Positions 1 through 64,000 of a stretch of 64,000 nucleotides of DNA are shown in pieces. The translations under genes were made by a program, and so were the position numbers. Under the pieces are notes generated by a model. That model was not told where the DNA came from. It made no database searches and worked only from the letters and a program-made list of their open reading frames with translations. The stretch lies in assembly GCF_016106035.1 (NCBI RefSeq), contig NZ_JADKPZ010000011.1:1-64000 (forward strand), given 5' to 3'. The stretch comes from Arcobacter vandammei (lineage in GTDB: Bacteria > Campylobacterota > Campylobacteria > Campylobacterales > Arcobacteraceae). How positions within the stretch are numbered: position 1 is the first letter of the stretch; each line of letters opens with the position of its first letter.

Positions 1-2
1 TT

Positions 3-647
3 ACTTCAAAGAAACCAATTAAAAGAGCATATGAAAGAAAAGATAGTGTTACAAAAACTTGGCTAGAGAATGAGTATCCCAAAATTAAAAAAGAAGCTAA
101 AACTGAAAATGCTGATATTTGGTGGGCAGATGAGACAGCTTGTCAATCTTTACCAAATAATCTTACAGGATATGCACCAATAGGAACTCATAATAAACCA
201 ATTCTTGAACATACTGCTAAAAAGTTTAAAGTAAATATGATTAGTGCTATTACAAATACTGGTAAATCAATGTTTAGCTTGTATGATGAATCTATCAATA
301 TTGATAGATTTATAGACTTTTGTAAGAAAATAATAGAGTCGAATAATGGTAAAAAAGTATATCTTATAGTTGATAACCTAAGAGTACATCATGCAAAACT
401 TGTAAAAGCTTGGGAAGAAGAGAATGCAAAATATATTAGACTCTTTTATCTTCCAGCATACTCACCAGATTATAACCCAGATGAATATTTGAATCAAGAT
501 TATAAACAAACTACAAACAGAAATAATGTTCCAAAAGATAAAGAACACTTGCGAAGAAATACAGAAAAGTATATGTTATCTTTACAAAATAATCCACAAA
601 AAGTAGCTAATTTTTTTAAACATCCAAAGGTTAAATATGCAAGTTAA
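3..647 (+). CDS. IS630-family transposase, 5' end outside the window
   Basis: The frame is open from the window edge, so only the C-terminal part (about 214 residues) is visible. It carries the DDE catalytic domain of IS630/Tc1-type transposases: an Asp in WWADET, a second in LIVDNLRVHH, and the closing YSPDYNPDE motif followed by LNQDYK. This enzyme cuts and rejoins element ends. An internal ATG at 237 exists but lies after the first catalytic Asp, so it is not the real start. Terminal inverted repeats could not be identified because the other end is missing. The family call is secure; whether the full element is intact is unknown. Confidence 0.88.
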   Translation, partial: TSKKPIKRAYERKDSVTKTWLENEYPKIKKEAKTENADIWWADETACQSLPNNLTGYAPIGTHNKPILEHTAKKFKVNMISAITNTGKSMFSLYDESINIDRFIDFCKKIIESNNGKKVYLIVDNLRVHHAKLVKAWEEENAKYIRLFYLPAYSPDYNPDEYLNQDYKQTTNRNNVPKDKEHLRRNTEKYMLSLQNNPQKVANFFKHPKVKYAS

Positions 648-666
648 AATTCAGATTATTTATTAG

Positions 667-774
667 GGGAGTAATAATATCGTAAAAAATGAGATAGAAA
701 ATAGAGTAATTGATGAAAAATATATTGATAAAGTAGAGATACTAAAAAAACTATTAGATATTTTAAACAAATAA
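667..774 (+). pseudogene. Small ORF remnant downstream of the transposase
   Basis: After an in-frame TAG at 664 there are 35 sense codons ending in TAA at 772-774. They encode a Lys/Glu/Ile-rich, probably helical peptide ending KYIDKVEILKKLLDILNK. No ATG, GTG or TTG start exists in this frame. It may be the 3' end of a gene whose 5' part was removed by insertion of the element, or simply chance. No function can be assigned. Confidence 0.3.
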
Positions 775-777
775 AAA

Positions 778-805
778 CAAATCCCACTTTGCTTTATGGG
801 ATTTG
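778..805 (-). terminator. Intrinsic terminator of lepA
   Basis: A perfect 9-bp inverted repeat (CAAATCCCA / TGGGATTTG) encloses a 10-nt loop. On the minus strand it is followed by TTTTTATTT, so it terminates lepA transcription. It lies 22 nt beyond the lepA stop codon. Confidence 0.85.
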
Positions 806-826
806 TATCAAAATTTAAGAATAAAG

Positions 827-2614
827 TTAGATTTTCAATACAGCCATAAAAGCCTCTTGTGGAACATTTACTTTTCCAATAGCTTTCATTCTTTTTTTAC
901 CAGCTTTTTGTTTTTCAAGAAGTTTTCTTTTTCTTGTAATATCTCCACCATAACATTTTGCAGTTACATTTTTTCCCATAGATTTTACAGTTTCTCTTGC
1001 AATTATTGTGCTTCCAATACTAGCTTGTACTGCAACTTCAAAAAGTTGTCGTGGAATTAGTTCTTTTAGGGCTTTTACAAACTCTCTACCTCTTGAAACA
1101 GCCCTATCTTCAGGCACTATGATTGATAAAGCATCAACTATATCTCCTGCAACTCTAACATCAAGTTTTTTTAAATTCCCTGGTCTAAATCCCACAGGTT
1201 CATAATCAAAAGAGGCATAACCTTTTGTTGTAGATTTTAACTTATCATAAAAATCCATTACAATTTCATTCATAGGAATATCATATTCAAGAAGAACTCT
1301 TGCCCCTAAATAATCCATTTTTAACTGAATTCCTCTTTTGTCGTTTAGAAGTTTTATAACATTTCCTAAAAACTCATCAGGCACTAAAATTGTAGCTTTT
1401 ACATAAGGCTCAAAAATCGTATCTATATAGTTTGGTTCTGGAAGCTCACTTGGATTTTGGATTATAATTTGTTCGCCATCTCTTTTTAAAACTTCATAAA
1501 CAACAGTTGGTGCAGTTGCAATTAAATCTAAATCAAACTCTCTTTCTAGTCTTTCTTTTATAACTTCCATATGAAGCATTCCTAAAAAACCAGTTCTAAA
1601 TCCACTTCCAAGAGCTAAAGAGCTTTCAGGCTCAAAAGAGATAGATGAGTCATTTAATTTTAATTTATTTAAAGCTTCTCTTAAATCTTCAAATTTATCT
1701 GTTTCTATTGGATAAAGTCCTGCAAAAACAAATGGTTTTGCAGGTTCAAAACCATCTATTACTTCACTTGTTGGATTTTTTGCATCTGTCATTGTATCTC
1801 CAACGGCTATTCCATCAAGAGTTTTTAATCCAAGAACTACTATTCCTATCTCTCCTGTTTTTATTTCAAGAGTATCTTGCCTTTTTATTGGGTGTGGGTA
1901 CATTAAGCTTAAAACTTGATGTTCCACTTTTGTATTCATCATTCTTAAAGTTTGACCTTTTTTTATACTTCCGTCATAAACTCGCACAAGTGCCAAAGCA
2001 CCTAAGTAGTTATCAAACCACGAGTCATAAATAAGTGCTTTTGTTGGAGCAGTTTCATCTCCAATGGGTGCTGGAACTCTTTTTATAATTGATTCTATTA
2101 AATCTTTTACACCCAAACCTGTTTTTGCAGAGATTAAATTGTGTTCTGTACAATCAAGCCCTATAGCCTCTTCAACTTCTCCTAAAACTCGCATAGGATC
2201 TGCACTTGGTAAATCTATTTTATTTACAACTGGAAGAAGTTCTAAGTCATTATCCATTGCAATATAAACATTTGCAATAGTTTGTGCTTCAACCCCTTGA
2301 GTTGAATCAACTATAAGCAAAGCTCCTTCAGATGATGCTAAAGAACGGCTAACTTCATAAGAAAAATCTACGTGACCTGGAGTATCAATAAGATTTAAAA
2401 CATATTTTTCCCCATCTAAAGTGTAGTTTAATCTTACACTTTGAGCCTTTATTGTAATTCCTCGCTCTTTTTCTATATCCATATTATCCATAACTTGTGA
2501 AGTCATTTCTCTATCACTTATTGCTCCACACTCTTGAATAATTCTATCTGCTAAAGTTGATTTTCCGTGATCAATATGTGCAATAATACTAAAGTTTCTA
2601 ATATTTTTTTGCAA
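827..2614 (-). CDS. lepA: Elongation factor 4 (LepA/EF4), ribosome back-translocase GTPase
   Basis: At 595 residues this is full length for LepA. The N-terminal GTPase shows G1 AHIDHGKST (about 12-20), DTPGH and NKID, followed by the EF-G-like domains and the LepA-specific basic C-terminus with [25 protein letters not shown]4 binds ribosomes and affects translation under ionic or other stress. The start is a TTG at 2614 with AGGA seven bases upstream; no ATG is better placed. The gene is divergent from copA and has its own terminator at 778-805, so it is probably monocistronic. Confidence 0.97.
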
Positions 2615-2658
2615 GTTGTTTTCCTAATTTTTGTTTGTTGTTTTTCTAAAATAGTGCG

Positions 2659-2664
2659 ATTATA
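2659..2664 (-). promoter_or_regulatory. Probable -10 box for lepA
   Basis: The minus strand reads TATAAT here, 45 bases upstream of the lepA TTG, in the lepA-copA divergent region. No convincing -35 element is visible, which is common in Campylobacterota sigma-70 promoters. Confidence 0.55.
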
Positions 2665-2754
2665 TCTAAAAAAGTGTAATTTTTGATTAAAGGTTTATTT
2701 GTAATTAATTTAGCTAGGTTATGATTTCAAATATTTTATATTTAGGAATATTTT

Positions 2755-5277
2755 ATGAAAGCCCAAAAATTTGATATAAAAGGTATGACTTGTAGTGCTT
2801 GTTCAAATGCTGTTGATAGGACTATAAAAAAGCTTGAAGGTGTAAGTGAAGTCAATGTAAATTTATTAAACAATAGTATGAGTATAAAGTACGATGAGAA
2901 CTTATTAAATGATGAAAATATTATAGAAGCTGTACAAAATGCTGGTTATGTTGCCTCTTTGCAAGAAGAGAAAAAATCTAAAGTAGAGAAAAAAGAAAAT
3001 ATCGCACTTTTAGAGATAAATGAGTTAAAACAAAGGTTATTTGTATCTTTAATCTTTGCTTTGCCACTTTTTTATATCTCTATGGGACATATGCTAAATT
3101 GGGCTATGCCACACTTTTTCTTAGGGGCAAAAAATGGTATGACTTTTGCTTTTACTCAATTTTTACTAGCTCTTCCAATAGTTTTTATAAATAGAAAGTT
3201 TTATACTATTGGTTTTAAAACACTATTTAAAGGCTCTCCAAATATGGACTCTTTAATAGCTATTGGTACAGGTGCTGCCATGCTTTATGGAGTTTACTCA
3301 ATTTATAAAATCTCTTACGGTTTTTCAATAGAAGATTTAGAGCTAGTAAATAGTTTTGCTATGGATTTGTATTTTGAGAGTGCTACTATTGTTTTAACTT
3401 TAATCACATTTGGAAAATATCTTGAAGCAAAAGCAAAAGGAAAAACAAGTGAAGCTATAAATAAGCTTTTAGATTTAAGCCCAAAAAAAGCAACATTAAT
3501 CAAAGATGGAAAAGAGCTTGAAGTAGCTATTGAAGATTTAAAAGTAGGGGATATTATAAATGTTCGCCCAGGGGAGAGTATTGCAACTGATGGAGTTATA
3601 GTAAAAGGTTCTACAAATATAGATGAATCAATGCTCACAGGTGAGAGTTTGCCAGTTAGTAAAACTATAAATGATAGTGTAATTGGTGCAAGTATAAATA
3701 AAAATGGCTCAATAGAGTTTAAAGTTACAAAAGTTGGAAGCGATACTGTTATTTCTCAAATTATTAAGCTAGTTGAAGAGGCAAGTTCATCTAAAGCTCC
3801 TATATCAAAACTTGCAGATAAGATTAGCTCTATTTTTGTGCCAACAGTTATAGTTATAGCTATTATTAGTGCTATTGTTTGGCTATCTTTGGGAGCAACC
3901 TTTGAGTTTGCCTTAAGTATTGCAATTGCTGTTTTAGTAATATCTTGTCCGTGTGCTTTAGGACTTGCAACTCCAACTGCTATTATGGTAGCAACAGGAA
4001 GAGGAGCAGCAAATGGAATTTTGATAAAAAATGCACAAGTTTTAGAAAATAGCCATAAAATAGATACAGTTGTACTTGATAAAACGGGAACTATAACAAA
4101 AGGAGAACCAGAGCTAACAAATATTGTGCCAGAGAGTGAAATCTCAAAAGATGATTTACTTCAAATTGCCTTTTCTTTGGAGAAAAACTCTGAACACCCA
4201 CTTGCAAATGCGATTATAAAAAAAGCAGAAGAGCTAGGATTAAAAAGATTAGAAATTGAAGATTTCAAAGCTTTAAATGGACTAGGAATTGAAGCAAAAA
4301 TAGATAATAAAATCTACTATATAGGAAATAAAAAGCTACTAGATAGTAAAAATATAGATTTAAAAGAGTTTGAAAAAGAGTCTATAAATTTTGCAAATAG
4401 TGGAAAAACTCCAATTTTTGTAGCTTCAAGTGAGAAAATTTTGGGACTTATTGCAATTAGTGATAGTATAAAACCTACAAGCCAAAGAGCTATAAGAGAG
4501 CTTGAAAAAAAAGGCTTAGAAGTAATTATGCTAACAGGAGATAATACAAAAACAGCAAATGCTATTGCAAAAGAGCTAAATATTAAAAAAGTTTTTGCAG
4601 AAGTTTTACCACAAGATAAAGATAGAGTGATACTTGAACTTCAACAAAGTGGCAAAAAAGTTGCTTTTGTAGGAGATGGAATAAATGATGCAGCAGCATT
4701 GGTAAGGGCTGATGTTGGAATTGCAATTGGAGCTGGAACTGATATTGCAATAGAAAGTGCAAATATAGTTTTAGTAAAGAGTGATTTACTAGATGTTTTA
4801 ACAGCAATTGAGCTAAGTAGTGCAACTATAAAAAATATAAAACAGAACCTATTTTGGGCATTTTTCTATAATATTTTAGGAATACCACTTGCTGCTGGTA
4901 TTTTTTATAGCTTTTTAGGATGGAAACTAAGCCCTATGTTTGCTGGAGCTGCTATGAGTTTAAGTAGTGTAACAGTAGTTTTAAATGCCTTAAGATTGAG
5001 ATTTTTTAAACCCTCTATAGTTAAAGTAAATAAAGATTTAAATATAATTGAAGGCAAAATTATAAAGGATAAGAATATGACAAAAAATTTAAAAGTAGAT
5101 GGAATGAGTTGCGGACATTGTAGTGGAAGAGTTGAAAAAGCTTTAAAAACTATTGAAGGTATAACAAATGTAGAGATTGATTTAGCTACAAAAGATGTAA
5201 AAATCGAGATGTCAAAAGAGATTGATGAGCAAGTTTTAGTTGATGCTATAACTAATGCTGGATATGATGTAATATAA
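2755..5277 (+). CDS. copA: P1B-type copper-exporting ATPase with an extra C-terminal CopZ-like domain
   Basis: An 840-residue inner-membrane Cu(I) efflux pump. The N-terminal heavy-metal-associated (HMA) domain has GMTCSACS (about 10-17). Eight hydrophobic segments follow, with the CPC metal-transport motif (SCPCALGLATPTA), the phosphorylation motif DKTGT, the nucleotide-binding SEHPLA and the hinge GDGINDAAAL. Unlike most CopA proteins, the chain continues after the last membrane helices into a second HMA domain (about 775-840) with GMSCGHCSG. Helicobacter pylori encodes a 66-residue CopP separately behind copA; here that unit is in frame. Copper rather than another metal is inferred from CPC and the HMA type. 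Confidence 0.93.
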   Translation: MKAQKFDIKGMTCSACSNAVDRTIKKLEGVSEVNVNLLNNSMSIKYDENLLNDENIIEAVQNAGYVASLQEEKKSKVEKKENIALLEINELKQRLFVSLIFALPLFYISMGHMLNWAMPHFFLGAKNGMTFAFTQFLLALPIVFINRKFYTIGFKTLFKGSPNMDSLIAIGTGAAMLYGVYSIYKISYGFSIEDLELVNSFAMDLYFESATIVLTLITFGKYLEAKAKGKTSEAINKLLDLSPKKATLIKDGKELEVAIEDLKVGDIINVRPGESIATDGVIVKGSTNIDESMLTGESLPVSKTINDSVIGASINKNGSIEFKVTKVGSDTVISQIIKLVEEASSSKAPISKLADKISSIFVPTVIVIAIISAIVWLSLGATFEFALSIAIAVLVISCPCALGLATPTAIMVATGRGAANGILIKNAQVLENSHKIDTVVLDKTGTITKGEPELTNIVPESEISKDDLLQIAFSLEKNSEHPLANAIIKKAEELGLKRLEIEDFKALNGLGIEAKIDNKIYYIGNKKLLDSKNIDLKEFEKESINFANSGKTPIFVASSEKILGLIAISDSIKPTSQRAIRELEKKGLEVIMLTGDNTKTANAIAKELNIKKVFAEVLPQDKDRVILELQQSGKKVAFVGDGINDAAALVRADVGIAIGAGTDIAIESANIVLVKSDLLDVLTAIELSSATIKNIKQNLFWAFFYNILGIPLAAGIFYSFLGWKLSPMFAGAAMSLSSVTVVLNALRLRFFKPSIVKVNKDLNIIEGKIIKDKNMTKNLKVDGMSCGHCSGRVEKALKTIEGITNVEIDLATKDVKIEMSKEIDEQVLVDAITNAGYDVI
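5077..5277 (+). CDS. Possible separately translated CopZ/CopP-like copper chaperone (internal start in copA)
   Basis: An in-frame ATG at codon 775 of copA is preceded by AAAGGA (5064-5069) with a 7-nt spacer, an ideal ribosome-binding site. The product would be 66 residues, a complete HMA domain with metal-binding Cys in GMSCGHC, the same size as H. pylori CopP. It would carry Cu(I) in the cytoplasm and hand it to CopA. Independent translation is inferred; the sequence alone cannot show that both the fusion and the short form are made. Confidence 0.5.
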   Translation: MTKNLKVDGMSCGHCSGRVEKALKTIEGITNVEIDLATKDVKIEMSKEIDEQVLVDAITNAGYDVI

Positions 5278-5291
5278 AAATATTTTTAGAC

Positions 5292-5320
5292 TTGACAAAG
5301 GATGACTAAAGTTATATAAT
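5292..5320 (+). promoter_or_regulatory. Consensus sigma-70 promoter of clpB
   Basis: TTGACA (5292-5297) and TATAAT (5315-5320) are both perfect and separated by 17 bp. It sits directly upstream of the CIRCE operator and of clpB. A perfect -35 box is unusual in this lineage and fits a strong promoter held down by a repressor. Confidence 0.9.
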
Positions 5321-5324
5321 TTCA

Positions 5325-5351
5325 TTAGCAGTTAAATATAAGGAGTGCTAA
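5325..5351 (+). promoter_or_regulatory. CIRCE element (HrcA operator) of clpB
   Basis: The CIRCE consensus is TTAGCACTC-N9-GAGTGCTAA. Here the right arm is perfect (5343-5351), the spacer is exactly 9 nt, and the left arm TTAGCAGTT matches at 7 of 9 positions. The right arm contains the ribosome-binding site AGGAG and ends at the base before the ATG. HrcA bound here would block the promoter region just upstream, making clpB heat-inducible. The hrcA gene is not in this window. Confidence 0.88.
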
Positions 5352-7934
5352 ATGAATGATAATAATATTTTTGAACAGATGACAAACCAGCTAAGAGAGA
5401 CTATTGATTCAAGTCTGAACTTAGCCTTACATAATAAAAACCAAGAAGTTGAAGTAGTTCACCTTCTTTGGGCAATGCTTACAAATACAAATTCAGTTTT
5501 AAACCAACTACTAAATAAAATGAGTGTAAACAAAGCAGCCATTGAGCTTGAAGCAAAATCAAAAGCACAAAGTCTGCCAACTGTTAGCAGTGTTACAAAA
5601 GAGAATATAAAAGTATCAAGAAATCTTTATGAGAGTTTTCAAAAAGCAGCTGGTCAGATGGCTAGTTTAGGAGATAAATTTATTGCAATTGACTCTTGGC
5701 TTATTGCAAATTTTGATAATCCTACAATTAAAGAGATTTTAGGAAAATATATAGATTTAAATGAAGCAAAAAAAGAGCTTGAAGCTTTAAGAGCTGGAAA
5801 AACTATAGATAATCAAAGTGCAGATGATAATCTTGAAGCTTTAAATAAATATGGAATTGATTTAAATAAATCTGCAATTGATGGAAAGCTAGATCCCGTT
5901 ATTGGAAGAGATGAGCAGATAAATAGAATGATGCAAATTCTAATAAGAAAAACAAAAAATAATCCAATACTTCTAGGAGAACCAGGGACTGGAAAAACTG
6001 CAATTGCTGAAGGACTAGCTCAAAGAATTGTAAATAAAGATGTGCCTCTAAGTCTTCAAAACAAAAGAGTAATTGCACTTGATATGAGTGCATTAATTGC
6101 TGGTGCAAAGTATAGAGGAGAGTTTGAAGATAGATTAAAATCTGTAATTGATGAGGTAAAACAAGCTGGAAATATAATTTTATTTATAGATGAGATTCAT
6201 ACAATAATAGGTGCAGGTGCAAGTGAAGGTTCTATGGATGCTGCGAATATATTAAAACCAAGTCTGGCACGTGGTGAACTTCATACAATTGGAGCAACAA
6301 CTTTAAAAGAGTATAGAAAATACTTTGAAAAAGATACTGCAATGCAAAGAAGATTTCAGCCTGTAAATGTAAATGAACCATCAGTAAATGAAGCTTTACA
6401 AATTTTACGAGGAATAAAAGAGAAACTAGAGACTCACCACAATGTAACAATAAATGATAGTGCATTAATTGCTGCTGCAAAACTATCAAATAGATATATA
6501 AGTGATAGATTTTTACCAGATAAAGCAATAGATTTAATAGATGAAGCAGCTGCTGAACTAAAAATGCAAATAGAGAGCGAACCAACAGCACTTTCAACAA
6601 TAAAAAGAGAGATACAGACTTTGCAAGTGGAAAAAGAGGCTTTAAAAATGGAGAAAAACCAAAAAAATGAAGCAAGAATTGGTGAAATTGAAAAAGAGTT
6701 AGCAAATAAAAATGAAGAGAAACAAAATCTTGAAGCACAGTTTGAGAATGAAAAAGAGACATTTAATAAAGAGAGCATCTTAAAAGCAAAAATTGATGAG
6801 CTAAAAACAAAAGCAAATATAGCAAAACGAGAATCAAAATTTGAAGAAGCTGCAAAAATAGAGTATGGAGAAATTCCAGAAATTGAAAAACAAATAAGTG
6901 AAAATGCAGCAAAATGGGCACTTATGCAAAAAGAGGGAACACTTTTAAGAAATAGTGTTGATGAAGATAGTATTGCTTCAATTGTAAGCAGATGGACAGG
7001 AATTCCAGTAAACAAAATGCTTGATAGTGAAAAACAAAAAGTTTTAAAAGTTGAAGAGGTTTTAAAACAAGATGTTATAGGACAGGATGAAGCAATAAAA
7101 GCTATAAGTAGAGCCATCAAAAGAAATAAAGCAGGACTTAGTGAAACAAACCGACCAATAGGAAGTTTTCTATTTTTAGGACCAACTGGAGTTGGAAAGA
7201 CTGAGAGTGCTAAAACTTTAGCAAAGTTTTTGTTTGATGATGAAAAAAGCTTGATTAGATTTGATATGAGTGAATATATGGAAAAACATTCAGTTTCAAG
7301 ACTTGTAGGTGCAGCTCCTGGGTATGTAGGATATGAAGAGGGTGGACAATTAACAGAAGCAGTGCGAAGAAAACCATATAGTGTAATACTATTTGATGAA
7401 GTTGAAAAAGCACACACAGATGTATTTAATATTCTTTTGCAAGTGCTTGATGATGGAAGATTAACAGATAACAAAGGTGTAACAGTTGATTTCAAAAACA
7501 CTATTATAATACTTACTTCAAATATTGGAAGTAGTAAAATAATTGAAATAAGTGACAAAGAACAAAGAAGAAAAGCAGTTCTTGATGACTTAAAAGGACA
7601 TTTTAGACCTGAATTTTTAAATAGACTTGATGATATTATCATCTTTGAACAGTTAAATCTTGAAGCTATTACAAATATTGTAGATATTTTATTTAACAAT
7701 ATTAAGAAAAAACTAATAGATAAAGGAATTGAAATATCTTTAACAAAAGAGGCAAAAGAGTATATAGCAAAAGTTGGGTTTGACCCAGTTTATGGAGCAA
7801 GACCACTAAAAAGAGCTATATATGAAGAGATTGAAGATAGATTAGCAATTTTAATTCTTGAAGATAAAATAAAAGAAAATAGCAAAGTAGAGTTTTATTT
7901 AGATGATAATGAGATAAATGTAAGAATTTCTTAA
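5352..7934 (+). CDS. clpB: ClpB protein disaggregase (AAA+ chaperone)
   Basis: The 860-residue protein is full length for ClpB. It has an N-terminal Clp repeat domain (1-150), a first AAA module with Walker A GEPGTGKT near 208-215 and Walker B FIDEIHTI, a middle coiled coil rich in Lys/Glu (about 415-530), and a second AAA module with Walker A GPTGVGKT near 610-617, LFDEVEKAH and the C-terminal GARPLKRAI. It lacks the ClpP-binding IGF loop expected of ClpA or ClpX. With DnaK it extracts polypeptides from aggregates. It appears to be a single-gene unit controlled by a consensus promoter and a CIRCE operator. Confidence 0.97.
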
Positions 7935-8007
7935 AAATATAAAGAGAGTTTAAGTAAGATTTTTATACAATCCACAACTTATTTAGAAATTTTGAGGAAA
8001 AATTAAG

Positions 8008-8142
8008 ATGAAAAGAACGTATCAACCACACAACACTCCTAAAAAAAGAACTCACGGGTTCAGAGTAAGAATGGCTACTAAAAACGGTAGAAGAGTAATC
8101 AATGCAAGAAGAGCTAAAGGTAGAAAAAGATTAGCTGTTTAA
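8008..8142 (+). CDS. rpmH: 50S ribosomal protein L34
   Basis: A 44-residue, strongly basic protein with the universal L34 pattern: MKRTYQPH at the N-terminus, then [11 protein letters not shown] and a tail rich in Arg and Lys ending in KRLAV. It is part of the large ribosomal subunit. The start has AGGA 13 bases upstream and AAG closer in. It opens the conserved rpmH-rnpA-yidD-yidC-khpB-mnmE cluster, and its last 13 bases overlap the proposed start of rnpA. No dnaA or oriC lies next to it here. Confidence 0.97.
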
Positions 8143-8465
8143 GTAAAGACTATAGACTTAATAGTCAAAAAGATTTTAGTAGGATATATAAAAGCGGCAA
8201 AAATTGGCATACTGCTAGTTTTGTCGCTTTTTTTATTCCAAATTCTACACTTAAAATTGCATTTGTTGCATCTAAGAAATTAGGTAATGCAGTAGATAGA
8301 AATAGAGCAAAAAGAAGATTAAGAGCAGGGCTTTTAGGATTTGAAGATAAATTTATTTCTGGACATTATGTTTTTGTAGCAAAGCAAACTCTTGAAAATA
8401 GAAATTTTTTAGAATTACAAAAAGATTTCAATTTCGCACTAAAAAGACTAGAGCTTCTTAAATGA
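8130..8465 (+). CDS. rnpA: Ribonuclease P protein component, probable ATT start
   Basis: The frame encodes a 111-residue RnpA, the protein cofactor that with the M1 RNA removes tRNA 5' leaders. Family marks include the aromatic KDF..IYKSGK..H region and the [14 protein letters not shown] signature near residues 52-65. No ATG, GTG or TTG occurs between the in-frame stop at 8121 and the conserved core. The best start is ATT at 8130 inside rpmH: AAAGG (8116-8120) lies 9 bases upstream, and the length then matches the family. The stop overlaps the yidD start as ATGA. The gene call is strong; the start codon is inferred. Confidence 0.88.
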
Positions 8466-8788
8466 AGCAAATAATAAAAAAAATAATCAGATTTTATCAA
8501 AAATATTTATCAGTTATCTCTTATGGTTCTTGTAGATATTATCCAACTTGTTCGCAATATGCTTTATGGCAATTTGATAATAATGGAGTTTTTAAGGCTT
8601 TTTATTTTACAATATTACGCATTTTAAAGTGTAATCAACTTTTTGCTGGTGGATTTGATTATCCTCTTATTAAAAAGCTTGAAAAAAGAAATATCAATTA
8701 TAAAAAAATTAAAATAATATATTGGTATATCCCAGTAGAAAATGGGAAGTATTTAGTAGTAAAAAACAGGGAGTGGAAAGATAAATGA
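8462..8788 (+). CDS. yidD: YidD, membrane protein insertion efficiency factor
   Basis: A 108-residue small protein with the YidD core: an amphipathic N-terminus (IIKKIIRFYQKYLS), then the conserved CRYYPTCSQYA cysteine motif and LRILKCNQLFAGGFDYP. YidD aids insertion of inner-membrane proteins by the YidC/Sec machinery. The start overlaps the rnpA stop and the end overlaps the yidC start, each by four bases, indicating translational coupling. The Lys-rich C-terminal tail after about residue 75 extends beyond the usual core. Confidence 0.94.
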   Translation: MKQIIKKIIRFYQKYLSVISYGSCRYYPTCSQYALWQFDNNGVFKAFYFTILRILKCNQLFAGGFDYPLIKKLEKRNINYKKIKIIYWYIPVENGKYLVVKNREWKDK

Positions 8789-10365
8789 GCAACTACAATC
8801 AAAATAATGGTTTACAAAAACGAATGATATTAATGACCGTATTGGTTTTTGTATTTTTTATAGCTTATGAATTTTTGGTATTAAAGCCAAAACAACAGGA
8901 GAAAATGGCACTTGCAAAAATAGAGCAAGAGGCAAAACAAAATGCTGCACCAGAAGTTAATACAACTGTTACAACAAGTAATGAAACGTCTTTAAATGCA
9001 CCAGTTGTTAGTAATAGTGCAATTATTGCAAAAATCAAAACTCAAAGTAATATTATTGAGATAGATAACTTAGGAAGAGTTTCTCAAGTTACTCTGCTTG
9101 AAGAGAAATATAAAAATGATAAAGGTGAGCAGATTAAGCTTTTTGACCCAAATCAGCTAAGACCTTTAGAGACAAGATTTGCTGATACTTCAGTAAATGA
9201 AGAGGCATTTAAAGTAAATGTAGTTGCAAGTAGTAGTGAAGTTGATGCTAGTGGTTCTGCTCAAGAGTTAGTTTTAACACAAACTTTAACAAATACAGTT
9301 TTAACTAAAAAATTCACTTTTTATCCAGATGGACATTATGATTTAAGTGTAAGTTCTACAAATAACAAACAATTTTTTATAACAAATGGATTTAGACCAA
9401 ATGTTCTTGCTGATATGTATGCAGTTCACGGATTTATTGCGAAATTAAATGATGGAACATTAGAAACAATTGAAGATAGCGATTTAAAAAATAACAAAGA
9501 TTTTGTAGGTTTAAAATTTATTTCAAATTTTGATAGATATTATACAACTACTATCTATAATTTTGAGAAATCTTTGGCAGTTACTTTAATGCCAGATAAT
9601 TCAAACAATCCTCAAGCATTTATTCATGGAAATTCAGATATTAATTTTAGTGGATTTATGGGACCAAAAAATCATAATGATTTAAAAGCTTTAAATCCTG
9701 AATTAATTGATGTTATTGATTATGGTTGGTTTACATTTATTGCTAAACCTATGTTCTCTTTATTACAATTTATCCAAGGCTATGTTGGAAACTGGGGTTG
9801 GACTATTGTTATTCTTACAATTTTAATTAAACTTGTACTTTATCCATTGTCATACAAAGGTATGATGAGTATGCAAAAGCTTAAAGAACTTGCACCAAAA
9901 ATGAAAGAGATTCAAGCAAAATATAAAGATGACAAGCAAAAACAATCTATGCATATGATGGAACTTTATAAAAAACATGGTGCTAATCCAATGGGTGGAT
10001 GTTTACCACTTCTTTTACAAATTCCAGTTTTCTTTGCTATATATAGAGTTTTAATTAATGCAATTGAGTTAAAAGGTGCAGAGTGGATTTTATGGATTCA
10101 AGATTTAGCTGAGATGGATCCATGGTTTGTATTACCTATTTTAATGGGTGCAACAATGTTTATTCAACAAAAAATTACACCAAATGCAATGCAAGATGAA
10201 TTACAAAAGAAAATTTTCCAATTATTACCAATTATTTTCACATTCTTCTTCTTGTGGTTCCCTGCAGGTCTTACTTTATACTGGTTTGTAAATAATGTAT
10301 TTACTATTGCTCAACAATATGTTATAAATAAAATGTTTGAGAAAAAAAGAGTTGCAAAAAACTAA
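8785..10365 (+). CDS. yidC: Membrane protein insertase YidC
   Basis: The 526-residue protein has the layout of Gram-negative YidC: an N-terminal membrane anchor (about 12-31), a large periplasmic beta-sandwich domain, and the conserved insertase core from about residue 320 with WGWTIVILTILIKLVLYPL, the cytoplasmic helical hairpin, GGCLPLLLQIPVFFAIYRV and the final TLYWFVNN helix. The conserved Arg sits in IFFAIYR-type context as FAIYRV. It inserts and folds inner-membrane proteins, alone or with SecYEG, and is translationally coupled to yidD. Confidence 0.97.
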   Translation: MSNYNQNNGLQKRMILMTVLVFVFFIAYEFLVLKPKQQEKMALAKIEQEAKQNAAPEVNTTVTTSNETSLNAPVVSNSAIIAKIKTQSNIIEIDNLGRVSQVTLLEEKYKNDKGEQIKLFDPNQLRPLETRFADTSVNEEAFKVNVVASSSEVDASGSAQELVLTQTLTNTVLTKKFTFYPDGHYDLSVSSTNNKQFFITNGFRPNVLADMYAVHGFIAKLNDGTLETIEDSDLKNNKDFVGLKFISNFDRYYTTTIYNFEKSLAVTLMPDNSNNPQAFIHGNSDINFSGFMGPKNHNDLKALNPELIDVIDYGWFTFIAKPMFSLLQFIQGYVGNWGWTIVILTILIKLVLYPLSYKGMMSMQKLKELAPKMKEIQAKYKDDKQKQSMHMMELYKKHGANPMGGCLPLLLQIPVFFAIYRVLINAIELKGAEWILWIQDLAEMDPWFVLPILMGATMFIQQKITPNAMQDELQKKIFQLLPIIFTFFFLWFPAGLTLYWFVNNVFTIAQQYVINKMFEKKRVAKN

Positions 10366-10383
10366 TCAAAATAGGAAGAGTTT

Positions 10384-11253
10384 ATGAAAAAGTTTGAAGC
10401 AGATAGTTTAGAATTAGTTTATGATTTGGCAAAAAAAGAGTTTGAATGCTCGATTACAGAACTTGTAATCGAGGTAATTCAACAACCAACAAATGGATTT
10501 TTAGGTTTTGGGAAAAAGAAAGCCATTATTTGTGCATACAAACAGGAAAAATCTAATTCAAGTCAAAAAGATAGTGAAACTAGAACTTATAAAAATAAAG
10601 ATGTAAAAATAGAAGATGTAACATCAAAAATAGAAAATTCTAAAATTGATGATAAAGTTTCTATTGAAGAAGAGCCTAAAGAAACATTAGTAAATGTTCC
10701 AAAAGTTGAATCAAAAGAGCAAATTTTTGATAATTTTTATGGCGAAGAAAAAAATGAAGTATCAAAAATTTTTATCAAAAAAGATAAAGATATAGTTTTA
10801 AAAGAGGTAAAAGAGGGATTAAATCTTCTTTTTGACAAATCTTGTTTTAATCTTGAAGATATAAAAGTTAGCTTTTATGATGACGAGACACTTTTTATAG
10901 AGTTTTTAGGAGAAGACTCAGCTCTTTTAATAGGGAAAGAGGGATATAGATATAAAGCACTATCATATATCTTATTTAATTGGATAAATGATAAATATGG
11001 CTTAATGTTAAGACTTGAAGTTGCAGAGTTTTTGAAAAATCAGGAGTTAGCAGTTTCTTCTTATTTAGAGCCTGTAATAGAACTTATTAAAGAAAAAGGC
11101 ACTTTTAAAACAAAGCCTTTAGATGGTATTTTAGTTCATATTGCACTAAAAAGATTAAGAGAAGAGTTCCCTTTGAAATATGTTGCTGTTAAAACAAATA
11201 TAAAAGGTGAAAAATATGTACTTGTAAATGAGTACAAAACAAGAGAAAATTAA
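10384..11253 (+). CDS. khpB: RNA-binding protein KhpB (Jag/EloR family)
   Basis: The 289-residue protein has the three parts of the family. The Jag-N domain (1-52) ends in the typical TNGFLGFGKKKA, a charged linker runs to about 135, and KH plus R3H domains form the C-terminal half (GKEGYRYKALSYILFNWIND, then the R3H-like Arg-rich end LKRLREEFP). Members bind RNA and influence cell-wall synthesis and division in Gram-positive bacteria; the role here is not established. It follows yidC by 18 bases, and its last 26 bases overlap mnmE, so it belongs to the same operon. Confidence 0.9.
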   Translation: MKKFEADSLELVYDLAKKEFECSITELVIEVIQQPTNGFLGFGKKKAIICAYKQEKSNSSQKDSETRTYKNKDVKIEDVTSKIENSKIDDKVSIEEEPKETLVNVPKVESKEQIFDNFYGEEKNEVSKIFIKKDKDIVLKEVKEGLNLLFDKSCFNLEDIKVSFYDDETLFIEFLGEDSALLIGKEGYRYKALSYILFNWINDKYGLMLRLEVAEFLKNQELAVSSYLEPVIELIKEKGTFKTKPLDGILVHIALKRLREEFPLKYVAVKTNIKGEKYVLVNEYKTREN

Positions 11254-12598
11254 CTTGAATTTTGATGATACTATTGTTGCAATTGCAACAGCAAATGGAA
11301 TAGGTTCAGTTTCAATAGTAAGAGTTTCAGGAGCAAAAGCTCTTGAAATTGCTCAAAAAATATCAAAAAAATCTACAATAAACCCAAGATATGTAACACT
11401 TTCATATTTACATAATATAAATGATGAATTAATTGATGAGGCTTTAGTAATCTATTATAAATCACCATTTTCATTTACAGGTGAAGATGTTGTTGAATTT
11501 CAAGTTCATGGTGGAGTTGCGATTTCAAATATGATAGTTGATGTTGCTTTATCTTATGGTGCAAGGATGGCAACAGCTGGAGAGTTTTCAAAAAGAGCTT
11601 TTTTAAATAATAAAATGGATTTAAGTAAAGCAGAAGCAATTTCAAAAATAATTGAAGCAAGAAGTGAAGATAGTGTGAAATTACTAGCACGTCAGTTAAA
11701 AGGTGAGTTAAAAGATTTTGTAGAAGATATTAGAGAAGATTTACTTTTTATGTTGGCTTATACAGAAGTTTCTATTGATTATGCAGAAGAAGATTTACCA
11801 ACAGATATATTTGAAAAAATTGAAGAAAAAATAAATAAAATAGAAGAAAAACTGGAAAATACTCTAAGTGCAAGTAAAAGAAGAGAAGGTATGATAGAAG
11901 GCTTTAAAGTTGCTATTGTTGGAAAGCCAAATGTTGGAAAATCAAGTCTTCTAAATAAGCTTTTAAACTATGATAGAGCAATTATCTCTGATATTGCAGG
12001 AACTACTAGAGATACTATTGAAGAGAGTATTAAAATAGGAACTCATATAATCAAAATAGTTGATACAGCAGGAATTAGAGAAGATACAAGTGATGTTATT
12101 GAACAAATTGGAATTGAGAAATCTATAAAAGCTATTTCTGAAGCTGATATTATAGTAGCTTTATTTGATAATAGTAAGAAACTTGATAGTGAAGATAGAA
12201 AAATACTAGAGCTTTTAAATAGTGCTGAAAATAAAAAAATAATCAAAGTTTTAAATAAATGTGATTTAGAAAATAGCTTTGAAAAAGATATTTTAGAAGA
12301 TTTTATTGAATTATCAACAAAAGATAATATAAATCTGCTTATAAGAAAAATAGAAAATATTTTAGATGAAAATACAAGTAGTGATGAGCTAACTTTGGTT
12401 TCAAAAAGACAAGTTTTAAGTGTAAAAGAGTGTTTAGAAAACATAAAAATGGCAAAAAATCCACTATATAGTGGTGAATTAGAGTTCTTTGCACACCATA
12501 TAAGAGAAGCTTTATATGAAATTTCACAAATTACACGACCTTATGAAAATGATGAAATGCTTGATGTTATGTTTGGCGAATTTTGTCTAGGAAAATAA
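11228..12598 (+). CDS. mnmE: tRNA modification GTPase MnmE
   Basis: The 456-residue protein has the N-terminal tetrahydrofolate-binding domain (about 1-125), helical domain, inserted G domain with GKPNVGKSS, the TTRDT switch and DTAGIR, and the C-terminal catalytic CLGK motif as its last four residues. With MnmG it installs the carboxymethylaminomethyl group at U34 of certain tRNAs. The two MnmA genes near 18-20 kb would thiolate the same base. The start lies inside khpB; no better start exists downstream because MSTKQEKINLNFDDTIVAIAT is the normal N-terminus. Confidence 0.97.
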   Translation: MSTKQEKINLNFDDTIVAIATANGIGSVSIVRVSGAKALEIAQKISKKSTINPRYVTLSYLHNINDELIDEALVIYYKSPFSFTGEDVVEFQVHGGVAISNMIVDVALSYGARMATAGEFSKRAFLNNKMDLSKAEAISKIIEARSEDSVKLLARQLKGELKDFVEDIREDLLFMLAYTEVSIDYAEEDLPTDIFEKIEEKINKIEEKLENTLSASKRREGMIEGFKVAIVGKPNVGKSSLLNKLLNYDRAIISDIAGTTRDTIEESIKIGTHIIKIVDTAGIREDTSDVIEQIGIEKSIKAISEADIIVALFDNSKKLDSEDRKILELLNSAENKKIIKVLNKCDLENSFEKDILEDFIELSTKDNINLLIRKIENILDENTSSDELTLVSKRQVLSVKECLENIKMAKNPLYSGELEFFAHHIREALYEISQITRPYENDEMLDVMFGEFCLGK

Positions 12599-12623
12599 AA
12601 TAGGTAAATAAGAGGAAATAGAG

Positions 12624-13034
12624 ATGAAAAAAATTTTAGTTTTAGTTCTACTTTTAGTATCTACAAATCTTTTTGCAGATAAATGGGATGAATTTTTAAA
12701 AGATAGTGGTTTTCCAAAAAAAGTAGTTGATGATGGAAGCTTAGTTACTGGAAAAATACTAGATGCAACAGTAAGCTATCAAATAAAAAACGTTGATGGA
12801 ATAAAAGGAAACTTTGAAAACAGTGATAGTGCAAAAGTAATTATTAAAAATAAAAAAGGTGAAATACTAAGCACGGATAAGTTTCTGAATGTAGCAGAAC
12901 TTAGAACTTGGGGAAGAGAAAACTTTTTTGAGATTTTTTCTTTTGTAATTGGAGATAGAAAACTTGATGCAAAAACTATAAATGAACTTACAGCTTTGGC
13001 TCAAGTTGCCTTAACTAACAAAAATATAAGATAG
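12624..13034 (+). CDS. Exported protein of unknown function
   Basis: The 136-residue protein has a clear signal peptide: MKK, a hydrophobic stretch ILVLVLLLVSTNLF, and a likely signal peptidase I site at FADK (after about residue 18). The mature part is soluble and charged, with WDEFLKDSGFP near its N-terminus and LRTWGRENFFEIFSFVIGDRKLD near the end. No cysteines or known motif were recognised. The start is supported by AGGAAATAGAG upstream. It follows mnmE by 25 bases and probably shares its transcript, but nothing suggests a functional link. Confidence 0.8.
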   Translation: MKKILVLVLLLVSTNLFADKWDEFLKDSGFPKKVVDDGSLVTGKILDATVSYQIKNVDGIKGNFENSDSAKVIIKNKKGEILSTDKFLNVAELRTWGRENFFEIFSFVIGDRKLDAKTINELTALAQVALTNKNIR

Positions 13035-13035
13035 G

Positions 13036-13521
13036 CTATATATCACTAGATTTTATATAGCTTACCATTTTTGCATTTGACTTATCAATATCAATCCAGC
13101 TATTACAATCAAAATCTATTTGCATAACAGCCCCTTCTTCAAATTTCTCTTTAAATCCAACAAGAGTAACAGCAAGAGCAGTTAATGAAGGGTTATGTCC
13201 AACTATAAGCATAGTATCAACAGTATCATAAGTATATGTAATAGTCTCTATTAACTCATTTACAAAAGCCATATATAAAACTTCATTTAACATAATAGTT
13301 TTATTGTAGTTTAGCTCTTTTGCAAAAATTTCAGCAGTATGTTTTGTTCTTACAGCTGGACTTGCAACAATTAAATCTATTTGATGTTTATTATTTGATA
13401 AATGCTTTGCCATTTTATTTGCTTTTTCTATGCCATCTTGTGTTAATTCAATGTCATAATCATATTCGTTCAAAGCTTCTCTATCTTTTGTTGTGTGCCT
13501 TACTATGAAAACTCTTTTCAT
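13036..13521 (-). CDS. SixA-like histidine phosphatase family protein
   Basis: A 161-residue member of the histidine phosphatase (phosphoglycerate-mutase-like) superfamily. The catalytic RHT motif is at residues 8-10 (usually RHG; SixA-type proteins vary here). The second Arg is in SPAVRTKHTAEIF, and the second catalytic His is in VGHNPSLTALA. The size and LIVASPAVRT pattern resemble SixA, which dephosphorylates phosphohistidine in signalling or PTS proteins; the substrate here cannot be told. It is convergent with the exported-protein gene, one base apart, and no terminator is visible between them. Confidence 0.85.
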   Translation of the reverse strand: MKRVFIVRHTTKDREALNEYDYDIELTQDGIEKANKMAKHLSNNKHQIDLIVASPAVRTKHTAEIFAKELNYNKTIMLNEVLYMAFVNELIETITYTYDTVDTMLIVGHNPSLTALAVTLVGFKEKFEEGAVMQIDFDCNSWIDIDKSNAKMVSYIKSSDI

Positions 13522-13610
13522 TTTTTCCCTACTTTTAAAGAATTTAGAATTGTTCTTGATTATTATATATAATTTTTGTGAATTTTATTATTAATTATTT
13601 ATTGAGAGTG

Positions 13611-13644
13611 TATAAAATAACTGTATATATACAGTTATTTTATA
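13611..13644. repeat. Perfect 34-bp palindrome after the first ompA-family gene
   Basis: Two 17-base arms (13611-13627 and 13628-13644) are exact reverse complements with no spacer; the centre is TATA/TATA. It begins five bases beyond the stop codon of the OmpA-family gene at 13650. As RNA it could form a stem of about 15 bp with a tetraloop. There is no U-run after it on either strand, so it is not a standard intrinsic terminator; it may act as a 3' stabilising hairpin. Confidence 0.75.
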
Positions 13645-13649
13645 AAAAG

Positions 13650-14711
13650 TTATTGATTTATATAACCAACAACTCTTCTATTTTGTGCTCTTCCTTCTTC
13701 TGTATCATTTGAAGCAATAGGTTGCGATTCTCCAAATCCTACAGATTCTAAAGAGTATTTATCAACACCTTTAGCAACTAAAGCTTTTACAACAGAAGCA
13801 GCTCTTTTTTCAGATAATTTTTGGTTATAAGAATCGCTACCTTTTGAATCTGTATGAGCTTCAATTCTAGCTTCAAAAGCTCTATTTTGATTCATAATAT
13901 TAGCAAAATTTGTAATAATTGAATCATATTGTGATTTTACATCAGATTTATTATAATCAAAATTGATTTTTAAATCTATAGTTTCAACACAACCATCACT
14001 ATTAACTTTAACACCTGGGCTTGTATTTGGGCATTTGTCTAAATTATTTGGAACTCCATCTCTATCATCATCATTTGACCAATCTTTTTCTTGAATAGGT
14101 TCTTGAACTTCAATTACTTCTTTAGCAGGAGTATTCTCTATTACAGGAACTTTTGCTTCAATTGGCTCATAAGATTTTTTACCTAAAGGCATACCTAGAC
14201 CTAAAGTATACATAAAGTCATTTTGACCTTCTCTAGTTGCATAAATATGTCTTACATCACCTTTAATTGCCATTCCATAATTAGGAATATCATATCTTAA
14301 ACCAACTCCATAATTAAGTAATGCAGAGTCTTTATGTTTTAAAATAGGATTTGTAACATCTTGATAACCAGCACCAACAAATCCATATGCAGCAAAGTTT
14401 TCAGTAATATCAAATCTCTTAATAGCATTTAAAAGAAATTTATTAACATGAGTTGTTTTACTTGAGTCTAAATATTTAAGAATATCACTTCTTATGTACA
14501 TTAACTCTATTTGATTTATAAAATCTGTATCAAAGTTTTTAGCTAATGATATACCAAGATTAGCATAGTGGTCATTTTTTACTCCAGCCTTACTATCAGT
14601 TAATATACCAGAGGCAAAAGGTGTAACTTCATAGCTATATGTTTTACTTGGATCATGTGCCGCAAATAGTGAAGCTACACATAAAACAGTTGAAAGTGCT
14701 ATTTTTTTCAT
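13650..14711 (-). CDS. OmpA-family outer membrane protein
   Basis: The 353-residue protein has a signal peptide (MKKIALSTVLCVASLFAA), a probable N-terminal eight-strand barrel (about 20-170), a Pro/Glu-rich linker, a thrombospondin type 3-like calcium motif (DDDRDGVPNNLDKCPNT) and a C-terminal OmpA peptidoglycan-binding domain with INFDYNKSDVK, AHTDSKGSDSYNQKLSEKRA and GFGESQPIASN. It should anchor the outer membrane to peptidoglycan. It is a tandem paralogue of the next gene, separated by a terminator, so each is probably transcribed alone. Confidence 0.93.
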   Translation of the reverse strand: MKKIALSTVLCVASLFAAHDPSKTYSYEVTPFASGILTDSKAGVKNDHYANLGISLAKNFDTDFINQIELMYIRSDILKYLDSSKTTHVNKFLLNAIKRFDITENFAAYGFVGAGYQDVTNPILKHKDSALLNYGVGLRYDIPNYGMAIKGDVRHIYATREGQNDFMYTLGLGMPLGKKSYEPIEAKVPVIENTPAKEVIEVQEPIQEKDWSNDDDRDGVPNNLDKCPNTSPGVKVNSDGCVETIDLKINFDYNKSDVKSQYDSIITNFANIMNQNRAFEARIEAHTDSKGSDSYNQKLSEKRAASVVKALVAKGVDKYSLESVGFGESQPIASNDTEEGRAQNRRVVGYINQ

Positions 14712-14741
14712 AAATTTTCCTTACATAAAATAATTTAGATA

Positions 14742-14747
14742 ATTATA
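14742..14747 (-). promoter_or_regulatory. Probable -10 box of the 353-residue OmpA-family gene
   Basis: TATAAT on the minus strand, 30 bases upstream of the ATG. It lies between this gene and the terminator of its upstream paralogue, supporting independent transcription. Confidence 0.6.
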
Positions 14748-14796
14748 ACTTAAAAATAATATAAATAATATTAAATATTAAATAAATTTGATAAAA

Positions 14797-14829
14797 AAAA
14801 AGGTTTGAGAATATTTCTCAAACCTTTTT
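14797..14829 (-). terminator. Intrinsic terminator of the 341-residue OmpA-family gene
   Basis: A perfect 14-bp stem (left arm 14797-14810, right arm 14816-14829) has a 5-nt loop. On the minus strand the stem runs into a T-rich tract, the complement of the A-run at 14793-14801. It lies 26 bases after the stop codon. Confidence 0.92.
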
Positions 14830-14855
14830 AGAAGAAATTATAGATAAAACTATAA

Positions 14856-15881
14856 TTATTTAACCATTACAGCCTGTACTCTTCTATTTTCAGCTCTACC
14901 TTCAGCTGTTTCATTAGAAGCAACTGGTTTAGATTTACCATAACCAACAGCTTTTAATCTATCTTTTTCAACACCTAAACCATTTAAAGCTTTAACAACA
15001 GAAGCTGCTCTTCTTTCAGATAGTTTTTGGTTGTAAGCAACACTTCCAACAGAGTCAGTGTGTCCTTCAATATCAGCTTTTAATCTTTTATCTACATTCA
15101 TAACTTTTGCAAATTCGTGAATTCTTGTGCTATAAATATCTTTAATATCAGATTTATTTGTATCGAAATTAACATTTAAGTTAATTAAAGTAATACATCC
15201 AACAGAGTCTACTTTTGCACCTCTTGGAGTATCTGGACATTGGTCTAATCTATCAATAACACCATCACCATCTGTATCTTTATCAACAGGAGCTGGAACT
15301 ACAGGAGCTGGAGTTTCTTGAACAGGAGCAACAACTGGAGCAGCTTTTGTTCTTTCACCAAATGGAACAGCAAGACCTAAAGTATATAATAAAGTGTTAT
15401 CTCCATAGTTGAAGTTAATTAAATGTCTAACATCAAATTTAACTGCTAAACTATCAATTAATTGGTATTTAAGACCAAGACCATAGTTACCGAATCCACC
15501 ATCTTTTTGGTGTTTACTAATTTCGCTATCAAAGAATTCAACTCCAAGACCTGCTAAAGCATAAGCTGTTAAATCATCAGTTAAAGCATAATTTTTAACA
15601 AAGTTTCCAAATACTCTTGTAATTGAAGTATCACCTGAATAACCATTTTTTGCATCAAGGTCTTTAATTGATCTTAAGAAACCTAATTCAAATTGATCAA
15701 TAATTGAATCTTCTTGGTTGAAACCTAAAGCTAAACCAGCATTTACATAATTTTTTTCTAAATTATGGTTACCTTCACCTAAACCACCACCAATTAATGG
15801 AGTAATTTCGTATTTATAATCACTATTAGCAGCTAATACTAAAGAAGCACAAGCAAGTGTTGATAATAATATTTTTTTCAT
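14856..15881 (-). CDS. OmpA-family outer membrane protein (second copy)
   Basis: A 341-residue paralogue of the gene at 13650, with the same order: signal peptide MKKILLSTLACASLVLAA, barrel region, Pro/Val/Ala-rich linker (APVVAPVQETPAPVVPAP), a DTDGDGVIDRLDQCPDTP calcium-binding repeat, and the OmpA C-terminal domain with VNFDTNKSDIK, GHTDSVGSVAYNQKLSERRA and GYGKSKPVASN. The peptidoglycan-binding Asp and Arg positions are present in both copies. The barrels have diverged much more than the C-terminal domains, suggesting an old duplication. It has its own promoter and terminator. Confidence 0.93.
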   Translation of the reverse strand: MKKILLSTLACASLVLAANSDYKYEITPLIGGGLGEGNHNLEKNYVNAGLALGFNQEDSIIDQFELGFLRSIKDLDAKNGYSGDTSITRVFGNFVKNYALTDDLTAYALAGLGVEFFDSEISKHQKDGGFGNYGLGLKYQLIDSLAVKFDVRHLINFNYGDNTLLYTLGLAVPFGERTKAAPVVAPVQETPAPVVPAPVDKDTDGDGVIDRLDQCPDTPRGAKVDSVGCITLINLNVNFDTNKSDIKDIYSTRIHEFAKVMNVDKRLKADIEGHTDSVGSVAYNQKLSERRAASVVKALNGLGVEKDRLKAVGYGKSKPVASNETAEGRAENRRVQAVMVK

Positions 15882-15913
15882 TTGTTTTCCTTTTTAGAAA
15901 TATAATCGGCAAA

Positions 15914-15919
15914 ATTATA
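15914..15919 (-). promoter_or_regulatory. Probable -10 box of the 341-residue OmpA-family gene
   Basis: TATAAT on the minus strand, about 32 bases upstream of the ATG; AAAGGAAAAC provides the ribosome-binding site just before the start. The box lies in the 77-base gap downstream of prs. Confidence 0.6.
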
Positions 15920-15958
15920 TCATATATTTATTAATCTTTTATTAATTAAATTATAAAT

Positions 15959-16891
15959 TTAACTATTAAATATTGAATTTACAGATTCGTTATTATGAAT
16001 TCTTCTAATAGCTTCACCTATAATAGTTGAAGCTGTTAGCACAGTAATTTTTTTAGCATCTTTTTTTGTAGGAATAGTATCTGAAATTACTAATTCATCT
16101 AAAACTCCATTTGCAACTCTATCATAAGCAGGTCCACTTAAAACACCGTGAGTACAACATGCCATTACACTTGAAGCTCCTTTTTCTTTTAAAACTTCAG
16201 CAGCTTTTACTAAAGTTCCAGCAGTATCAACCATATCATCAACTAAAATTACATCTTTACCTTTTACATCTCCAATTATATTCATAACTTGAGACTCATT
16301 TGCTTTTTCTCTTTTTTTATCAACTATTACTAAATCATATCCAAGTTTATCGGCATATTGTCTAGCACGTGCTACTCCTCCAATGTCTGGACTTGCAATA
16401 ATTGGATTTTTTAAGTTTTTACTTTTTATATAGTTTACAAATAAAATAGAACCAAAAAGGTTATCAGCAGGAATATTGAAAAATCCTTGAATTTGAGCAG
16501 CATGTAAATCTATAGTTACAACTCTATTAATTCCAGCTTTTTCAAGTAAATCAGCAACTAATTTTGCAGAAATAGGCACTCTAGGAGCTGCTTTTCTATC
16601 TTGTCTTGCGTATCCGTAATATGGAATAACTGCATTTATTGATTTTGCACTTGATCGTTTAAGTGCATCTACCATTATTAAAAGTTCCATTAAATTGTCA
16701 TTTGTTGGAGCACAAGTTGGTTGGATTATATAAACATCTTGACCTCTTACACTTTGAGTAATTTGAACAGATATTTCTCCATCACTAAATTTATTTAATG
16801 TAGCATCTGATACACCCATACCTAAATAATCACCAACTTTTTTTGCAAATTGGGGATTTGCACTTCCACTAAAGAGTTTAAAAGTAGACAT
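15959..16891 (-). CDS. prs: Ribose-phosphate pyrophosphokinase (PRPP synthase)
   Basis: The 310-residue enzyme makes PRPP from ribose 5-phosphate and ATP for purine, pyrimidine, His, Trp and NAD synthesis. It shows the class I marks: FSDGEISVQI near the N-terminus, YARQDRK, the Mg-binding VVTIDLHAAQIQGFF and the PRPP-binding loop VILVDDMVDTAGTL. Length matches the family. The start ATG has AGAGGAATTTTT upstream. It is divergent from the porin-like gene at 17076, with 184 bases between them. Confidence 0.97.
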   Translation of the reverse strand: MSTFKLFSGSANPQFAKKVGDYLGMGVSDATLNKFSDGEISVQITQSVRGQDVYIIQPTCAPTNDNLMELLIMVDALKRSSAKSINAVIPYYGYARQDRKAAPRVPISAKLVADLLEKAGINRVVTIDLHAAQIQGFFNIPADNLFGSILFVNYIKSKNLKNPIIASPDIGGVARARQYADKLGYDLVIVDKKREKANESQVMNIIGDVKGKDVILVDDMVDTAGTLVKAAEVLKEKGASSVMACCTHGVLSGPAYDRVANGVLDELVISDTIPTKKDAKKITVLTASTIIGEAIRRIHNNESVNSIFNS

Positions 16892-17037
16892 AAAAATTCC
16901 TCTAAATTTATTGATTTTTTTAATCTAAAATTCTAGCAAAAAAGAGCTTAATAAAAATTTCTGAATATTAACGAAATATTAACAGAAATTAATAAGTATT
17001 TAAGAAAATTATGAATAAAATTTTGTTCAAAATTAAA

Positions 17038-17062
17038 AATGATGATATTTATTATCATTATC
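17038..17062 (+). promoter_or_regulatory. Candidate Fur box upstream of the porin-like gene
   Basis: Positions 17044-17062 (GATATTTATTATCATTATC) match the 19-bp Fur consensus GATAATGATAATCATTATC at 16 of 19 positions. The preceding AATGAT (17038-17043) adds another half-site-like unit, so two overlapping sites are possible. It ends 13 bases before the start codon, where bound Fur would block transcription or translation initiation. This predicts iron-repressed expression, but the base composition here is AT-rich and binding is untested. Confidence 0.5.
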
Positions 17063-17075
17063 TACAAGGATTAAA

Positions 17076-18221
17076 ATGAAAAAATTAAGTATAACAGTTT
17101 GTACTTTAATGCTATCAAGTACACTATTTGCTGATTCTTTAACTATTGATGATGCTTTTAAAAATGGTTCAGTTGAAGGAACTATTGCTCTTTATGGTCA
17201 AAAAGTAAAGTTAAAAGAGCAAGACCCAGCTAATGGAATAAGAAATTCAGCTTATGGAAATGGACATTTAGGTATTGCTTATTCAACAGACTCTTTTTAT
17301 GGCTTTAATGCAAAAGTTGAAGCAAAAGGAAATGTAAAACTTGGTGAACAGCATAAACATGATTGGAAAGAGAATGCCCCTTTTGAAAATAGTGCTTTAA
17401 TTACTCAAGCATATTTACAATATGAACTAGATAATGTTATTTCTATTAAAGCTGGAAGATATGAAGGTGAATATGAGTGGCTAACTGATTATCAACAAGG
17501 AGCAGTTGTGGAAATTTTACCAATTCCTGATACTACTGTATCTTTAGCATTTTCAAATAGAAAAGCTGAATCAGGAATTGATACAAGTGAAGACTTTCAT
17601 AAACCAAATGATTTAAATAAAGGTATTTATGTAGTTGATATTAAAAATGAGAGTTTAGAGGGATTGGAAATAAATCCTTACTACTACCAAATTCCAGATG
17701 CAGTAAAATTCTATGGTTTAAAAACTTCTTACAATTTAGAACATTTTGGAGCTATTGCACAATATGCAAAAAGTAGCTTAACTAATGAATATAAAACTAA
17801 TAATAGTTTAGAAAATGGTTATATAGCACACTTTGAGTTAAATGGTAATTTTGAAGATTTGACTTCAGCAGTTGGTTTAATAAAAACAAGTAAAAAAGGT
17901 GGAGCTGATATTATAACTTCTTATGGAGATAATATTTCACCATTTGAAGATGGAAACTATGTTTATGATGTAGATGCTAGAACATATTATATAGGAGCAA
18001 GTTACTCTATTGCGGGAGTTGATTTAGGTGCTTTATATGGTGTTACAAAATATAGTGATGGAACTGATAAATTTAAAGAAAAAGAGCTTAATTTAAGTGT
18101 TTCTTATGGAATTACTGATAGTTTAAGTACTTCTTTGGTGTGGGTAAATGTAAATGCTGATGAAAATATTGGCGATACAGACTATAATAAATATTTAGCA
18201 GCTGTTGAATATAGCTTTTAA
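17076..18221 (+). CDS. Porin-like outer membrane beta-barrel protein
   Basis: The 381-residue protein has a signal peptide (MKKLSITVCTLMLSSTLFA) and then a protein rich in alternating aromatic and polar strands, ending in YLAAVEYSF, a C-terminal Phe typical of outer-membrane barrels. The start of the mature chain (IDDAFKNGSVEGTIALYGQ) and YGNGHLGIAYSTDSFYGFNAKVEAKG resemble the Opr-type porins of Campylobacterota. Substrate is unknown. A Fur-like box immediately upstream suggests an iron-related or iron-controlled role. A shared terminator follows at 18224. Confidence 0.8.
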   Translation: MKKLSITVCTLMLSSTLFADSLTIDDAFKNGSVEGTIALYGQKVKLKEQDPANGIRNSAYGNGHLGIAYSTDSFYGFNAKVEAKGNVKLGEQHKHDWKENAPFENSALITQAYLQYELDNVISIKAGRYEGEYEWLTDYQQGAVVEILPIPDTTVSLAFSNRKAESGIDTSEDFHKPNDLNKGIYVVDIKNESLEGLEINPYYYQIPDAVKFYGLKTSYNLEHFGAIAQYAKSSLTNEYKTNNSLENGYIAHFELNGNFEDLTSAVGLIKTSKKGGADIITSYGDNISPFEDGNYVYDVDARTYYIGASYSIAGVDLGALYGVTKYSDGTDKFKEKELNLSVSYGITDSLSTSLVWVNVNADENIGDTDYNKYLAAVEYSF

Positions 18222-18223
18222 TT

Positions 18224-18250
18224 TTAAGAAAGAGATTTTCTCTTTCTTAA
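18224..18250. terminator. Hairpin between convergent porin-like gene and mnmA
   Basis: A perfect 12-bp stem (18224-18235 / 18239-18250) with a TTT loop sits between the two convergent stop codons and touches the mnmA stop. On the plus strand it is followed by CTATTTT. It probably ends transcription from both sides, although the U-tracts are weak. Confidence 0.7.
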
Positions 18251-19288
18251 CTATTTTGAACTCTCTATAAATGCACTTCCTATAACTTTATCGTCATCAT
18301 AAAAAACTGCTAACTGCCCACAAGCAACTCCAAAAGCTGGTTCTTTTAGGTTAATAAAGGCTTTGTTATCTACTATTTTAACATCACATGGTATTGTAGA
18401 ACTTCTATATCTTAGTTTCACTCCACATGAAAACTCTTTGTTGTCAATATACATATTTAAGCTATTAGCTAAAACTTCATTTATCTCTAAAGCTTGTTTT
18501 TTACCTACAACAATAGTGTTGTTTTTTGGATTTAATTTTGTTACAAAGTGTGGTTCTTGAGCCCCTTTTACTGTAAATCCTCTTCTTTTTCCTATTGTAT
18601 AGTGTGCATAACCTTTATGCTTTCCTACAATATTTCCATCTTCATCTAAAACATCACCTTCAATATCAATGTTTGAGTGTTTTTTAATAACATCTGTATA
18701 AACAGTCTCTACAAAGCATATCTCTTGCGACTCATTTTTTTCTGTGATTCTTTTATATGCTACATCAATTTTTTCACCCATTTTTATAATGTCCTCTTTT
18801 TTAAATGAGTTTAAAGGAAACATCATAAAAGGAAGGGCTTCTTTTGGAACTTGAGAGAGAAAATAGCTTTGATCTTTTGTAATATCATCTGCAACATAAA
18901 AAAAGTTTCCATCAGTTTTTACATAGTGTCCAGTTGCTAAAAAACTAGCACCTTGGCTTTTTGCAAAATCCATCATAGCCCCAAATTTTATATTTTTGTT
19001 ACATTTTACACAAGGATTTGGAGTAGAGCCTTCTAAATATGAGTTTACAAAATAGTTATAAATCTCTTTTGTAAATTTTTCTGTTAAATCTAAAATATGG
19101 TATTTTATATCCAAAAATTTTGAAATATCTTCAATATATTTTAGATTATTTTCGTGGTATCCATCTGTTCTGTTATGAAGTTTTAGATAAACACCTTCAA
19201 CTTGAAACCCCTGTTGTTGTAGCATATATGCCGTAACTGAAGAGTCAATTCCACCACTTAAGCCAACCATTACTTTTGTTTTTTTCAT
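18251..19288 (-). CDS. tRNA 2-thiouridylase, Helicobacter-type MnmA paralogue
   Basis: The 345-residue protein is an MnmA-family ATP pyrophosphatase: PP-loop GLSGGIDSS, first catalytic Cys region TPNPCVKCNKNIKFG and second Cys in SQEICFVE. Its start (GVYLKLHNR) and NPCxxCN pattern resemble the MnmA of Helicobacter rather than the canonical DILCNREIKF form. Both active-site cysteines are kept, so it should be able to transfer sulfur to a tRNA. It lies eight bases after the canonical mnmA and likely shares its transcript. Whether the two enzymes divide tRNA substrates is unknown. Confidence 0.88.
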   Translation of the reverse strand: MKKTKVMVGLSGGIDSSVTAYMLQQQGFQVEGVYLKLHNRTDGYHENNLKYIEDISKFLDIKYHILDLTEKFTKEIYNYFVNSYLEGSTPNPCVKCNKNIKFGAMMDFAKSQGASFLATGHYVKTDGNFFYVADDITKDQSYFLSQVPKEALPFMMFPLNSFKKEDIIKMGEKIDVAYKRITEKNESQEICFVETVYTDVIKKHSNIDIEGDVLDEDGNIVGKHKGYAHYTIGKRRGFTVKGAQEPHFVTKLNPKNNTIVVGKKQALEINEVLANSLNMYIDNKEFSCGVKLRYRSSTIPCDVKIVDNKAFINLKEPAFGVACGQLAVFYDDDKVIGSAFIESSK

Positions 19289-19296
19289 TTTAAACC

Positions 19297-20400
19297 TTAT
19301 TTATAGTAAGAGATAAATCCACCACCAAGGCAATAATCACCTGAATATAAAACTAAACTTTGACCTAAAGTTACAGCTCTTTGAGGAACATCAAATTCAA
19401 CTACAATTTTTTCATCATTTACTTCAATTACTGTACAAGCTTGTTTTTGTTGCCTATATCTTACTTGTGCCATTAATTTATCGCCAACTTTAGGCAGAGT
19501 TCCTAATACAAAGTGCATCTGTTTTGCTTCAACAATTTTACTCATAAGTAATGGATGATTTGTATCTTGAACTATTGTTAAAGTATTATTTACTACATCT
19601 TTTGCTGCTACAAACCAAGGTTTGTGAGTATTGTTTTCACTTTCATTGTTTTTAATTCCACCAAGCCCAATACCTTTTCTTTGACCCAGTGTATAGCAAA
19701 CTAAGCCCTTATGTTTTCCTAAAATTTTTCCGTTTTCATCTATAATATCGCCTGGAATTGCTTTTAAGTGTTGAGTGATAAACTCATCAAATTTTTGATT
19801 ACCAATAAAACAAATTCCTGTACTATCTTTTTTATCGCTAACTGGAAGATTATTAGCTCTTGCAATTTCTCTAACCTCTTTTTTTGTTAAATCCCCAAGA
19901 GGAAACATAGCATGTGAAAGCTGTTCGCTTGAAAGTGCATGTAAAAAATAGCTTTGATCTTTTGAACTATCTTTTGGAGTATCTAGCACAAAATGGTCAT
20001 TGTATTTTGCAATTTTTGCATAATGTCCAGTTGCAATCATATCTGCACCCATATTTTTTGCTTCATTTAAAAATACATTAAATTTTATTTCTCTATTACA
20101 TAAAATATCTGGATTTGGTGTTAAACCTTTTTCTAGCCCTTCCAAAAATACATCAAAAACTTTATTTCTATACTCTTTTACAAAATCTTTTCCAATTACT
20201 TCAATTCCAATTAAAGCACCAACTTTTTTTGCATCTTCAAACTCTATACGATTTGGACACTGGCTTCCTTTTATACCATATTCCCAATTTCGCATAAATA
20301 ACCCAACAACATCGTAACCTTGTTGTTTTAACAATAGTGCTGTAACAGATGAATCAACTCCACCTGACATACCTACAACTACTTTTTTATTTTTATTCAT
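19297..20400 (-). CDS. mnmA: tRNA-specific 2-thiouridylase MnmA (canonical type)
   Basis: This enzyme adds sulfur to U34 of tRNA Lys, Glu and Gln. The sequence shows PP-loop GMSGGVDSS, GLFMRNWEYG, first Cys in TPNPDILCNREIKF and second in DSTGICFIG, the E. coli-type motifs. The longest frame begins with a TTG at 20436, overlapping folK, but the ATG at 20400 has AAAGG about eight bases upstream and gives the usual N-terminus MNKNKKVVVGMSGG, so 367 residues are annotated. It lies between folK and the second MnmA-family gene. Confidence 0.94.
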   Translation of the reverse strand: MNKNKKVVVGMSGGVDSSVTALLLKQQGYDVVGLFMRNWEYGIKGSQCPNRIEFEDAKKVGALIGIEVIGKDFVKEYRNKVFDVFLEGLEKGLTPNPDILCNREIKFNVFLNEAKNMGADMIATGHYAKIAKYNDHFVLDTPKDSSKDQSYFLHALSSEQLSHAMFPLGDLTKKEVREIARANNLPVSDKKDSTGICFIGNQKFDEFITQHLKAIPGDIIDENGKILGKHKGLVCYTLGQRKGIGLGGIKNNESENNTHKPWFVAAKDVVNNTLTIVQDTNHPLLMSKIVEAKQMHFVLGTLPKVGDKLMAQVRYRQQKQACTVIEVNDEKIVVEFDVPQRAVTLGQSLVLYSGDYCLGGGFISYYK

Positions 20401-20432
20401 TTCTTTTACCTTTAAAAACTTTAAAACTTTTT

Positions 20433-20939
20433 TCAAAACTGTACTTGCATCAATTTAGTTTTTTGCATATATTTTAAAGGAATAATCACGGACTCTCTGT
20501 TTGCCCAGTTTTTATGTGGAATAATTAAGTTTTGTTTATTGATTTTTCTATTATCAAAAAAAATAATATCTATATCCAAGGTTCTAGGCGCATCTTGAAA
20601 GGATCGCTTTCTTCCGAATTTTTTTTCATAACTTTGCATTGCTCTTAGAAGTGAACAAGGGCAAAGATCTGTTTTGAATGCTATTATACCATTTAAAAAA
20701 TCACTTTGTTCTAAAAAACCAAAGGGTGGATTTTTTAATAGTGGTGATGACATAAGCAAAGAAAATCTTTTATCTTTACTCAAAGATAAGATTAATTTAT
20801 CAAAGATTTTTTCTGTATTTCCTACATTGCCCCCAATTCCAATAGTTATAGTGTGTTTATAATTTGAGTTATCATTAAACTTTTTTGGAAAATTGCTAGT
20901 ATAAAAAAGTGTTAAATCTTTGGATAGTTTTTTTTTCAA
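20433..20939 (-). CDS. folK: 2-amino-4-hydroxy-6-hydroxymethyldihydropteridine pyrophosphokinase
   Basis: The 168-residue folate-pathway enzyme transfers pyrophosphate from ATP to the pterin substrate. It has the N-terminal GIGGNVGNT, the substrate loop FGRKRSFQDAPRTLDIDIIFFDN (Arg and the two Asp that bind magnesium) and LIIPH near the C-terminus. An N-terminal extension of about 28 residues precedes the HPPK core, common in Campylobacterota. It lies 19 bases downstream of the peptidase gene and upstream of mnmA, in one minus-strand operon. Confidence 0.93.
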   Translation of the reverse strand: MKKKLSKDLTLFYTSNFPKKFNDNSNYKHTITIGIGGNVGNTEKIFDKLILSLSKDKRFSLLMSSPLLKNPPFGFLEQSDFLNGIIAFKTDLCPCSLLRAMQSYEKKFGRKRSFQDAPRTLDIDIIFFDNRKINKQNLIIPHKNWANRESVIIPLKYMQKTKLMQVQF

Positions 20940-20958
20940 ATTTCTCTCTTCTTTATAT

Positions 20959-21984
20959 TTAAAGTATTACAGCTTTACCATTTTGTATTGCAACTGTATC
21001 CTCAATTCTAACACCAAACTCATCTGGCAGATAAATACCTGGTTCTATAGTAAAAACCATATTCTCTTCAATAATTAACTCATTTTTTGTATTTATATTT
21101 GGAAACTCATGAATATCAAGCCCAACACCATGACCTGTGCTATGTACAAAATATTTTCCATATCCAGCTTTGTCTATATAATCTCTAGCAATTTTATCAA
21201 CTTCAAGTGCTCTCATACCAGCTCTTGCTTCTTTTATAGCTTTTTCTTGTGCTTTTAAAACTATATCGTAGATTTTTTGATGCTTCTTATTTTTAAATTT
21301 TTGCTCTCTTTTGAAAGTGAAATTGTCAAAATCAGCCACACTTGTACAAGTTCTATCAGAGCAATATCTTTTATATTTAATTCCAGCATCAACTAAAAGT
21401 AAATTATTTTTATTTAATTTTTTATTTGTTGGAAGTGCATGAGGTTTTGCTGCATTTTCATTTATTGCCACAATTGCTTCAAAAGATATACTATATTTTG
21501 CTTTTTGGCTCATGGCTTTGTAGTTTTGGAAAAATAGCTCTTTTTCGCTCTTTTTTTCTCCAAATTTTTTGATATATTTTGCAAAATTATCAAATCCATC
21601 ACGACCAAGCTGGGCTGCTTTTTTTAGTAGTTTAATCTCATCATCACTTTTTATAATTCGTTTTGTTTTTGAAAAATTTGGCTCTTCTACAAATTCGGTT
21701 TCTAAATTTTCAACAAGATTTTTAAAGTTTGCATAAGAGAAATCAAAAGGATCAAAAACAAGTTTTTTGATTTTATTGCTTAGAAGCAACTCTTTTGCAC
21801 TTACTATTAAATCAGAGCTTTCTAGCACTGTGCAGTTTTTTGCATACTCTTTTGCTTCAATTGTATATCTTGCATCGGTTATAAAAAACTTTTCACTTCC
21901 TAGACTCAAAAAAATAACATTATCACAAGAGAAATTTGCCTCATAATATACTGCATTTTCATTTTTTAAAATATAATTTTCCAC
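20959..21984 (-). CDS. M24 family Xaa-Pro aminopeptidase
   Basis: The 341-residue protein has an N-terminal creatinase-like domain (1-115) and a C-terminal pita-bread peptidase fold. The two-metal site is complete: Asp in LLVDAGIKYK and CSDRTCT, His in STGHGVGLDIHE, Glu in FTIEPGIYL and Glu in GVRIEDTV. It should remove N-terminal residues preceding proline. The start is the ATG at 21984. It heads the minus-strand set peptidase-folK-mnmA-mnmA2 and is divergent from aroQ. The pairing of this peptidase with folK or aroQ is a frequent neighbourhood in Campylobacterota. Confidence 0.92.
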   Translation of the reverse strand: MENYILKNENAVYYEANFSCDNVIFLSLGSEKFFITDARYTIEAKEYAKNCTVLESSDLIVSAKELLLSNKIKKLVFDPFDFSYANFKNLVENLETEFVEEPNFSKTKRIIKSDDEIKLLKKAAQLGRDGFDNFAKYIKKFGEKKSEKELFFQNYKAMSQKAKYSISFEAIVAINENAAKPHALPTNKKLNKNNLLLVDAGIKYKRYCSDRTCTSVADFDNFTFKREQKFKNKKHQKIYDIVLKAQEKAIKEARAGMRALEVDKIARDYIDKAGYGKYFVHSTGHGVGLDIHEFPNINTKNELIIEENMVFTIEPGIYLPDEFGVRIEDTVAIQNGKAVIL

Positions 21985-22060
21985 TTAAATTGCCTTTTTT
22001 TAGATGCTTTAACAAAAATTTTAATATAATCTTACCAAAATTAATTAAAAGGAAAATAAT

Positions 22061-22537
22061 ATGAAAATAGCAGTTATCCAAGGACCAAACTTAAATATGC
22101 TTGGAATTAGAGAACAACATATATATGGTGGTATAACTTTGGAGCAAATTCATGCTCAACTTCAAAATGCAGCTGAGCAAAATGGAGTTGAATTAGAGAT
22201 TTTTCAATCAAACTTTGAGGGTGAAATAGTTGATAGAATTCAAGAGTGTTTAGGAACAGTTGATGGAATTATGATAAATCCAGCAGCTTATTCACACACT
22301 TCAATAGCAATTAGAGATGCTTTAGCAGCTGTTAATATGCCAGTTGTTGAAGTTCATATTTCAAATATTTATAGAAGAGAAGATTTTAGACAAAAAAGTG
22401 TTACAGCAGGTGCTAGTACAGGTGTAATTACTGGATTTGGTGGATTTGGTTATCATATGGGGTTAATTGCTTTAATGCAAATGATTGGTGAGTTAAGAGC
22501 TTTGAATGAAGCAAGAAATGCTCAAACTGCTGAATAA
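22061..22537 (+). CDS. aroQ: 3-dehydroquinate dehydratase, type II
   Basis: The 158-residue shikimate-pathway enzyme converts 3-dehydroquinate to 3-dehydroshikimate. Family marks are clear: [17 protein letters not shown] at the N-terminus with the catalytic Tyr, [48 protein letters not shown] with the catalytic His, and the [13 protein letters not shown] end. The ATG has AAAAGGAAAATAAT upstream. The next gene starts two bases after its stop. Confidence 0.96.
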
Positions 22538-22539
22538 AA

Positions 22540-23769
22540 ATGAAAATAATTACTGCATCTTATGTTTTAACATTTGATGAAGACTTTAGCATCATAGAAA
22601 ATGGTGCTATTGTTTTTAATGAAAAAATTATCGAAGTTGCAACTTTAGAATATATCAAAGAAAAATACCCAAATATTGAAATCTTGGAGTTAGAAGAAAA
22701 CTCTGTTTTAATGCCAGGATTGATAAACTCACACATTCACCTAGAGTTTAGTGCAAACAAAACCTCTTTAAAATATGCAAACTTCTACTCGTGGTTAAAC
22801 TCTGTTATAAAACATAGAGAAAATTTAATCGAAAAAGCTACAAGTTCTTTGATAGAACAAGAGTTAAAAAAGATTTTAAAAACAGGAACTACAACTATTG
22901 GAGCAATTTCGTCATACTCTTTTGATTTAGATGCACTTGTAAAAAGCCCTATAAACAAACTATTTTTTTGTGAAGTAATAGGTTCAAAAGCTGATATGAT
23001 AGATACACTTTTTACTGATTTTAAATCAAGACTTGATCAAGCTAAAAAACATAATAGTAAAAACTTTGAAGTTGGTATTGCTATTCATTCACCATATTCT
23101 GTGCATCCATTTTTAATAAGAGAAGTTTTAAATATTGCAAAAAGTGAAAACTTAAGCGTTAGTTCACACTTTATGGAGTCAAAAGAGGAAAAAGAGTGGC
23201 TAAATAAAGATGAGGGAAGTTTTGTAGAGTTTTTTAAAAACTTTTTAAATCAAACAAAAGCTACGGCTAAACCGCTAGAGTTTTTAAATCTTTTTAAAAA
23301 TGTAGAAAAGCTATCATTTACTCACTGTGTAGAAGCCAATAGTGAAGAGTTTGAAAAAATAAAAGAGCTAAATGCCACGATAAACCACTGTGCTGTTTCA
23401 AATAGGTTTTTAAATAATACAAGGCTAGATATAGAAAAACTTTCGGATATTTCGTTTAGTATTGGAACAGATGGGCTTAGTTCAAATAACTCTTTATCGA
23501 TGTTTGATGAGTTAAGAAGTGCTTTAAATATTCATTATGAGAAAAATATTATAAAGTTCTCAAAAACTTTATTAAATGCTGCAACTAATGGTGGAGCGAA
23601 AGCTTTGGGATATGAAAAAAGTAAAGGAAAAATATCTAGTGGATTTGATGCTGATTTGATTTGTTTTAAACTTCCAGCAAAAATTGAAGATATAGAAGAT
23701 ATTTATATGCATATAATTTTACATACGAAATATGTAGATAAAAGCATAATAGGAGGAGAGTTTGTTTGA
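22540..23769 (+). CDS. Amidohydrolase, probable aminodeoxyfutalosine deaminase
   Basis: The 409-residue protein is a metal-dependent hydrolase of the cytosine/adenosine deaminase branch: NSHIHLEF supplies the HxH metal site, AIHSPYSVHP and SSHFMESKEE the further His and Glu positions, and SIGTDGLSSNNSLSMFDELR the conserved Asp. It resembles the Helicobacter HP0267 group, which deaminates 6-amino-6-deoxyfutalosine in the futalosine menaquinone pathway. Menaquinone is the normal quinone in this phylum, which supports that reading. Substrate is inferred, not shown. It overlaps sppA by eight bases. Confidence 0.82.
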   Translation: MKIITASYVLTFDEDFSIIENGAIVFNEKIIEVATLEYIKEKYPNIEILELEENSVLMPGLINSHIHLEFSANKTSLKYANFYSWLNSVIKHRENLIEKATSSLIEQELKKILKTGTTTIGAISSYSFDLDALVKSPINKLFFCEVIGSKADMIDTLFTDFKSRLDQAKKHNSKNFEVGIAIHSPYSVHPFLIREVLNIAKSENLSVSSHFMESKEEKEWLNKDEGSFVEFFKNFLNQTKATAKPLEFLNLFKNVEKLSFTHCVEANSEEFEKIKELNATINHCAVSNRFLNNTRLDIEKLSDISFSIGTDGLSSNNSLSMFDELRSALNIHYEKNIIKFSKTLLNAATNGGAKALGYEKSKGKISSGFDADLICFKLPAKIEDIEDIYMHIILHTKYVDKSIIGGEFV

Positions 23770-24646
23770 GTTTTTTAGAAAACTATTTTCGCCAATTACA
23801 GCTATTTTGGATTTTATTACAAAATATTTTAAAACTATAGTTTTTTTAACAATAGTCTATTTTGTTTTTTTTAGTTCTCCAAATGAAGATGGTTTAACAA
23901 AAGAGTTTGCCAATCTTCAAAAAATTGAACTAAATGGTGCAATTATGGATGTAAGCAAGGTTTTAAGTGATATTGAAAAAGCAAAAAAAGATGAAAATAT
24001 AAAAGGTGTTTTATTTGTAGTTGATAGCCCAGGTGGTGCTGTTTCACCTTCAGTTGAAGTTGCATACGCAATTAAAGAGCTAAAAGAGCTTAAACCAGTT
24101 GTTACATATGCAAGTGGAACGATTGCAAGTGGAAGCTACTATGCTTCAATTTGGTCAGATAAGATTATAGCAAATCCTGGAAGTATGGTTGGGTCTATTG
24201 GGGTTATTATGCAAGGATTTGAAGCTAGTGAACTAATGGAAAAAATAGGTCTTAGTGTACAAACCGTAAAAGCTGGAAAATATAAAGAAAGTGGAACTCC
24301 TACAAGAAAATGGACAGCTTACGAAGAAGAGCAGTTAAAAAGTGTGATAAATGATACATATAATATGTTTGTAAACGATGTAGCAAGTGCTAGAAAACTA
24401 AAAGTTGAAAATCACACAAGTTTTGCAGATGCAAGAATATTTACTTCAAAACAGGCAAAAGAAGTAGGGCTTATTGATGAGGTTGCAACTTTAAGCTATG
24501 CAAAACAAACTATTATAGAACTATCAAAAGTTGAAAAAGCTGTTTGGAAAAAAGAGGATAAGTTTGAGAAATTTATGGATAAATTTTTAAGTGAAGTAAT
24601 CTCAAAAGTTGTTATAAATTTTTCAAGTAGCTTAAAAGCAATATAA
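23762..24646 (+). CDS. sppA: Signal peptide peptidase SppA, short form (S49)
   Basis: The 294-residue inner-membrane serine protease has one N-terminal membrane segment (about 24-37) and a single S49 domain. Catalytic Ser is in GTIASGSYYAS and the general-base Lys in GKYKESGTPTRK. It degrades leftover signal peptides. The start is a TTG at 23762, five bases after a perfect AGGAGG; this overlaps the end of the amidohydrolase gene. The C-terminus is amphipathic. It belongs to the aroQ-deaminase-sppA operon. Confidence 0.93.
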   Translation: MFEFFRKLFSPITAILDFITKYFKTIVFLTIVYFVFFSSPNEDGLTKEFANLQKIELNGAIMDVSKVLSDIEKAKKDENIKGVLFVVDSPGGAVSPSVEVAYAIKELKELKPVVTYASGTIASGSYYASIWSDKIIANPGSMVGSIGVIMQGFEASELMEKIGLSVQTVKAGKYKESGTPTRKWTAYEEEQLKSVINDTYNMFVNDVASARKLKVENHTSFADARIFTSKQAKEVGLIDEVATLSYAKQTIIELSKVEKAVWKKEDKFEKFMDKFLSEVISKVVINFSSSLKAI

Positions 24647-24663
24647 TTTTAAAGGAGTATAAA

Positions 24664-24909
24664 ATGAAAGATTTAATTTTAAATATAGGTGAAAAAGTAT
24701 TAAATATTTTTGTAATTATTGGAATAATAGCTGTAGTTATTAGTGGGTTATCTATGGGGTTTAGTGGTATTTTTGTAATATTAATAGGTATAGTTTCTAT
24801 TATTATGACTACATTTTTACTATATTTACTAATTGATATAAGAGATAAAAGTGCAAAAACAAATGAACTACTAAGTAAGATTTTAGAAGAGAAAAATAAA
24901 GATTTATAA
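24664..24909 (+). CDS. Small membrane protein of unknown function
   Basis: The 81-residue protein has two closely spaced hydrophobic segments (about 12-33 and 36-60: IIGIIAVVISGLSMGFSG, IFVILIGIVSIIMTTFLLYLL) and a charged C-terminal tail DIRDKSAKTNELLSKILEEKNKDL. The start is well supported by AAAGGAG seven bases upstream. It follows sppA by 17 bases and ends in a shared terminator, so it probably closes that operon. No family was recognised. Confidence 0.82.
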   Translation: MKDLILNIGEKVLNIFVIIGIIAVVISGLSMGFSGIFVILIGIVSIIMTTFLLYLLIDIRDKSAKTNELLSKILEEKNKDL

Positions 24910-24937
24910 TTTTAAAAGGCAAGAAGCCTTTTAAAAT
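24909..24937. terminator. Terminator shared by the sppA operon and ackA
   Basis: A perfect 12-bp stem (24909-24920 / 24926-24937) with an AAGAA loop lies between convergent genes. The stem itself carries T-runs on both sides (TTTTAAAAGGC / GCCTTTTAAAA), so it can act in both directions. Confidence 0.88.
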
Positions 24938-24944
24938 TTGAAGA

Positions 24945-26153
24945 TTATTTTCTTCTGCTTCCACCTGAAACTATATTATAAGTATCATTTGCTATTACAT
25001 ACTCTTCTTGAGTAGGAATTACAAAAATTCTAGCTGGTGAAGCATTTGTAGAGATGTCTCTTGGTTCACTTGATCTTTTGTTATTTTTAGTTGGATCTAT
25101 TACTAGTCCCATTGCATCAAGTCCTGCACAAACTTTCTCTCTAATAAGTGAAGCATTTTCACCAATTCCACCTGTAAAACAAAGTGCATCAATACCATTT
25201 AGTGCTGCAACATAAGCTCCAACATAAGATTTGATTTTATATGCAACCATATCAACAGCAAGTCTGCATCTATCATCACCTTGATTCATACCATCTAAAA
25301 CTTCTCTTAAATCTGATGATTTTCCAGAAACACCTAAAATACCTGATTTTTTATTCATTAAATCAAGAGCTTCATCAATAGTAATATCCTCTTGTTTCAT
25401 CATATATTGAATAGCTCCAGCTCCAATATCTCCAACTCTAGTTCCCATCATAAGCCCTTGAACAGGAGTTAATCCCATAGAAGTATCTATACATTTTCCG
25501 TCAAATACAGCTGAAACTGAAGATCCATTTCCTAAGTGGCAAACTATAATTCTAGTATTGTGTTTTTTCTCTAACATTGCTCTTGCTTCATTTGAAACAA
25601 AGTAGTGGCTTGTTCCGTGGAAACCATATTTTCTAATACCATGTTTTACATATTGGTCATATGGCAATGCATACATATAAGCATAATCAGGCATTGTTTG
25701 GTGGAATGCTGTATCAAATACACCAACATTTGGTTTTCCAGGCATTAATTTTTGGCAAATCTCAATTCCTAAGATATTTGCAGGATTATGTAGTGGTGCT
25801 AGAGGAGATAATCTTTTCATAGCATCTACAACTTCAGGTGTGATTAAAACTGAACTAGCAAACTCTTCTCCACCGTGAACAGTTCTATGTCCAATAGCTT
25901 CAATATCATTTACAGAATCAATAACTTTTCCTTCTCCACTTGTAAGTGTAGTTAAAACAGCTTCAATAGCCTCTGTATGAGTTGGCATTGGAATATTCAT
26001 AACAAGTTTTTTCCCATCACCATATTCATGTTTTAAAACACCGTCTATTCCAATTCTTTCACAAAGACCACTTGCAAAAACTTTTTTAATAACTGGATTC
26101 ATTAATTGATATTTTACTGAAGAACTTCCTGCATTTAATACGAAAACTAACAT
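24945..26153 (-). CDS. ackA: Acetate kinase
   Basis: The 402-residue enzyme interconverts acetyl phosphate plus ADP and acetate plus ATP. It has the signature LVFVLNAGSSSVKYQL at the start, the substrate site GHRTVHGGE, FDTAFHQTMP, HLGNGSSVSA and the FTGGIGENA phosphate-binding loop. It lies 25 bases downstream of pta and forms the standard pta-ackA operon for acetate activation or overflow. A second acetate kinase is encoded 1.3 kb upstream at 27425; the two copies are clearly diverged. Confidence 0.97.
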   Translation of the reverse strand: MLVFVLNAGSSSVKYQLMNPVIKKVFASGLCERIGIDGVLKHEYGDGKKLVMNIPMPTHTEAIEAVLTTLTSGEGKVIDSVNDIEAIGHRTVHGGEEFASSVLITPEVVDAMKRLSPLAPLHNPANILGIEICQKLMPGKPNVGVFDTAFHQTMPDYAYMYALPYDQYVKHGIRKYGFHGTSHYFVSNEARAMLEKKHNTRIIVCHLGNGSSVSAVFDGKCIDTSMGLTPVQGLMMGTRVGDIGAGAIQYMMKQEDITIDEALDLMNKKSGILGVSGKSSDLREVLDGMNQGDDRCRLAVDMVAYKIKSYVGAYVAALNGIDALCFTGGIGENASLIREKVCAGLDAMGLVIDPTKNNKRSSEPRDISTNASPARIFVIPTQEEYVIANDTYNIVSGGSRRK

Positions 26154-26178
26154 ATTTTTCCCTTTTATTTAGATTTAA

Positions 26179-27174
26179 TTATTTTATTTGTGTTGCTGTA
26201 ATAGCTACTAAGTTTGAAATATCTTCAACTGAACAACCTCTTGAAAGGTCATTTACTGGTTTATTTAAACCTTGGATAATTGGTCCATGAGCTTCTGCAT
26301 TTGCAAATCTTTGAACAAGTTTATATCCAATATTTCCTGCTTGTAAATCAGGGAATACTAAAATATTTGCTTTTCCAGCCACTTTTGAGTTCGGTGCTTT
26401 TTTTACACCAATAGATTCAACGATTGCTGCATCTGCTTGAAGTTCTCCATCAAATTGGAAATCTACATTTCTTGAAGTTAATATTTCACAAGCTTTTGTA
26501 ACTTTATCAACTAATGGATGAGCAGCACTCCCTTTTGTTGAGAAACTAAGCATTGCAACTCTAGGTTCAAGTCCTACTACACTAGCTGCTGTTGCTGCTG
26601 TTGCACTTGCAATATCAGCTAATTGTTCACTTGTTGGTTCAGGAATTACTGCACAATCTGCAAATAAAATTAGACCATTGTCTCCAAATTTACCATCAGC
26701 TGTTTCCATAACAAAAGCTGAAGAAACTGTATTTATTCCAGGAGCTGTTTTAATTACTTGAATAGCAGCTCTTAAAACATCAGAAGTTGGAGAGTTAGAA
26801 CCAGCAACTAAACCGTCAGCATCTCCTAGTCTAACCATCATACAACCAAAAAATCTTGGCTCATTTAACATAATTTCTTTAGCTTCTTCTCTTGAAAGAT
26901 TTTTACTTTTTCTAAGTTCAACTAATTCATCAATATATTTTTCGATATTATCAAATTTTTTTGGATCTATAATTGTTGCACCATCTATTTTTGCACCACA
27001 TTTTGCTGCATCTGCCTTAATTGTATCTTCATTTCCAATTAAGATAACCTTTGCTGTTTTATCATTTAAAACTTGCTCAGTAGCTTTTAAAACTCTTTCA
27101 TCCTCAGATTCAGGAAGAACGATTGCTCTTAAATTTTCTTTAGCTTTACTTTTTATACTATCAATTAAACCCAT
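26179..27174 (-). CDS. pta: Phosphate acetyltransferase (short form)
   Basis: The 331-residue enzyme converts acetyl-CoA and phosphate to acetyl phosphate. It is the short, catalytic-domain-only form, lacking the N-terminal DRTGG part of the long E. coli enzyme. Conserved stretches include IVLPESEDERVLKA, MVRLGDADGLVAGS, AMLSFSTKGSAAHP, ELQADAAI, the VFPDLQAGNIGYKL region and GPIIQGLNKPVNDLSRG. It precedes ackA in the same operon. The 250-base upstream gap to the second ackA shows no further gene. Confidence 0.96.
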   Translation of the reverse strand: MGLIDSIKSKAKENLRAIVLPESEDERVLKATEQVLNDKTAKVILIGNEDTIKADAAKCGAKIDGATIIDPKKFDNIEKYIDELVELRKSKNLSREEAKEIMLNEPRFFGCMMVRLGDADGLVAGSNSPTSDVLRAAIQVIKTAPGINTVSSAFVMETADGKFGDNGLILFADCAVIPEPTSEQLADIASATAATAASVVGLEPRVAMLSFSTKGSAAHPLVDKVTKACEILTSRNVDFQFDGELQADAAIVESIGVKKAPNSKVAGKANILVFPDLQAGNIGYKLVQRFANAEAHGPIIQGLNKPVNDLSRGCSVEDISNLVAITATQIK

Positions 27175-27359
27175 TTTGGTAAATTTTCCTTTCTAAAATT
27201 AAACTTTCAGCAAGGATTATAATTAAGAACAGTAGCAACAAAGTAGCAAGAAAAAAGTGATTTTTTAACTAAAAGAACTATTTTTTGGGATTTAATTAGG
27301 AAAAATATAAATATTCAATGATTTAATTAAGTATTTAAGACATAAATTGAATATAAATT

Positions 27360-27388
27360 GCAATATGTACATTTTTTGTACATATTGC
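27360..27388 (-). terminator. Terminator of the second acetate kinase gene
   Basis: A perfect 12-bp inverted repeat (27360-27371 / 27377-27388) with a TTTTT loop lies 36 bases beyond the stop codon of the ackA paralogue at 27425. The U-tract after it on the minus strand is weak (AATTTATATT), so efficiency is uncertain. Confidence 0.7.
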
Positions 27389-27424
27389 TCAATTTTTAAA
27401 AAGATTTATTTTTGTAACAGTTTA

Positions 27425-28615
27425 CTATTTTCTTACAAGTCTATCTGTATCATTTGCAATAACAAGCTCTTCATTTGTAGGAATTACATAGATTTTTGTT
27501 TTAGAGTTTTTACTATTTATTTCTCTATTTCCTTTTGCTCTTGTAGCATTTTTAGTTTTATCTATTTCAATTCCCATAAACTCTAAACCTTCACAAACTT
27601 TTTCTCTAATTAAATCAGAGTTTTCTCCAATTCCAGCAGTAAAACAAATAGCATCAACGCCGTGCATAAGACCTGCATAAGAACATAGATATTTTTTAAT
27701 TCTATCACATAGCATAGTTATTGCTATTTGTGATCTTTTATCCCCATCATTTGAAGCTTTTATAACTTCTCTTAAATCAGAACTAATTCCAGAAACACCT
27801 AATATTCCAGATTTTTTGTTTAAATAATCTAAAATTTGAGTATGGCTTAAATTCTTTTTCTCCATTAAATATGGAATAACACCTGCATCTATATCTCCAC
27901 TTCTAGTACCCATTACAAGCCCTTCAAGTGGTGTTAATCCCATAGATGTAGCAATTGATTGTCCATCTTTAACAGCACAAACAGATGAACCATTTCCTAA
28001 GTGACAAACTATAACTTTGCTATCTTTTTTATTTAAAATTTTTATAGCTTCTTGTGAAACATAGTAGTGGCTTGTTCCGTGAAATCCATATTTTCTTAAG
28101 TGATGCTCTGTGTAGTCTGCATAAGGAACTGCATATAAAAAGTTTTCTATTGGCATTGTTTGGTGAAATGCTGTATCAAAAGTTACAACATTTGGAACTT
28201 TTGGCATTAGCTCTTTACAAATTTTTACACCCATAATATTTGCAGGGTTATGAAGTGGTGCAAGTGGAATTAAATCTTCAATTTTTTTGATAACTTCATC
28301 ATCAACTAAAACAGACTCTTTAAAATGTTCTCCACCATGAACAACTCTATGTCCAATAGCTTTAATTTCATCAATAGAGTTGATAACCTTTGTTTCATCG
28401 TTTGTAAGAATTCTTAAAACTAACTCAATAGCCTCTTTATGTGTAGGAATTGGTAGTTCAAAAGTTATTTTTTTATTTTCACCAATTTCATGTTTTAAAA
28501 TTCCATCTATTCCAATTCTTTCAACTAAACCACTAGCTTTTAGCTCTTTTGATTTTGTATCTATTAGTTGATATTTTAGTGAAGATGAACCAGCATTTAG
28601 TACGAAAACTAACAT
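27425..28615 (-). CDS. Acetate kinase, second copy
   Basis: A 396-residue acetate kinase with all family marks: MLVFVLNAGSSSLKYQL, GHRVVHGGEHF, FDTAFHQTMP, HLGNGSSVCA and FTAGIGENS. It differs from the pta-linked copy throughout, so this is an established paralogue rather than a fresh duplication. It stands alone between a terminator and the inverted repeat at 28630-28681. It may use acetate or a related short-chain acid such as propionate; the sequence does not decide. Its position at the edge of the symporter block suggests a role in carboxylate uptake. Confidence 0.93.
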   Translation of the reverse strand: MLVFVLNAGSSSLKYQLIDTKSKELKASGLVERIGIDGILKHEIGENKKITFELPIPTHKEAIELVLRILTNDETKVINSIDEIKAIGHRVVHGGEHFKESVLVDDEVIKKIEDLIPLAPLHNPANIMGVKICKELMPKVPNVVTFDTAFHQTMPIENFLYAVPYADYTEHHLRKYGFHGTSHYYVSQEAIKILNKKDSKVIVCHLGNGSSVCAVKDGQSIATSMGLTPLEGLVMGTRSGDIDAGVIPYLMEKKNLSHTQILDYLNKKSGILGVSGISSDLREVIKASNDGDKRSQIAITMLCDRIKKYLCSYAGLMHGVDAICFTAGIGENSDLIREKVCEGLEFMGIEIDKTKNATRAKGNREINSKNSKTKIYVIPTNEELVIANDTDRLVRK

Positions 28616-28629
28616 TCTTATCCTTTAGC

Positions 28630-28681
28630 TTAATTTGATATTAAAATTTTTAATTAATTTTTTGAAATAATATCAAATTAA
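28630..28681. repeat. 14-bp inverted repeat between an exonuclease gene and the second ackA
   Basis: Perfect 14-base arms (28630-28643 and 28668-28681) enclose a 24-nt AT-rich loop. It lies 15 bases upstream of the start codon of the acetate kinase at 27425 and 12 bases after the stop of the exonuclease gene. It could be a terminator of the DUF294-exonuclease transcript, an operator for the kinase gene, or both. Confidence 0.6.
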
Positions 28682-28692
28682 TACTTAAGAGA

Positions 28693-29316
28693 TTACTTAA
28701 TTTTTACATTTGGTGTATTTTTTAGCTTTAGAAAAATCATAGAAGTCATTAAAGCATCGTTAAAAGAGTCATGAATTCCAAAAGCAGGAATCTCAAGTTC
28801 TTGTAAAATAGTATTAAATCTTAAATCAATAAAGCCTTGAGGAATTAACTCTATTTTAAAATCATGGTAAATTTCAGATACTTCAAGAGTTTTATTTGGA
28901 AGATTTATTCCAATTTTTGGTTTTAGATATTTATTTACCATTTTTATATCAAAATCTAAAAAATATCCAACTAAAGTTCTATTTCCTATAAAATCTAAAA
29001 ATTCTAAAATAACATCATCTATATCTAAAGCATCTTCTAAATCGCACTCTCTTATATGATGAACTTTAATAGAGTTCTCATTTAAAGAGCAAAATTTTGG
29101 TTTTACATATCGTACAAATCTTTTACTTGAAACTATTGTATTGTTTTTTATTAAAACAGCACCAATAGAAACTATATCATCAATCTCAGGATTAAGCCCT
29201 GTTGTTTCACAATCAAAACAGATAAACTCATCTTTTATTGGCTCATCAAAAAGATAAGAGTAATTTTCATCTTTTAATGATTTTTTATTAAAATAGTTTT
29301 TTATATTTCTAAACAT
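28693..29316 (-). CDS. DEDDh 3'-5' exonuclease (DnaQ-like), partner of the DUF294 protein
   Basis: The 207-residue protein is an exonuclease-fold enzyme with all catalytic residues in view: Asp35 and Glu37 in FDCETTGLNP, the second Asp in VGYFLDFD, and His/Asp in GIHDSFNDA near the C-terminus. A basic N-terminal stretch precedes the domain. Its start overlaps the end of the DUF294 gene by eight bases, so the two are translationally coupled. It resembles the polymerase III epsilon fold but is encoded far from replication genes and repeats as a pair with DUF294 at 35514. Natural substrate unknown. Confidence 0.85.
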   Translation of the reverse strand: MFRNIKNYFNKKSLKDENYSYLFDEPIKDEFICFDCETTGLNPEIDDIVSIGAVLIKNNTIVSSKRFVRYVKPKFCSLNENSIKVHHIRECDLEDALDIDDVILEFLDFIGNRTLVGYFLDFDIKMVNKYLKPKIGINLPNKTLEVSEIYHDFKIELIPQGFIDLRFNTILQELEIPAFGIHDSFNDALMTSMIFLKLKNTPNVKIK

Positions 29317-31150
29317 AGTTAAGCTTAAAGTGGAATTCTAGCTGTTTTTTAAGTCTATTTACAATTTTAAAAGAGTCTTTTAATAAATCTTTTTCCATTG
29401 TATTTAACTTATTTGGATTTATATAGTTATCTATTTTTTCATTTATATCAAGTTTTTCTAAATTTGATTTTAATTTTAAACTAGTCAAAAAATTAAATGC
29501 CATAATAAGCTCTTTTGCAGTCTCTTTCTCAAAAAAACCTAAGTCAGCCATAGCATTTATTCTTTTTATTGTATTTGTATTTAAAATTTTATTTTGTAGG
29601 CTCAAAGCTCTTATTCCTTGAACTAATATAAAAATTCCACCTCTTTTTATATCTATCTCATCTTTATGATTTTCATCTTTGTTGTTAAATACAAAACCAT
29701 CAAAGAAACCTAAAGGAACATCAAAACTATTAATTACTTTTGCAAAATTTGAATAAAAACTTTGTGAATTTGAAGAGATTTTAAATAAATAAGCTTTTAA
29801 TTCTTTTATCATATTTATATCTCCTGATACACAAAGTGCATCATAAAATATTGCAATATTCATAAAATGATCTCCACTTGGTTCATTTATCCATTTATAA
29901 ATCAAATCTTTAAAATCTTTCTGTTTTCTACACCAATAAGGATTTGAAACCATAATATTTCCTTCACATCTAGGAAAGCCAAAATCTACCAAAGTTTCAG
30001 TGAAATTATGTGTAAATTCTCTTAATTTTTCATCACTAATTGTGCAATCATCAGAGATTATTAAAGCATTATCTTGATCTGTTCTTAAAATTTGTTCAGC
30101 TCTTCCTTCGCTTCCCATAACAACTAAACAAGATTTATCAATTAATTCTGTTGGTGCTAAAAGTTTGTAAAGTTTATCAAGAAGTTTTTTGTTTAATTGA
30201 TTTATTAATTTTGAGATAAACTCAATTTTTACACCTTTTGCATTTAGTGATTTTATAATTTTTATAAATGAGTGTGAAGCCTCTTTTAACTCTTCTAGTG
30301 TTTCAGCTTTTATTATTTGATTTGAAACGGCAAAAGTATTTGTAGCAAAGAAAGATGATAATGATATTTGGTCTAGTATTCCACAAATTTTTCCTTCATC
30401 ATTATTTACAACAACTCTTTTTAAGCCATATTTTGCCATTTGAAGTTGAGCATTAAATAAAAAATCATCTTCATTTATATAAATTAGTCCCTTAGATGCA
30501 ATTTTTACAACCTCTTCATCAAAACTCATTCTGTTTAAAATAACCTTTTGTCTAAAATCTGAATCAGTTACAATATACATCTCTCCATCTTCATCTTTTA
30601 GAAGTAAAGTTGGGATTTTTTCTTGCTTTATTACTTTTGCAGCTTCATAAATAGAAGTTTTACTATCAACTATTACAGCTTTATGAACTGTTGCATCTTT
30701 TACTTTTGCAATCATAATATTTGCCATATCTTTGTTTTTTTCGTGCAAGATATTGTTGTTTAACTTATCAGAAATTGATTGAAAGAAGTAGTTTTCAAGC
30801 TGTTGATTTTGGCTTAAAATAGACATAAATAGCTCTCTTGGAAGAGTATAACATATACTTTCTTGAGCAGTAACAAAGCTATTTTTAGAGAAATTTTTAA
30901 TTAAAGAAGCTGAGTCAAAAATCTCATTTTTTGAATAAACAGCTAAAACTTCATCTTCACTTTTTTCTTGAATTAATCCTTTTAGAATAAAATATAAATA
31001 TTGTGGTTCAGTATGTGAATTTTGAACTACAGTACCCTCTTTGAAATATACAATATCTAAGGCTTCAGCAATATCATCTAATTCATTTAATGTAAGATTT
31101 TCAAAAGGATGAATAGAAGATATAAATTTTTTTTGTTCTTGTAAGCTCAT
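29309..31150 (-). CDS. cNMP-binding/CBS/DUF294 putative nucleotidyltransferase
   Basis: The 613-residue soluble protein has a cyclic-nucleotide-binding-like domain (about 14-130), a CBS pair (about 150-272), a DUF294 nucleotidyltransferase domain with GSEGRAEQILRTDQDNALI at 346-364, and a helical DUF294 C-terminal domain (about 470-610). The GS...TDQD pattern is that of GlnD/GlnE-like nucleotidyltransferases, so it may nucleotidylate a protein or make a small nucleotide in response to ligands bound by its sensor domains. It lies after an ActP-DUF485 pair and is coupled to an exonuclease. Activity is inferred. Confidence 0.88.
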   Translation of the reverse strand: MSLQEQKKFISSIHPFENLTLNELDDIAEALDIVYFKEGTVVQNSHTEPQYLYFILKGLIQEKSEDEVLAVYSKNEIFDSASLIKNFSKNSFVTAQESICYTLPRELFMSILSQNQQLENYFFQSISDKLNNNILHEKNKDMANIMIAKVKDATVHKAVIVDSKTSIYEAAKVIKQEKIPTLLLKDEDGEMYIVTDSDFRQKVILNRMSFDEEVVKIASKGLIYINEDDFLFNAQLQMAKYGLKRVVVNNDEGKICGILDQISLSSFFATNTFAVSNQIIKAETLEELKEASHSFIKIIKSLNAKGVKIEFISKLINQLNKKLLDKLYKLLAPTELIDKSCLVVMGSEGRAEQILRTDQDNALIISDDCTISDEKLREFTHNFTETLVDFGFPRCEGNIMVSNPYWCRKQKDFKDLIYKWINEPSGDHFMNIAIFYDALCVSGDINMIKELKAYLFKISSNSQSFYSNFAKVINSFDVPLGFFDGFVFNNKDENHKDEIDIKRGGIFILVQGIRALSLQNKILNTNTIKRINAMADLGFFEKETAKELIMAFNFLTSLKLKSNLEKLDINEKIDNYINPNKLNTMEKDLLKDSFKIVNRLKKQLEFHFKLNYV

Positions 31151-31171
31151 ATTTTCTCCTAAAAAGATTAT

Positions 31172-31200
31172 AAAATAAAGGACTTTAAGCCCTTTATTTT
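31172..31200 (-). terminator. Terminator between actP and the DUF294 gene
   Basis: A 10-bp perfect stem (31172-31181 / 31191-31200) with a 9-nt loop begins two bases beyond the actP stop codon. On the minus strand it is followed by ATAATCTTTTT. It may be a partial terminator that lowers transcription into the downstream DUF294-exonuclease pair. Confidence 0.65.
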
Positions 31201-31201
31201 G

Positions 31202-32869
31202 TTAGTGTGAAACAGCTCCAGCTGATCCAATTCCTGTATTTGCTCTAATATTTTGAGCTCTAAATTTAGCTCTATCATTTTTTGCTCTTTGTGAGTTATC
31301 AGTAATACTAAATAACCAAATACCAACAAATGCAACTGTAACAGAGAATAGTGCAGGGTGTGCATATGGGAAAATAGCTTCTTTATTTCCTAAAATTTGT
31401 ACCCAAACATTTGGTCCTAGAATTACAAGTGCAACAGCAGTAAATAATCCCATAAATCCACCAATAAATGCCCCTCTTGTTGTAAGTTTAGACCAATAAA
31501 TTGATAAGAATAGAATAGGGAAGTTAGCAGATGCTGCAATTCCAAATGCCAATCCAACCATATATGCAATATTTTGTGATTCAAATGCAATTCCTAAAAC
31601 TACACCTATAATTCCAATTATAATAACAGTAATTTTAGATATTTTAACAACTTTTTCATCACTTGCATTTGGATTTATAACATTTGCATAAATATCGTGA
31701 GAAATAGCACTAGCACCTGCAAGTGTAAGACCTGATACAACTGCTAAAATTGTAGCAAAAGCAACAGCAGATATAAATCCTAAGAAAGCATTTCCACCTA
31801 ACATATGTGATAAGTGAACAGATGCCATATTAGATCCACCAAATAAAGCTCCACCAGCCATATATGCTTTTGCATCAACAAAGTATTGAGCACCTGCATC
31901 TGTATTTAAAAAGGCAATTGCTCCAAATCCAACAATAGTAATAATTACCCAGAAATATGCTACAAATCCAGTTGCATAAACTACAGATTTTCTAGCTTCT
32001 TTTGCATTTCCAACTGTAAAGAATCTCATAAGAACGTGAGGTAAACCAGCAGTTCCAAGCATTAAAGCCATTCCAAGAGAAATAGCAGAGATAGGATCAG
32101 ATAAGAATCCACCTGGTTTTAAAATATCTTCACCTTTATTATGATTCTCAACAGCTTGAACAGCAAGTGCTTCAAAGTTAAAGTTAAAGTGCCATAAAAC
32201 CATAATAGCCATAAATGAAACTCCAGATAGAAGTAATACAGCTTTAATAATTTGTACCCAAGTTGTTGCTAACATTCCACCAAAAGTTACATAAATAATC
32301 ATTAAAGCTCCAACTAAGAATACAGCATAGATATACTCCATTCCAAAAAGAATTTGAATTAGTTTTCCAGCTCCAACCATTTGAGCAATTAGATATAAAA
32401 CAACAACTGAAAGTGAACCAAATGCAGCTAAAGTTCTAATCTCTTTTTGACCTAATCTATATGCAGCAATATCAGCAAAAGTAAATTTACCTAAGTTTCT
32501 TAATTTTTCTGCCATAAAGAATAGAATAATTGGCCAACCAACTAAAAATGAAACGGCATAGATAACTCCATCATAACCATTCATATAAATAAGTCCAGAA
32601 ACTCCAAGGAATGCAGCAGCACTCATATAATCTCCAGCAATTGCTAAACCATTTTGAAAACCTGTAATTCCTCCACCAGCAGTATAGAAATCATTTGCAG
32701 ATTTTGTTTTTCTTGCAGCCCAAAAAGTAATTCCTAAAGTACCAGCAATAAATACAAAAAACATAATAATTGCAGGTAAATTTAAATCTCTTTTCCCTTC
32801 AAAAGTTGCATCACCTGCAGCAAATGCCCATAATGCAAAAATAGATAATAGTGCTAAAACTCTTAACAT
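31202..32869 (-). CDS. actP: Cation/acetate symporter ActP (copy 1)
   Basis: The 555-residue membrane protein of the sodium:solute symporter family has about 13 hydrophobic segments. It shows the ActP marks: [64 protein letters not shown], and [12 protein letters not shown]. It should import acetate or a similar short carboxylate with sodium. The start overlaps the stop of its DUF485 partner by one base. A close paralogue lies at 33421, indicating duplication of the DUF485-actP unit. Confidence 0.92.
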
Positions 32870-33186
32870 TATAATAAATCCTTTACATCTCTTTTTATTT
32901 GGTTAGTTAAATCTTCAAACTCTGTATTTGCTCTTCTTACATAGATTAAAGTTGTAATAAAACTAATAACCAAAATAGCTAATGCAATTGGAAATGCAAT
33001 TGTTGTAACATATCCTTCTGCAACTTTTGCTGAAAATAGCTCTTTGTTAAAAGCAATAATAGTTATGTAAGAATAAAACATAACTAAAACAAAAATTCCA
33101 AGTTTCAATGAAAAGCTATTTCTTTTTGAAACTAACTCTTTATATTTTGGATTTTCTTCAATCCTATCAACTAATTTCTCGTTCAT
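32869..33186 (-). CDS. DUF485 small membrane protein (YjcH-like), partner of ActP
   Basis: The 105-residue protein has a cytoplasmic N-terminus with the conserved [15 protein letters not shown], then two membrane segments (about 27-47 and 61-82), and a charged tail. DUF485 proteins are almost always encoded just upstream of actP, as in yjcH-actP of E. coli, and are thought to assist the symporter. Here the two genes overlap by one base. A paralogue accompanies the second actP at 35064. Confidence 0.9.
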
Positions 33187-33387
33187 TCTCCGACCTTTTT
33201 TTGACTTTTTGTAATTAAAAAAATAATTAACAAAAGATAAACAATTATACTTAGTTATTGGAATTTTACGAAGAATTAAACAAAAAATGGATTTAAAAAT
33301 TGTAGAAAAATTGTAGAATAGTAACAGAAAAATAATATTTTAATTATTAAAATTAATTATATTTCTTAAGATTAAATTTATAAAAAA

Positions 33388-33415
33388 TTACTAAAGAGAT
33401 TTCTCTCTTTAGTAA
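33388..33415 (-). terminator. Intrinsic terminator of the second actP
   Basis: A perfect 12-bp stem (33388-33399 / 33404-33415) with loop TTTC lies five bases after the actP stop. On the minus strand it is followed by an uninterrupted T-run, the complement of AAAAAA at 33382-33387. This is a textbook intrinsic terminator. The remaining 200 bases up to the DUF485 start at 33186 hold the promoter region of the first actP unit; no gene was seen. Confidence 0.93.
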
Positions 33416-33420
33416 AGGTT

Positions 33421-35064
33421 TTAGTGATCAACAGCTCCGTCAGCTCCGATACCAGTTTCAGCTCTAATTCTTTGAGCTTCAAATCCTGATTTGTCTTCAG
33501 TTGCTCTTGCTGAACTATCAGTAATCGAGAAGAACCAGATACTAATAAATGCAGCAGTAATCGAGAATAATGCAGGTTGTGTATAAGGGAATATTGCCGC
33601 TTCAAAGTGGAATATATCAACCCATACAGTTTTACTTAATACAACTAGAACGATAGCTGTAAGAAGACCAATGAATCCACCAATAAATGCTCCTCTAGTA
33701 GTCAATTTAGACCAGTAGATTGAAAGAATTAAGATTGGGAAGTTAGCAGATGCTGCAATAGCGAATGCTAGACCAACCATGAATGCAATGTTTTGGTTTT
33801 CAAATGCAAATCCTAAAAGAATAGCAACAATACCAATAACTAAAACAGTTCTTTTTGAAACTTTCATCTCTTCAGCATCTGTAGCTTGACCTTTTCTAAT
33901 AACGATTGCATATAAATCGTGTGCAATAGAGTTAGAAGCAGCAAGTGTAAGACCAGCAACAACCGCTAAGATTGTAGCAAATGAAACAGCTGCAATAAAT
34001 CCTAAGAAAATATCTCCACCAACAGCTTGTGATAAGTGAACAGCTGCCATATTAGCTCCACCAATGATACCTTTAAAGTCAATTACACCATCTTTAAAGT
34101 AAACAGCACCTTCGCTTAATAAGAAAACAACAGCACCTAAACCAACAACTCCAATGATTAAGTAGAAGTAACCAATGAATGCAGTTGCCCAAACAACAGA
34201 TTTTCTAGCTTCTCTTGCATTTCCAACTGTAAAGAATCTCATAAGAATATGAGGTAAACCAGCAGTTCCTAGCATTAAAGCAAGTCCTAAAGAAACAGCA
34301 GAAACTGGATCAGATACGAATGGACCTGGTTTTAAAATAGCATCACCTTTTGGGTGCATACTTACAGCTTCAGCTGCTAAGTTACCAAATGAGAAACCAT
34401 AGTGAGAAAGTACCATTATAGCAATGAATGTTACTCCTGATAAAAGTAATACAGCTTTAATAATTTGTACCCATGTAGTAGCAAGCATTCCACCAAATGT
34501 TACGTAAACAATCATTAATGCACCAACTATTACAACAGACCAAGCGTAAGGAATATGGAATAATAATTCAATTAATTTTCCAGCTCCAACCATTTGAGCA
34601 ATTAAGTAGAAAGTAACAACTGTTAAAGAACCAAATGCAGCAAGAATTCTGATTTTTTGCTCATCTAATCTATATGCAGCAATATCTGTAAAGTTGAATT
34701 TACCTAAATTTCTTAATTTTTCAGCCATTAAGAAAAGAATAATTGGCCAACCAACAAGGAAACCAATAGCATAAATCATACCATCAAATCCGTGTAAGAA
34801 AATCATTCCAGAAATACCTAAGAATGAAGCAGCACTCATATAATCTCCAGCAATTGCTAGACCATTTTGGAATCCTGAAATTCCTCCACCTGCTGTATAG
34901 AAATCTTGTGCAGATTTTGTTTTACTAGCAGCCCATTTTGTAATACCCATAGTAGCAACTATGAATACAAAGAACATAATAACAGCAGGAATATTCACTG
35001 CTCCACCATCAGATGCAAATAGTGCTAATGATGATAATCCTAATAAAGATAGTATTTTTAACAT
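33421..35064 (-). CDS. Cation/acetate symporter ActP (copy 2)
   Basis: A 547-residue sodium:solute symporter closely similar to the one at 31202. It shows [63 protein letters not shown] and [12 protein letters not shown]. It starts with a short signal-like hydrophobic segment. It should take up acetate or a related monocarboxylate. Its unit contains only DUF485 and actP and ends in a strong terminator, so it lacks the DUF294-exonuclease pair found downstream of the other two symporters in this block. Confidence 0.92.
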
Positions 35065-35375
35065 TATAAAATATCCTTTACATCATTTTTAATAGAAGTT
35101 TCTAAGTCTTCAAACTCACCATTTGCTCTTACAACATAAATTACAGTTGTAATAAAAGCAATTAAGATGATTGTTACAGCAATAGGCCATGCAACAGTCA
35201 TAACTTCACCAACTTTTGTAGCGAAAAACTCTTTATTAAATGCGATAGTTAATACGAAACCGTAGTAAATTACCAACATAAAGATTGCTAATTTAATAGC
35301 AAAAGAACTTCTTTTTGAAATAAGTTCTTTGTATTTAGGATTAGCTTTAATCCTTTCTACTAATTCTTTATTCAT
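35064..35375 (-). CDS. DUF485 small membrane protein, partner of the second ActP
   Basis: This 103-residue protein has two membrane helices and the conserved N-terminal [24 protein letters not shown]. The frame can be extended to 35432, but the ATG at 35375 has AGGAG about seven bases upstream and gives the same N-terminus as the paralogue at 32869. It overlaps the actP start by one base. DUF485 proteins accompany ActP in many proteobacteria and probably form part of the transporter. Confidence 0.9.
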
Positions 35376-35474
35376 TTTTTCTCCTAAAATAAGATTCATT
35401 GAAATAGTAAAATATCTTAGTTGCAAAAACATAGCATTTTAAAAAATAATGAAAAAAAAGTGAAATAATTGTAG

Positions 35475-35497
35475 AAATAGCGATAAAATCGCTATTT
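35475..35497 (-). terminator. Terminator after the second exonuclease gene
   Basis: A perfect 10-bp stem AAATAGCGAT / ATCGCTATTT with an AAA loop lies 16 bases after the exonuclease stop codon. Relatively GC-rich for this genome. It closes the four-gene unit DUF4212-symporter-DUF294-exonuclease and separates it from the DUF485-actP unit. Confidence 0.82.
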
Positions 35498-35513
35498 TAA
35501 GTGAGAAAAATAT

Positions 35514-36122
35514 TTATTTTGAAATCTCTTTTAGCTTTAAAAACATCATAGCAGTCATAATTGCATCATTTAAAGCATCATGTTTTCCTAAAAAAGGAAT
35601 ATTTAAATATTTCATAATAGTATCAAATTTAAGGTCTAAGAAACCATTGTTTGCTATTTTTTTTCTATGGTCATAATATATTCCAGATACTTCAATAGCT
35701 TGATTTGGAAGTTTTACACCAATAATTTTTTTTGTATATTTAGAAATCATTGCCATATCAAAATCTATATAGTAACCAACTATTGGTCGAGGTCCTATAA
35801 AGTTAAGAAGCTGAAAAATTGCAATTTCTGGTTCAAGAGCATTTTCTAAGTCAGTTTGTCTTAAATGGTGAATTTTTATTGATTCAGGGTTTATTAACTT
35901 TGATGGTTTAACAAAAATATTAAATGTTTGTCTCATTAATATCTTATTGTCTTTTATTAAAACAGCACCAATAGAGAGTATTTCATCATTCTTTGGATTA
36001 AGTCCAGTTGTTTCACAATCAAGACTTACATACTCATTTGGTGGTGGAACATCAAATAAAGTTTCAAATCTTTTGCTTTTTAGCTTTTTCTTCTCTAAAT
36101 TTCGTAAAATATTCTTAAACAT
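35514..36122 (-). CDS. DEDDh 3'-5' exonuclease, second copy of the DUF294 partner
   Basis: The 202-residue paralogue of the exonuclease at 28693 keeps the catalytic set: LDCETTGLNP, VGYYIDFD and GKHDALNDA. The spacing and the basic N-terminus (LEKKKLKSKRFE) match the first copy. Its start overlaps the stop of the DUF294 gene by one base. The conserved pairing with DUF294 suggests it acts on a nucleotide product or on an RNA/DNA linked to the nucleotidyltransferase; a housekeeping role in replication is less likely. No experimental function is known to me. Confidence 0.85.
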   Translation of the reverse strand: MFKNILRNLEKKKLKSKRFETLFDVPPPNEYVSLDCETTGLNPKNDEILSIGAVLIKDNKILMRQTFNIFVKPSKLINPESIKIHHLRQTDLENALEPEIAIFQLLNFIGPRPIVGYYIDFDMAMISKYTKKIIGVKLPNQAIEVSGIYYDHRKKIANNGFLDLKFDTIMKYLNIPFLGKHDALNDAIMTAMMFLKLKEISK

Positions 36123-37939
36123 TAGTAAATCTTATCTAGTTTAAATATATAAGAGATGAAGTTTTTAAATTCTGTTACTATTTTTAAACTCTCTTTTAAA
36201 AGGTCTCTCTCTATTTTTCCTAAGGCATTTGTATCAATATTATTTGAAATCTCTTTTCCATTATTTATTGAATCAAGATGATGTTTTAATCTTAGAGTAT
36301 TTACTATTTCAAATGCTTCAATTAACTCTGCTGCCATATTTTTTTCAATAATTTTTCTATCTTCAAGTATTTTAATTCTTTTAACTGTTGTTGTCTCTTT
36401 TATTTTCTCTTTTAAGCTTAAGCTTCTAATTCCTTGAACTATTGGGAAAATTGCAGCTTTTTTAATATTTATTAGATTATTTTTTCCAATAAAGCTTGAT
36501 ATTGCAGTTGGTGTTTCAAATGCAGTTGTTGATTTTGCAAAATATGCTAAGAATAAATCATTTTGAACTTTATTAAATAGATGCTCTTTTAATATAATTA
36601 AAAGTTCTTTATCTCCAGCAACAGCAAATGAGTCAATAAATATTGCTAAATCTAAGTAGCCTTTCATATCAGGGCTATTTATCCATCTTGCAATATCGTG
36701 CTTGAACTCAGTAAAACTTTTGCACCAAGCTGGATTTGAAACCATAATATTCCCTTTACAAGGTGGGTAACCTAACTCTATTAAATTTTCAGTAATTTGT
36801 TGCATAAATGGTCTATATTGTTCAACATCTACACCATCTTTTACAATTAAAGCATTATCTTGATCTGTTTTTATTATCTGTTCATTTCTTCCTTCACTTC
36901 CCATTACTATTAAACAAGCACTCTCTTGAAGTTCATTTGGTAAAACAAGGCTATATAATTTTTGATAAACTTTTGTATTTAATTGACCAATTAAACTTGA
37001 AATATGGTGAATTTTTACACCTTTTGCTTGAAGGCTTGTAATAATTTCAAGAAAATCTTTACTTGCATTTTTTAAATCTTGAACATTTTTCGCATTTTTT
37101 ATTTTTGATTCAATAACATAAGTATGATTTGCAAAGTGTGATAAAATATCGATTTGTTCAAGTATTCCAACCATTTCTCCATTGTTATTTACAACACCAA
37201 CTCTTTTTATATTTCTTTTTACTAAAATAGTTAAAGCTTCAAATAAGTAGTCATCTTGTTTGATTGTAAGAAGTGGAAAAATAGCAATATCTTTTACAGC
37301 TATATCTAAATCTCTACCTTGTAAAAGTACCTTTACTTTCAAAAGAGAATCTGTAATAATTCCATAACCTAGCTCTTTACTTTTTATGATAATTGTAGAA
37401 GTTTTAAATTGCATAGATTTTTCAATTGCATCTATTAATTTTGTATCTTCATCTACAATACAGGCTTCGTGTATTAAGGTATCTTGAACTTTTGCTATCA
37501 TAAAAGAAGATAATTCAGATGTGTACTCTTTGTCTTTTAGTGTTTGGATTTTATTAACTAAATCTTTTAGGAAAAAATCTTTGAATTCTTGATTTTTTTC
37601 CATCAAAGATAAAAAAGCTTTTTTATCTATTTCATAACAAATAAGCTCTTCGTGAACTTTGAAAGTATGTTCACACTTCCCATAAATTAAAGAGTTTGAA
37701 TCAAAAGAGTCTTCACTTTGATAATCCATAATTAGATTATTCTCTTTTGAATATTCAAATACAGAACCTTTTATAATTAAAAAAAATGTATCAGGAATCT
37801 TATTTGGACTAATTAATACAGTATCTTTTGGATAATAAGCTATATCCATATGTTGAAGGCACATTGACATTTGGCTAGGGCTTAAGTGTCCAAATGGATG
37901 AATATTTGATAAAAATATCTCTTGGTCTTGAATGCTCAT
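36122..37939 (-). CDS. cNMP-binding/CBS/DUF294 putative nucleotidyltransferase, second copy
   Basis: The 605-residue paralogue of the protein at 29309 has the same order: cNMP-binding-like domain (about 14-130), CBS pair (about 150-272), nucleotidyltransferase domain with GSEGRNEQIIKTDQDNAL, and DUF294 C-terminal helices. The catalytic GS and the DxD-type TDQD residues are intact. It overlaps the symporter stop upstream by four bases and the exonuclease start downstream by one base, so symporter, DUF294 and exonuclease are made together. It may sense a ligand and modify the transporter or a signal nucleotide; this is inferred. Confidence 0.88.
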   Translation of the reverse strand: MSIQDQEIFLSNIHPFGHLSPSQMSMCLQHMDIAYYPKDTVLISPNKIPDTFFLIIKGSVFEYSKENNLIMDYQSEDSFDSNSLIYGKCEHTFKVHEELICYEIDKKAFLSLMEKNQEFKDFFLKDLVNKIQTLKDKEYTSELSSFMIAKVQDTLIHEACIVDEDTKLIDAIEKSMQFKTSTIIIKSKELGYGIITDSLLKVKVLLQGRDLDIAVKDIAIFPLLTIKQDDYLFEALTILVKRNIKRVGVVNNNGEMVGILEQIDILSHFANHTYVIESKIKNAKNVQDLKNASKDFLEIITSLQAKGVKIHHISSLIGQLNTKVYQKLYSLVLPNELQESACLIVMGSEGRNEQIIKTDQDNALIVKDGVDVEQYRPFMQQITENLIELGYPPCKGNIMVSNPAWCKSFTEFKHDIARWINSPDMKGYLDLAIFIDSFAVAGDKELLIILKEHLFNKVQNDLFLAYFAKSTTAFETPTAISSFIGKNNLINIKKAAIFPIVQGIRSLSLKEKIKETTTVKRIKILEDRKIIEKNMAAELIEAFEIVNTLRLKHHLDSINNGKEISNNIDTNALGKIERDLLKESLKIVTEFKNFISYIFKLDKIY

Positions 37940-39672
37940 AAAATTTCCTTTATCTCTGGAGTTCTTAAGTTATCAATTAAAATAACGACTTCCTCTGGTA
38001 CTTTTGATGTAAATTTTGAAACGATAATAGAAATAAAAATATTTAATATAGCTCCAACAACACCAATTCCTATAGGCATAATACCAAATAAATATTTATC
38101 ATAAGAGTAAAGATCATTTTCTATAAAACAAAAATAGATTATATATACTAAAATAAACAATAAAGATACTATTAAACCAGAAATTGCTCCCTCTTTTGTA
38201 ATATTTTTACTAAATATCCCAAGAACAATTGTAGGAAAAAGAGTCCCTGCTAAAATAGTAAAGGATATTGTAATTGTCTCTATTATAGAGTAATTTGGTA
38301 TTGTAAAAAATGTAGCTAGAGAGATAATAGCTAAAAGAAATATTTTTGAGAAAATCTTATATCTTTTTGTGTTATAAGCTATATCTTTCTCTTCAAAGAA
38401 GATAAGTATAGAGTTTGTACTAATTAAGATTAATCCAGTCATAGTTGATAAGGCTGCTGCTAAAGCACCAGCTAAAATTAGAGCAACAGTCCAGTTTGGA
38501 AGATTTGCTATTTCTGGATTAATCAAAGTTTGAATATCTGGATTTATATAAAGTTCGTTTGAAGAAGAGTTATTTATTTGTATTTTACTATCTTGATTTT
38601 TGTCAGTAAATTCAACTTCTTTTATATTTTGCCAAATATCAAGCCATTTCCCATTGTTATCTAATCCATTTGGATGTTTTATTTCTCCATTTATAAAGGC
38701 TTCATATTCAACATTTTGAGTATGTTTGATACTGTTTATTTTTGATAATGCACCTAAAGGTGACATTGCTGTATAAATTATAGCAATAAAAACCAAAGCC
38801 CAAAAAGCTGATTTTCTTGTATCATTTACACTTGGAGTCGATATAAACTTCACTAAAATATGAGGTAAGGCTGCAACTCCTAACATAAGTGATAATGAAA
38901 TTGTAAAAATATCAAGAAGTCCAAGAGCTTTTGTATAGGAAAATCCGTAATCTTCTAAACTACTATCTAAAACATGAAGTAAATAGCTTCCTTGCTCTAT
39001 TGTTTTAATTCCTGAATCAAAAATAAAATTTGTTTTTGAAAATAGAGCAAGTTGAGGAATAAAACCATTTGTAAGCTCTAAAGATAGAAATATTATAGGA
39101 GTTATAAATGCAAATAAAATAATCATATATTGTGCAATTTGAGTATAAGTAACTTGTCTTATTCCACCAAAAAGTGAATATAAAAAGGCAACAAAAATTG
39201 CAACAACAAGGGCTATATCTTTATCTATTTGAAAAATTCTTGAAAATACTATTCCAATACCTTTAATTTGTGCAGAGATATAAATAAAAGAGACAATAAT
39301 TATAATAAAAATTGTCAAATTTCTAGCAAATTTTGAGTAGTATCTAGCTTCTATAAATTCACTTAAATGAAACTTTCCAAATTTTCTTAAATAAGGAACA
39401 ATTAAAAGAGCTAAAAGTACAAATCCACCAGTAAAACCCATAATATATGCTGAACCAGAAAAACCTAAAAGAGATATTGTTCCAGCAAGTGCTACAAAAG
39501 TAACAGCACTTATAAAATCAACTGCAATTGAAACACCATTTACTACAGGACTAAAAGAGTTTTTTGCAATATAAAAATCTTTTGTTGAACTAGATTTTGT
39601 CCATAAAGCAAGACCAAAATATATTGTAAATGATACACCAACTAGAAGATAAATTAAAGATTGAAGTTCCAT
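37936..39672 (-). CDS. Sodium:solute symporter, VC_2705 type
   Basis: The 578-residue membrane protein has about 13 hydrophobic segments and the symporter-family pattern (KDFYIAKNSFSPVVNGVSIA, FHLSEFIEARYYSKFARN, FGGIRQVTYTQIAQY). It belongs to the group that works with a DUF4212 small subunit (VC_2705 type). A hydrophilic insertion of about 90 residues (near 300-390, rich in Asn/Asp/Glu) sits between two membrane helices; similar loops occur in this group. The substrate is likely a carboxylate or amino acid; acetate is suggested only by neighbours. It is coupled to DUF4212 upstream and DUF294 downstream. Confidence 0.88.
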   Translation of the reverse strand: MELQSLIYLLVGVSFTIYFGLALWTKSSSTKDFYIAKNSFSPVVNGVSIAVDFISAVTFVALAGTISLLGFSGSAYIMGFTGGFVLLALLIVPYLRKFGKFHLSEFIEARYYSKFARNLTIFIIIIVSFIYISAQIKGIGIVFSRIFQIDKDIALVVAIFVAFLYSLFGGIRQVTYTQIAQYMIILFAFITPIIFLSLELTNGFIPQLALFSKTNFIFDSGIKTIEQGSYLLHVLDSSLEDYGFSYTKALGLLDIFTISLSLMLGVAALPHILVKFISTPSVNDTRKSAFWALVFIAIIYTAMSPLGALSKINSIKHTQNVEYEAFINGEIKHPNGLDNNGKWLDIWQNIKEVEFTDKNQDSKIQINNSSSNELYINPDIQTLINPEIANLPNWTVALILAGALAAALSTMTGLILISTNSILIFFEEKDIAYNTKRYKIFSKIFLLAIISLATFFTIPNYSIIETITISFTILAGTLFPTIVLGIFSKNITKEGAISGLIVSLLFILVYIIYFCFIENDLYSYDKYLFGIMPIGIGVVGAILNIFISIIVSKFTSKVPEEVVILIDNLRTPEIKEIL

Positions 39673-39674
39673 TA

Positions 39675-39935
39675 TTACTCGCTTATAGAGTATTTTTGTT
39701 CAATTTTAGATATTTTTCTGATATAGATAAAAATAATAAGAATAAAAAAGAGTATTGAACCTTGATTTGCTAAAAAGAATCCAAATTTTACACCAAAGAA
39801 TTCAAATTGATTTAGGAAATTTGCTCCAAAAATAGCAAGTCCAAAAGTGATAATTGCCCAAGCAAGTAACAATTTTGCAATAAGTAAAAGATTCTCTTTC
39901 CAGTATTGTTGTGCAAAACTTTGCTCTTTGTTCAC
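39675..39935 (-). CDS. DUF4212 small subunit of the symporter
   Basis: The 86-residue protein has the DUF4212 pattern: a polar N-terminus with QQYWKENLLLIAKLL, two membrane helices (about 15-37 and 47-70), and FFGVKFGFFLANQGSILFF between and within them. Such proteins are encoded directly upstream of VC_2705-type symporters, as here (two bases apart), and are regarded as a small transporter subunit. It heads the four-gene unit that ends with the exonuclease at 35514. Confidence 0.9.
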   Translation of the reverse strand: MNKEQSFAQQYWKENLLLIAKLLLAWAIITFGLAIFGANFLNQFEFFGVKFGFFLANQGSILFFILIIFIYIRKISKIEQKYSISE

Positions 39936-39981
39936 TAATAGCTCCTAATAAAAATATAAGATTATATTGTTTTTTAGTAGC

Positions 39982-40008
39982 AAAAACATAGCAAAGAGCT
40001 ATGTTTTT
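39982..40008 (-). terminator. Terminator of the two-component regulator operon
   Basis: A perfect 11-bp stem (39982-39992 / 39998-40008) with loop AAAGA lies two bases after the response regulator stop. The stem ends in AAAAA/TTTTT, but the following bases on the minus strand are not a clean U-run. Confidence 0.75.
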
Positions 40009-40010
40009 AT

Positions 40011-40673
40011 TTAAGCAGAGTAGTATCTATCTATTTTATATCCAAGACCTCTAATATTTTTTATAAAATCCTCTTTTAAAGATTTTTTTAGCCTTGAAAT
40101 TTCAGCTCTAATTGTAGGATTGTCAATATTTTCAGCATCCCAAACATCAACTCTAAATCTTTCAAAATCTACAATCATATTTATATTTAAAGCTAAAATA
40201 TGAATAATTTCAAGTTGTTTTTTTGTAAGATTTTGTGGTTCTCCATTGAAATATAGAGTTTGTTTATCTTTTGAGTAAGAGTAATTTTCAGAAAATCTAA
40301 TATGACTTGTATTATTTTGCTCTTTTTTTAGAATTTGATTTATTTTAATTCCTAGTTCACCTAGATGAAAAGGTTTTTTTAAATACTCTCTAGCTCCCAA
40401 ATTATATGCTTTTGTAATATCTTCTATATCAATTTGAGCAGAAATAAAAATTGTTGGAATATGAATCTTTCTAAGATTTAGTTCATTTAAAATTGAAAAA
40501 CCATCTATATTTGGTACATTTACATCAAGTATTAATAAATCATAACTTTTTTCAATATTATTTAAAACTTCTGCTCCATCCATAAAGCTTTCAACCATAT
40601 GCCCAATTCCCCTTAAATATTCGCTAATAGCACTATTTAACATTAATTCATCTTCAAGAAGTAATATCTTCAT
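40011..40673 (-). CDS. OmpR-family response regulator
   Basis: The 220-residue protein has an N-terminal receiver domain with acidic Glu7-Asp8, the phosphorylation site Asp50 in LLILDVNVPN, and the conserved Lys100 in YLKKPF, followed by a winged-helix DNA-binding domain (about 125-216) ending GLGYKIDR. It is transcribed after, and overlaps by 20 bases, the Cache histidine kinase. Its place next to the symporter block suggests control of these genes in response to an external small molecule, possibly a carboxylate. Confidence 0.93.
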   Translation of the reverse strand: MKILLLEDELMLNSAISEYLRGIGHMVESFMDGAEVLNNIEKSYDLLILDVNVPNIDGFSILNELNLRKIHIPTIFISAQIDIEDITKAYNLGAREYLKKPFHLGELGIKINQILKKEQNNTSHIRFSENYSYSKDKQTLYFNGEPQNLTKKQLEIIHILALNINMIVDFERFRVDVWDAENIDNPTIRAEISRLKKSLKEDFIKNIRGLGYKIDRYYSA

Positions 40674-42237
40674 TTATTTTAAACCTATATATAAATTTTG
40701 TCTCTTTTGTGTCAGATTGAATATCGATTATAACTAAATTCTTATCACAAATCTCTTTTACGATTTTTAAACCTAAACCAAAACCACCTCGAGCTTGATT
40801 TTCTCTATAAAAATCATCAAAGATTTTATCTACACTCTCAATTTGTTTTGAGTTTGTTGTCACACTAAACTCTATTTCATCATCACTTAAATAAATAAGT
40901 TTAACAAAAATAGGAGACTTACTAAATGAGTATTTTACAGCATTAGATAGATTATTATCTATAACTCTTTGAAGTTCTGTTTGATTAAACTTTAAATAAA
41001 CATCATCTTCAATATTTTTTATAAAATATAGAGAGTTTGATTTTACAATCTCTTCAAAGAAGTCCATTCTATCTTTTAATACTTTTGAAAATTCTATATA
41101 CTCTTTTTCATAAATTACTCTATTTTTTTTGATTAAGTATGATAAATCATCATAAATATATTGAATTGTTTTTGAACCAGATTCTATATTTGTAATATAG
41201 TTATTGTCTGGAATTTTCATTTTTAATAGGTCTATATTTGTTCGTATAATTGCTAAAGGAGTATTTATTTCATGAACAGAGTTTTTTAAAAACTGCTTTT
41301 GAGATTCTACAAGATTAGATAGCTCTTTTGTTTTTTCATTAACTTTTGTTTCCAAATTTTTATTTAACTCTTCAAGCATTGAACTTTTTAGCTTCATATT
41401 TGTCATAGCATCATTTGCATAATTTGCAATTACTTTAAATTCACCAAAAATAATTCTACTTTGATTTATTGGGTCATTATTTTTTTGAGACTCTTTGAAA
41501 TAATTTCCTATCTCTTTTACATCATTTACAATTAAAATAGTTGCATTTTTGTAGATAAATATAGAGTATAAAATAAGTAAAATTGTAAGGGAAGTTATTT
41601 GAAGAGTATAGTTTGAAATCTTTTTGTTATACTCTTCTTCTTTTTGTTTTATTAATCTATCAATTTCATCAAGATAAACACCTTTTCCTAATGTCCAAGC
41701 CCATTTATTATAGGAATTTACATAAGATAGCTTATTTGTCTCTTTTGAAGCTTCTGGTTTTGTCCAAAAGTAGTTTACATAACCACCATTTTCATTTTTT
41801 GATTCATTTATTAACTCTAAAATTGGAAATTTACCTATTGAATCTTTAAAATTCAAAAAATTCTTACCAATATTTAGTTTTTCATTTGAACTTAATATTA
41901 CATTTCCATCAAAATCATAAATAAAAATATACTCATTTGGATTGTCGCTTAATTTAAGTTGGTTTATTGCTAAAATAACATCTTTTTTAATATCTTCTTC
42001 AGATTTTAAATCTATATTTTGTTTGTAATAGTAATCGATAAATTTAATTACATAATCAACATGATTTTTAAGTAGAGCTTTTTGATTATTTGTATAATCT
42101 GTTTTTAATGTATGAATTTTTTCTTGTAGCTCTTCGTGAGCATTGTTTATAATTGTAAAGGTGAAAAATGAGATTAGTATTATAATAAAAACTATACTAT
42201 AAACTATTAAGTGATATAGACTTTTTGCTTTTAACAT
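40654..42237 (-). CDS. Sensor histidine kinase with extracytoplasmic Cache domain
   Basis: The 527-residue inner-membrane sensor has a helix at about 10-31, a periplasmic Cache domain of about 175 residues (EYIFIYDFDGNVILSS, and WAWTLGKGVY near its end), a second helix (about 211-236), a linker and coiled coil, the phosphoacceptor His322 in SVHEINTPLA, and an ATPase domain with NNLSNAVKYS and GGFGLGLKIVKEI. Such single-Cache domains often bind small organic acids. It is coupled to the OmpR-type regulator. Ligand is unknown. Confidence 0.92.
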   Translation of the reverse strand: MLKAKSLYHLIVYSIVFIIILISFFTFTIINNAHEELQEKIHTLKTDYTNNQKALLKNHVDYVIKFIDYYYKQNIDLKSEEDIKKDVILAINQLKLSDNPNEYIFIYDFDGNVILSSNEKLNIGKNFLNFKDSIGKFPILELINESKNENGGYVNYFWTKPEASKETNKLSYVNSYNKWAWTLGKGVYLDEIDRLIKQKEEEYNKKISNYTLQITSLTILLILYSIFIYKNATILIVNDVKEIGNYFKESQKNNDPINQSRIIFGEFKVIANYANDAMTNMKLKSSMLEELNKNLETKVNEKTKELSNLVESQKQFLKNSVHEINTPLAIIRTNIDLLKMKIPDNNYITNIESGSKTIQYIYDDLSYLIKKNRVIYEKEYIEFSKVLKDRMDFFEEIVKSNSLYFIKNIEDDVYLKFNQTELQRVIDNNLSNAVKYSFSKSPIFVKLIYLSDDEIEFSVTTNSKQIESVDKIFDDFYRENQARGGFGLGLKIVKEICDKNLVIIDIQSDTKETKFIYRFKINEDITS

Positions 42238-42310
42238 TTAAACCTGCGACTTTTTAATAATATAAGATAATAATAGCTAGATTTTTATAATAAAGAAGTT
42301 ATATGAAAAA

Positions 42311-42387
42311 TGGCGCGGCCAACGAGACTCGAACTCGCGACCTCCTGCGTGACAGGCAGGCATTCTAACCAACTAAACTATGGCCGC
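42311..42387 (-). tRNA. tRNA-Asp(GTC), downstream cassette
   Basis: Full cloverleaf on the minus strand with acceptor GCGGCCA / TGGCCGC, anticodon loop CTGTCAC and encoded CCA. Identical in sequence to the copy at 42692. Last tRNA of the eight-gene array. Confidence 0.97.
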
Positions 42388-42400
42388 ACCTTTTAAATAA

Positions 42401-42476
42401 TGGTGGTCGATATAAGACTCGAACTTATGACATCTACCTTGTAAGGGTAGCGCTCTACCAACTGAGCTAATCGACC
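42401..42476 (-). tRNA. tRNA-Val(TAC), downstream cassette
   Basis: Acceptor GGTCGAT / ATCGACC, anticodon loop CTTACAA, encoded CCA. Its T-stem is ATAAG/CTTAT, while the other copy at 42782 has GCAAG/CTTGC: two outer base pairs changed on both sides, keeping the stem. Confidence 0.97.
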
Positions 42477-42502
42477 AAAGGGGAAAGTTGTATAATTGAC
42501 CT

Positions 42503-42577
42503 TGGTGACCCCTAGGGGATTCGAACCCCTGTGGCATGGATGAAAACCATGAATCCTAACCGTTAGATGAAGGGGCC
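42503..42577 (-). tRNA. tRNA-Glu(TTC), downstream cassette
   Basis: Acceptor GGCCCCT paired with AGGGGTC, anticodon loop TTTTCAT, encoded CCA. Same as the copy at 42880. Its U34 is a probable target of the MnmE/MnmG and MnmA enzymes. Confidence 0.97.
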
Positions 42578-42597
42578 AAGTTATACAACAATAAAAG

Positions 42598-42673
42598 TGG
42601 TGACCCGTGATGGATTCGAACCATCGGCCTCCTCATTAAAAGTGAGATGCTCTACCGACTGAGCTAACGAGTC
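42598..42673 (-). tRNA. tRNA-Lys(TTT), downstream cassette
   Basis: Acceptor GACTCGT / ACGGGTC (one G-T pair), anticodon loop CTTTTAA, encoded CCA. Same as the copy at 42974. First gene of the downstream cassette in transcription order. Confidence 0.97.
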
Positions 42674-42691
42674 AAAAACAAAAAAGAAAAA

Positions 42692-42768
42692 TGGCGCGGC
42701 CAACGAGACTCGAACTCGCGACCTCCTGCGTGACAGGCAGGCATTCTAACCAACTAAACTATGGCCGC
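42692..42768 (-). tRNA. tRNA-Asp(GTC), upstream cassette
   Basis: Same sequence as the Asp gene at 42311, 381 bases away: acceptor GCGGCCA / TGGCCGC, anticodon GTC, encoded CCA. Confidence 0.97.
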
Positions 42769-42781
42769 ACCTTTTAATTTA

Positions 42782-42857
42782 TGGTGGTCGATGCAAGACT
42801 CGAACTTGCGACATCTACCTTGTAAGGGTAGCGCTCTACCAACTGAGCTAATCGACC
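42782..42857 (-). tRNA. tRNA-Val(TAC), upstream cassette
   Basis: Same acceptor, D and anticodon arms as the copy at 42401 but with T-stem GCAAG/CTTGC. The compensatory changes show that both copies are under selection to fold. Confidence 0.97.
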
Positions 42858-42879
42858 ATTAAAGTTACATATTTGACCT

Positions 42880-42954
42880 TGGTGACCCCTAGGGGATTCG
42901 AACCCCTGTGGCATGGATGAAAACCATGAATCCTAACCGTTAGATGAAGGGGCC
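42880..42954 (-). tRNA. tRNA-Glu(TTC), upstream cassette
   Basis: Anticodon loop TTTTCAT, encoded CCA; same sequence as the copy at 42503. The flanking AAGTTATAC/AAGTATGTAAC spacers differ, so the cassettes have had time to diverge between genes. Confidence 0.97.
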
Positions 42955-42973
42955 AAGTATGTAACAATAAAAG

Positions 42974-43049
42974 TGGTGACCCGTGATGGATTCGAACCAT
43001 CGGCCTCCTCATTAAAAGTGAGATGCTCTACCGACTGAGCTAACGAGTC
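42974..43049 (-). tRNA. tRNA-Lys(TTT), upstream cassette
   Basis: First tRNA of the array in transcription order, about 37 bases downstream of a consensus promoter. Anticodon loop CTTTTAA, encoded CCA; same as the copy at 42598. Confidence 0.97.
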
Positions 43050-43086
43050 ATTTCCGTTTTAAGTGTTTTACTTAAATTGGACTGGA

Positions 43087-43115
43087 ATTATAGTGCAAAA
43101 TATTTTAATTGTCAA
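43087..43115 (-). promoter_or_regulatory. Consensus promoter of the tRNA array
   Basis: On the minus strand TTGACA (43115-43110) and TATAAT (43092-43087) are both perfect with a 17-bp spacer. It should drive the eight-tRNA transcript. The -35 box overlaps the 3' end of pncC. Confidence 0.92.
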
Positions 43116-43611
43116 GAGTTTTTTTGATAAATTTCAAAATTTCTTTCAAAGATTGTTTTGCAGCTTGTTCTTGCACCTCTTCTCTTGAACCTTTAAAGTG
43201 GTGTATATCTACCATTTTACGGGCTTTATTATCAGAAATTCCAATTACAACTGTACCAACAGGTTTATTTATTGTTCCACCATTTGGTCCTGCAATTCCA
43301 GAGATTGCAATAGCAAAATCTGCTTCAAATTTAGAAATAGCACCATCAAGCATCTCATTTACAACTTCAATACTAACAGCTCCAAACTTTTCTAAAGTCT
43401 CATTTTTTACATTTAACTCTTGATTTTTAATCTTATTTGAATAAGTTACAATACTACCATTAAAAATATCACTGCTTCCACTAATTTTTGTAATCATACT
43501 TGCAACTAATCCACCTGTGCAAGATTCTGCTGTTGTGATTGATTTATTGTGTTTTCGTAAAAGTTCTTGAAGTTCTATCATATTGTTTGTAGAAAATATA
43601 TTATCGTACAT
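43105..43611 (-). CDS. CinA C-terminal family protein (PncC-like NMN amidohydrolase)
   Basis: The 168-residue protein corresponds to the C-terminal domain of CinA alone. It has the conserved TTAESCTGGLVASMIT near the N-terminus with the catalytic Ser, SYSNKIK-type VTYSNKIK, FGAVS, AISGIAGPNGGT and PVGTVVIG. PncC-type enzymes deamidate nicotinamide mononucleotide and recycle NAD breakdown products. The gene ends within the promoter of the tRNA array. The family is certain; the activity is by analogy. Confidence 0.9.
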   Translation of the reverse strand: MYDNIFSTNNMIELQELLRKHNKSITTAESCTGGLVASMITKISGSSDIFNGSIVTYSNKIKNQELNVKNETLEKFGAVSIEVVNEMLDGAISKFEADFAIAISGIAGPNGGTINKPVGTVVIGISDNKARKMVDIHHFKGSREEVQEQAAKQSLKEILKFIKKTLDN

Positions 43612-43705
43612 AAAATTCCTAAATAGTTTAAAATATAGTTTAAAGGATTTTAGAAAAAAGTATATAAAATAGAGATAAATTTAAATGATAGTTTTTAAAA
43701 GAATG

Positions 43706-43734
43706 TTTTTAGAAGAGTAAAACTCCTCTAAAAA
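43706..43734 (-). terminator. Terminator of mqo
   Basis: A 12-bp stem (43706-43717 / 43723-43734) with loop TAAAA and one G-U pair in the minus-strand RNA; the stem ends in a run of five T on the minus strand's 3' side. It starts at the base next to the mqo stop codon. Confidence 0.78.
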
Positions 43735-45093
43735 TTATTTATCATCTGTAAAGTCAGCTAAGAATTGATCTTCGTAGAAAGTTTTACCTAAATAGCTAGT
43801 TACTAGTTTAATATCTCTTTCTGCATTTCCTAAACAAGAAGTTGCCCCTGGAGATGGAGTCATATTAAATATAATTCCTTTTTCTTCAGTAATAGAAGCT
43901 TCACCAAGCATAAGTTTTTGCTCTTTTTTATTTAGTACTTGTGGTCTTACTCCACCAAATCCTTTTGCATATTCAATATCTTCAACACTTAATGATGGTA
44001 CAATTTTTTGTGCATCTTTAACAAATAGTTTTTTATTAATTCCAGGTACTTCAAATAAGAAGTTTTTAAAGATATAGTTTCTAATATCACTATCTTTTAA
44101 TAAATCCCAGAAAATTTTTATAATATTTCCATCTAAGTTTAGAGTTTTTAAGCATTGGAATAAAGATTTTCCACCTTTGTATCTCTCAAGAACTAAAAGT
44201 GCAAGAGCTGTTGGTCCAAATCTTGTTTTTCCATCACATAAAATATCTGGATCTCCATGAAGTGCAGCAAATGGAAGTTTATCATTTTGTACCATATAAA
44301 CTTTTCCATTTAAATATGTACCATTTGTAATATAGAATGATCCAGCCATAGAAAGTGATCCCATATATTTACCATATCCCATTTTATGAGCTAAATATAG
44401 TGAGTGAGCTCCAGCATTTACAACAACAAAATCAGCTGTATAAACTGTTCCATTTTTTGTAGTTAATTTGAATTTATCACCAATTTTTTCTATCTCATCA
44501 ACTTCAGAATTAAAATATACATCAGTTATTTTTTCTGTATTTGCATTTTGTCCAGCTTTTACAAGCTCTTTTGTCATTGCACCAAAATCAACAGTTGTAT
44601 ATTGATCATTTGTACCCATAGCAACAATTGGTTCTGGTCTATCTTTTGTTCTTTCTTTATCTGCATAAACTAAAAGTGGCTCTTTCTCTCTTAACGCCTC
44701 TTTATCCCAAAGCTCTAAATATGGGAAAATTTCTTTAAATTTATTATATCTATCTGTAATAAATTGTACTTCTTTTTCTCCAACTCCTAAAGCCATTTTT
44801 TGATGTTTGAACATAATTTTATCTTGTAAATCATACATAAGATTGAATTTCTCAATCATTTTTGCTGTTCTTTTTGTAATTTTTGCTTTATCAAAAGTAT
44901 AGTTTGTCTCAATATCCCCAACGTGGATTGTTTGAGAGTTACTTGTTCCTTTAGAGTTTAAAGTTGCAAGTGCCTCATACTTTTCAAGTAAACAAATACT
45001 ATTAACATCAGAATATTTTGCTAATTCAAAGAATAAAGCAGCTCCTGAAATTCCTCCACCAACAATTACGACTTCATAGTGTTTTTCGCTCAT
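43735..45093 (-). CDS. mqo: Malate:quinone oxidoreductase
   Basis: The 452-residue FAD enzyme oxidises malate to oxaloacetate and passes electrons to the quinone pool at the inner membrane. It has the N-terminal dinucleotide-binding GGGISGAALFFELAKY (12-27), then LNSKGTSNSQTIHVGDIETNY, GAHSLYLAHKMGYG and C-terminal FGGVRPQVLN and NMTPSPGATSCLGNAERD. It matches the short Campylobacterota form of Mqo rather than the longer E. coli type. It stands alone, with its own terminator. Confidence 0.92.
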   Translation of the reverse strand: MSEKHYEVVIVGGGISGAALFFELAKYSDVNSICLLEKYEALATLNSKGTSNSQTIHVGDIETNYTFDKAKITKRTAKMIEKFNLMYDLQDKIMFKHQKMALGVGEKEVQFITDRYNKFKEIFPYLELWDKEALREKEPLLVYADKERTKDRPEPIVAMGTNDQYTTVDFGAMTKELVKAGQNANTEKITDVYFNSEVDEIEKIGDKFKLTTKNGTVYTADFVVVNAGAHSLYLAHKMGYGKYMGSLSMAGSFYITNGTYLNGKVYMVQNDKLPFAALHGDPDILCDGKTRFGPTALALLVLERYKGGKSLFQCLKTLNLDGNIIKIFWDLLKDSDIRNYIFKNFLFEVPGINKKLFVKDAQKIVPSLSVEDIEYAKGFGGVRPQVLNKKEQKLMLGEASITEEKGIIFNMTPSPGATSCLGNAERDIKLVTSYLGKTFYEDQFLADFTDDK

Positions 45094-45274
45094 TTTCCTA
45101 TCCTATATTTTTTTTGTCAAAATTTGGCAAAGATTTTAGCATATAAATTTTTAAATGTTATATAAATTATTAGATTTATATATTATTTTAAGCTATTAAA
45201 TTAAGAATTTAAACAAATTTAGATAGAATAATTGCTTAAAATATAGTTACAAATAACAAAACTAAGGTGATATA

Positions 45275-48004
45275 ATGGATTATAAAGATAGTTTACTTCT
45301 TCCAAAAACAGATTTTCCAATGAGAGGAAATCTTCCAAACAATGAGCCACAAAGATATAAAAAGTGGGATGAACAAAGTGTTTATGAAAAGATGAAACAA
45401 AATAGAGTAGGGTGTCAAACTTTTACTCTTCATGATGGACCTCCATATGCAAATGGAAATACTCATATAGGTCATGCTCTAAATAAAATTTTGAAAGATA
45501 TGATAAATAAATTTCACTATTTTGATGGAAAATCTATTAGATATGTTCCAGGTTGGGATTGTCATGGTCTTCCAATTGAACAAAAAGTTGAAGAGAAAAT
45601 AGGAAGTGAAAAGAAAAAAACTATTGCAAAATCAAAACTAAGAGAGCTTTGTAGGGAACATGCAAGTAAATTTGTAGATATTCAAAGAGATGAGTTTAAA
45701 GCTCTTGGAGTAATTGCTGATTGGGAAAACCCATATTTAACAATGGATTTTAAATTTGAAGCAAATATATATAGAGAACTTTGCTCTATTGCAAAGCAAG
45801 GGCTACTTGTTCAAAGAAGTAAACCAGTTTATTGGTCATGGGCAGCTCAAACAGCACTAGCTGAAGCTGAAGTTGAGTATGAAGATAAAACTTCACCATC
45901 AATTTATGTTGCATTTAAACTTCAAGATATGGATGCTAGTATTATTATTTGGACTACAACTCCTTGGACACTTCCTGCAAATCAAGCAATTGCTTTAAAT
46001 AAAGATGAAGAGTATGTAATAACTAGTGATAAATTTATAGTTGCTAAGAAACTTTACAACTATTTGTGTGAGCAAGAGGTTATAAAAGGAACTATAGTTG
46101 AAACTATTGATGTTTTAAAACTAGAAAATACAAATGCTACAAATCCATTAAATGGTAGAAATTCAAGAATTATTTTTGGTGAGCATGTTTTAATGGATAG
46201 TGGTTCAGGAGCAGTTCATACAGCTCCAGGGCACGGGGAAGATGACTACAAAGTATCTTTAAAATATGGTATTGAAGTAATAATGCCTGTTGATGCTTAT
46301 GGAAAATATGATGAAACAATAGTAAGAGAAAAGCTTTTTAAAGATTGTAATAAATATCTTGGTTTAAATGTATTTAAAGCAAATGATTTAATTTTAGAAG
46401 AGTTAGGATCTGCATTATTAAAAAGAGTTGATATAAGACACTCATATCCACACTGCTGGAGAACTCACACACCAATTATTTTTAGAGCTACAAAACAGTG
46501 GTTTATCTCTATTGATGATAAATATGGAAAGAAAAACAAAACTTTAAGAGAAAATGCACTTGAAGTTGTAGAAAATCTTAAATTCTATCCAGAATGGGGA
46601 AGAAATAGATTAAAAGCAATGCTAGATGGAAGACCTGATTGGTGTATTTCAAGACAAAGAGACTGGGGAGTGCCAATAGCATTTTTTAGGAATAAAAAAA
46701 CAGATGAGATAATTTTTGATGAAAAGGTTTTAAACTTTACAGCTATGATTTTTGAAAAACATGGTTGTGATGCTTGGTATGATTTAGAGATAAAAGATTT
46801 ATTATATCCAGCAAGTGGATTAAATCCTGATGATTTAGAGAAAACTTTAGATATTTTAGATGTTTGGTTTGATAGTGGAAGTACACAAAATGCAGTTTTA
46901 AGAAGTGGAAACTATGATGCAGGAACTTTCCCTGCTGATATGTATCTTGAAGGAAGTGACCAACATAGAGGTTGGTTTCAATCTTCACTTTTAACAACTC
47001 TTGCAAGTAGCGAAATTGCACCTTATAAATCAATTTTGACTCACGGTTTTACTGTAGATGAAAAAGGTGAAAAAATGAGTAAGAGTAAAGGAAATGTTGT
47101 AGCTCCTGATAAAGTTCTAAAAGAGTATGGAAGTGAGATTTTAAGAGTTTGGGTTGCTATGAGTGATTATCAAAGTGATCTGAAAATCTCTGATAATATC
47201 TTAAAGCAAAATGCAGAACTTTATAGAAAAATAAGAAACACAGCAAGATTTTTACTAGCAAACATTGATGGACTTGAAGAAATTGTTGATATTTCAAAAA
47301 TGGGAGTTTTGGATAAATGGATTTTAAATAAAGCAAAAAGAGTTTTTGATGAGATTGAAGATAGCTTCAAAGTTTATGAGTTCTCAAAAGGATTAAATAA
47401 ACTAAATAACTTCTTAGTAGCTGATTTAAGTGGTGTTTATCTTGATGTTTGTAAAGATAGATTATATTGTGATGATAAAAACGATATTCATAGAGTTGCG
47501 TCACAAAGTGCCATGGCAATGATTACAAAAAAATTAATAGGAACTCTTGCTTGTATTTTAACATATACAATGGATGAGTTACTAGATTTTGCACCACAAA
47601 TAATAAAAGGTGAGGCAAAAGATATTTTTGATTTTGAAAAATTTGATTTGCCAGAAGTTAAATCAGATATAAATGATGAATTATTTATAGAAGCAAAAGA
47701 GAAATTCTCTGAAATTAAAGATAGTTTAAGTAAAGAAAAGATAATTAAATCTACACTAGAGTTAGAAATTGTTACTTCAAATGAAGAATTTTTAGCTTTA
47801 GATGAGGTTGAATCAAGTGATTGGTTCTTAGTAAGTAAGGTTTCAAATACTACTTTAAATAGCGAGATTTTAGGAAGTTTCAAAATAGAAGATTCAGAGT
47901 TTAAAGTATTTAAGGCAAGTGGATGCAAATGTCCTAGATGCTGGAAATATACTTCAACAAAAGAAGACTCTTTATGTACTAGATGCGAAGAAGTAGTTAA
48001 ATAA
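45275..48004 (+). CDS. ileS: Isoleucyl-tRNA synthetase
   Basis: The 909-residue class I synthetase has [16 protein letters not shown] (HIGH motif), the editing-domain threonine-rich [11 protein letters not shown] and [22 protein letters not shown], the KMSKS loop [10 protein letters not shown], and a C-terminal zinc finger with CKCPRCW and CTRCE. It charges tRNA-Ile and edits valine. The start ATG has AAGGTGATATA upstream. Its stop codon overlaps the next small ORF by one base. Confidence 0.98.
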
Positions 48005-48114
48005 TGTTTGAAAATGAAGTTACTCTTACATTTATATTCCAAACAATAGCTGTGATTTTAGTATTTACAGCTATAGGAGTATTTTTTGTAAAAAAGTATG
48101 AGAAAAAAAGGTAG
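48004..48114 (+). CDS. 36-residue single-span membrane protein
   Basis: Directly at the ileS stop (TAATG overlap), an ORF of 36 codons begins [15 protein letters not shown], continues as one hydrophobic helix (about 8-29, including AVILVFTAIGVFFV) and ends in a basic tail KKYEKKR. The layout is that of a small membrane protein with the tail in the cytoplasm. It fills the gap between ileS and nfu with only five bases left. The overlap suggests translational coupling. Not recognised as a known family, and too short for most gene callers. Confidence 0.65.
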   Translation: MFENEVTLTFIFQTIAVILVFTAIGVFFVKKYEKKR

Positions 48115-48119
48115 ATATT

Positions 48120-48395
48120 ATGTTTCCATTTAGTGATGAGGATTTACAAGAACCTGTAAGTAGTATTATAAAAACAAAAATCTCTCCAATGTTGGCAAGG
48201 GATGGAGGAGCTATAGAGCTACTTGAAATTAAAAATTCTAAAGTTTATATACAGTTAAAAGGTGCTTGTGTTGGCTGTAGTGCAAGTGGAAGTACTTTAA
48301 AATATATAGTTGAAAAAGAGTTAAAAAGTGCAATTCATCCAGAACTAAAAATAGTAAATGTTCCTATTGGAAAAACTGATTATTTAGAGGATTAA
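48120..48395 (+). CDS. NifU C-terminal domain (Nfu-type) iron-sulfur carrier
   Basis: The 91-residue protein is a stand-alone Nfu domain. It has DGGAIELLEI and the cluster-binding cysteine pair in GACVGCSASGSTLK. Nfu proteins carry [4Fe-4S] clusters to target enzymes. A weak AGGTAGATATT precedes the ATG. It belongs to the ileS-nfu-murE string of tightly packed plus-strand genes. Confidence 0.93.
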   Translation: MFPFSDEDLQEPVSSIIKTKISPMLARDGGAIELLEIKNSKVYIQLKGACVGCSASGSTLKYIVEKELKSAIHPELKIVNVPIGKTDYLED

Positions 48396-48396
48396 A

Positions 48397-48993
48397 TTGA
48401 TAAACGAAAATAGAGTACTAGAAGAGGCAAACTCACTATTTGTTCAAAAAAATTTTAAAGAAGCACTTTTTTATTACTCTTTATTAATAAATAATTTTCC
48501 AGAGAATAAAGAGTATCCAATGTATGCTCTTTTTTGTGATATATCTTTAGAAGATGAGAGTAAAGCACTATCTTTGTTTGATTATTTTTCAATATTAAAA
48601 AATGAAGATTTAGAAGAAGCAATAAAAGAGATAAAAGAGATAATTGATGCTTATGATGGCGATATTGAAAAGATGATGAATCTACTTGAAGATATTGCAA
48701 CTCAAAATATAAATAGCCTAGAAGCAATAAATTATAATGATTTCCAAAAAACGGTAGAGCAAAGAGGGTCTTTTAAACTTGCTTTTGAAGATATTATGTT
48801 CTCTACAAAAGTCGCTATTGATAATAGAGAAGATTTTTATGATTTTGTTACAAAATTGATAGACAATGGCTTTGATAACACAGCTTATGGTTATCTTGAT
48901 GGATTTAATGAGTATTTTAATTTTGATAAAGAGATAGTAAAACTATACAAAAAACTAGAAGAGAAACAAAATGAAGCTAAACATAAACGGTAG
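48397..48993 (+). CDS. Helical protein of unknown function, TPR-like N-terminus
   Basis: The 198-residue acidic protein starts with a TTG at 48397, ten bases after AGAGG. Residues 5-45 (LEEANSLFVQKNFKEALFYYSLLINNFPEN) look like one tetratricopeptide-type helix pair. The rest is predicted helical and rich in Glu, Asp and Lys, ending in the basic KLEEKQNEAKHKR. There are no membrane spans or signal peptide. It overlaps murE by 23 bases and is likely co-expressed with it. A cell-envelope role is possible from context only. Confidence 0.78.
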   Translation: MINENRVLEEANSLFVQKNFKEALFYYSLLINNFPENKEYPMYALFCDISLEDESKALSLFDYFSILKNEDLEEAIKEIKEIIDAYDGDIEKMMNLLEDIATQNINSLEAINYNDFQKTVEQRGSFKLAFEDIMFSTKVAIDNREDFYDFVTKLIDNGFDNTAYGYLDGFNEYFNFDKEIVKLYKKLEEKQNEAKHKR

Positions 48994-50263
48994 AATATTT
49001 ACAGATAACACAAATGAATTAGAAAATGATTCATTGTTTGTGGTTTCAAAGCAAAATGAGAAGTTTAAAGATATTGCAATTAATGGTGGTTTTGAACTTG
49101 TTCATTCAAGTGAACTTAAATACTATTTAAATATGAGTAGTATTAAAATCATTGGAATTACAGGAACAAATGGAAAAACAACAACAGCAGCAGCTATTTA
49201 CTCTATTTTACTAGATTTAGGTTATAAGGTTGCTCTTCAAGGAACAAGAGGATTTTTTATAAATGGTGTTCAAGAAGAGGAGTACTCTTTAACAACTCCT
49301 GTTCAGTTAGGCAATTTTATAAATATTCAAAAAGCTATTCTTAAAAAATGTGATTTTTTTGTAATGGAAGTAAGCTCTCATGCAATTGAGCAAAATAGAA
49401 TTGAAGGTTTAGATTTTGCTTTAAAAATTCATACAAATATCACTAGAGACCATTTAGATTATCACAATACAATAGAAGAGTATATAAGTGTTAAAAACTC
49501 ATTTTTAAGTGATGAGAGCCTGAAGCTTATAAATATTGATGATAAAGTTGTGAAATTCAATCCAAAAAATGCTTACACTTACTCTTTGGATAAGTTTTCA
49601 AGCTTTAAAGTTGATGCTTACTCTTTTAATAAAGGTATGCATGTGATGTTTAATTACAATAAAACTCCTTATACTTTTTCATCTATGATGATGGGAATTT
49701 TTAATATTTATAATCTAATGGCAAGTGTAGCTGCTGTATCTTTGGTAACAAACAAGAATTTAGAAGAGATTTGTAAAGCTTTAGAAAATTTTGGAGGAGT
49801 TAGTGGAAGAATGGAGATTATAAGTGTTGATCCACTGGTAATCGTAGATTTTGCACACACTCCAGATGGAATGGATGAAGTTTTAAAAAGCTTTCCACAA
49901 AAAGATATAATTTGTGTTTTTGGTGCAGGTGGAAATAGAGATAGAGAAAAACGACCACTTATGGGAAAAGTTGCTGCTAGATACTCTAAACATATTATTG
50001 TTACAAGTGATAATCCAAGATTTGAAGATCCTGATTTGATTGTAAATGATATTGTTGCAGGTATTCCAGAAAATATCTCTTTTGAAGTAGAAGTAAATAG
50101 AAAAGAGGCTATAAAAAAAGCAATATTATTGGCAAAAAATGAAAATAGTGTAGTTTTAATTCTTGGAAAAGGTGATGAAGCAACACAAATAATTTATGAT
50201 CAAAAACTTCCTTTTTCTGATAAAGAAGAGGTTTTAAAACTTTTAGAGTTTAGAAAAAATTAA
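48971..50263 (+). CDS. murE: UDP-MurNAc-tripeptide synthetase MurE, meso-DAP type
   Basis: The 430-residue ligase adds meso-diaminopimelate to UDP-MurNAc-L-Ala-D-Glu in peptidoglycan synthesis. It shows the ATP site ITGTNGKTTTAAA, the carbamylated-lysine region and TNITRDHLDYHNT, VDFAHTPDGM and the amino-acid specificity motif DNPR (TSDNPRFEDP), which marks DAP rather than lysine use. It is about 60 residues shorter than E. coli MurE, mostly at the N-terminal domain, as in other Campylobacterota. It overlaps the preceding gene by 23 bases. Confidence 0.95.
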   Translation: MKLNINGRIFTDNTNELENDSLFVVSKQNEKFKDIAINGGFELVHSSELKYYLNMSSIKIIGITGTNGKTTTAAAIYSILLDLGYKVALQGTRGFFINGVQEEEYSLTTPVQLGNFINIQKAILKKCDFFVMEVSSHAIEQNRIEGLDFALKIHTNITRDHLDYHNTIEEYISVKNSFLSDESLKLINIDDKVVKFNPKNAYTYSLDKFSSFKVDAYSFNKGMHVMFNYNKTPYTFSSMMMGIFNIYNLMASVAAVSLVTNKNLEEICKALENFGGVSGRMEIISVDPLVIVDFAHTPDGMDEVLKSFPQKDIICVFGAGGNRDREKRPLMGKVAARYSKHIIVTSDNPRFEDPDLIVNDIVAGIPENISFEVEVNRKEAIKKAILLAKNENSVVLILGKGDEATQIIYDQKLPFSDKEEVLKLLEFRKN

Positions 50264-50278
50264 AAATCGCTCTTTTTG

Positions 50279-50294
50279 TGCTACTTATGTAGCA
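50279..50294 (+). promoter_or_regulatory. Candidate Crp/Fnr-type operator 1 (upstream of the DsrE-like gene)
   Basis: A perfect palindrome TGCTAC-TTAT-GTAGCA. It shares 21 of 23 bases with operator 2 at 51943 over the longer TGTGC...ACAAT stretch. The 4-bp spacer matches the FNR class layout. Its centre is 30.5 bases upstream of a TAAAAT -10 box (50317-50322), giving about -42 to the expected start of transcription. It is proposed as a site for the regulator encoded at 50823. Confidence 0.65.
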
Positions 50295-50350
50295 TACAAT
50301 TTTGATAATTTTTTAGTAAAATAGAAGCTAAACTTAAAAAAGGAGAGAAA

Positions 50351-50806
50351 ATGAGATTAAAATTAATATTTATCTCAATTTTTGTTTTAAGTTTTTCTTT
50401 ATTTGCTGATAATTTGGCAATAAAAGAGAACTATTACGGAAAACAAAAAGCAGTTTATGACATAAACTATAGTGGCGGAGAGAACAACAAAGAGTTTTTT
50501 AAAGTTCTAAGAAATGTAAAAAACCATGTAAAAGCTGTTGGACAAGAGAATATCGAACTAAAAGTTATTTTAACAGGTGATGCACTTGATATGCTAACAA
50601 CTGCAAATACAAATATACAACTTCAATCACAAATAGAGGAGTTAAAAATGCAAAATGTTAAATTTTTGGTTTGCAACAATACTTTAGTTGGAAGAAAAAT
50701 AGATTATAAAACTTTGTATGATGTAACAGAAAATGATATTGTACCATCAGCAAATGCTGAACTTTCTCATCTTCAATCTCAAGGTTTTTCATATCATAAA
50801 CCTTAA
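50351..50806 (+). CDS. Exported DsrE-family protein
   Basis: The 151-residue protein has a signal peptide (MRLKLIFISIFVLSFSLFADN) and a single DsrE/DsrF-like domain of about 115 residues: VYDINYSGGENNKEFFKVLRN, VILTGDALDMLT, and VKFLVCNNTLVGRKI with a Cys at the position often used for sulfur. DsrE-like proteins bind or transfer sulfur or sense redox state. The ATG has AAAGGAGAG six bases upstream. It is preceded by operator 1 and is convergent with the Crp/Fnr-type gene, whose product is a likely activator. Confidence 0.85.
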   Translation: MRLKLIFISIFVLSFSLFADNLAIKENYYGKQKAVYDINYSGGENNKEFFKVLRNVKNHVKAVGQENIELKVILTGDALDMLTTANTNIQLQSQIEELKMQNVKFLVCNNTLVGRKIDYKTLYDVTENDIVPSANAELSHLQSQGFSYHKP

Positions 50807-50812
50807 AAAGAT

Positions 50813-50841
50813 AAAAATCACTCTATAAAATGGTGATTTTT
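50813..50841 (+). terminator. Terminator of the DsrE-like gene, overlapping the regulator 3' end
   Basis: A 9-bp stem AAAAATCAC / GTGATTTTT with an 11-nt loop. The right arm lies inside the last codons of the convergent regulator gene at 50823. The stem's own T-run serves as U-tract on the plus strand. Confidence 0.72.
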
Positions 50842-51458
50842 CCACGAGATAGTTTTATAATATCTCTATTTTTTAAATCTTGTAAAACTCTATTTATAAC
50901 AGTTCTTGAAGTTCCTAATTGTAAAGCTATCTCTTTATTTGTAATATTTATCTCTTTTGTATTAAAAGATTTTAAAAACTCCAAAATCCTGCTATCAAGC
51001 CTTTTAAATTTTATATCTTCTATTAAGGTAGTTAAAGATGAATATCTTAAGGTAAAAAGAGAAAAAATCATCTTTTGATAAGATGGAGAGTGAATTATTA
51101 GATTTTGTATAGTTTCTGTTGGGATTAAATACCCTTTTATTTCACTCAAAGCCTCGGCAGTTGCGACAGCTTTTGTTTGAGATATAGCACTAGCAATATT
51201 TACAATACACTGCTCACCTTGACAAAAATCATATAGTGGAATCTCATCATTTGTATTTGCACTAACAGAAAGCTTGATATTTCCCTCAAGTAGATATAAA
51301 ATATCTTTACAAATATCCCCTTCATAAAACAAAATTGTCCCTTTTGGAATCTCCACATATTTGGATTTTGATTTTATCTCTTCAACAATTTTTTCATCTA
51401 ATTCACTAAAAAAATCAAAATTCTCCACCCCAATGTTTATGCGGAACAAAAACTCCAC
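50823..51458 (-). CDS. Crp/Fnr-family transcription regulator
   Basis: The 211-residue protein has a cyclic-nucleotide-like sensor domain (about 15-120), a dimer helix, and a C-terminal winged helix with INITNKEIALQLGTSRTVINRVLQDL (about 171-196). Cys50, Cys79 and Cys84 are present, including the spaced pair in FCQGEQCIVN, but not the four-Cys cluster of FNR. In the recognition helix SRTVINR, the Glu that CRP and FNR use to read TGA is replaced by Thr. The longest frame starts with GTG at 51458 and overlaps the cupin gene; a second GTG at 51428 is possible. It is probably co-transcribed with that gene. Confidence 0.88.
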   Translation of the reverse strand: MEFLFRINIGVENFDFFSELDEKIVEEIKSKSKYVEIPKGTILFYEGDICKDILYLLEGNIKLSVSANTNDEIPLYDFCQGEQCIVNIASAISQTKAVATAEALSEIKGYLIPTETIQNLIIHSPSYQKMIFSLFTLRYSSLTTLIEDIKFKRLDSRILEFLKSFNTKEINITNKEIALQLGTSRTVINRVLQDLKNRDIIKLSRGKITIL

Positions 51459-51888
51459 CTTTTGGCCATTTTACCAAAGCTGTGCTTTCATAAAGTGGCA
51501 TTACTTCTAAATTTCCATAACCTTGCATCCAAGAAGCTAAATTTGTATCAATTATTATTTTCTCATCATTGTAAAGATAGTTTATTTTTCTAAAAATTGT
51601 ACAAGATTTTTTAGCTTTTACAAAACTCTCATCCTCTTTTGGAAATTTTAGATAAGTTCCTGCTTCAAACTCTCCAAACTCATTTGTATAAACTCCATCC
51701 AAAACAAAAATCTCTACACTATTTATTTTGGAATCTGGATTTAAAGTAAAGTTTTCTTCTATTTTGATTATTGCTGTTTCTTTCTCTTCATCGCTTGAGA
51801 GTATTTTTTTTAAACTTCCAGCATTGTATTTTTGCCAGATTAAATTATTTGTATCTATAAAAACTTTTATATCATTATTTGCATTCAT
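51415..51888 (-). CDS. ChrR-type cupin protein, second cupin cut short
   Basis: The 157-residue protein has one cupin of the ChrR type (about 37-105) with SVEIFVLDGVYTNEFGEFEAGTYLKFP, in which the usual HxH metal ligands are absent. A second cupin begins at about 135 with ALVKWPKGGVFVPHKHWGGEF, which contains the HKH ligands and GGE, but the chain stops there, before the rest of the fold. The stop falls 13 bases before the second possible GTG of the regulator gene, and the two frames overlap by 44 bases. The protein looks truncated, possibly by a deletion. Bi-cupin ChrR proteins sense metals or oxidants. Confidence 0.72.
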   Translation of the reverse strand: MNANNDIKVFIDTNNLIWQKYNAGSLKKILSSDEEKETAIIKIEENFTLNPDSKINSVEIFVLDGVYTNEFGEFEAGTYLKFPKEDESFVKAKKSCTIFRKINYLYNDEKIIIDTNLASWMQGYGNLEVMPLYESTALVKWPKGGVFVPHKHWGGEF

Positions 51889-51915
51889 TTTTTATCTCTT
51901 AAATTTTTTAATGAA

Positions 51916-51921
51916 ATTATA
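51916..51921 (-). promoter_or_regulatory. Probable -10 box of the cupin-regulator operon
   Basis: TATAAT on the minus strand, 28 bases upstream of the cupin ATG. Its first base (51921) is 29.5 bases from the centre of operator 2, the same distance as for the bioB -10 box on the other side. Confidence 0.65.
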
Positions 51922-51942
51922 ATAATATTTAGCAAATTTGTG

Positions 51943-51958
51943 TGCAACTTATGTAGCA
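51943..51958. promoter_or_regulatory. Candidate Crp/Fnr-type operator 2 (cupin/bioB divergent region)
   Basis: TGCAAC-TTAT-GTAGCA, a palindrome with one mismatch and nearly identical to operator 1. Its centre (51950.5) is exactly 29.5 bases from the first base of the -10 box on each side, placing it near -41.5 for both divergent promoters. That is the class II activator position of Crp/Fnr proteins. Confidence 0.68.
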
Positions 51959-51979
51959 GACAATAAACTCTTTTATCTA

Positions 51980-51985
51980 TATAAT
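51980..51985 (+). promoter_or_regulatory. Probable -10 box of bioB
   Basis: TATAAT, 28 bases upstream of the proposed bioB ATG and correctly spaced from operator 2. Confidence 0.65.
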
Positions 51986-52013
51986 CGAAAATTTTATAAG
52001 AAAGGTGATTTTT

Positions 52014-52861
52014 ATGAGTTTAGAAAAAGAGGTTTTTTTGTGTGCTATATCAAATATTGAAAGTGGAACTTGTAACGAGGATTGTAAATTTTGTACTCAA
52101 AGTGTAAAAAATGATATAAAAATTAGTAGATACAAAAGAAAAGAGATAAAAGATGTTGTAGAAGAAGCAAAAAATGCAAAGCAGCATAAAGCACAAGAGT
52201 TTTGTTTGGTAACTGCTGGACAGAAATTAACAAATAGTAAACTTGAATATGTATTATCTTTAGTAAATGCTATTAAAAAAGAAAATTTAGATTTAAAGAT
52301 AAGTGCTTGTAATGGTTTGGCAACTTTAGAGCAGTTAAAGGAGCTAAAAAAAGCTGGAGTTGAAGTATATAATCACAATTTAGAAGCTTCAAAAGAGTTT
52401 TACCATAATCTTTGCACTACTCATAAATGGGAAGAGAGATACCAAACTTGTTTAAATGTTAAAGAAGCAGGACTTAATCTTGCTTGTGGTGGAATATTTG
52501 GAGTTGGAGAGAGTAGAGAAGATAGAATATCTTTATTTAATTCTATAAAATCTTTAGAACCAATGGTAGTTCCTTTAAACTTTTTTCACCATACACAAAA
52601 TTTACCAATAGTTAAAAATGAGTTATCAAAATCTGAGGCATTTACTATAATCAAAACTGCAAGAGATATTATTGATAGTGCCAAGGTTGTTATGATTGGT
52701 GGTGGAAGAGAGAGAGTATGTTTGAAGAGAGACAATATGAAGTTTTCGAATATGGTGCAAACTCTTTTATCATTGGAGATTATTTAACAACTTTTGGAGA
52801 GAATGCAAAAAAAGATTTAATTGCTTTGGAAAAATTAAACTATAAAATTTCTGCTTTGTGA
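52014..52861 (+). pseudogene. bioB: Biotin synthase, frameshifted at an AG repeat
   Basis: This radical-SAM enzyme makes biotin from dethiobiotin. The ATG at 52014 (AAAGGTGA upstream) is chosen over the GTG at 52005. The frame shows CNEDCKFCTQS (4Fe-4S), ISACNGLA, YNHNLEAS, CGGIFGVGES and PLNFFHH, and is intact to residue 230 or so. At an (AG)5 run (52707-52716) it shifts out of frame and stops at 52787. The other frame continues the family sequence: MFEERQYEVFEYGANSF, then IIGDYLTTFGEN, to a TGA at 52859-52861. One AG unit less would restore it. It may be a true null allele, a slippage-variable gene or a sequence error. Confidence 0.85.
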
Positions 52862-52942
52862 TACATCTGTAGTTTACTTAAAAATTATAATTTTATAAAA
52901 TTTTACAATCTAGCAAAAATATAAGGCTAGAAAATCAAACTA

Positions 52943-53069
52943 AGGATTTGATAGTGTAGAAAATGCTTCAAATTACCTAAAAAGTGAACTTTTTTAAAAT
53001 GATGTTGTAAGAGAGTTATCTTCTCTTTTAGAAACTTCTATAGAAATTAGAATATATAAAGTAGCTTAA
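52943..53069 (+). pseudogene. Decayed gene remnant after bioB
   Basis: One frame is open from an in-frame TAA just before 52943 to a TAA at 53067-53069, interrupted by one TAA at about 52994. The two parts read GFDSVENASNYLKSELF and NDVVRELSSLLETSIEIRIYKVA. No start codon was found. Protein-like composition and the terminator at its end suggest the 3' part of a former gene. Family not recognised. Confidence 0.4.
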
Positions 53070-53097
53070 AATATATCCCAGTTTTGGGATATATTTT
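53068..53097. terminator. Strong hairpin terminator after bioB and remnant
   Basis: A perfect 13-bp stem (53068-53080 / 53085-53097) with loop GTTT and A/T-runs at both ends; it can act in both directions. It overlaps the stop codon of the gene remnant. Confidence 0.88.
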
Positions 53098-53104
53098 GAT
53101 AGAA

Positions 53105-53398
53105 AGGGTTATTATAAATAGATTTAAAGTAAAGAGAATAGAGTTATTAAAAACAGCTAAGAATAGTGATATTGTAAAATATAAACTATATACAGAGAAA
53201 AAAAAAGTAATATTAAATATCTCTAAAAAAGATTTTGAAAAAATAACAATACTGAAATACATAAAATGTCCTTTTTTTATATTAAGTTATGCGAATATAG
53301 ATAATGAGATAAAAATTGGTAATAGTTTTGAAATTTCAAGTGATGACTTAACTTTAAATTTAGAGTGTGAAACCTCTTGTGGATTAAATCAAAAATAA
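53105..53398 (+). CDS. Small protein of unknown function, start uncertain
   Basis: An open frame of about 97 codons ends at 53398, one base before the next frame. It encodes a Lys/Ile-rich soluble peptide with INRFKVKRIELLKTAK, KKVILNISKKDFEKITILKYIKCPFF and a C-terminal NLECETSCGLNQK with two Cys. No ATG exists; the only TTG codons (53084, 53096) lie within the terminator hairpin. AAAGGG (53103-53108) suggests initiation soon after, at an ATT or ATA. Alternatively the 5' end has been lost and this is a remnant. Not recognised. Confidence 0.45.
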   Translation, partial: RVIINRFKVKRIELLKTAKNSDIVKYKLYTEKKKVILNISKKDFEKITILKYIKCPFFILSYANIDNEIKIGNSFEISSDDLTLNLECETSCGLNQK

Positions 53399-53425
53399 AT
53401 GTATAATATCTACAAAAGGAATTAT

Positions 53426-54292
53426 ATGAAAAGTTTTAATTTGGATTTTAAACTTATAGGGTTACTTCTTTTAGTTTTAATATTTTTTGCTTCAAACTCA
53501 ATCTTGGCACGAATGGCTATTTCTACACAAAATATTGATGCTTTTACTTTCACCTTTTTACGAACAATCTCAGCTATGTTTGTACTTTTAATACTATTTT
53601 TTTACAAAAATAAGAATTTAAAAATATCACTAAAAACAAACTATCTTGGTGGTTTTATGTTTTTTTTATATGCAATTTGTTTTTCATACTCATATATAAA
53701 TATGTTTGCAGGTGTTGGAACTTTGATTTTATTTGCAGTTGTACAACTAACTATGATTATTTTGGCTTTGTTTTTTAATGAAAAATTAACTCTTAATAAA
53801 ATTATTGGAATAAGCATAGCTTTAGGTGGTTTAGTCTATCTTTTATATCCAAAAGATGATTTTACAATTTCATATTTTCATACTTTTTTGATGTTTTTAT
53901 CAGGAGCTGGTTGGGCAGTTTTTAGTGTAATTGGTAAAAAATCACAAAATGCAACTTTAAATGCAACAGATAGTTTTATCAAAGCAACTATTTTTACTAT
54001 AATTTTTGCTATTTTTTATCTAACTTTTTTTGAAAATAATTTTAAAATAGACTTAGCAACTTCTTTTATGGCAATACTTTCAGGTTCAATAACAACTGCT
54101 TTTGGAGTTTTTTTATGGTATTTTATTTTACCAAAAATAGAGATTATGACTGCAAGCATAGTTCAGTTAATAGTTCCAATATTGGCTATAATTTTAAGTG
54201 TTATATTTCTTGGTGAAGTTCTTACTTTTGAACTTGTTGTATCAACTTTTATAATTCTTTTAGGAATATTTTTGGCTTTATATAGAAGATGA
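53426..54292 (+). CDS. DMT-superfamily transporter with two EamA domains
   Basis: The 288-residue inner-membrane protein has ten hydrophobic segments in two EamA repeats (about 8-135 and 145-288), with SNSILARMAI early in the first and SGAGWAVFSVIGKKSQ at the start of the second. Such proteins export amino acids or other metabolites; the substrate is unknown. The frame extends to 53399, but the ATG at 53426 has AAAAGGA about six bases upstream and gives the typical start. It is not clearly linked to its neighbours. Confidence 0.9.
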   Translation: MKSFNLDFKLIGLLLLVLIFFASNSILARMAISTQNIDAFTFTFLRTISAMFVLLILFFYKNKNLKISLKTNYLGGFMFFLYAICFSYSYINMFAGVGTLILFAVVQLTMIILALFFNEKLTLNKIIGISIALGGLVYLLYPKDDFTISYFHTFLMFLSGAGWAVFSVIGKKSQNATLNATDSFIKATIFTIIFAIFYLTFFENNFKIDLATSFMAILSGSITTAFGVFLWYFILPKIEIMTASIVQLIVPILAIILSVIFLGEVLTFELVVSTFIILLGIFLALYRR

Positions 54293-54376
54293 AAATATGA
54301 TTAAACAAAAATTAAATATACTTTAGATAAAATCACAGCTCTATTTTTTAAAACAAATTCGCTTTAAAACTTAGAA

Positions 54377-54455
54377 CCTCACATGTATCAATCCTTGTAC
54401 GGGTTGTAGCAAAGAGATTTGCTATTAAGGGATACAGAGGCTAAACCCTATACAA
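54377..54455 (+). ncRNA. Structured leader of rpsB-tsf, likely S2 autoregulatory element
   Basis: The 196-base region upstream of rpsB folds into nested stems: CCTC (54377-54380)/GAGG (54437-54440), TGTATC (54384-54389)/GATACA (54431-54436), CCTT/AAGG, and a 7-bp hairpin TAGCAAA/TTTGCTA with a GAGA (GNRA) loop at 54414-54417. In addition, TTGTA-GGGTT (54395-54405) can pair with AACCC-TACAA (54444-54455), giving a pseudoknot or alternative fold. In E. coli, S2 represses its own operon through the rpsB leader. The same role is inferred here from position and structure. A possible promoter lies near 54324 (TAGATAAAAT). Confidence 0.65.
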
Positions 54456-54488
54456 AAATACAACAAATTAATTCAAGGAGAATTACTC

Positions 54489-55286
54489 ATGGTTACAATG
54501 AAAGACCTATTAGAGTGTGGTGTACACTTCGGACACCAAACAAGAAGATGGAATCCAAAAATGAAAAAATTCATTTTCGGTGTTAGAAAAAATATCTATA
54601 TTATAGATTTACAAAAAACATTAAGATATTTCAGATATACATACAATGTTGTAAGAGATAGAGCAGCTGAAGGTCAAACAATGATTTTTGTTGGTACTAA
54701 AAAACAAGCTAGTGAAACTATCAAAAAAGCTGCAGAGAGTTGTGGAATGCCATATGTAAACCACAGATGGTTAGGTGGAATGCTTACAAACTTTGGAACA
54801 ATCAAAAAATCAATTAGAAAATTAGAAATTATTAAAAAAATGAGAGAAGAAGGGCAATTAGACCTTTTAACTAAAAAAGAAGCTTTAATGCTTACTAGAA
54901 AAGAAGAAAAATTAGAGTTATATCTTGGTGGTATCAAAGATATGAATAAACTTCCAGATATGATGTTTGTTCTTGATGCCGTTAAAGAAAAAATTGCAAT
55001 TGCTGAAGCTAGAAGATTAGGAATTACAGTTGTTGCTCCTTTAGATACAAACTGCGACCCTGATGTTGTTGATTTACCAATTCCAGGAAATGATGATGCT
55101 ATTAGATCAATTCATTTATTCTGCAACGAAATGGCTGCAGCTATGAATGAAGGAAAAGCAGCATTAGCTGATGCAAATGGAGAAGAAGTAGTTGAGCCTA
55201 TTTCTCAAGCAGAAAAAGATGAGCTTTTAGCTGAAGCAGTTGCTGAAGGTGAAGATCTTAACTTTGGAGAAGGAGAAGAAGCGTAA
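54489..55286 (+). CDS. rpsB: 30S ribosomal protein S2
   Basis: The 265-residue protein has the S2 signatures: [19 protein letters not shown] at the N-terminus, [31 protein letters not shown], and [23 protein letters not shown]. An acidic C-terminal tail of about 30 residues extends beyond the core. The start has AAGGAG eight bases upstream. Its stop codon shares a base with the tsf start, so translation is coupled. A structured leader precedes it. Confidence 0.98.
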
Positions 55287-56329
55287 TGGCAGTAACTCCA
55301 CAACTAATTAAAGAGTTAAGAGAATTAACTGGTGCAGGAATGATGGATTGTAAAAATGCATTAAATGAAACTAGTGGTGATATCGATAAAGCGGTTCAAG
55401 CTTTAAGAGAAGCTGGGCTTGGAAAAGCTGCTAAAAAAGCTGGAAATGTAGCTGCTGAAGGTTTAGTTGCTATCGAGATTAATGCTGATAATACAAAAGC
55501 TGTTATTTTAGAGTTAAACTCTCAAACAGACTTCGTTGCAAAAAATGAGAACTTTATTAATTTAACAAAAGAGATTACTTCTCATGCTTTAGCAAATGGA
55601 ATTAAAGATGCTGGTACTTTAAATTCTTCAACTATTGCTGGACAAGACTTTCCTACATTTTTAGCAGAAAAAATTGCAACTATTGGTGAAAATTTAGTTG
55701 CTAGAAAATTAGAAAGTATTGAAGGTCAAGTTGTAAATGGTTATGTTCACGTAACTGGAAGAACAGGAGTTATTTTAGCTGCTTCTTGTGATGCTGCTGT
55801 AAAAGATAAAGCTTCTGAACTTTTGAAAAAAATAGCAATGCATGCAAGTGCTATGAAACCAACAGTTATTTCATACAAAGATTTAGATCCAGCTTTTGTT
55901 GAGAGTGAAAATAGAGCTATTAGAGCTGAAATTGAAGCTGAAAATGAAGAGTTAGTAAGATTAAAAAAACCTCTTAAAAAAATTCCAGAGTTTGTTTCTA
56001 AGTCTCAATTAACAGAAGAAGCTATTGCAACTGCAAAAGCAAGATTTGAAGATGAGTTAAGAGCAGCTGGAAAACCTGAAAAAATTTGGGCAAATATTAT
56101 TCCTGGACAAATTGAGAGATTTATCGTTGATAATACTCAATTAGATGGAAGATTTGCTCTTTTATCTCAAGCTTATGTAATGAATGATAAACAAACAGTT
56201 GAACAAGCAATTGCAGAAGTTGATGCTTCAATTAAAATTACATCTTATGTAAGATTTGAACTTGGTGAAGGAATCGAGAGAAAAGAAGAAGATTTCGCAG
56301 CTGAAGTTGCAAAACAAATGGGTAAATAA
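55286..56329 (+). CDS. tsf: Elongation factor Ts
   Basis: The 347-residue protein catalyses GDP release from EF-Tu. It has the N-terminal UBA-like region with LRELTGAGMMDCKNAL, the core with NSQTDFVAKNENF and HVTGRTGVILA, and the MHASAMKP stretch. At 347 residues it is longer than the 283-residue E. coli protein, with an extended C-terminal half as in related Campylobacterota. It follows rpsB in the standard operon. Confidence 0.97.
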   Translation: MAVTPQLIKELRELTGAGMMDCKNALNETSGDIDKAVQALREAGLGKAAKKAGNVAAEGLVAIEINADNTKAVILELNSQTDFVAKNENFINLTKEITSHALANGIKDAGTLNSSTIAGQDFPTFLAEKIATIGENLVARKLESIEGQVVNGYVHVTGRTGVILAASCDAAVKDKASELLKKIAMHASAMKPTVISYKDLDPAFVESENRAIRAEIEAENEELVRLKKPLKKIPEFVSKSQLTEEAIATAKARFEDELRAAGKPEKIWANIIPGQIERFIVDNTQLDGRFALLSQAYVMNDKQTVEQAIAEVDASIKITSYVRFELGEGIERKEEDFAAEVAKQMGK

Positions 56330-56368
56330 TTTATAGTTTATAAAAAACTATTATAAAAAGGATATGCA

Positions 56369-57052
56369 ATGAGTGAAAATTTTAACAATAGTCCACTCCT
56401 TGCATCCACACTTCTTGAAGCAAAAAATCTATCACATAATTTTGATTATGAACTTTTTAAAAATATCAATTTGAGCTTACAAAAAAAAGAGTCTATTGCG
56501 ATAATAGGAACAAGTGGAAGCGGAAAATCAACACTTTTAAATATTTTATCTTCACTTTTAAAGCCAACAACTGGAAATGTTGTTTTTCAAAGTAAAGATT
56601 TATACTCTTTAAAACAAAATGAACTTCTAAAAATTAGAAGAGATGATTTTGGAATTATTTTCCAAGCTCACTATTTGTTTCGTGGTTTTAGTGCTATTGA
56701 AAATTTGAATATTGCTACACTTTTAAGCCATACAGATTTTGATAATAAGCTTTTAAAAGAGCTAAATATTGATCATGTTATAAATCAAGGTGTTGGAGAA
56801 CTTAGTGGTGGTCAGCAACAAAGACTTTCTATTGCTAGAATTTTGATGAAAAAACCAAAGATAATATTTGCAGATGAACCAACTGGAAATTTAGATAAAG
56901 AGACTGCAAAAGTAGTTATTAATACACTTTTTAGATATATACAAGAAAATGATGCAGGGCTTATTTTGGTAACTCATGAAGAGGAGTTAGCTTTTAAATG
57001 CGATAAAGTTTATAAATTAATTGATTTAAAACTAGTGGAGCTAAAATGCTAA
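56369..57052 (+). CDS. ABC transporter ATP-binding protein, LolD/MacB-like
   Basis: The 227-residue protein is a complete nucleotide-binding domain: Walker A GTSGSGKST, Q-loop IFQAHYLFRGFSAIEN, signature LSGGQQQR and Walker B IIFADEPTGNLD, with His in LVTHEEE. The GNLD form and size are those of the LolD/FtsE/MacB group, which act with separate permeases. No permease is encoded nearby, so its partner must lie elsewhere; a role in lipoprotein release (LolCDE) is the likeliest but is not shown. It overlaps the ChePep-like gene by seven bases. Confidence 0.85.
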   Translation: MSENFNNSPLLASTLLEAKNLSHNFDYELFKNINLSLQKKESIAIIGTSGSGKSTLLNILSSLLKPTTGNVVFQSKDLYSLKQNELLKIRRDDFGIIFQAHYLFRGFSAIENLNIATLLSHTDFDNKLLKELNIDHVINQGVGELSGGQQQRLSIARILMKKPKIIFADEPTGNLDKETAKVVINTLFRYIQENDAGLILVTHEEELAFKCDKVYKLIDLKLVELKC

Positions 57053-57882
57053 AAAAAGTTCTTTTAATTTGTGATACAACTATAATTGAGCATATTTTTG
57101 CACTAGTTTGTAAAAAAATGGATATAGATTTAACTATACAAAAATCTACAATTGTAAATGAAGAGTATGATTTTATAGTTGTTGATCAAGCTTTTATAGA
57201 TGATAATTTTAACCACTATAAGCAATATACTAAAAGATTAGGAGCTATATCTTCAGAAGAGCTATCTTTTAGTAAGGCAAGAGATTTTATTATTCCTAGA
57301 CCATTTTTACCTACAAAATTAGAAACAATATTAAAAGAACAAATCGAAACACTATATGATGATGAACTAAATTATAGTAGAAGAGAACAAAAATATAATA
57401 GCCTTGAAGAGGAAGATAAAACCTTTATTATTCAAAAAAATAGTATTGATAATAAGTCTATATTTTCAAATCCAAAAGTTATTGATGAAGATAGTAGTGA
57501 AGATGAATTTGCTTTTATTGATGAGAGTTTAGTAAATATTTCTTCATTAAATAATGGTGGTATTCTTGATAACAATGAGCTTAGTAAAATAAATCATATT
57601 TTAAAAGAGGAGCAAATTCAAAATGAAATAGAGCTTGAGAAAAATGATTGGAAAGATATATCTTCAATTATTGATGATGCTCTTGAAGAAGTTCGTGAAT
57701 ATGAGTTTGACCTTGCACAAAGTGAAGCAAAGAAATATAATCTAGTATTAAATAAATTTGCTATTGAAGAGTTAAGACCATTTTTAGAGAAATTTGATCA
57801 AAGTGTGATTAACAAACTTGTAAATGGTGAAACAGTTGATGTGAAAATTAGTTTAAAAGAAGAGAGAGAAAATGGAAAATAA
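57046..57882 (+). CDS. ChePep-like chemotaxis regulator (acidic protein next to gmk)
   Basis: The 278-residue acidic protein has an N-terminal region (about 1-100) that looks like a degenerate response-receiver fold (KKVLLICDTTIIEHIFALV, YDFIVVDQAF, FIIPRPFLPTKL), a long Glu/Asp/Asn-rich middle, and a conserved C-terminal segment (VLNKFAIEELRPFLEKFD...VNGETVDVKISL). In H. pylori the poly-Glu protein HP0322 (ChePep), which is polar and controls flagellar reversal, lies next to gmk; the same order is seen here. It overlaps gmk by 11 bases. The assignment rests on synteny and layout, so an unrelated acidic protein remains possible. Confidence 0.7.
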   Translation: MLKKVLLICDTTIIEHIFALVCKKMDIDLTIQKSTIVNEEYDFIVVDQAFIDDNFNHYKQYTKRLGAISSEELSFSKARDFIIPRPFLPTKLETILKEQIETLYDDELNYSRREQKYNSLEEEDKTFIIQKNSIDNKSIFSNPKVIDEDSSEDEFAFIDESLVNISSLNNGGILDNNELSKINHILKEEQIQNEIELEKNDWKDISSIIDDALEEVREYEFDLAQSEAKKYNLVLNKFAIEELRPFLEKFDQSVINKLVNGETVDVKISLKEERENGK

Positions 57883-58486
57883 AGGTGCAATTTTAATTTT
57901 ATCAGGTCCTAGTGGCTGTGGAAAATCTACACTTTTAAAAGAGATTTATAAAAATATTGAAAACTACTATTTTTCTATATCAACAACAACAAGAAGTCCA
58001 AGGGTTGGTGAAAAAAATGGTGTTGATTACTATTTTGTTAGCAAAGATGAGTTTGAAAAAGATATAGAAGATGGAAATTTTTTGGAGTGGGCAAAAGTTC
58101 ATGACAACTATTATGGAACATCTTTAAAACCAATTATAGAAGCACTAAACTCTGGTAAGCTAGTAATTTTTGATATAGATGTGCAAGGTCATAAGATAGT
58201 AAGAAAAAAACTTAACTCTTGTGTAACTTCAGTTTTTATAACAACACCAACATTAAGTGTCTTAAAAGAGAGATTATATAGCAGAGATAGTGATAGTAGC
58301 GATATAATTGAAAAAAGATTGTTAAATGCACAAGAAGAGATAAACTCTTTTTTAGAGTACGATTATTTGATTATAAATGATGATTTACAAAAATCTACGA
58401 AAGAGATTTTGGCTATTGCAAATATAGCAAGAGCAAAAACAAAACTTTTTGATAAAGATATAGTTGTTAATAACTGGCTTAAATAA
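57872..58486 (+). CDS. gmk: Guanylate kinase
   Basis: The 204-residue enzyme phosphorylates GMP to GDP. It has the P-loop LSGPSGCGKSTLL (about 10-21), the GMP-binding STTTRSPRVGEKNGVDYYFV, FLEWAKVHDNYYGTS and FDIDVQGHKIVRKK, and the lid region. The start overlaps the upstream gene. It is the last gene of the operon and is followed by a terminator. Confidence 0.97.
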   Translation: MENKGAILILSGPSGCGKSTLLKEIYKNIENYYFSISTTTRSPRVGEKNGVDYYFVSKDEFEKDIEDGNFLEWAKVHDNYYGTSLKPIIEALNSGKLVIFDIDVQGHKIVRKKLNSCVTSVFITTPTLSVLKERLYSRDSDSSDIIEKRLLNAQEEINSFLEYDYLIINDDLQKSTKEILAIANIARAKTKLFDKDIVVNNWLK

Positions 58487-58525
58487 TAGAAAATATAAGT
58501 AGATTTAAGCTCTTAAGTTTAGAGA

Positions 58526-58549
58526 AAGAAATCCAAAAGAGGATTTCTT
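58526..58549. terminator. Terminator between convergent gmk and the REC-GGDEF-EAL gene
   Basis: A 9-bp stem AAGAAATCC / GGATTTCTT with loop AAAAGA. It lies 39 bases after gmk and three bases before the stop of the convergent gene, and probably serves both. Confidence 0.78.
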
Positions 58550-58551
58550 AT

Positions 58552-60171
58552 TTAAATAATATCATTGTAGCTTATAGGTTTTGAGAAGTAAAAACCTTGA
58601 GCTGAATCTATATTTAGCTCTTTTATTTTATTAAAAATCTCTTCACTAGCTACAAACTCAGCAACAGTTTTAATATGGAACTCTTTTGCAATATTTGATA
58701 TTGTTTTTACAATAATTTCCAAATCTTTTGAATTATGAATATCTTTTATTAAAGAGCCATCAATTTTTATAAAATCAACATTTAATCTTGATAATAGGTG
58801 GAAATTTGAATAACCAGCACCAAAATCATCTATTCCAACTAAACAATTATAAGCTGATACTTTTTTTATAAACTTCTCAACTAAATCAAAATCAGAAATC
58901 TCTTCACTTTCTAAAATTTCAAACTCTAAATGTGAAGTAAACTCTTTATTTTTTTCTAGGAAATTATAGATATAAGCTGTAGTTTTTTCATTTGACAAGT
59001 CATCATAAGAGATATTTATCGATACTCTTTTTTGCTTATTTTTTATTAATTTTAAAGAGTCATCCAAAATAACTTGCACGATATTTGGATACATTTTTGT
59101 TTTTTTAGCAATTTGTAAAAAACTATATGGTCCAAACTCAACACCTTCTGGAGATATATATCTAATTAAAGCTTCATATTTTACAGTTTCTTGTGTTTTT
59201 GTATCTACTATTGGTTGGAAAAATGCTTGAAGAAGGTTATCTTTGAAACCTTGTTTTAGCTGTTTAATCCATTTTATATTCTCTTCAAAAGATTGTTGGA
59301 TTTTGTACGATTCATCATAAATCATAATTTTTTGGAATCTTTTTCTAGCATAAGAGATAATTCTTTGAGAATATTTGTAAGCTAGTAAACCTTTGCTTTT
59401 TGCGATACCAATAGTAACATTTATATCTATCTCATTTTCATCTACATAAAATGATTCAAGTTCAATTTTATCAATAAATGCTCTACAAAAGTTATAGAAC
59501 TCATCTGTTGATGAAGCTTTGTTTGCTAAAATCGCAAATTTATCAGATTCAATTCTATATATTGAGTATAAATCTTTTACAAAATAATCTTTTAATTTTT
59601 GTGTAAATTCATATAAGATTTTATCTCCAATAGCTTCACCAAAAAGGTCATTTATTGTTGAAAACTCATCTATATCAATCAAAGCAACTAAATCAGACTC
59701 ATTTTTTTGTAAATCTTTTTTAAGTTTATTTCTATTTGATAATTTTGTAAGTTTATCTGTATATAAATCTTTTAATTCGTGGTAGATTAAAGATTGACTC
59801 ATAGCTTGAAGAAGTTTCGTAATATCAATTGGCTTTAAAACATATTTATCTACACCTATATCAATAGCTTCAAGTAAGTACTCTTTGTTTGAAAAGGCTG
59901 TTGTTACAATAACTGGGATATTTAAATTTGTCTCTTTTAGCTTTTTGATAAAATCTAAACCATTTAAAATTGGCATATTTATATCAGTTATTATTAAATC
60001 AATTTCATCCTCATGTTCCAAAAAAAGCTCATAAGCCTCTTTACCATTTGTTGCAATATACTGATTTTTTGTGAAAGATTTTAAAATAGATGAAGTTACA
60101 TCTCTTAAATCTGCTTCATCTTCAGCATATAAAATTGTTACATTTTTTAGAATATCAATATTTTCTGTCAT
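58552..60171 (-). CDS. Response regulator with degenerate GGDEF and EAL domains
   Basis: The 539-residue protein has a receiver domain (about 5-120, phosphorylation Asp in LIITDINMP), a GGDEF domain (about 145-285) and an EAL domain (about 300-535). The GGDEF signature is degenerate (ESDKF in place of GGDEF), so it should not make cyclic di-GMP. The EAL part keeps its key residues: YEALIRY, INISYDD, FEILESEE, IDDFGAGYSN and VAEFV, suggesting an active phosphodiesterase. The longest frame starts at 60210, but the ATG at 60171 has AAAGAG upstream and begins directly before the receiver. Partner kinase not visible. Confidence 0.9.
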   Translation of the reverse strand: MTENIDILKNVTILYAEDEADLRDVTSSILKSFTKNQYIATNGKEAYELFLEHEDEIDLIITDINMPILNGLDFIKKLKETNLNIPVIVTTAFSNKEYLLEAIDIGVDKYVLKPIDITKLLQAMSQSLIYHELKDLYTDKLTKLSNRNKLKKDLQKNESDLVALIDIDEFSTINDLFGEAIGDKILYEFTQKLKDYFVKDLYSIYRIESDKFAILANKASSTDEFYNFCRAFIDKIELESFYVDENEIDINVTIGIAKSKGLLAYKYSQRIISYARKRFQKIMIYDESYKIQQSFEENIKWIKQLKQGFKDNLLQAFFQPIVDTKTQETVKYEALIRYISPEGVEFGPYSFLQIAKKTKMYPNIVQVILDDSLKLIKNKQKRVSINISYDDLSNEKTTAYIYNFLEKNKEFTSHLEFEILESEEISDFDLVEKFIKKVSAYNCLVGIDDFGAGYSNFHLLSRLNVDFIKIDGSLIKDIHNSKDLEIIVKTISNIAKEFHIKTVAEFVASEEIFNKIKELNIDSAQGFYFSKPISYNDII

Positions 60172-60277
60172 TAAAACACTCTTTGAATTATAATAAGATA
60201 TAATACACAAAAAAACTTAAGAATTAAGTAAGTTTAGAAATAAATAATTTTTTTAAGGTGTTGTTTAAGGAGAATAT

Positions 60278-62701
60278 TTGTCAATAGTAGAGTGCAATCA
60301 TTGTCATTTATCATTTGATGAGAAAATAATGATAAAAGAGAATGATTTAAATTTTTGTTGCGGTGGTTGTCAAAATGTTTATCATATTTTAAAAAGTGAA
60401 AATCTTGACTCTTTTTATGAAAAACTGGGAAATAAAACATTAAAAGCCCCTTTACAAGTATCAAATAGAGATTTAGAAAAATTTGATTCTCAAAATTTTT
60501 TAGATAATTATACAAGTCTTACAAAAGATGGTTTTACTCAAATTGATTTGATTTTAGAGGGAATTCATTGTGCCGCTTGTGTTTGGTTAAATGAGAAGAT
60601 TTTATATGATACAAAAGGGATTATTGAAGCAAATATAAATTTTACAACAAACAAAGCTAGAATAATTTATAACCAAGAGTTGTTAAAATTAAGTGAGATT
60701 ATAAAGAAAATTAGAAGCATTGGTTACAATGCATATGCTTATGATTCAAGTGTAGCAGATGAACAAGCAAGTAAGGCAAAGCAAGATTATTTTATAAGAA
60801 TTATGGTTGCTGTTGTTTGTACTATGAATATTATGATGTTAAGTGTTGGTAAATATACAGGTTTCTTTACAGGAATGAGTGCTGAAGTTAAACATATGAT
60901 TCATATTGCTGAGTTTATTCTTACAACACCTGTTTTGTTTTATAGTGGTTTTGTTTTCTACAAAGGTGCATATTTTGGAATAAAAAACCGTATGGTAAAT
61001 ATGGATTTACTTGTAAGTTCTGGTGCTACTATGACTTATATTTACTCTTTATTTATTCTTTTTGGGGCAAAAGGTGAGAGCTATTTTGACTCTGTTTCTA
61101 TGATTATTACCTTTGTTTTAATTGGAAAATATCTTGAAGTAATAGGGAAAAAATCGGCTATTGATACTCTTGATAAGATAAAATCAACAATTCCTCTTGA
61201 AGCTTTGGTTATACAAAATGGGCAAAAAATCGTAAAGGCTCTAAATGAGCTAAAAGTAGGGGATATAATAGAGCTTAAAATTGGAGAAAAAGTTCCTGTA
61301 GATGGAAAAATAATTTTTGGAAGTGCCTCTTTTGATGAGTCAAGTCTAACTGGTGAGAGTTTGCCAGTTTTTAAAAATATTGGTGATACTCTTTTTAGTG
61401 GAACTGTTATTTTGGACTCTTTGATTCATTTTGAAGTTACAAAAGATTTTAAAAACTCAACTTTTTCATCTATTGTTACACTTTTGGAAGATTCACTAAA
61501 CTCAAAACCAAAAATTCAAACTTTGGCAAATATGCTTTCAAGAAGATTTAGTATTACTATTTTAAGTATAGCTCTTGCTACTTTTTTAGTTTGGTATTTT
61601 TTTGGGCTTGATTTAGGCTTTTATTTTGAAAATACAAATCAGTTTGAAAGGTCGTTTATAACAGCTGTTTCTGTTGTAGTTATTGCATGTCCTTGTGCCT
61701 TGGCACTTGCAACTCCAATGGCAAGTTTAGTTGGTATTTCAGAGTTAGCAAAAAAATCCTTGCTTTTTAAAGAGGCAAAATATATAGAAACTTTAGCAAA
61801 TGCTACAACTATTGTTTTTGATAAAACAGGAACTTTGACAAAAGGGGAGCTTGAAGTAAGTAGTGCAGAGTTTTTTAGCAAAGATGAAGAAGATATAAAT
61901 CTTCTATATTCGCTACTTGATAGCTCAACTCACCCTGTTAGTTTAGCTGTTAAAAAATATATAGAAAAAAATTATGAGTATAAATCTTTGGCTTTGGAAG
62001 ATATAAAAAATATTGAAGCAAAAGGCTTAAGTGCTAAATATGAAAATAGTGAAATTTTAGGTGGAAATATTGCACTTTTAAAAGAGTTTGAGATAAATTT
62101 TGAAAAACAGGCTCAAACTACACAATATATATTCGCAAAAGATAGAAAGGTTATTGCAAATTTTGAGTTAAAAGATGAGATAAAAGATGATGCAAAAGAG
62201 CTAATAGATTATCTAAAAGAGCAAAATATAAGTGTAACTATGCTTACAGGAGATAATGAATTTGTAGCTTCAAATGTAGCAAAAACTTTAGGAATAGCAA
62301 ATTTCCAAGCAAATTTATCACCAAAACAAAAAGCAGATTTTGTAAGAGCCAGAAAAGAAAATGGCGAAATAGTTGTAATGGCAGGAGATGGTGTAAATGA
62401 TAGTGTGGCTTTAAGTTTTAGTGATGTTGCTATTGCTATGGGAAATGGAGCTGATATTTCTATGATGGTTTCAGATATTGTACTTTTAAGCTCAAAACTA
62501 AAGTCTTTAAAAGATGCCTTTATAATCTCAAAAAAGACATACAAGCATATAAAACAAAACTTGATTTTCTCTTTGCTTTATAATGCTCTTACAATTCCCA
62601 TAGCTATGATGGGATATATAATCCCACTTTTTGCAGCTTTATCTATGAGTTTAAGCTCTTTGGTTGTTGTATTTAACTCTTTAAGAATAAAATTAAAATA
62701 A
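60278..62701 (+). CDS. ccoI: Copper-translocating P-type ATPase for cbb3 oxidase assembly (CcoI/FixI)
   Basis: The 807-residue membrane protein has a Cys-rich N-terminus (ECNHCHLSF...FCCGGCQNVYHIL), an HMA domain with GIHCAACVW, eight membrane helices, the CPC motif ACPCALALATP, phosphorylation site DKTGT and hinge GDGVNDS. The Cys-rich N-terminus distinguishes the CcoI/FixI group, which delivers copper to cytochrome cbb3 oxidase, from the efflux pump CopA in this window. It starts with a TTG at 60278, with AAGGAGAATAT upstream. ccoS follows 13 bases later. Confidence 0.94.
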   Translation: MSIVECNHCHLSFDEKIMIKENDLNFCCGGCQNVYHILKSENLDSFYEKLGNKTLKAPLQVSNRDLEKFDSQNFLDNYTSLTKDGFTQIDLILEGIHCAACVWLNEKILYDTKGIIEANINFTTNKARIIYNQELLKLSEIIKKIRSIGYNAYAYDSSVADEQASKAKQDYFIRIMVAVVCTMNIMMLSVGKYTGFFTGMSAEVKHMIHIAEFILTTPVLFYSGFVFYKGAYFGIKNRMVNMDLLVSSGATMTYIYSLFILFGAKGESYFDSVSMIITFVLIGKYLEVIGKKSAIDTLDKIKSTIPLEALVIQNGQKIVKALNELKVGDIIELKIGEKVPVDGKIIFGSASFDESSLTGESLPVFKNIGDTLFSGTVILDSLIHFEVTKDFKNSTFSSIVTLLEDSLNSKPKIQTLANMLSRRFSITILSIALATFLVWYFFGLDLGFYFENTNQFERSFITAVSVVVIACPCALALATPMASLVGISELAKKSLLFKEAKYIETLANATTIVFDKTGTLTKGELEVSSAEFFSKDEEDINLLYSLLDSSTHPVSLAVKKYIEKNYEYKSLALEDIKNIEAKGLSAKYENSEILGGNIALLKEFEINFEKQAQTTQYIFAKDRKVIANFELKDEIKDDAKELIDYLKEQNISVTMLTGDNEFVASNVAKTLGIANFQANLSPKQKADFVRARKENGEIVVMAGDGVNDSVALSFSDVAIAMGNGADISMMVSDIVLLSSKLKSLKDAFIISKKTYKHIKQNLIFSLLYNALTIPIAMMGYIIPLFAALSMSLSSLVVVFNSLRIKLK

Positions 62702-62714
62702 GGAAAATTATAAA

Positions 62715-62945
62715 ATGATAGATGATACACTATTTTTTATGTTAGCAGTTGGTTTATTGGTATCTGGATTAATGCTGTTTTTATTTATATGGGCTGCTAA
62801 ATCTGGTCAATTTGATGATTCAAATAAAGTTACACAAGGTTTACTTTTTGATAGTGTTGATGATTTAAATGATGCTATAAAAAAAGAGAACTCTATAGAA
62901 GAGTCAAAGAAACAGAAAAATGAACAAAAAAAAGAGGAAGAGTAA
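62715..62945 (+). CDS. ccoS: cbb3-type oxidase assembly protein CcoS
   Basis: The 76-residue protein has one membrane helix (about 7-29) followed by the family motif WAAKSGQFDDSNK (usually W...SGQFDD) and a charged tail. CcoS is needed for maturation of the cbb3 oxidase together with CcoI; the gene order ccoI-ccoS is standard. The tail is unusually rich in Lys and Glu. The terminator overlaps its stop codon. Confidence 0.93.
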   Translation: MIDDTLFFMLAVGLLVSGLMLFLFIWAAKSGQFDDSNKVTQGLLFDSVDDLNDAIKKENSIEESKKQKNEQKKEEE

Positions 62946-62957
62946 AACTCTTCCTCT
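62933..62957. terminator. Terminator of ccoI-ccoS, shared with the cytochrome c gene
   Basis: A perfect 11-bp stem AGAGGAAGAGT / ACTCTTCCTCT with an AAA loop. The left arm encodes the last residues of CcoS. It lies between convergent genes. U-tracts are weak on both strands. Confidence 0.7.
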
Positions 62958-62980
62958 AGGTTTGAAAAAATAAATTTAAA

Positions 62981-63271
62981 TTATTTTCCCATATAATCAG
63001 CTAATGCTTTAATATCAGCATCAGTTAATTTAGCTACTTGACCTTTCATTAAAGCTTTCATAGCTCCACCATAAGTTCCATCTTTATAACCATGTAAAGC
63101 TTTTTCAATATCAGCTTTTGCTAAGTTAGCTGGAACATAAGATTTACTTTGTGTAGTAACATTAATCTCACCTTTTACCCCGTGACATGCTTTACATGTA
63201 ACATAAGATGCTGGTGCATCAGCAAATGCGAAACCTACTAGTGCAACTGTTGCTAAAACGATTTTTTTCAT
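62981..63271 (-). CDS. Small periplasmic cytochrome c (c553-like)
   Basis: The 96-residue protein has a signal peptide (MKKIVLATVALVGFAFADA), heme-binding CKACHG directly after the mature N-terminus, and candidate axial Met residues in GAMKALMKGQVAKL. It ends in ADYMGK. Such c553-type proteins carry electrons from the bc1 complex to cytochrome cbb3 oxidase. It is convergent with ccoI-ccoS, an oxidase assembly pair. The start has AAAAGGAGAAT upstream. Confidence 0.92.
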   Translation of the reverse strand: MKKIVLATVALVGFAFADAPASYVTCKACHGVKGEINVTTQSKSYVPANLAKADIEKALHGYKDGTYGGAMKALMKGQVAKLTDADIKALADYMGK

Positions 63272-63383
63272 TGTATTCTCCTTTTAAAATTTAAGAGAAG
63301 AATTTTAGCCTTTTTTTCTTTTTTTAGGCTTAATATTTTTCTCTAATTATGCTATTGCAATTAGAAGCTTTACTTATTAATGT

Positions 63384-63404
63384 ATAATGATTGTGAATTA
63401 TTAT
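63384..63404 (+). promoter_or_regulatory. Candidate metal-regulator box upstream of the ABC transporter gene
   Basis: An inverted repeat ATAATGATT-GTG-AATTATTAT with 8 of 9 arm positions paired. Its left part matches the Fur consensus core ATAATGAT. It may be a Fur or NikR-like site for the transporter gene about 130 bases downstream, or for the divergent cytochrome c gene. AT-rich context makes this tentative. Confidence 0.35.
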
Positions 63405-63534
63405 TGAACATTATATATTTAATATTTTATAGATATTTAGCTACAATCAAGAAATATTAGAATATCTAACATAAATAATAATTTTTACTATGAAAAAATA
63501 TAAAATAGTTTTTATAAAATAAATAAGGATGTAT

Positions 63535-64000
63535 TTGGATACTTATGTTTTAGAAATTAAAAATTTGAGTTTTGCTTATAATAAAAATAATCAAATATTT
63601 AATAAATTTGATTTAAGATTAAAAAAAGGTGAGTTAAAAACTATATTTGGTAAAAGTGGAAGTGGAAAAACTACACTTTTTGAGCTTATTTTAGGAAACA
63701 TAAAAGCACAAAGTGGAGAGATAAAAAAAGGAAAAACTGCTATTATTTTTCAAGACCCTTTTAGCTCATTTCACCCAACATATACAATCTATGAGCAAAT
63801 TAAAGATGTGTTAAAAAGAGATTTTAAAGATGAACTAGATAGTATTTTGCCAAAACTAAGCCTAGAAATAGAACTTTTATATAAAAAACCATTTGAACTA
63901 AGTGGTGGACAACTTCAAAGATGTTCAATTTTAAGAGCAATTTTACTAAAACCAGATTTGCTTTTAGTAGATGAGCCAACATCAGCTTTGGACAATATAA
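63535..64000 (+). CDS. ABC transporter ATP-binding protein, Dpp/Opp/Nik type, cut at the window end
   Basis: The first 155 residues are visible. They include Walker A FGKSGSGKTT, Q-loop IIFQDPFSSFHPTYT, signature ELSGGQLQRCSILRA and Walker B LLLVDEPTSALD. The QDPFSSFHP form is that of peptide/nickel importers (DppF, NikE). The TTG at 63535 has AAGGA five bases upstream and is preferred to the ATG at 63529, whose ribosome-binding site would be too close. The 263 bases upstream hold no gene but contain a metal-box-like repeat. Substrate is unknown; nickel or peptides are possible. Confidence 0.88.
   Translation, partial: MDTYVLEIKNLSFAYNKNNQIFNKFDLRLKKGELKTIFGKSGSGKTTLFELILGNIKAQSGEIKKGKTAIIFQDPFSSFHPTYTIYEQIKDVLKRDFKDELDSILPKLSLEIELLYKKPFELSGGQLQRCSILRAILLKPDLLLVDEPTSALDNI

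Follow-up and report, generated by a model that had tools for sequence, protein, structure and literature searches.

Reversible protein nucleotidylation has been documented in a handful of enzymes and effectors. The closest described counterparts of the gene pair analysed here, a DUF294 protein and a DEDDh exonuclease, come from Pseudomonas, where, in the available portions of two reports, CrbR/ErdR controls acs, actP and the DUF294 gene (PMC5715377, PMC9927547). In P. putida, deletion of the exonuclease gene impaired growth on 20 mM pyruvate but not on 20 mM acetate, deletion of actP-I had a like effect, and deletion of the DUF294 gene impaired growth on neither substrate; the authors suggested that the exonuclease acts in mRNA decay, by analogy with aceA mRNA in Corynebacterium (PMC9927547). 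Deletion of the DUF294-type gene pflu5625 of P. fluorescens had a negligible effect on growth on acetate (PMC5715377). As described in these excerpts, the mutant phenotypes are mild and carbon-source specific.

The original prediction regarded such a pair as undescribed, which was too strong: for Pseudomonas, publications cover the operon, single mutants and regulation by MxtR/ErdR (CrbS/CrbR). We presume that PP_0354/PP_0353 (DUF294 protein and exonuclease) and PFLU5625, likened by description only, represent the same module as that found in the 64,000-nucleotide stretch of DNA analysed here (the window): the larger protein is described as a CBS or cNMP-CBS-nucleotidyltransferase protein and shares its regulation with actP and acs, and in P. 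putida, as in the window, the DUF294-type gene lies in an operon with a gene for an RNase_T-family protein. Unlike the window, P. putida and P. fluorescens have the pair near glcB rather than beside actP. The open-licence PMC literature searched, as far as its text was available, offers no biochemical mechanism for the Pseudomonas pair, and a writer and eraser are not among the proposals in the accessible text on the MxtR/ErdR regulon.

The two modules of the locus

Two DUF294/exonuclease pairs were originally predicted in the window, and all of their open reading frames are present, on the minus strand, as are all of the genes described below. In module 1 the candidate writer, DUF294-1 (29309..31150), overlaps the candidate eraser, exonuclease 1 (28693..29316), by 8 bases; in module 2, DUF294-2 (36122..37939) and exonuclease 2 (35514..36122), the corresponding candidates, overlap by 1 base. 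The modules are paralogous, the DUF294 proteins being 40% and the exonucleases 51% identical. Pfam and NCBIfam models identify cNMP_binding, CBS, DUF294 and DUF294_C domains in both large proteins; each small protein matches RNase_T and NF006601 (3'-5' exonuclease). Scores exceed the cut-offs, at 119-144 bits for the DUF294 family (PF03445 and PF10335; cut-offs 21 and 22.5) and 252 and 273 bits for NF006601 (PRK09145; cut-off 189).

Each pair follows its own class of symporter, and here too profile matches agree with the earlier assignment. Module 1 lies behind an ActP-type sodium:solute symporter (31202..32869; 869 bits against NF006903, cut-off 750) with a DUF485 small subunit (32869..33186; Pfam); module 2 lies behind a VC_2705-type sodium/solute symporter (37936..39672; TIGR03648, 517 bits against a cut-off of 321), which overlaps DUF294-2 by 4 bases and is accompanied by a DUF4212 small subunit (39675..39935; TIGR03647, 86 against 26). 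Overlooked earlier was a second ActP/DUF485 pair at 33421-35432, between the modules, consisting of an ActP-type symporter (33421..35064; NF006903, 859 bits) with no DUF294/exonuclease pair directly behind it and a DUF485 small subunit (35064..35432; Pfam). Both ActP symporters of the window miss the cut-offs of the stricter models NF009135 (850) and TIGR02711 (1099). Before the modules stand a response regulator with a Trans_reg_C domain (40011..40673) and a Cache-domain histidine kinase (40654..42237), similar genes being found upstream in relatives too. After them comes an ackA-pta-ackA run: acetate kinase 1 (27425..28615), directly downstream of module 1, phosphate acetyltransferase (26179..27174) and acetate kinase 2 (24945..26153).

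A defence role was considered and rejected: PADLOC matched the exonucleases to models of generic DEDDh, PDC-S48, reverse-transcriptase-associated and effector type, while DUF294-1 drew a single weak effector match and DUF294-2 drew no match.

Distribution of the pair and its neighbours

The same gene order recurs in many other genomes, and so the module is not a chance arrangement. Among 150 genomes of the window's phylum, taken as Campylobacterota from named relatives, strong DUF294 matches (>100 bits) occur in 27 genomes (32 copies), and exonucleases over the NF006601 cut-off occur in the same 27, also in 32 copies, all 32 directly downstream of a strong DUF294 gene. An ActP/VC_2705-type symporter is present in 27 of 27 pair genomes against 26 of 123 others, counts that, like the Fisher tests made on them, ignore phylogeny; 26 genomes of the sample thus have the symporter without the pair, and none of the 97 symporter-less genomes carries it. 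In five genomes (G123, G109, G146, G056 and G044) pair and symporter are unlinked yet both retained, and in the first four of these the symporter adjoins acs. Within each of five genus groups, every listed genome has either both the symporter and the pair or neither of them, and the unlisted members have neither; such joint absence may reflect plain deletion of linked genes. Acs (acetyl-CoA synthetase) exceeds its cut-off in all listed genomes of these groups except G086, which has a partial match.

The association extends beyond the phylum. In 95 genomes of one gammaproteobacterial order (that of G153, which we take to be Pseudomonadales, as for Thiopseudomonas), a DEDDh exonuclease of either of two subfamilies lies directly behind 51 of 65 DUF294 copies, and 51 of 54 exonuclease matches lie directly behind DUF294. 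Among 114 genomes of the class of G156, the exonuclease occurs in 3, the centre genome included, and DUF294 adjoins it in all 3. In the best 80 of 588 loci, a set biased towards the window's type, the exonuclease is next to 74 of 85 DUF294 copies, is not adjacent to 8, and 3 copies lie at a contig edge. Of these 8, L096 reflects a gap, the genomes of L073 and L082 have an exonuclease over the cut-off elsewhere, and those of L094, L101 and L111 were searched and have none reaching it; L084 and L086 fell outside the search. An apparent DUF294-exonuclease fusion, the 977-residue open reading frame in L096, proved to be DUF294 and ackA bridged by a stretch of N and was dismissed. Nine of 61 plasmid records were examined. 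On a tree of 107 DUF294 proteins, 93 of them labelled by symporter, the labels change 8 times, compared with 30.5 when shuffled (0 of 500 shuffles as low); two labels (L037_14361 and L046_13305) are wrong, because they were assigned from the closest symporter instead of the one upstream, and this raises the count of changes.

The same neighbourhoods raise the possibility, which we consider rather unlikely, of a nucleotidylation switch with a different target (Acs, AckA/Pta, a CrbS-type kinase or some other regulator), the symporter being only a co-regulated neighbour. Acs lies near 33, and a large hybrid kinase that we call CrbS-like near 31, of the 62 DUF294 copies (out of the 85 in the best 80 of 588 loci) that have 4 kb or more of flanking sequence on each side. 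'CrbS-like' here denotes a BLAST match to the kinase of L062; a symporter domain passes the Pfam cut-off in 1 of 5 such kinases tested (L102), the other 4 having about 630 residues without a match before their PAS, kinase and receiver domains. The pair occurs with acs in Vibrio and relatives, where four loci (L133, L135, L142 and L145) show no symporter within the sequence retrieved; DUF294 of one Paracoccus locus stands beside a kinase with a weak, sub-cut-off symporter-like match; and among 20 loci hand-picked from 65 copies, all pair-bearing by choice, neither symporter nor acs was seen in 5. That CrbR/ErdR controls the Pseudomonas DUF294 gene together with acs and actP, as described in the available excerpts (PMC5715377, PMC9927547), would also suit a target other than the symporter. 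However, 6 of the 27 pair genomes of the phylum sample, the window's own among them, lack Acs at E<=1e-100, and the pair is missing from all 28 genomes that have Acs without the symporter. Because genomes with the pair and without Acs exist, Acs as the main target is weakened, while keeping its place as a rival, and the phenotype common to the exonuclease and actP-I deletions, in the accessible part of the P. putida report (PMC9927547), argues against any target other than the symporter.

Active sites, input domains and predicted fold

The original prediction that the catalytic residues are intact in all four proteins is confirmed by alignments, in which the DEDDh and G-S...D-x-D motifs are seen. 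G347, S348, D359 and D361 are present in 117 of 117 DUF294 sequences and D436, which we take to be the third catalytic aspartate of the nucleotidyltransferase superfamily, in 116; each DEDDh residue is kept in 103-104 of 105 exonucleases. The CRP-type domains that bind cAMP carry a phosphate-binding signature, GE...R[ST]A. A slightly relaxed pattern (GE...R[STC]A) is found in 1 of the 117 DUF294 sequences and in neither of the window's two, and the cNMP fold itself is nonetheless there. Because this ligand signature is absent, cAMP sensing by the module is unsupported, and cAMP control was set aside. In the first CBS motif a threonine is present in 115 of 117 sequences, and an Asp or Asn three residues later in 82; energy input through the CBS pair is possible. 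DUF294-2 of the window has a leucine at that Asp/Asn position.

The predicted model of residues 281-605 of DUF294-2 (window 36122-37099) has a fold like that of protein AMPylases. The best match is DrrA (Z 26.5, 3.7 A, 296 residues aligned), followed by the N domain of GlnE (Z 25.6, 2.7 A, 293 aligned) and its adenylylation domain (Z 25.3, 3.0 A, 287 aligned); the next match reaches only Z 14.8. A DrrA/GlnE-like fold favours modification of a protein over synthesis of a short nucleotide, and on this predicted structure DUF294 is probably a protein nucleotidyltransferase. The N domain of GlnE, an equally good match, is described in the available text of one report as a deAMPylase (PMC12663964), and for this reason the fold cannot separate adding a nucleotide from removing one.

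Two further explanations must be judged against these matches. The exonuclease might degrade RNA, such as a transporter or TCA-cycle mRNA, with DUF294 regulating it or tagging the RNA. The RNase_T-family domain with its intact DEDDh residues and the mRNA decay suggested, from aceA in Corynebacterium, in the available part of the P. putida study (PMC9927547) are in keeping with this, but the catalytic half of DUF294 is AMPylase-like, the RNA nucleotidyltransferases (Cid1, TUTase) scoring E about 0.3 against 5e-8 for protein AMPylases, and RNA decay by itself leaves the linkage of a nuclease to one transporter family unexplained; we regard it as improbable. A little less probable again is a free nucleotide signal made by DUF294, or a small molecule nucleotidylated by it, with the exonuclease breaking down what is made and the signal tuning uptake. 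Here the fold list supplies aminoglycoside adenylyltransferases (Z about 5.5-9.6) and HalB (about 7), and a DEDDh oligoribonuclease, in the excerpted account, cleaves short RNA as well as mimics of dinucleotides (PMC6390093); however, the makers of small molecules and oligonucleotides all fall below Z 10 among the 50 matches listed, compared with Z 25-26.5 over nearly the full length for DrrA and GlnE. A nucleotidyltransferase acting on RNA or small molecules, ranked far below the AMPylases, is thus weakened as a candidate.

A proposed reversible switch on carboxylate uptake

The idea that the pair forms a control module gains from the conservation of a module that goes with the symporter and from the AMPylase-like catalytic half; its alternative form, in which DUF294 would make a short nucleotide, is disfavoured by the fold. 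From the conservation and adjacency of the pair, its co-occurrence with the symporter, the intact active sites and the AMPylase-like predicted fold, we infer a nucleotide, a target and target residue, a direction of effect and an eraser, as follows. DUF294 would modify the symporter, or else the small subunit, with a nucleotide that is most likely AMP, the acceptor most likely being Tyr or another hydroxyl, and uptake would fall; the CBS pair, perhaps reading AMP/ATP, would set DUF294 activity; and the exonuclease would hydrolyse the protein-O-NMP phosphodiester, restoring uptake. Each module would serve its own symporter class, the symporters being of a monocarboxylate (acetate/pyruvate) type. 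Taken whole, we advance this explanation tentatively, at somewhat below even chances. Of its parts, reversal by the exonuclease seems slightly likelier than not to be right, and the chances that the symporter complex is the target are evenly balanced.

The available account of the P. putida mutants fits nucleotidylation that is undone by the exonuclease. As for chemistry, the excerpts on DEDDh oligoribonuclease record hydrolysis of pNP-TMP, in which a nucleoside monophosphate is esterified to an aryl group (PMC6390093), a substrate that by analogy is close to Tyr-O-NMP and is the sole chemical precedent for a DEDDh deAMPylase. In the accessible text on RNase Z, that enzyme is a deAMPylase, and the DEDDh enzyme RNase T failed to remove the AMP from SodA-AMP in vitro and from SucA-AMP in cells (PMC12663964).

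A search for the acceptor residue produced one candidate. Tyr394 of ActP is Tyr in 98% of 57 linked sequences against 30% of 20 unlinked ones, the rest being mostly Phe, but this contrast is confounded by phylogeny and we do not retain Tyr394 as a specific target. No other ActP tyrosine stood out in the linked/unlinked comparison, no DUF485 tyrosine differed between the two sets, and a few Ser, Thr, Lys, Asp and His positions of ActP also differed. By eye, the window's VC_2705 symporter has no obvious Tyr at the corresponding place, a stretch that its pairwise alignment with ActP missed. A nucleotidylated symporter is not reported in the available text of the open-licence PMC literature searched.

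The wider claim, that a large family of carboxylate transporters in bacteria is switched by reversible nucleotidylation (AMPylation), with DEDDh exonucleases of at least two subfamilies as dedicated protein de-nucleotidylases, is one we hold to be possible but doubtful. If true, both the erasers and the targets would be of a new class, and the pair, conserved beside such symporters in Campylobacterota and Pseudomonadota, would extend nucleotidylation to membrane transport and provide two so far uncharacterised gene families with a function. It would also account for the puzzle that in P. putida the exonuclease mutant resembles the transporter mutant while the nucleotidyltransferase mutant is normal, and may bear on how cells avoid an ATP drain under a flood of acetate.

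Among known systems, GlnE, the glutamine synthetase adenylyltransferase/adenylyl-remover, offers reversible modification of an enzyme for metabolic control, and both of its nucleotidyltransferase domains match the catalytic half of the predicted DUF294 model over 287-293 residues at Z about 25. Sequence identity in the fold alignment is about 12%, however, and the GlnE Pfam model does not match the DUF294 proteins at E<=0.001. DUF294 has one nucleotidyltransferase domain rather than two, together with cNMP-fold and CBS input domains, and removal is here assigned to a separate DEDDh exonuclease, whereas GlnE has a removing domain of its own.

MntA AMPylates and silences HepT, and its gene, like those of the window's modules, places a nucleotidyltransferase beside a nuclease. 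DUF294 might likewise AMPylate and silence the exonuclease, as a domesticated toxin-antitoxin-like pair: the genes overlap or nearly so, and MNT-HEPN complexes, including an AMPylated HEPN toxin, are in the fold list. Yet the nuclease fold differs, the partner being a DEDDh exonuclease with no HEPN RNase in the modules, and several loci have DUF294 without an adjacent exonuclease. The phenotypes in the available excerpts run the opposite way, with no growth defect on losing DUF294, the presumed antitoxin, and a defect on losing the exonuclease (PMC9927547, PMC5715377), and we think this reading very improbable.

The arrangement we propose has its nearest analogues in DrrA/SidM with SidD, and in SelO with RNase Z. 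The first divides writing and erasing between separate enzymes, as proposed here; DrrA differs in being a secreted effector that modifies host Rab1, and SidD, in the text available, has a phosphatase rather than a nuclease fold (PMC12663964). In the second, the writer SelO is a pseudokinase and the eraser RNase Z belongs to the metallo-beta-lactamase enzymes, unlike DUF294 and the DEDDh exonuclease, and RNase T was inactive there, but the same excerpts provide what the proposed switch calls for, a nuclease that serves as a protein deAMPylase (PMC12663964).

Organisation of the window locus

In transcription order, on the minus strand, the locus begins with a Cache-domain histidine kinase and a response regulator, followed by DUF4212, a VC_2705-type symporter, a cNMP-CBS-DUF294-DUF294_C protein (DUF294-2, 36122-37939) and a DEDDh exonuclease (35514-36122); then come DUF485, an ActP-type symporter, DUF485, a second ActP-type symporter and, lastly, the second DUF294 protein (DUF294-1, 29309-31150), the second exonuclease (28693-29316), ackA, pta and ackA. 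Within each pair the DUF294 gene runs into the exonuclease gene, with 8 shared bases in one case and a single shared base in the other. The two DUF294 proteins are 40% identical and the exonucleases 51%; each DUF294 protein has its nearest named relative, among those compared, in an uncultured Aliarcobacter (81% and 86%). The original prediction had the coordinates and families of these genes right, but overlooked an ActP/DUF485 pair at 33421-35432, which sits between the modules with no DUF294/exonuclease pair directly behind it. The pta gene is flanked by two acetate kinase genes (24945-28615), and no TIGR02188-type acetyl-CoA synthetase (Acs) was found in the window's genome at E<=1e-100.

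Within the genus, the second module (the VC_2705-DUF294-2 region) appears to be under relaxed constraint at three loci, L037, L040 and L046: a stop codon splits the DUF294 gene at L040 (genome G127), where the exonuclease is retained, a stop falls within the symporter match at L037 (genome G030), and DUF4212 was undetected at L040 and L046.

A conserved two-gene module

The DUF294-exonuclease pair is a genuine two-gene module, conserved across many genomes and still poorly described. Among 150 genomes sampled from the phylum (Campylobacterota, judging from named relatives), 32 strong DUF294 matches (>100 bits) occur in 27, and the 32 exonucleases exceeding the NF006601 cut-off come from the same 27 genomes, every one directly downstream of a DUF294 gene. 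A second sample, 95 genomes from the order of genome G153, which we take to be Pseudomonadales, placed NF006601 directly behind DUF294 in 14 of 15 matches and NF006602, a distinct DEDDh subfamily, in 37 of 39, the exceptions being two fragments and one exonuclease below the cut-off. Exonucleases of these two subfamilies accompany 51 of the 65 DUF294 copies in that order, and at least one of the remaining 14 (G153, contig 8) adjoins a further DEDDh gene. A GTDB-wide scan yielded 62 well-flanked copies from the best 80 of 588 loci, chosen for likeness to the window and not at random, with an exonuclease next to DUF294 in 58, a symporter within 9 kb in 55, Acs nearby in 33 and a kinase that we labelled CrbS-like in 31.

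Three genomes (G276, G318 and G345) carry two modules each, one with a VC_2705 symporter alongside and an NF006602 exonuclease below cut-off, the other with a full NF006602 exonuclease; no symporter was found in five of six stretches opened around modules of the latter kind.

A proposed switch on the symporter

We propose a model in which DUF294, as a writer, would be activated when energy charge is low or when some other CBS ligand binds; it would nucleotidylate the symporter complex, uptake would fall, and the exonuclease, as eraser, would restore it. Four elements of this model are inferred: which protein is the target, in which direction the modification acts, that energy charge is the input, and that the exonuclease is the eraser. 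Pair and symporter go together: in the phylum sample an ActP- or VC_2705-type symporter is present in 27/27 pair-bearing genomes versus 26/123 others, and the pair is found in none of the 97 genomes lacking a symporter. Both lie within the same fetched stretch in 22 of the 27; the remaining five have their symporter at a separate genomic location, which in four cases is beside acs. The 26 genomes with a symporter and no pair imply that the switch is optional. Symporter and pair are jointly present or jointly absent in five genus groups (g8, g11, g15, g20 and g31). When 107 DUF294 proteins are placed on a tree, 93 of them with a symporter label, symporter type changes 8 times versus 30.5 in shuffles. 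The two copies from the window sit in different clades, and these clades differ in symporter type.

The chief rival explanation keeps the same nucleotidylation chemistry and directs it at another protein of acetate assimilation. Acs exceeds its cut-off in 21 of the 27 pair-bearing genomes, the window's not among them, and in all genomes listed for the five genus groups except one with a partial match; the pair occurs in none of the 28 phylum-sample genomes with Acs and no symporter. No target residue was found; position 394 of ActP, Tyr in 98% of 57 linked sequences versus 30% of 20 unlinked ones, is a lead and no more.

The next rival is RNA turnover. As to published Pseudomonas genetics, for P. 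putida KT2440 PMC9927547 describes PP_0354 (a CBS protein) and PP_0353 (an RNase_T protein) as one operon under ErdR; deletion of either left growth on 20 mM acetate unaffected, and growth on pyruvate was impaired by deleting PP_0353 or actP-I, not PP_0354. Its authors suggested mRNA degradation for PP_0353, leaving other mechanisms open; the term 'double mutant' was not found in the text. According to PMC5715377, the DUF294-type gene pflu5625 of P. fluorescens belongs to the CrbS/R regulon, and deleting it hardly affected growth on acetate; of the double and triple mutants, only those that also lacked pflu0110 were impaired. An eraser that is needed, a writer that is dispensable and an eraser mutant resembling a transporter mutant are, in our reading and not that of the papers' authors, the pattern expected if the modification turns the transporter off. 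We identify these pairs with the window's module from the domain descriptions given in the papers and from gene order in PAO1, where the homologues are stated to adjoin actP and yjcH (PMC9927547); we saw this order in a P. aeruginosa record. The original prediction knew of no description of the pair as a working system: parts and regulon are partly in print, and the open-licence PMC literature searched yielded no writer/eraser reading.

Plasmid regions, opened for 9 of 61 records, are in agreement. DUF485-ActP-DUF294-exonuclease order occurs in 4/9 (Rhodovulum, Methylocella, P. aeruginosa and, after acs, Microvirga), and DUF4212-symporter-DUF294-small protein-long exonuclease in 2/9 (Ruegeria, Rhizobium). 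Vibrio penaeicida has DUF294-exonuclease with the symporter two genes further; in Halomonas, in a region without annotation, DUF4212/symporter diverge from an exonuclease and from a DUF294 gene that reads in several pieces. On a Paracoccus pantotrophus plasmid (L062, 5962-12821) five genes stand in one row: CBS-DUF294, a protein of 81 residues in which two segments are hydrophobic, a histidine kinase that resembles a symporter weakly and below cut-off, a response regulator, and an exonuclease of 704 residues whose PAS matches are weak. In Ruegeria and Rhizobium a crude hydropathy scan places two hydrophobic segments at the N terminus of the long exonuclease, a hint of activity at the membrane and not on chromosomal DNA.

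At L064 (8320-9759) and L065 (8253-9941), exonuclease domains with N-terminal extensions that contain two hydrophobic segments occupy the same position, behind DUF294 and a small protein; the best-scoring models for the L064 enzyme are PRK07883/PolC-type, another DEDDh subfamily. The L064 protein at 7799-8317 has one hydrophobic segment and no Pfam match, and similar proteins of ~170-200 residues adjoin VC_2705-type symporters in L094, L103, L105, L107, L111, L114 and others, as also in L179 and L180.

Chemistry of the proposed eraser, active sites and predicted fold

We take RNase T to be a DEDDh enzyme. In PMC12663964, deAMPylase activity was shown for RNase Z; counting against an eraser role of the exonuclease, RNase T was inactive on SodA-AMP and in cells. 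Because the deAMPylases tested there are substrate-specific, this negative does not settle the matter. In pNP-TMP, which a DEDDh oligoribonuclease hydrolyses (PMC6390093), a nucleoside monophosphate is esterified to an aryl group, as it is in a tyrosyl-NMP. Should a DEDDh exonuclease prove to be a protein de-nucleotidylase, the finding may be part of something larger.

The catalytic residues are intact in all four proteins of the window and are kept well beyond it: the nucleotidyltransferase motif is invariant in 117 DUF294 sequences, and D, E, D, H and D are each kept in 103-104 of 105 exonucleases. The cNMP-fold domain retains its fold in the predicted model of DUF294-2, but the usual phosphate-binding pattern was not found in 116 of the 117 sequences. 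In CBS-1 a Thr is conserved in 115/117 and an Asp/Asn three residues on in 82/117, presumably the ribose-binding residues of AMP-binding CBS pairs; DUF294-2 has Leu at the Asp/Asn position.

The model of DUF294-2 has a mean pLDDT of 88.6, rising to 95.5 over the catalytic half (residues 281-605). In a fold search with this predicted half, the best of the matches listed were DrrA (Z 26.5, 3.7 A, 296 aligned), the GlnE N domain (Z 25.6, 2.7 A, 293 aligned) and the GlnE adenylylation domain (Z 25.3, 3.0 A, 287 aligned), followed by DrrA pieces (Z 14.8 and 13.0) and, at Z ~10 and below, HEPN toxins and aminoglycoside nucleotidyltransferases. The predicted fold matches the type that adds AMP to proteins or removes it, and is by itself silent on direction: in DrrA and both GlnE domains, AMP is added to, or removed from, protein, and the catalytic half of DUF294 appears to share their fold.
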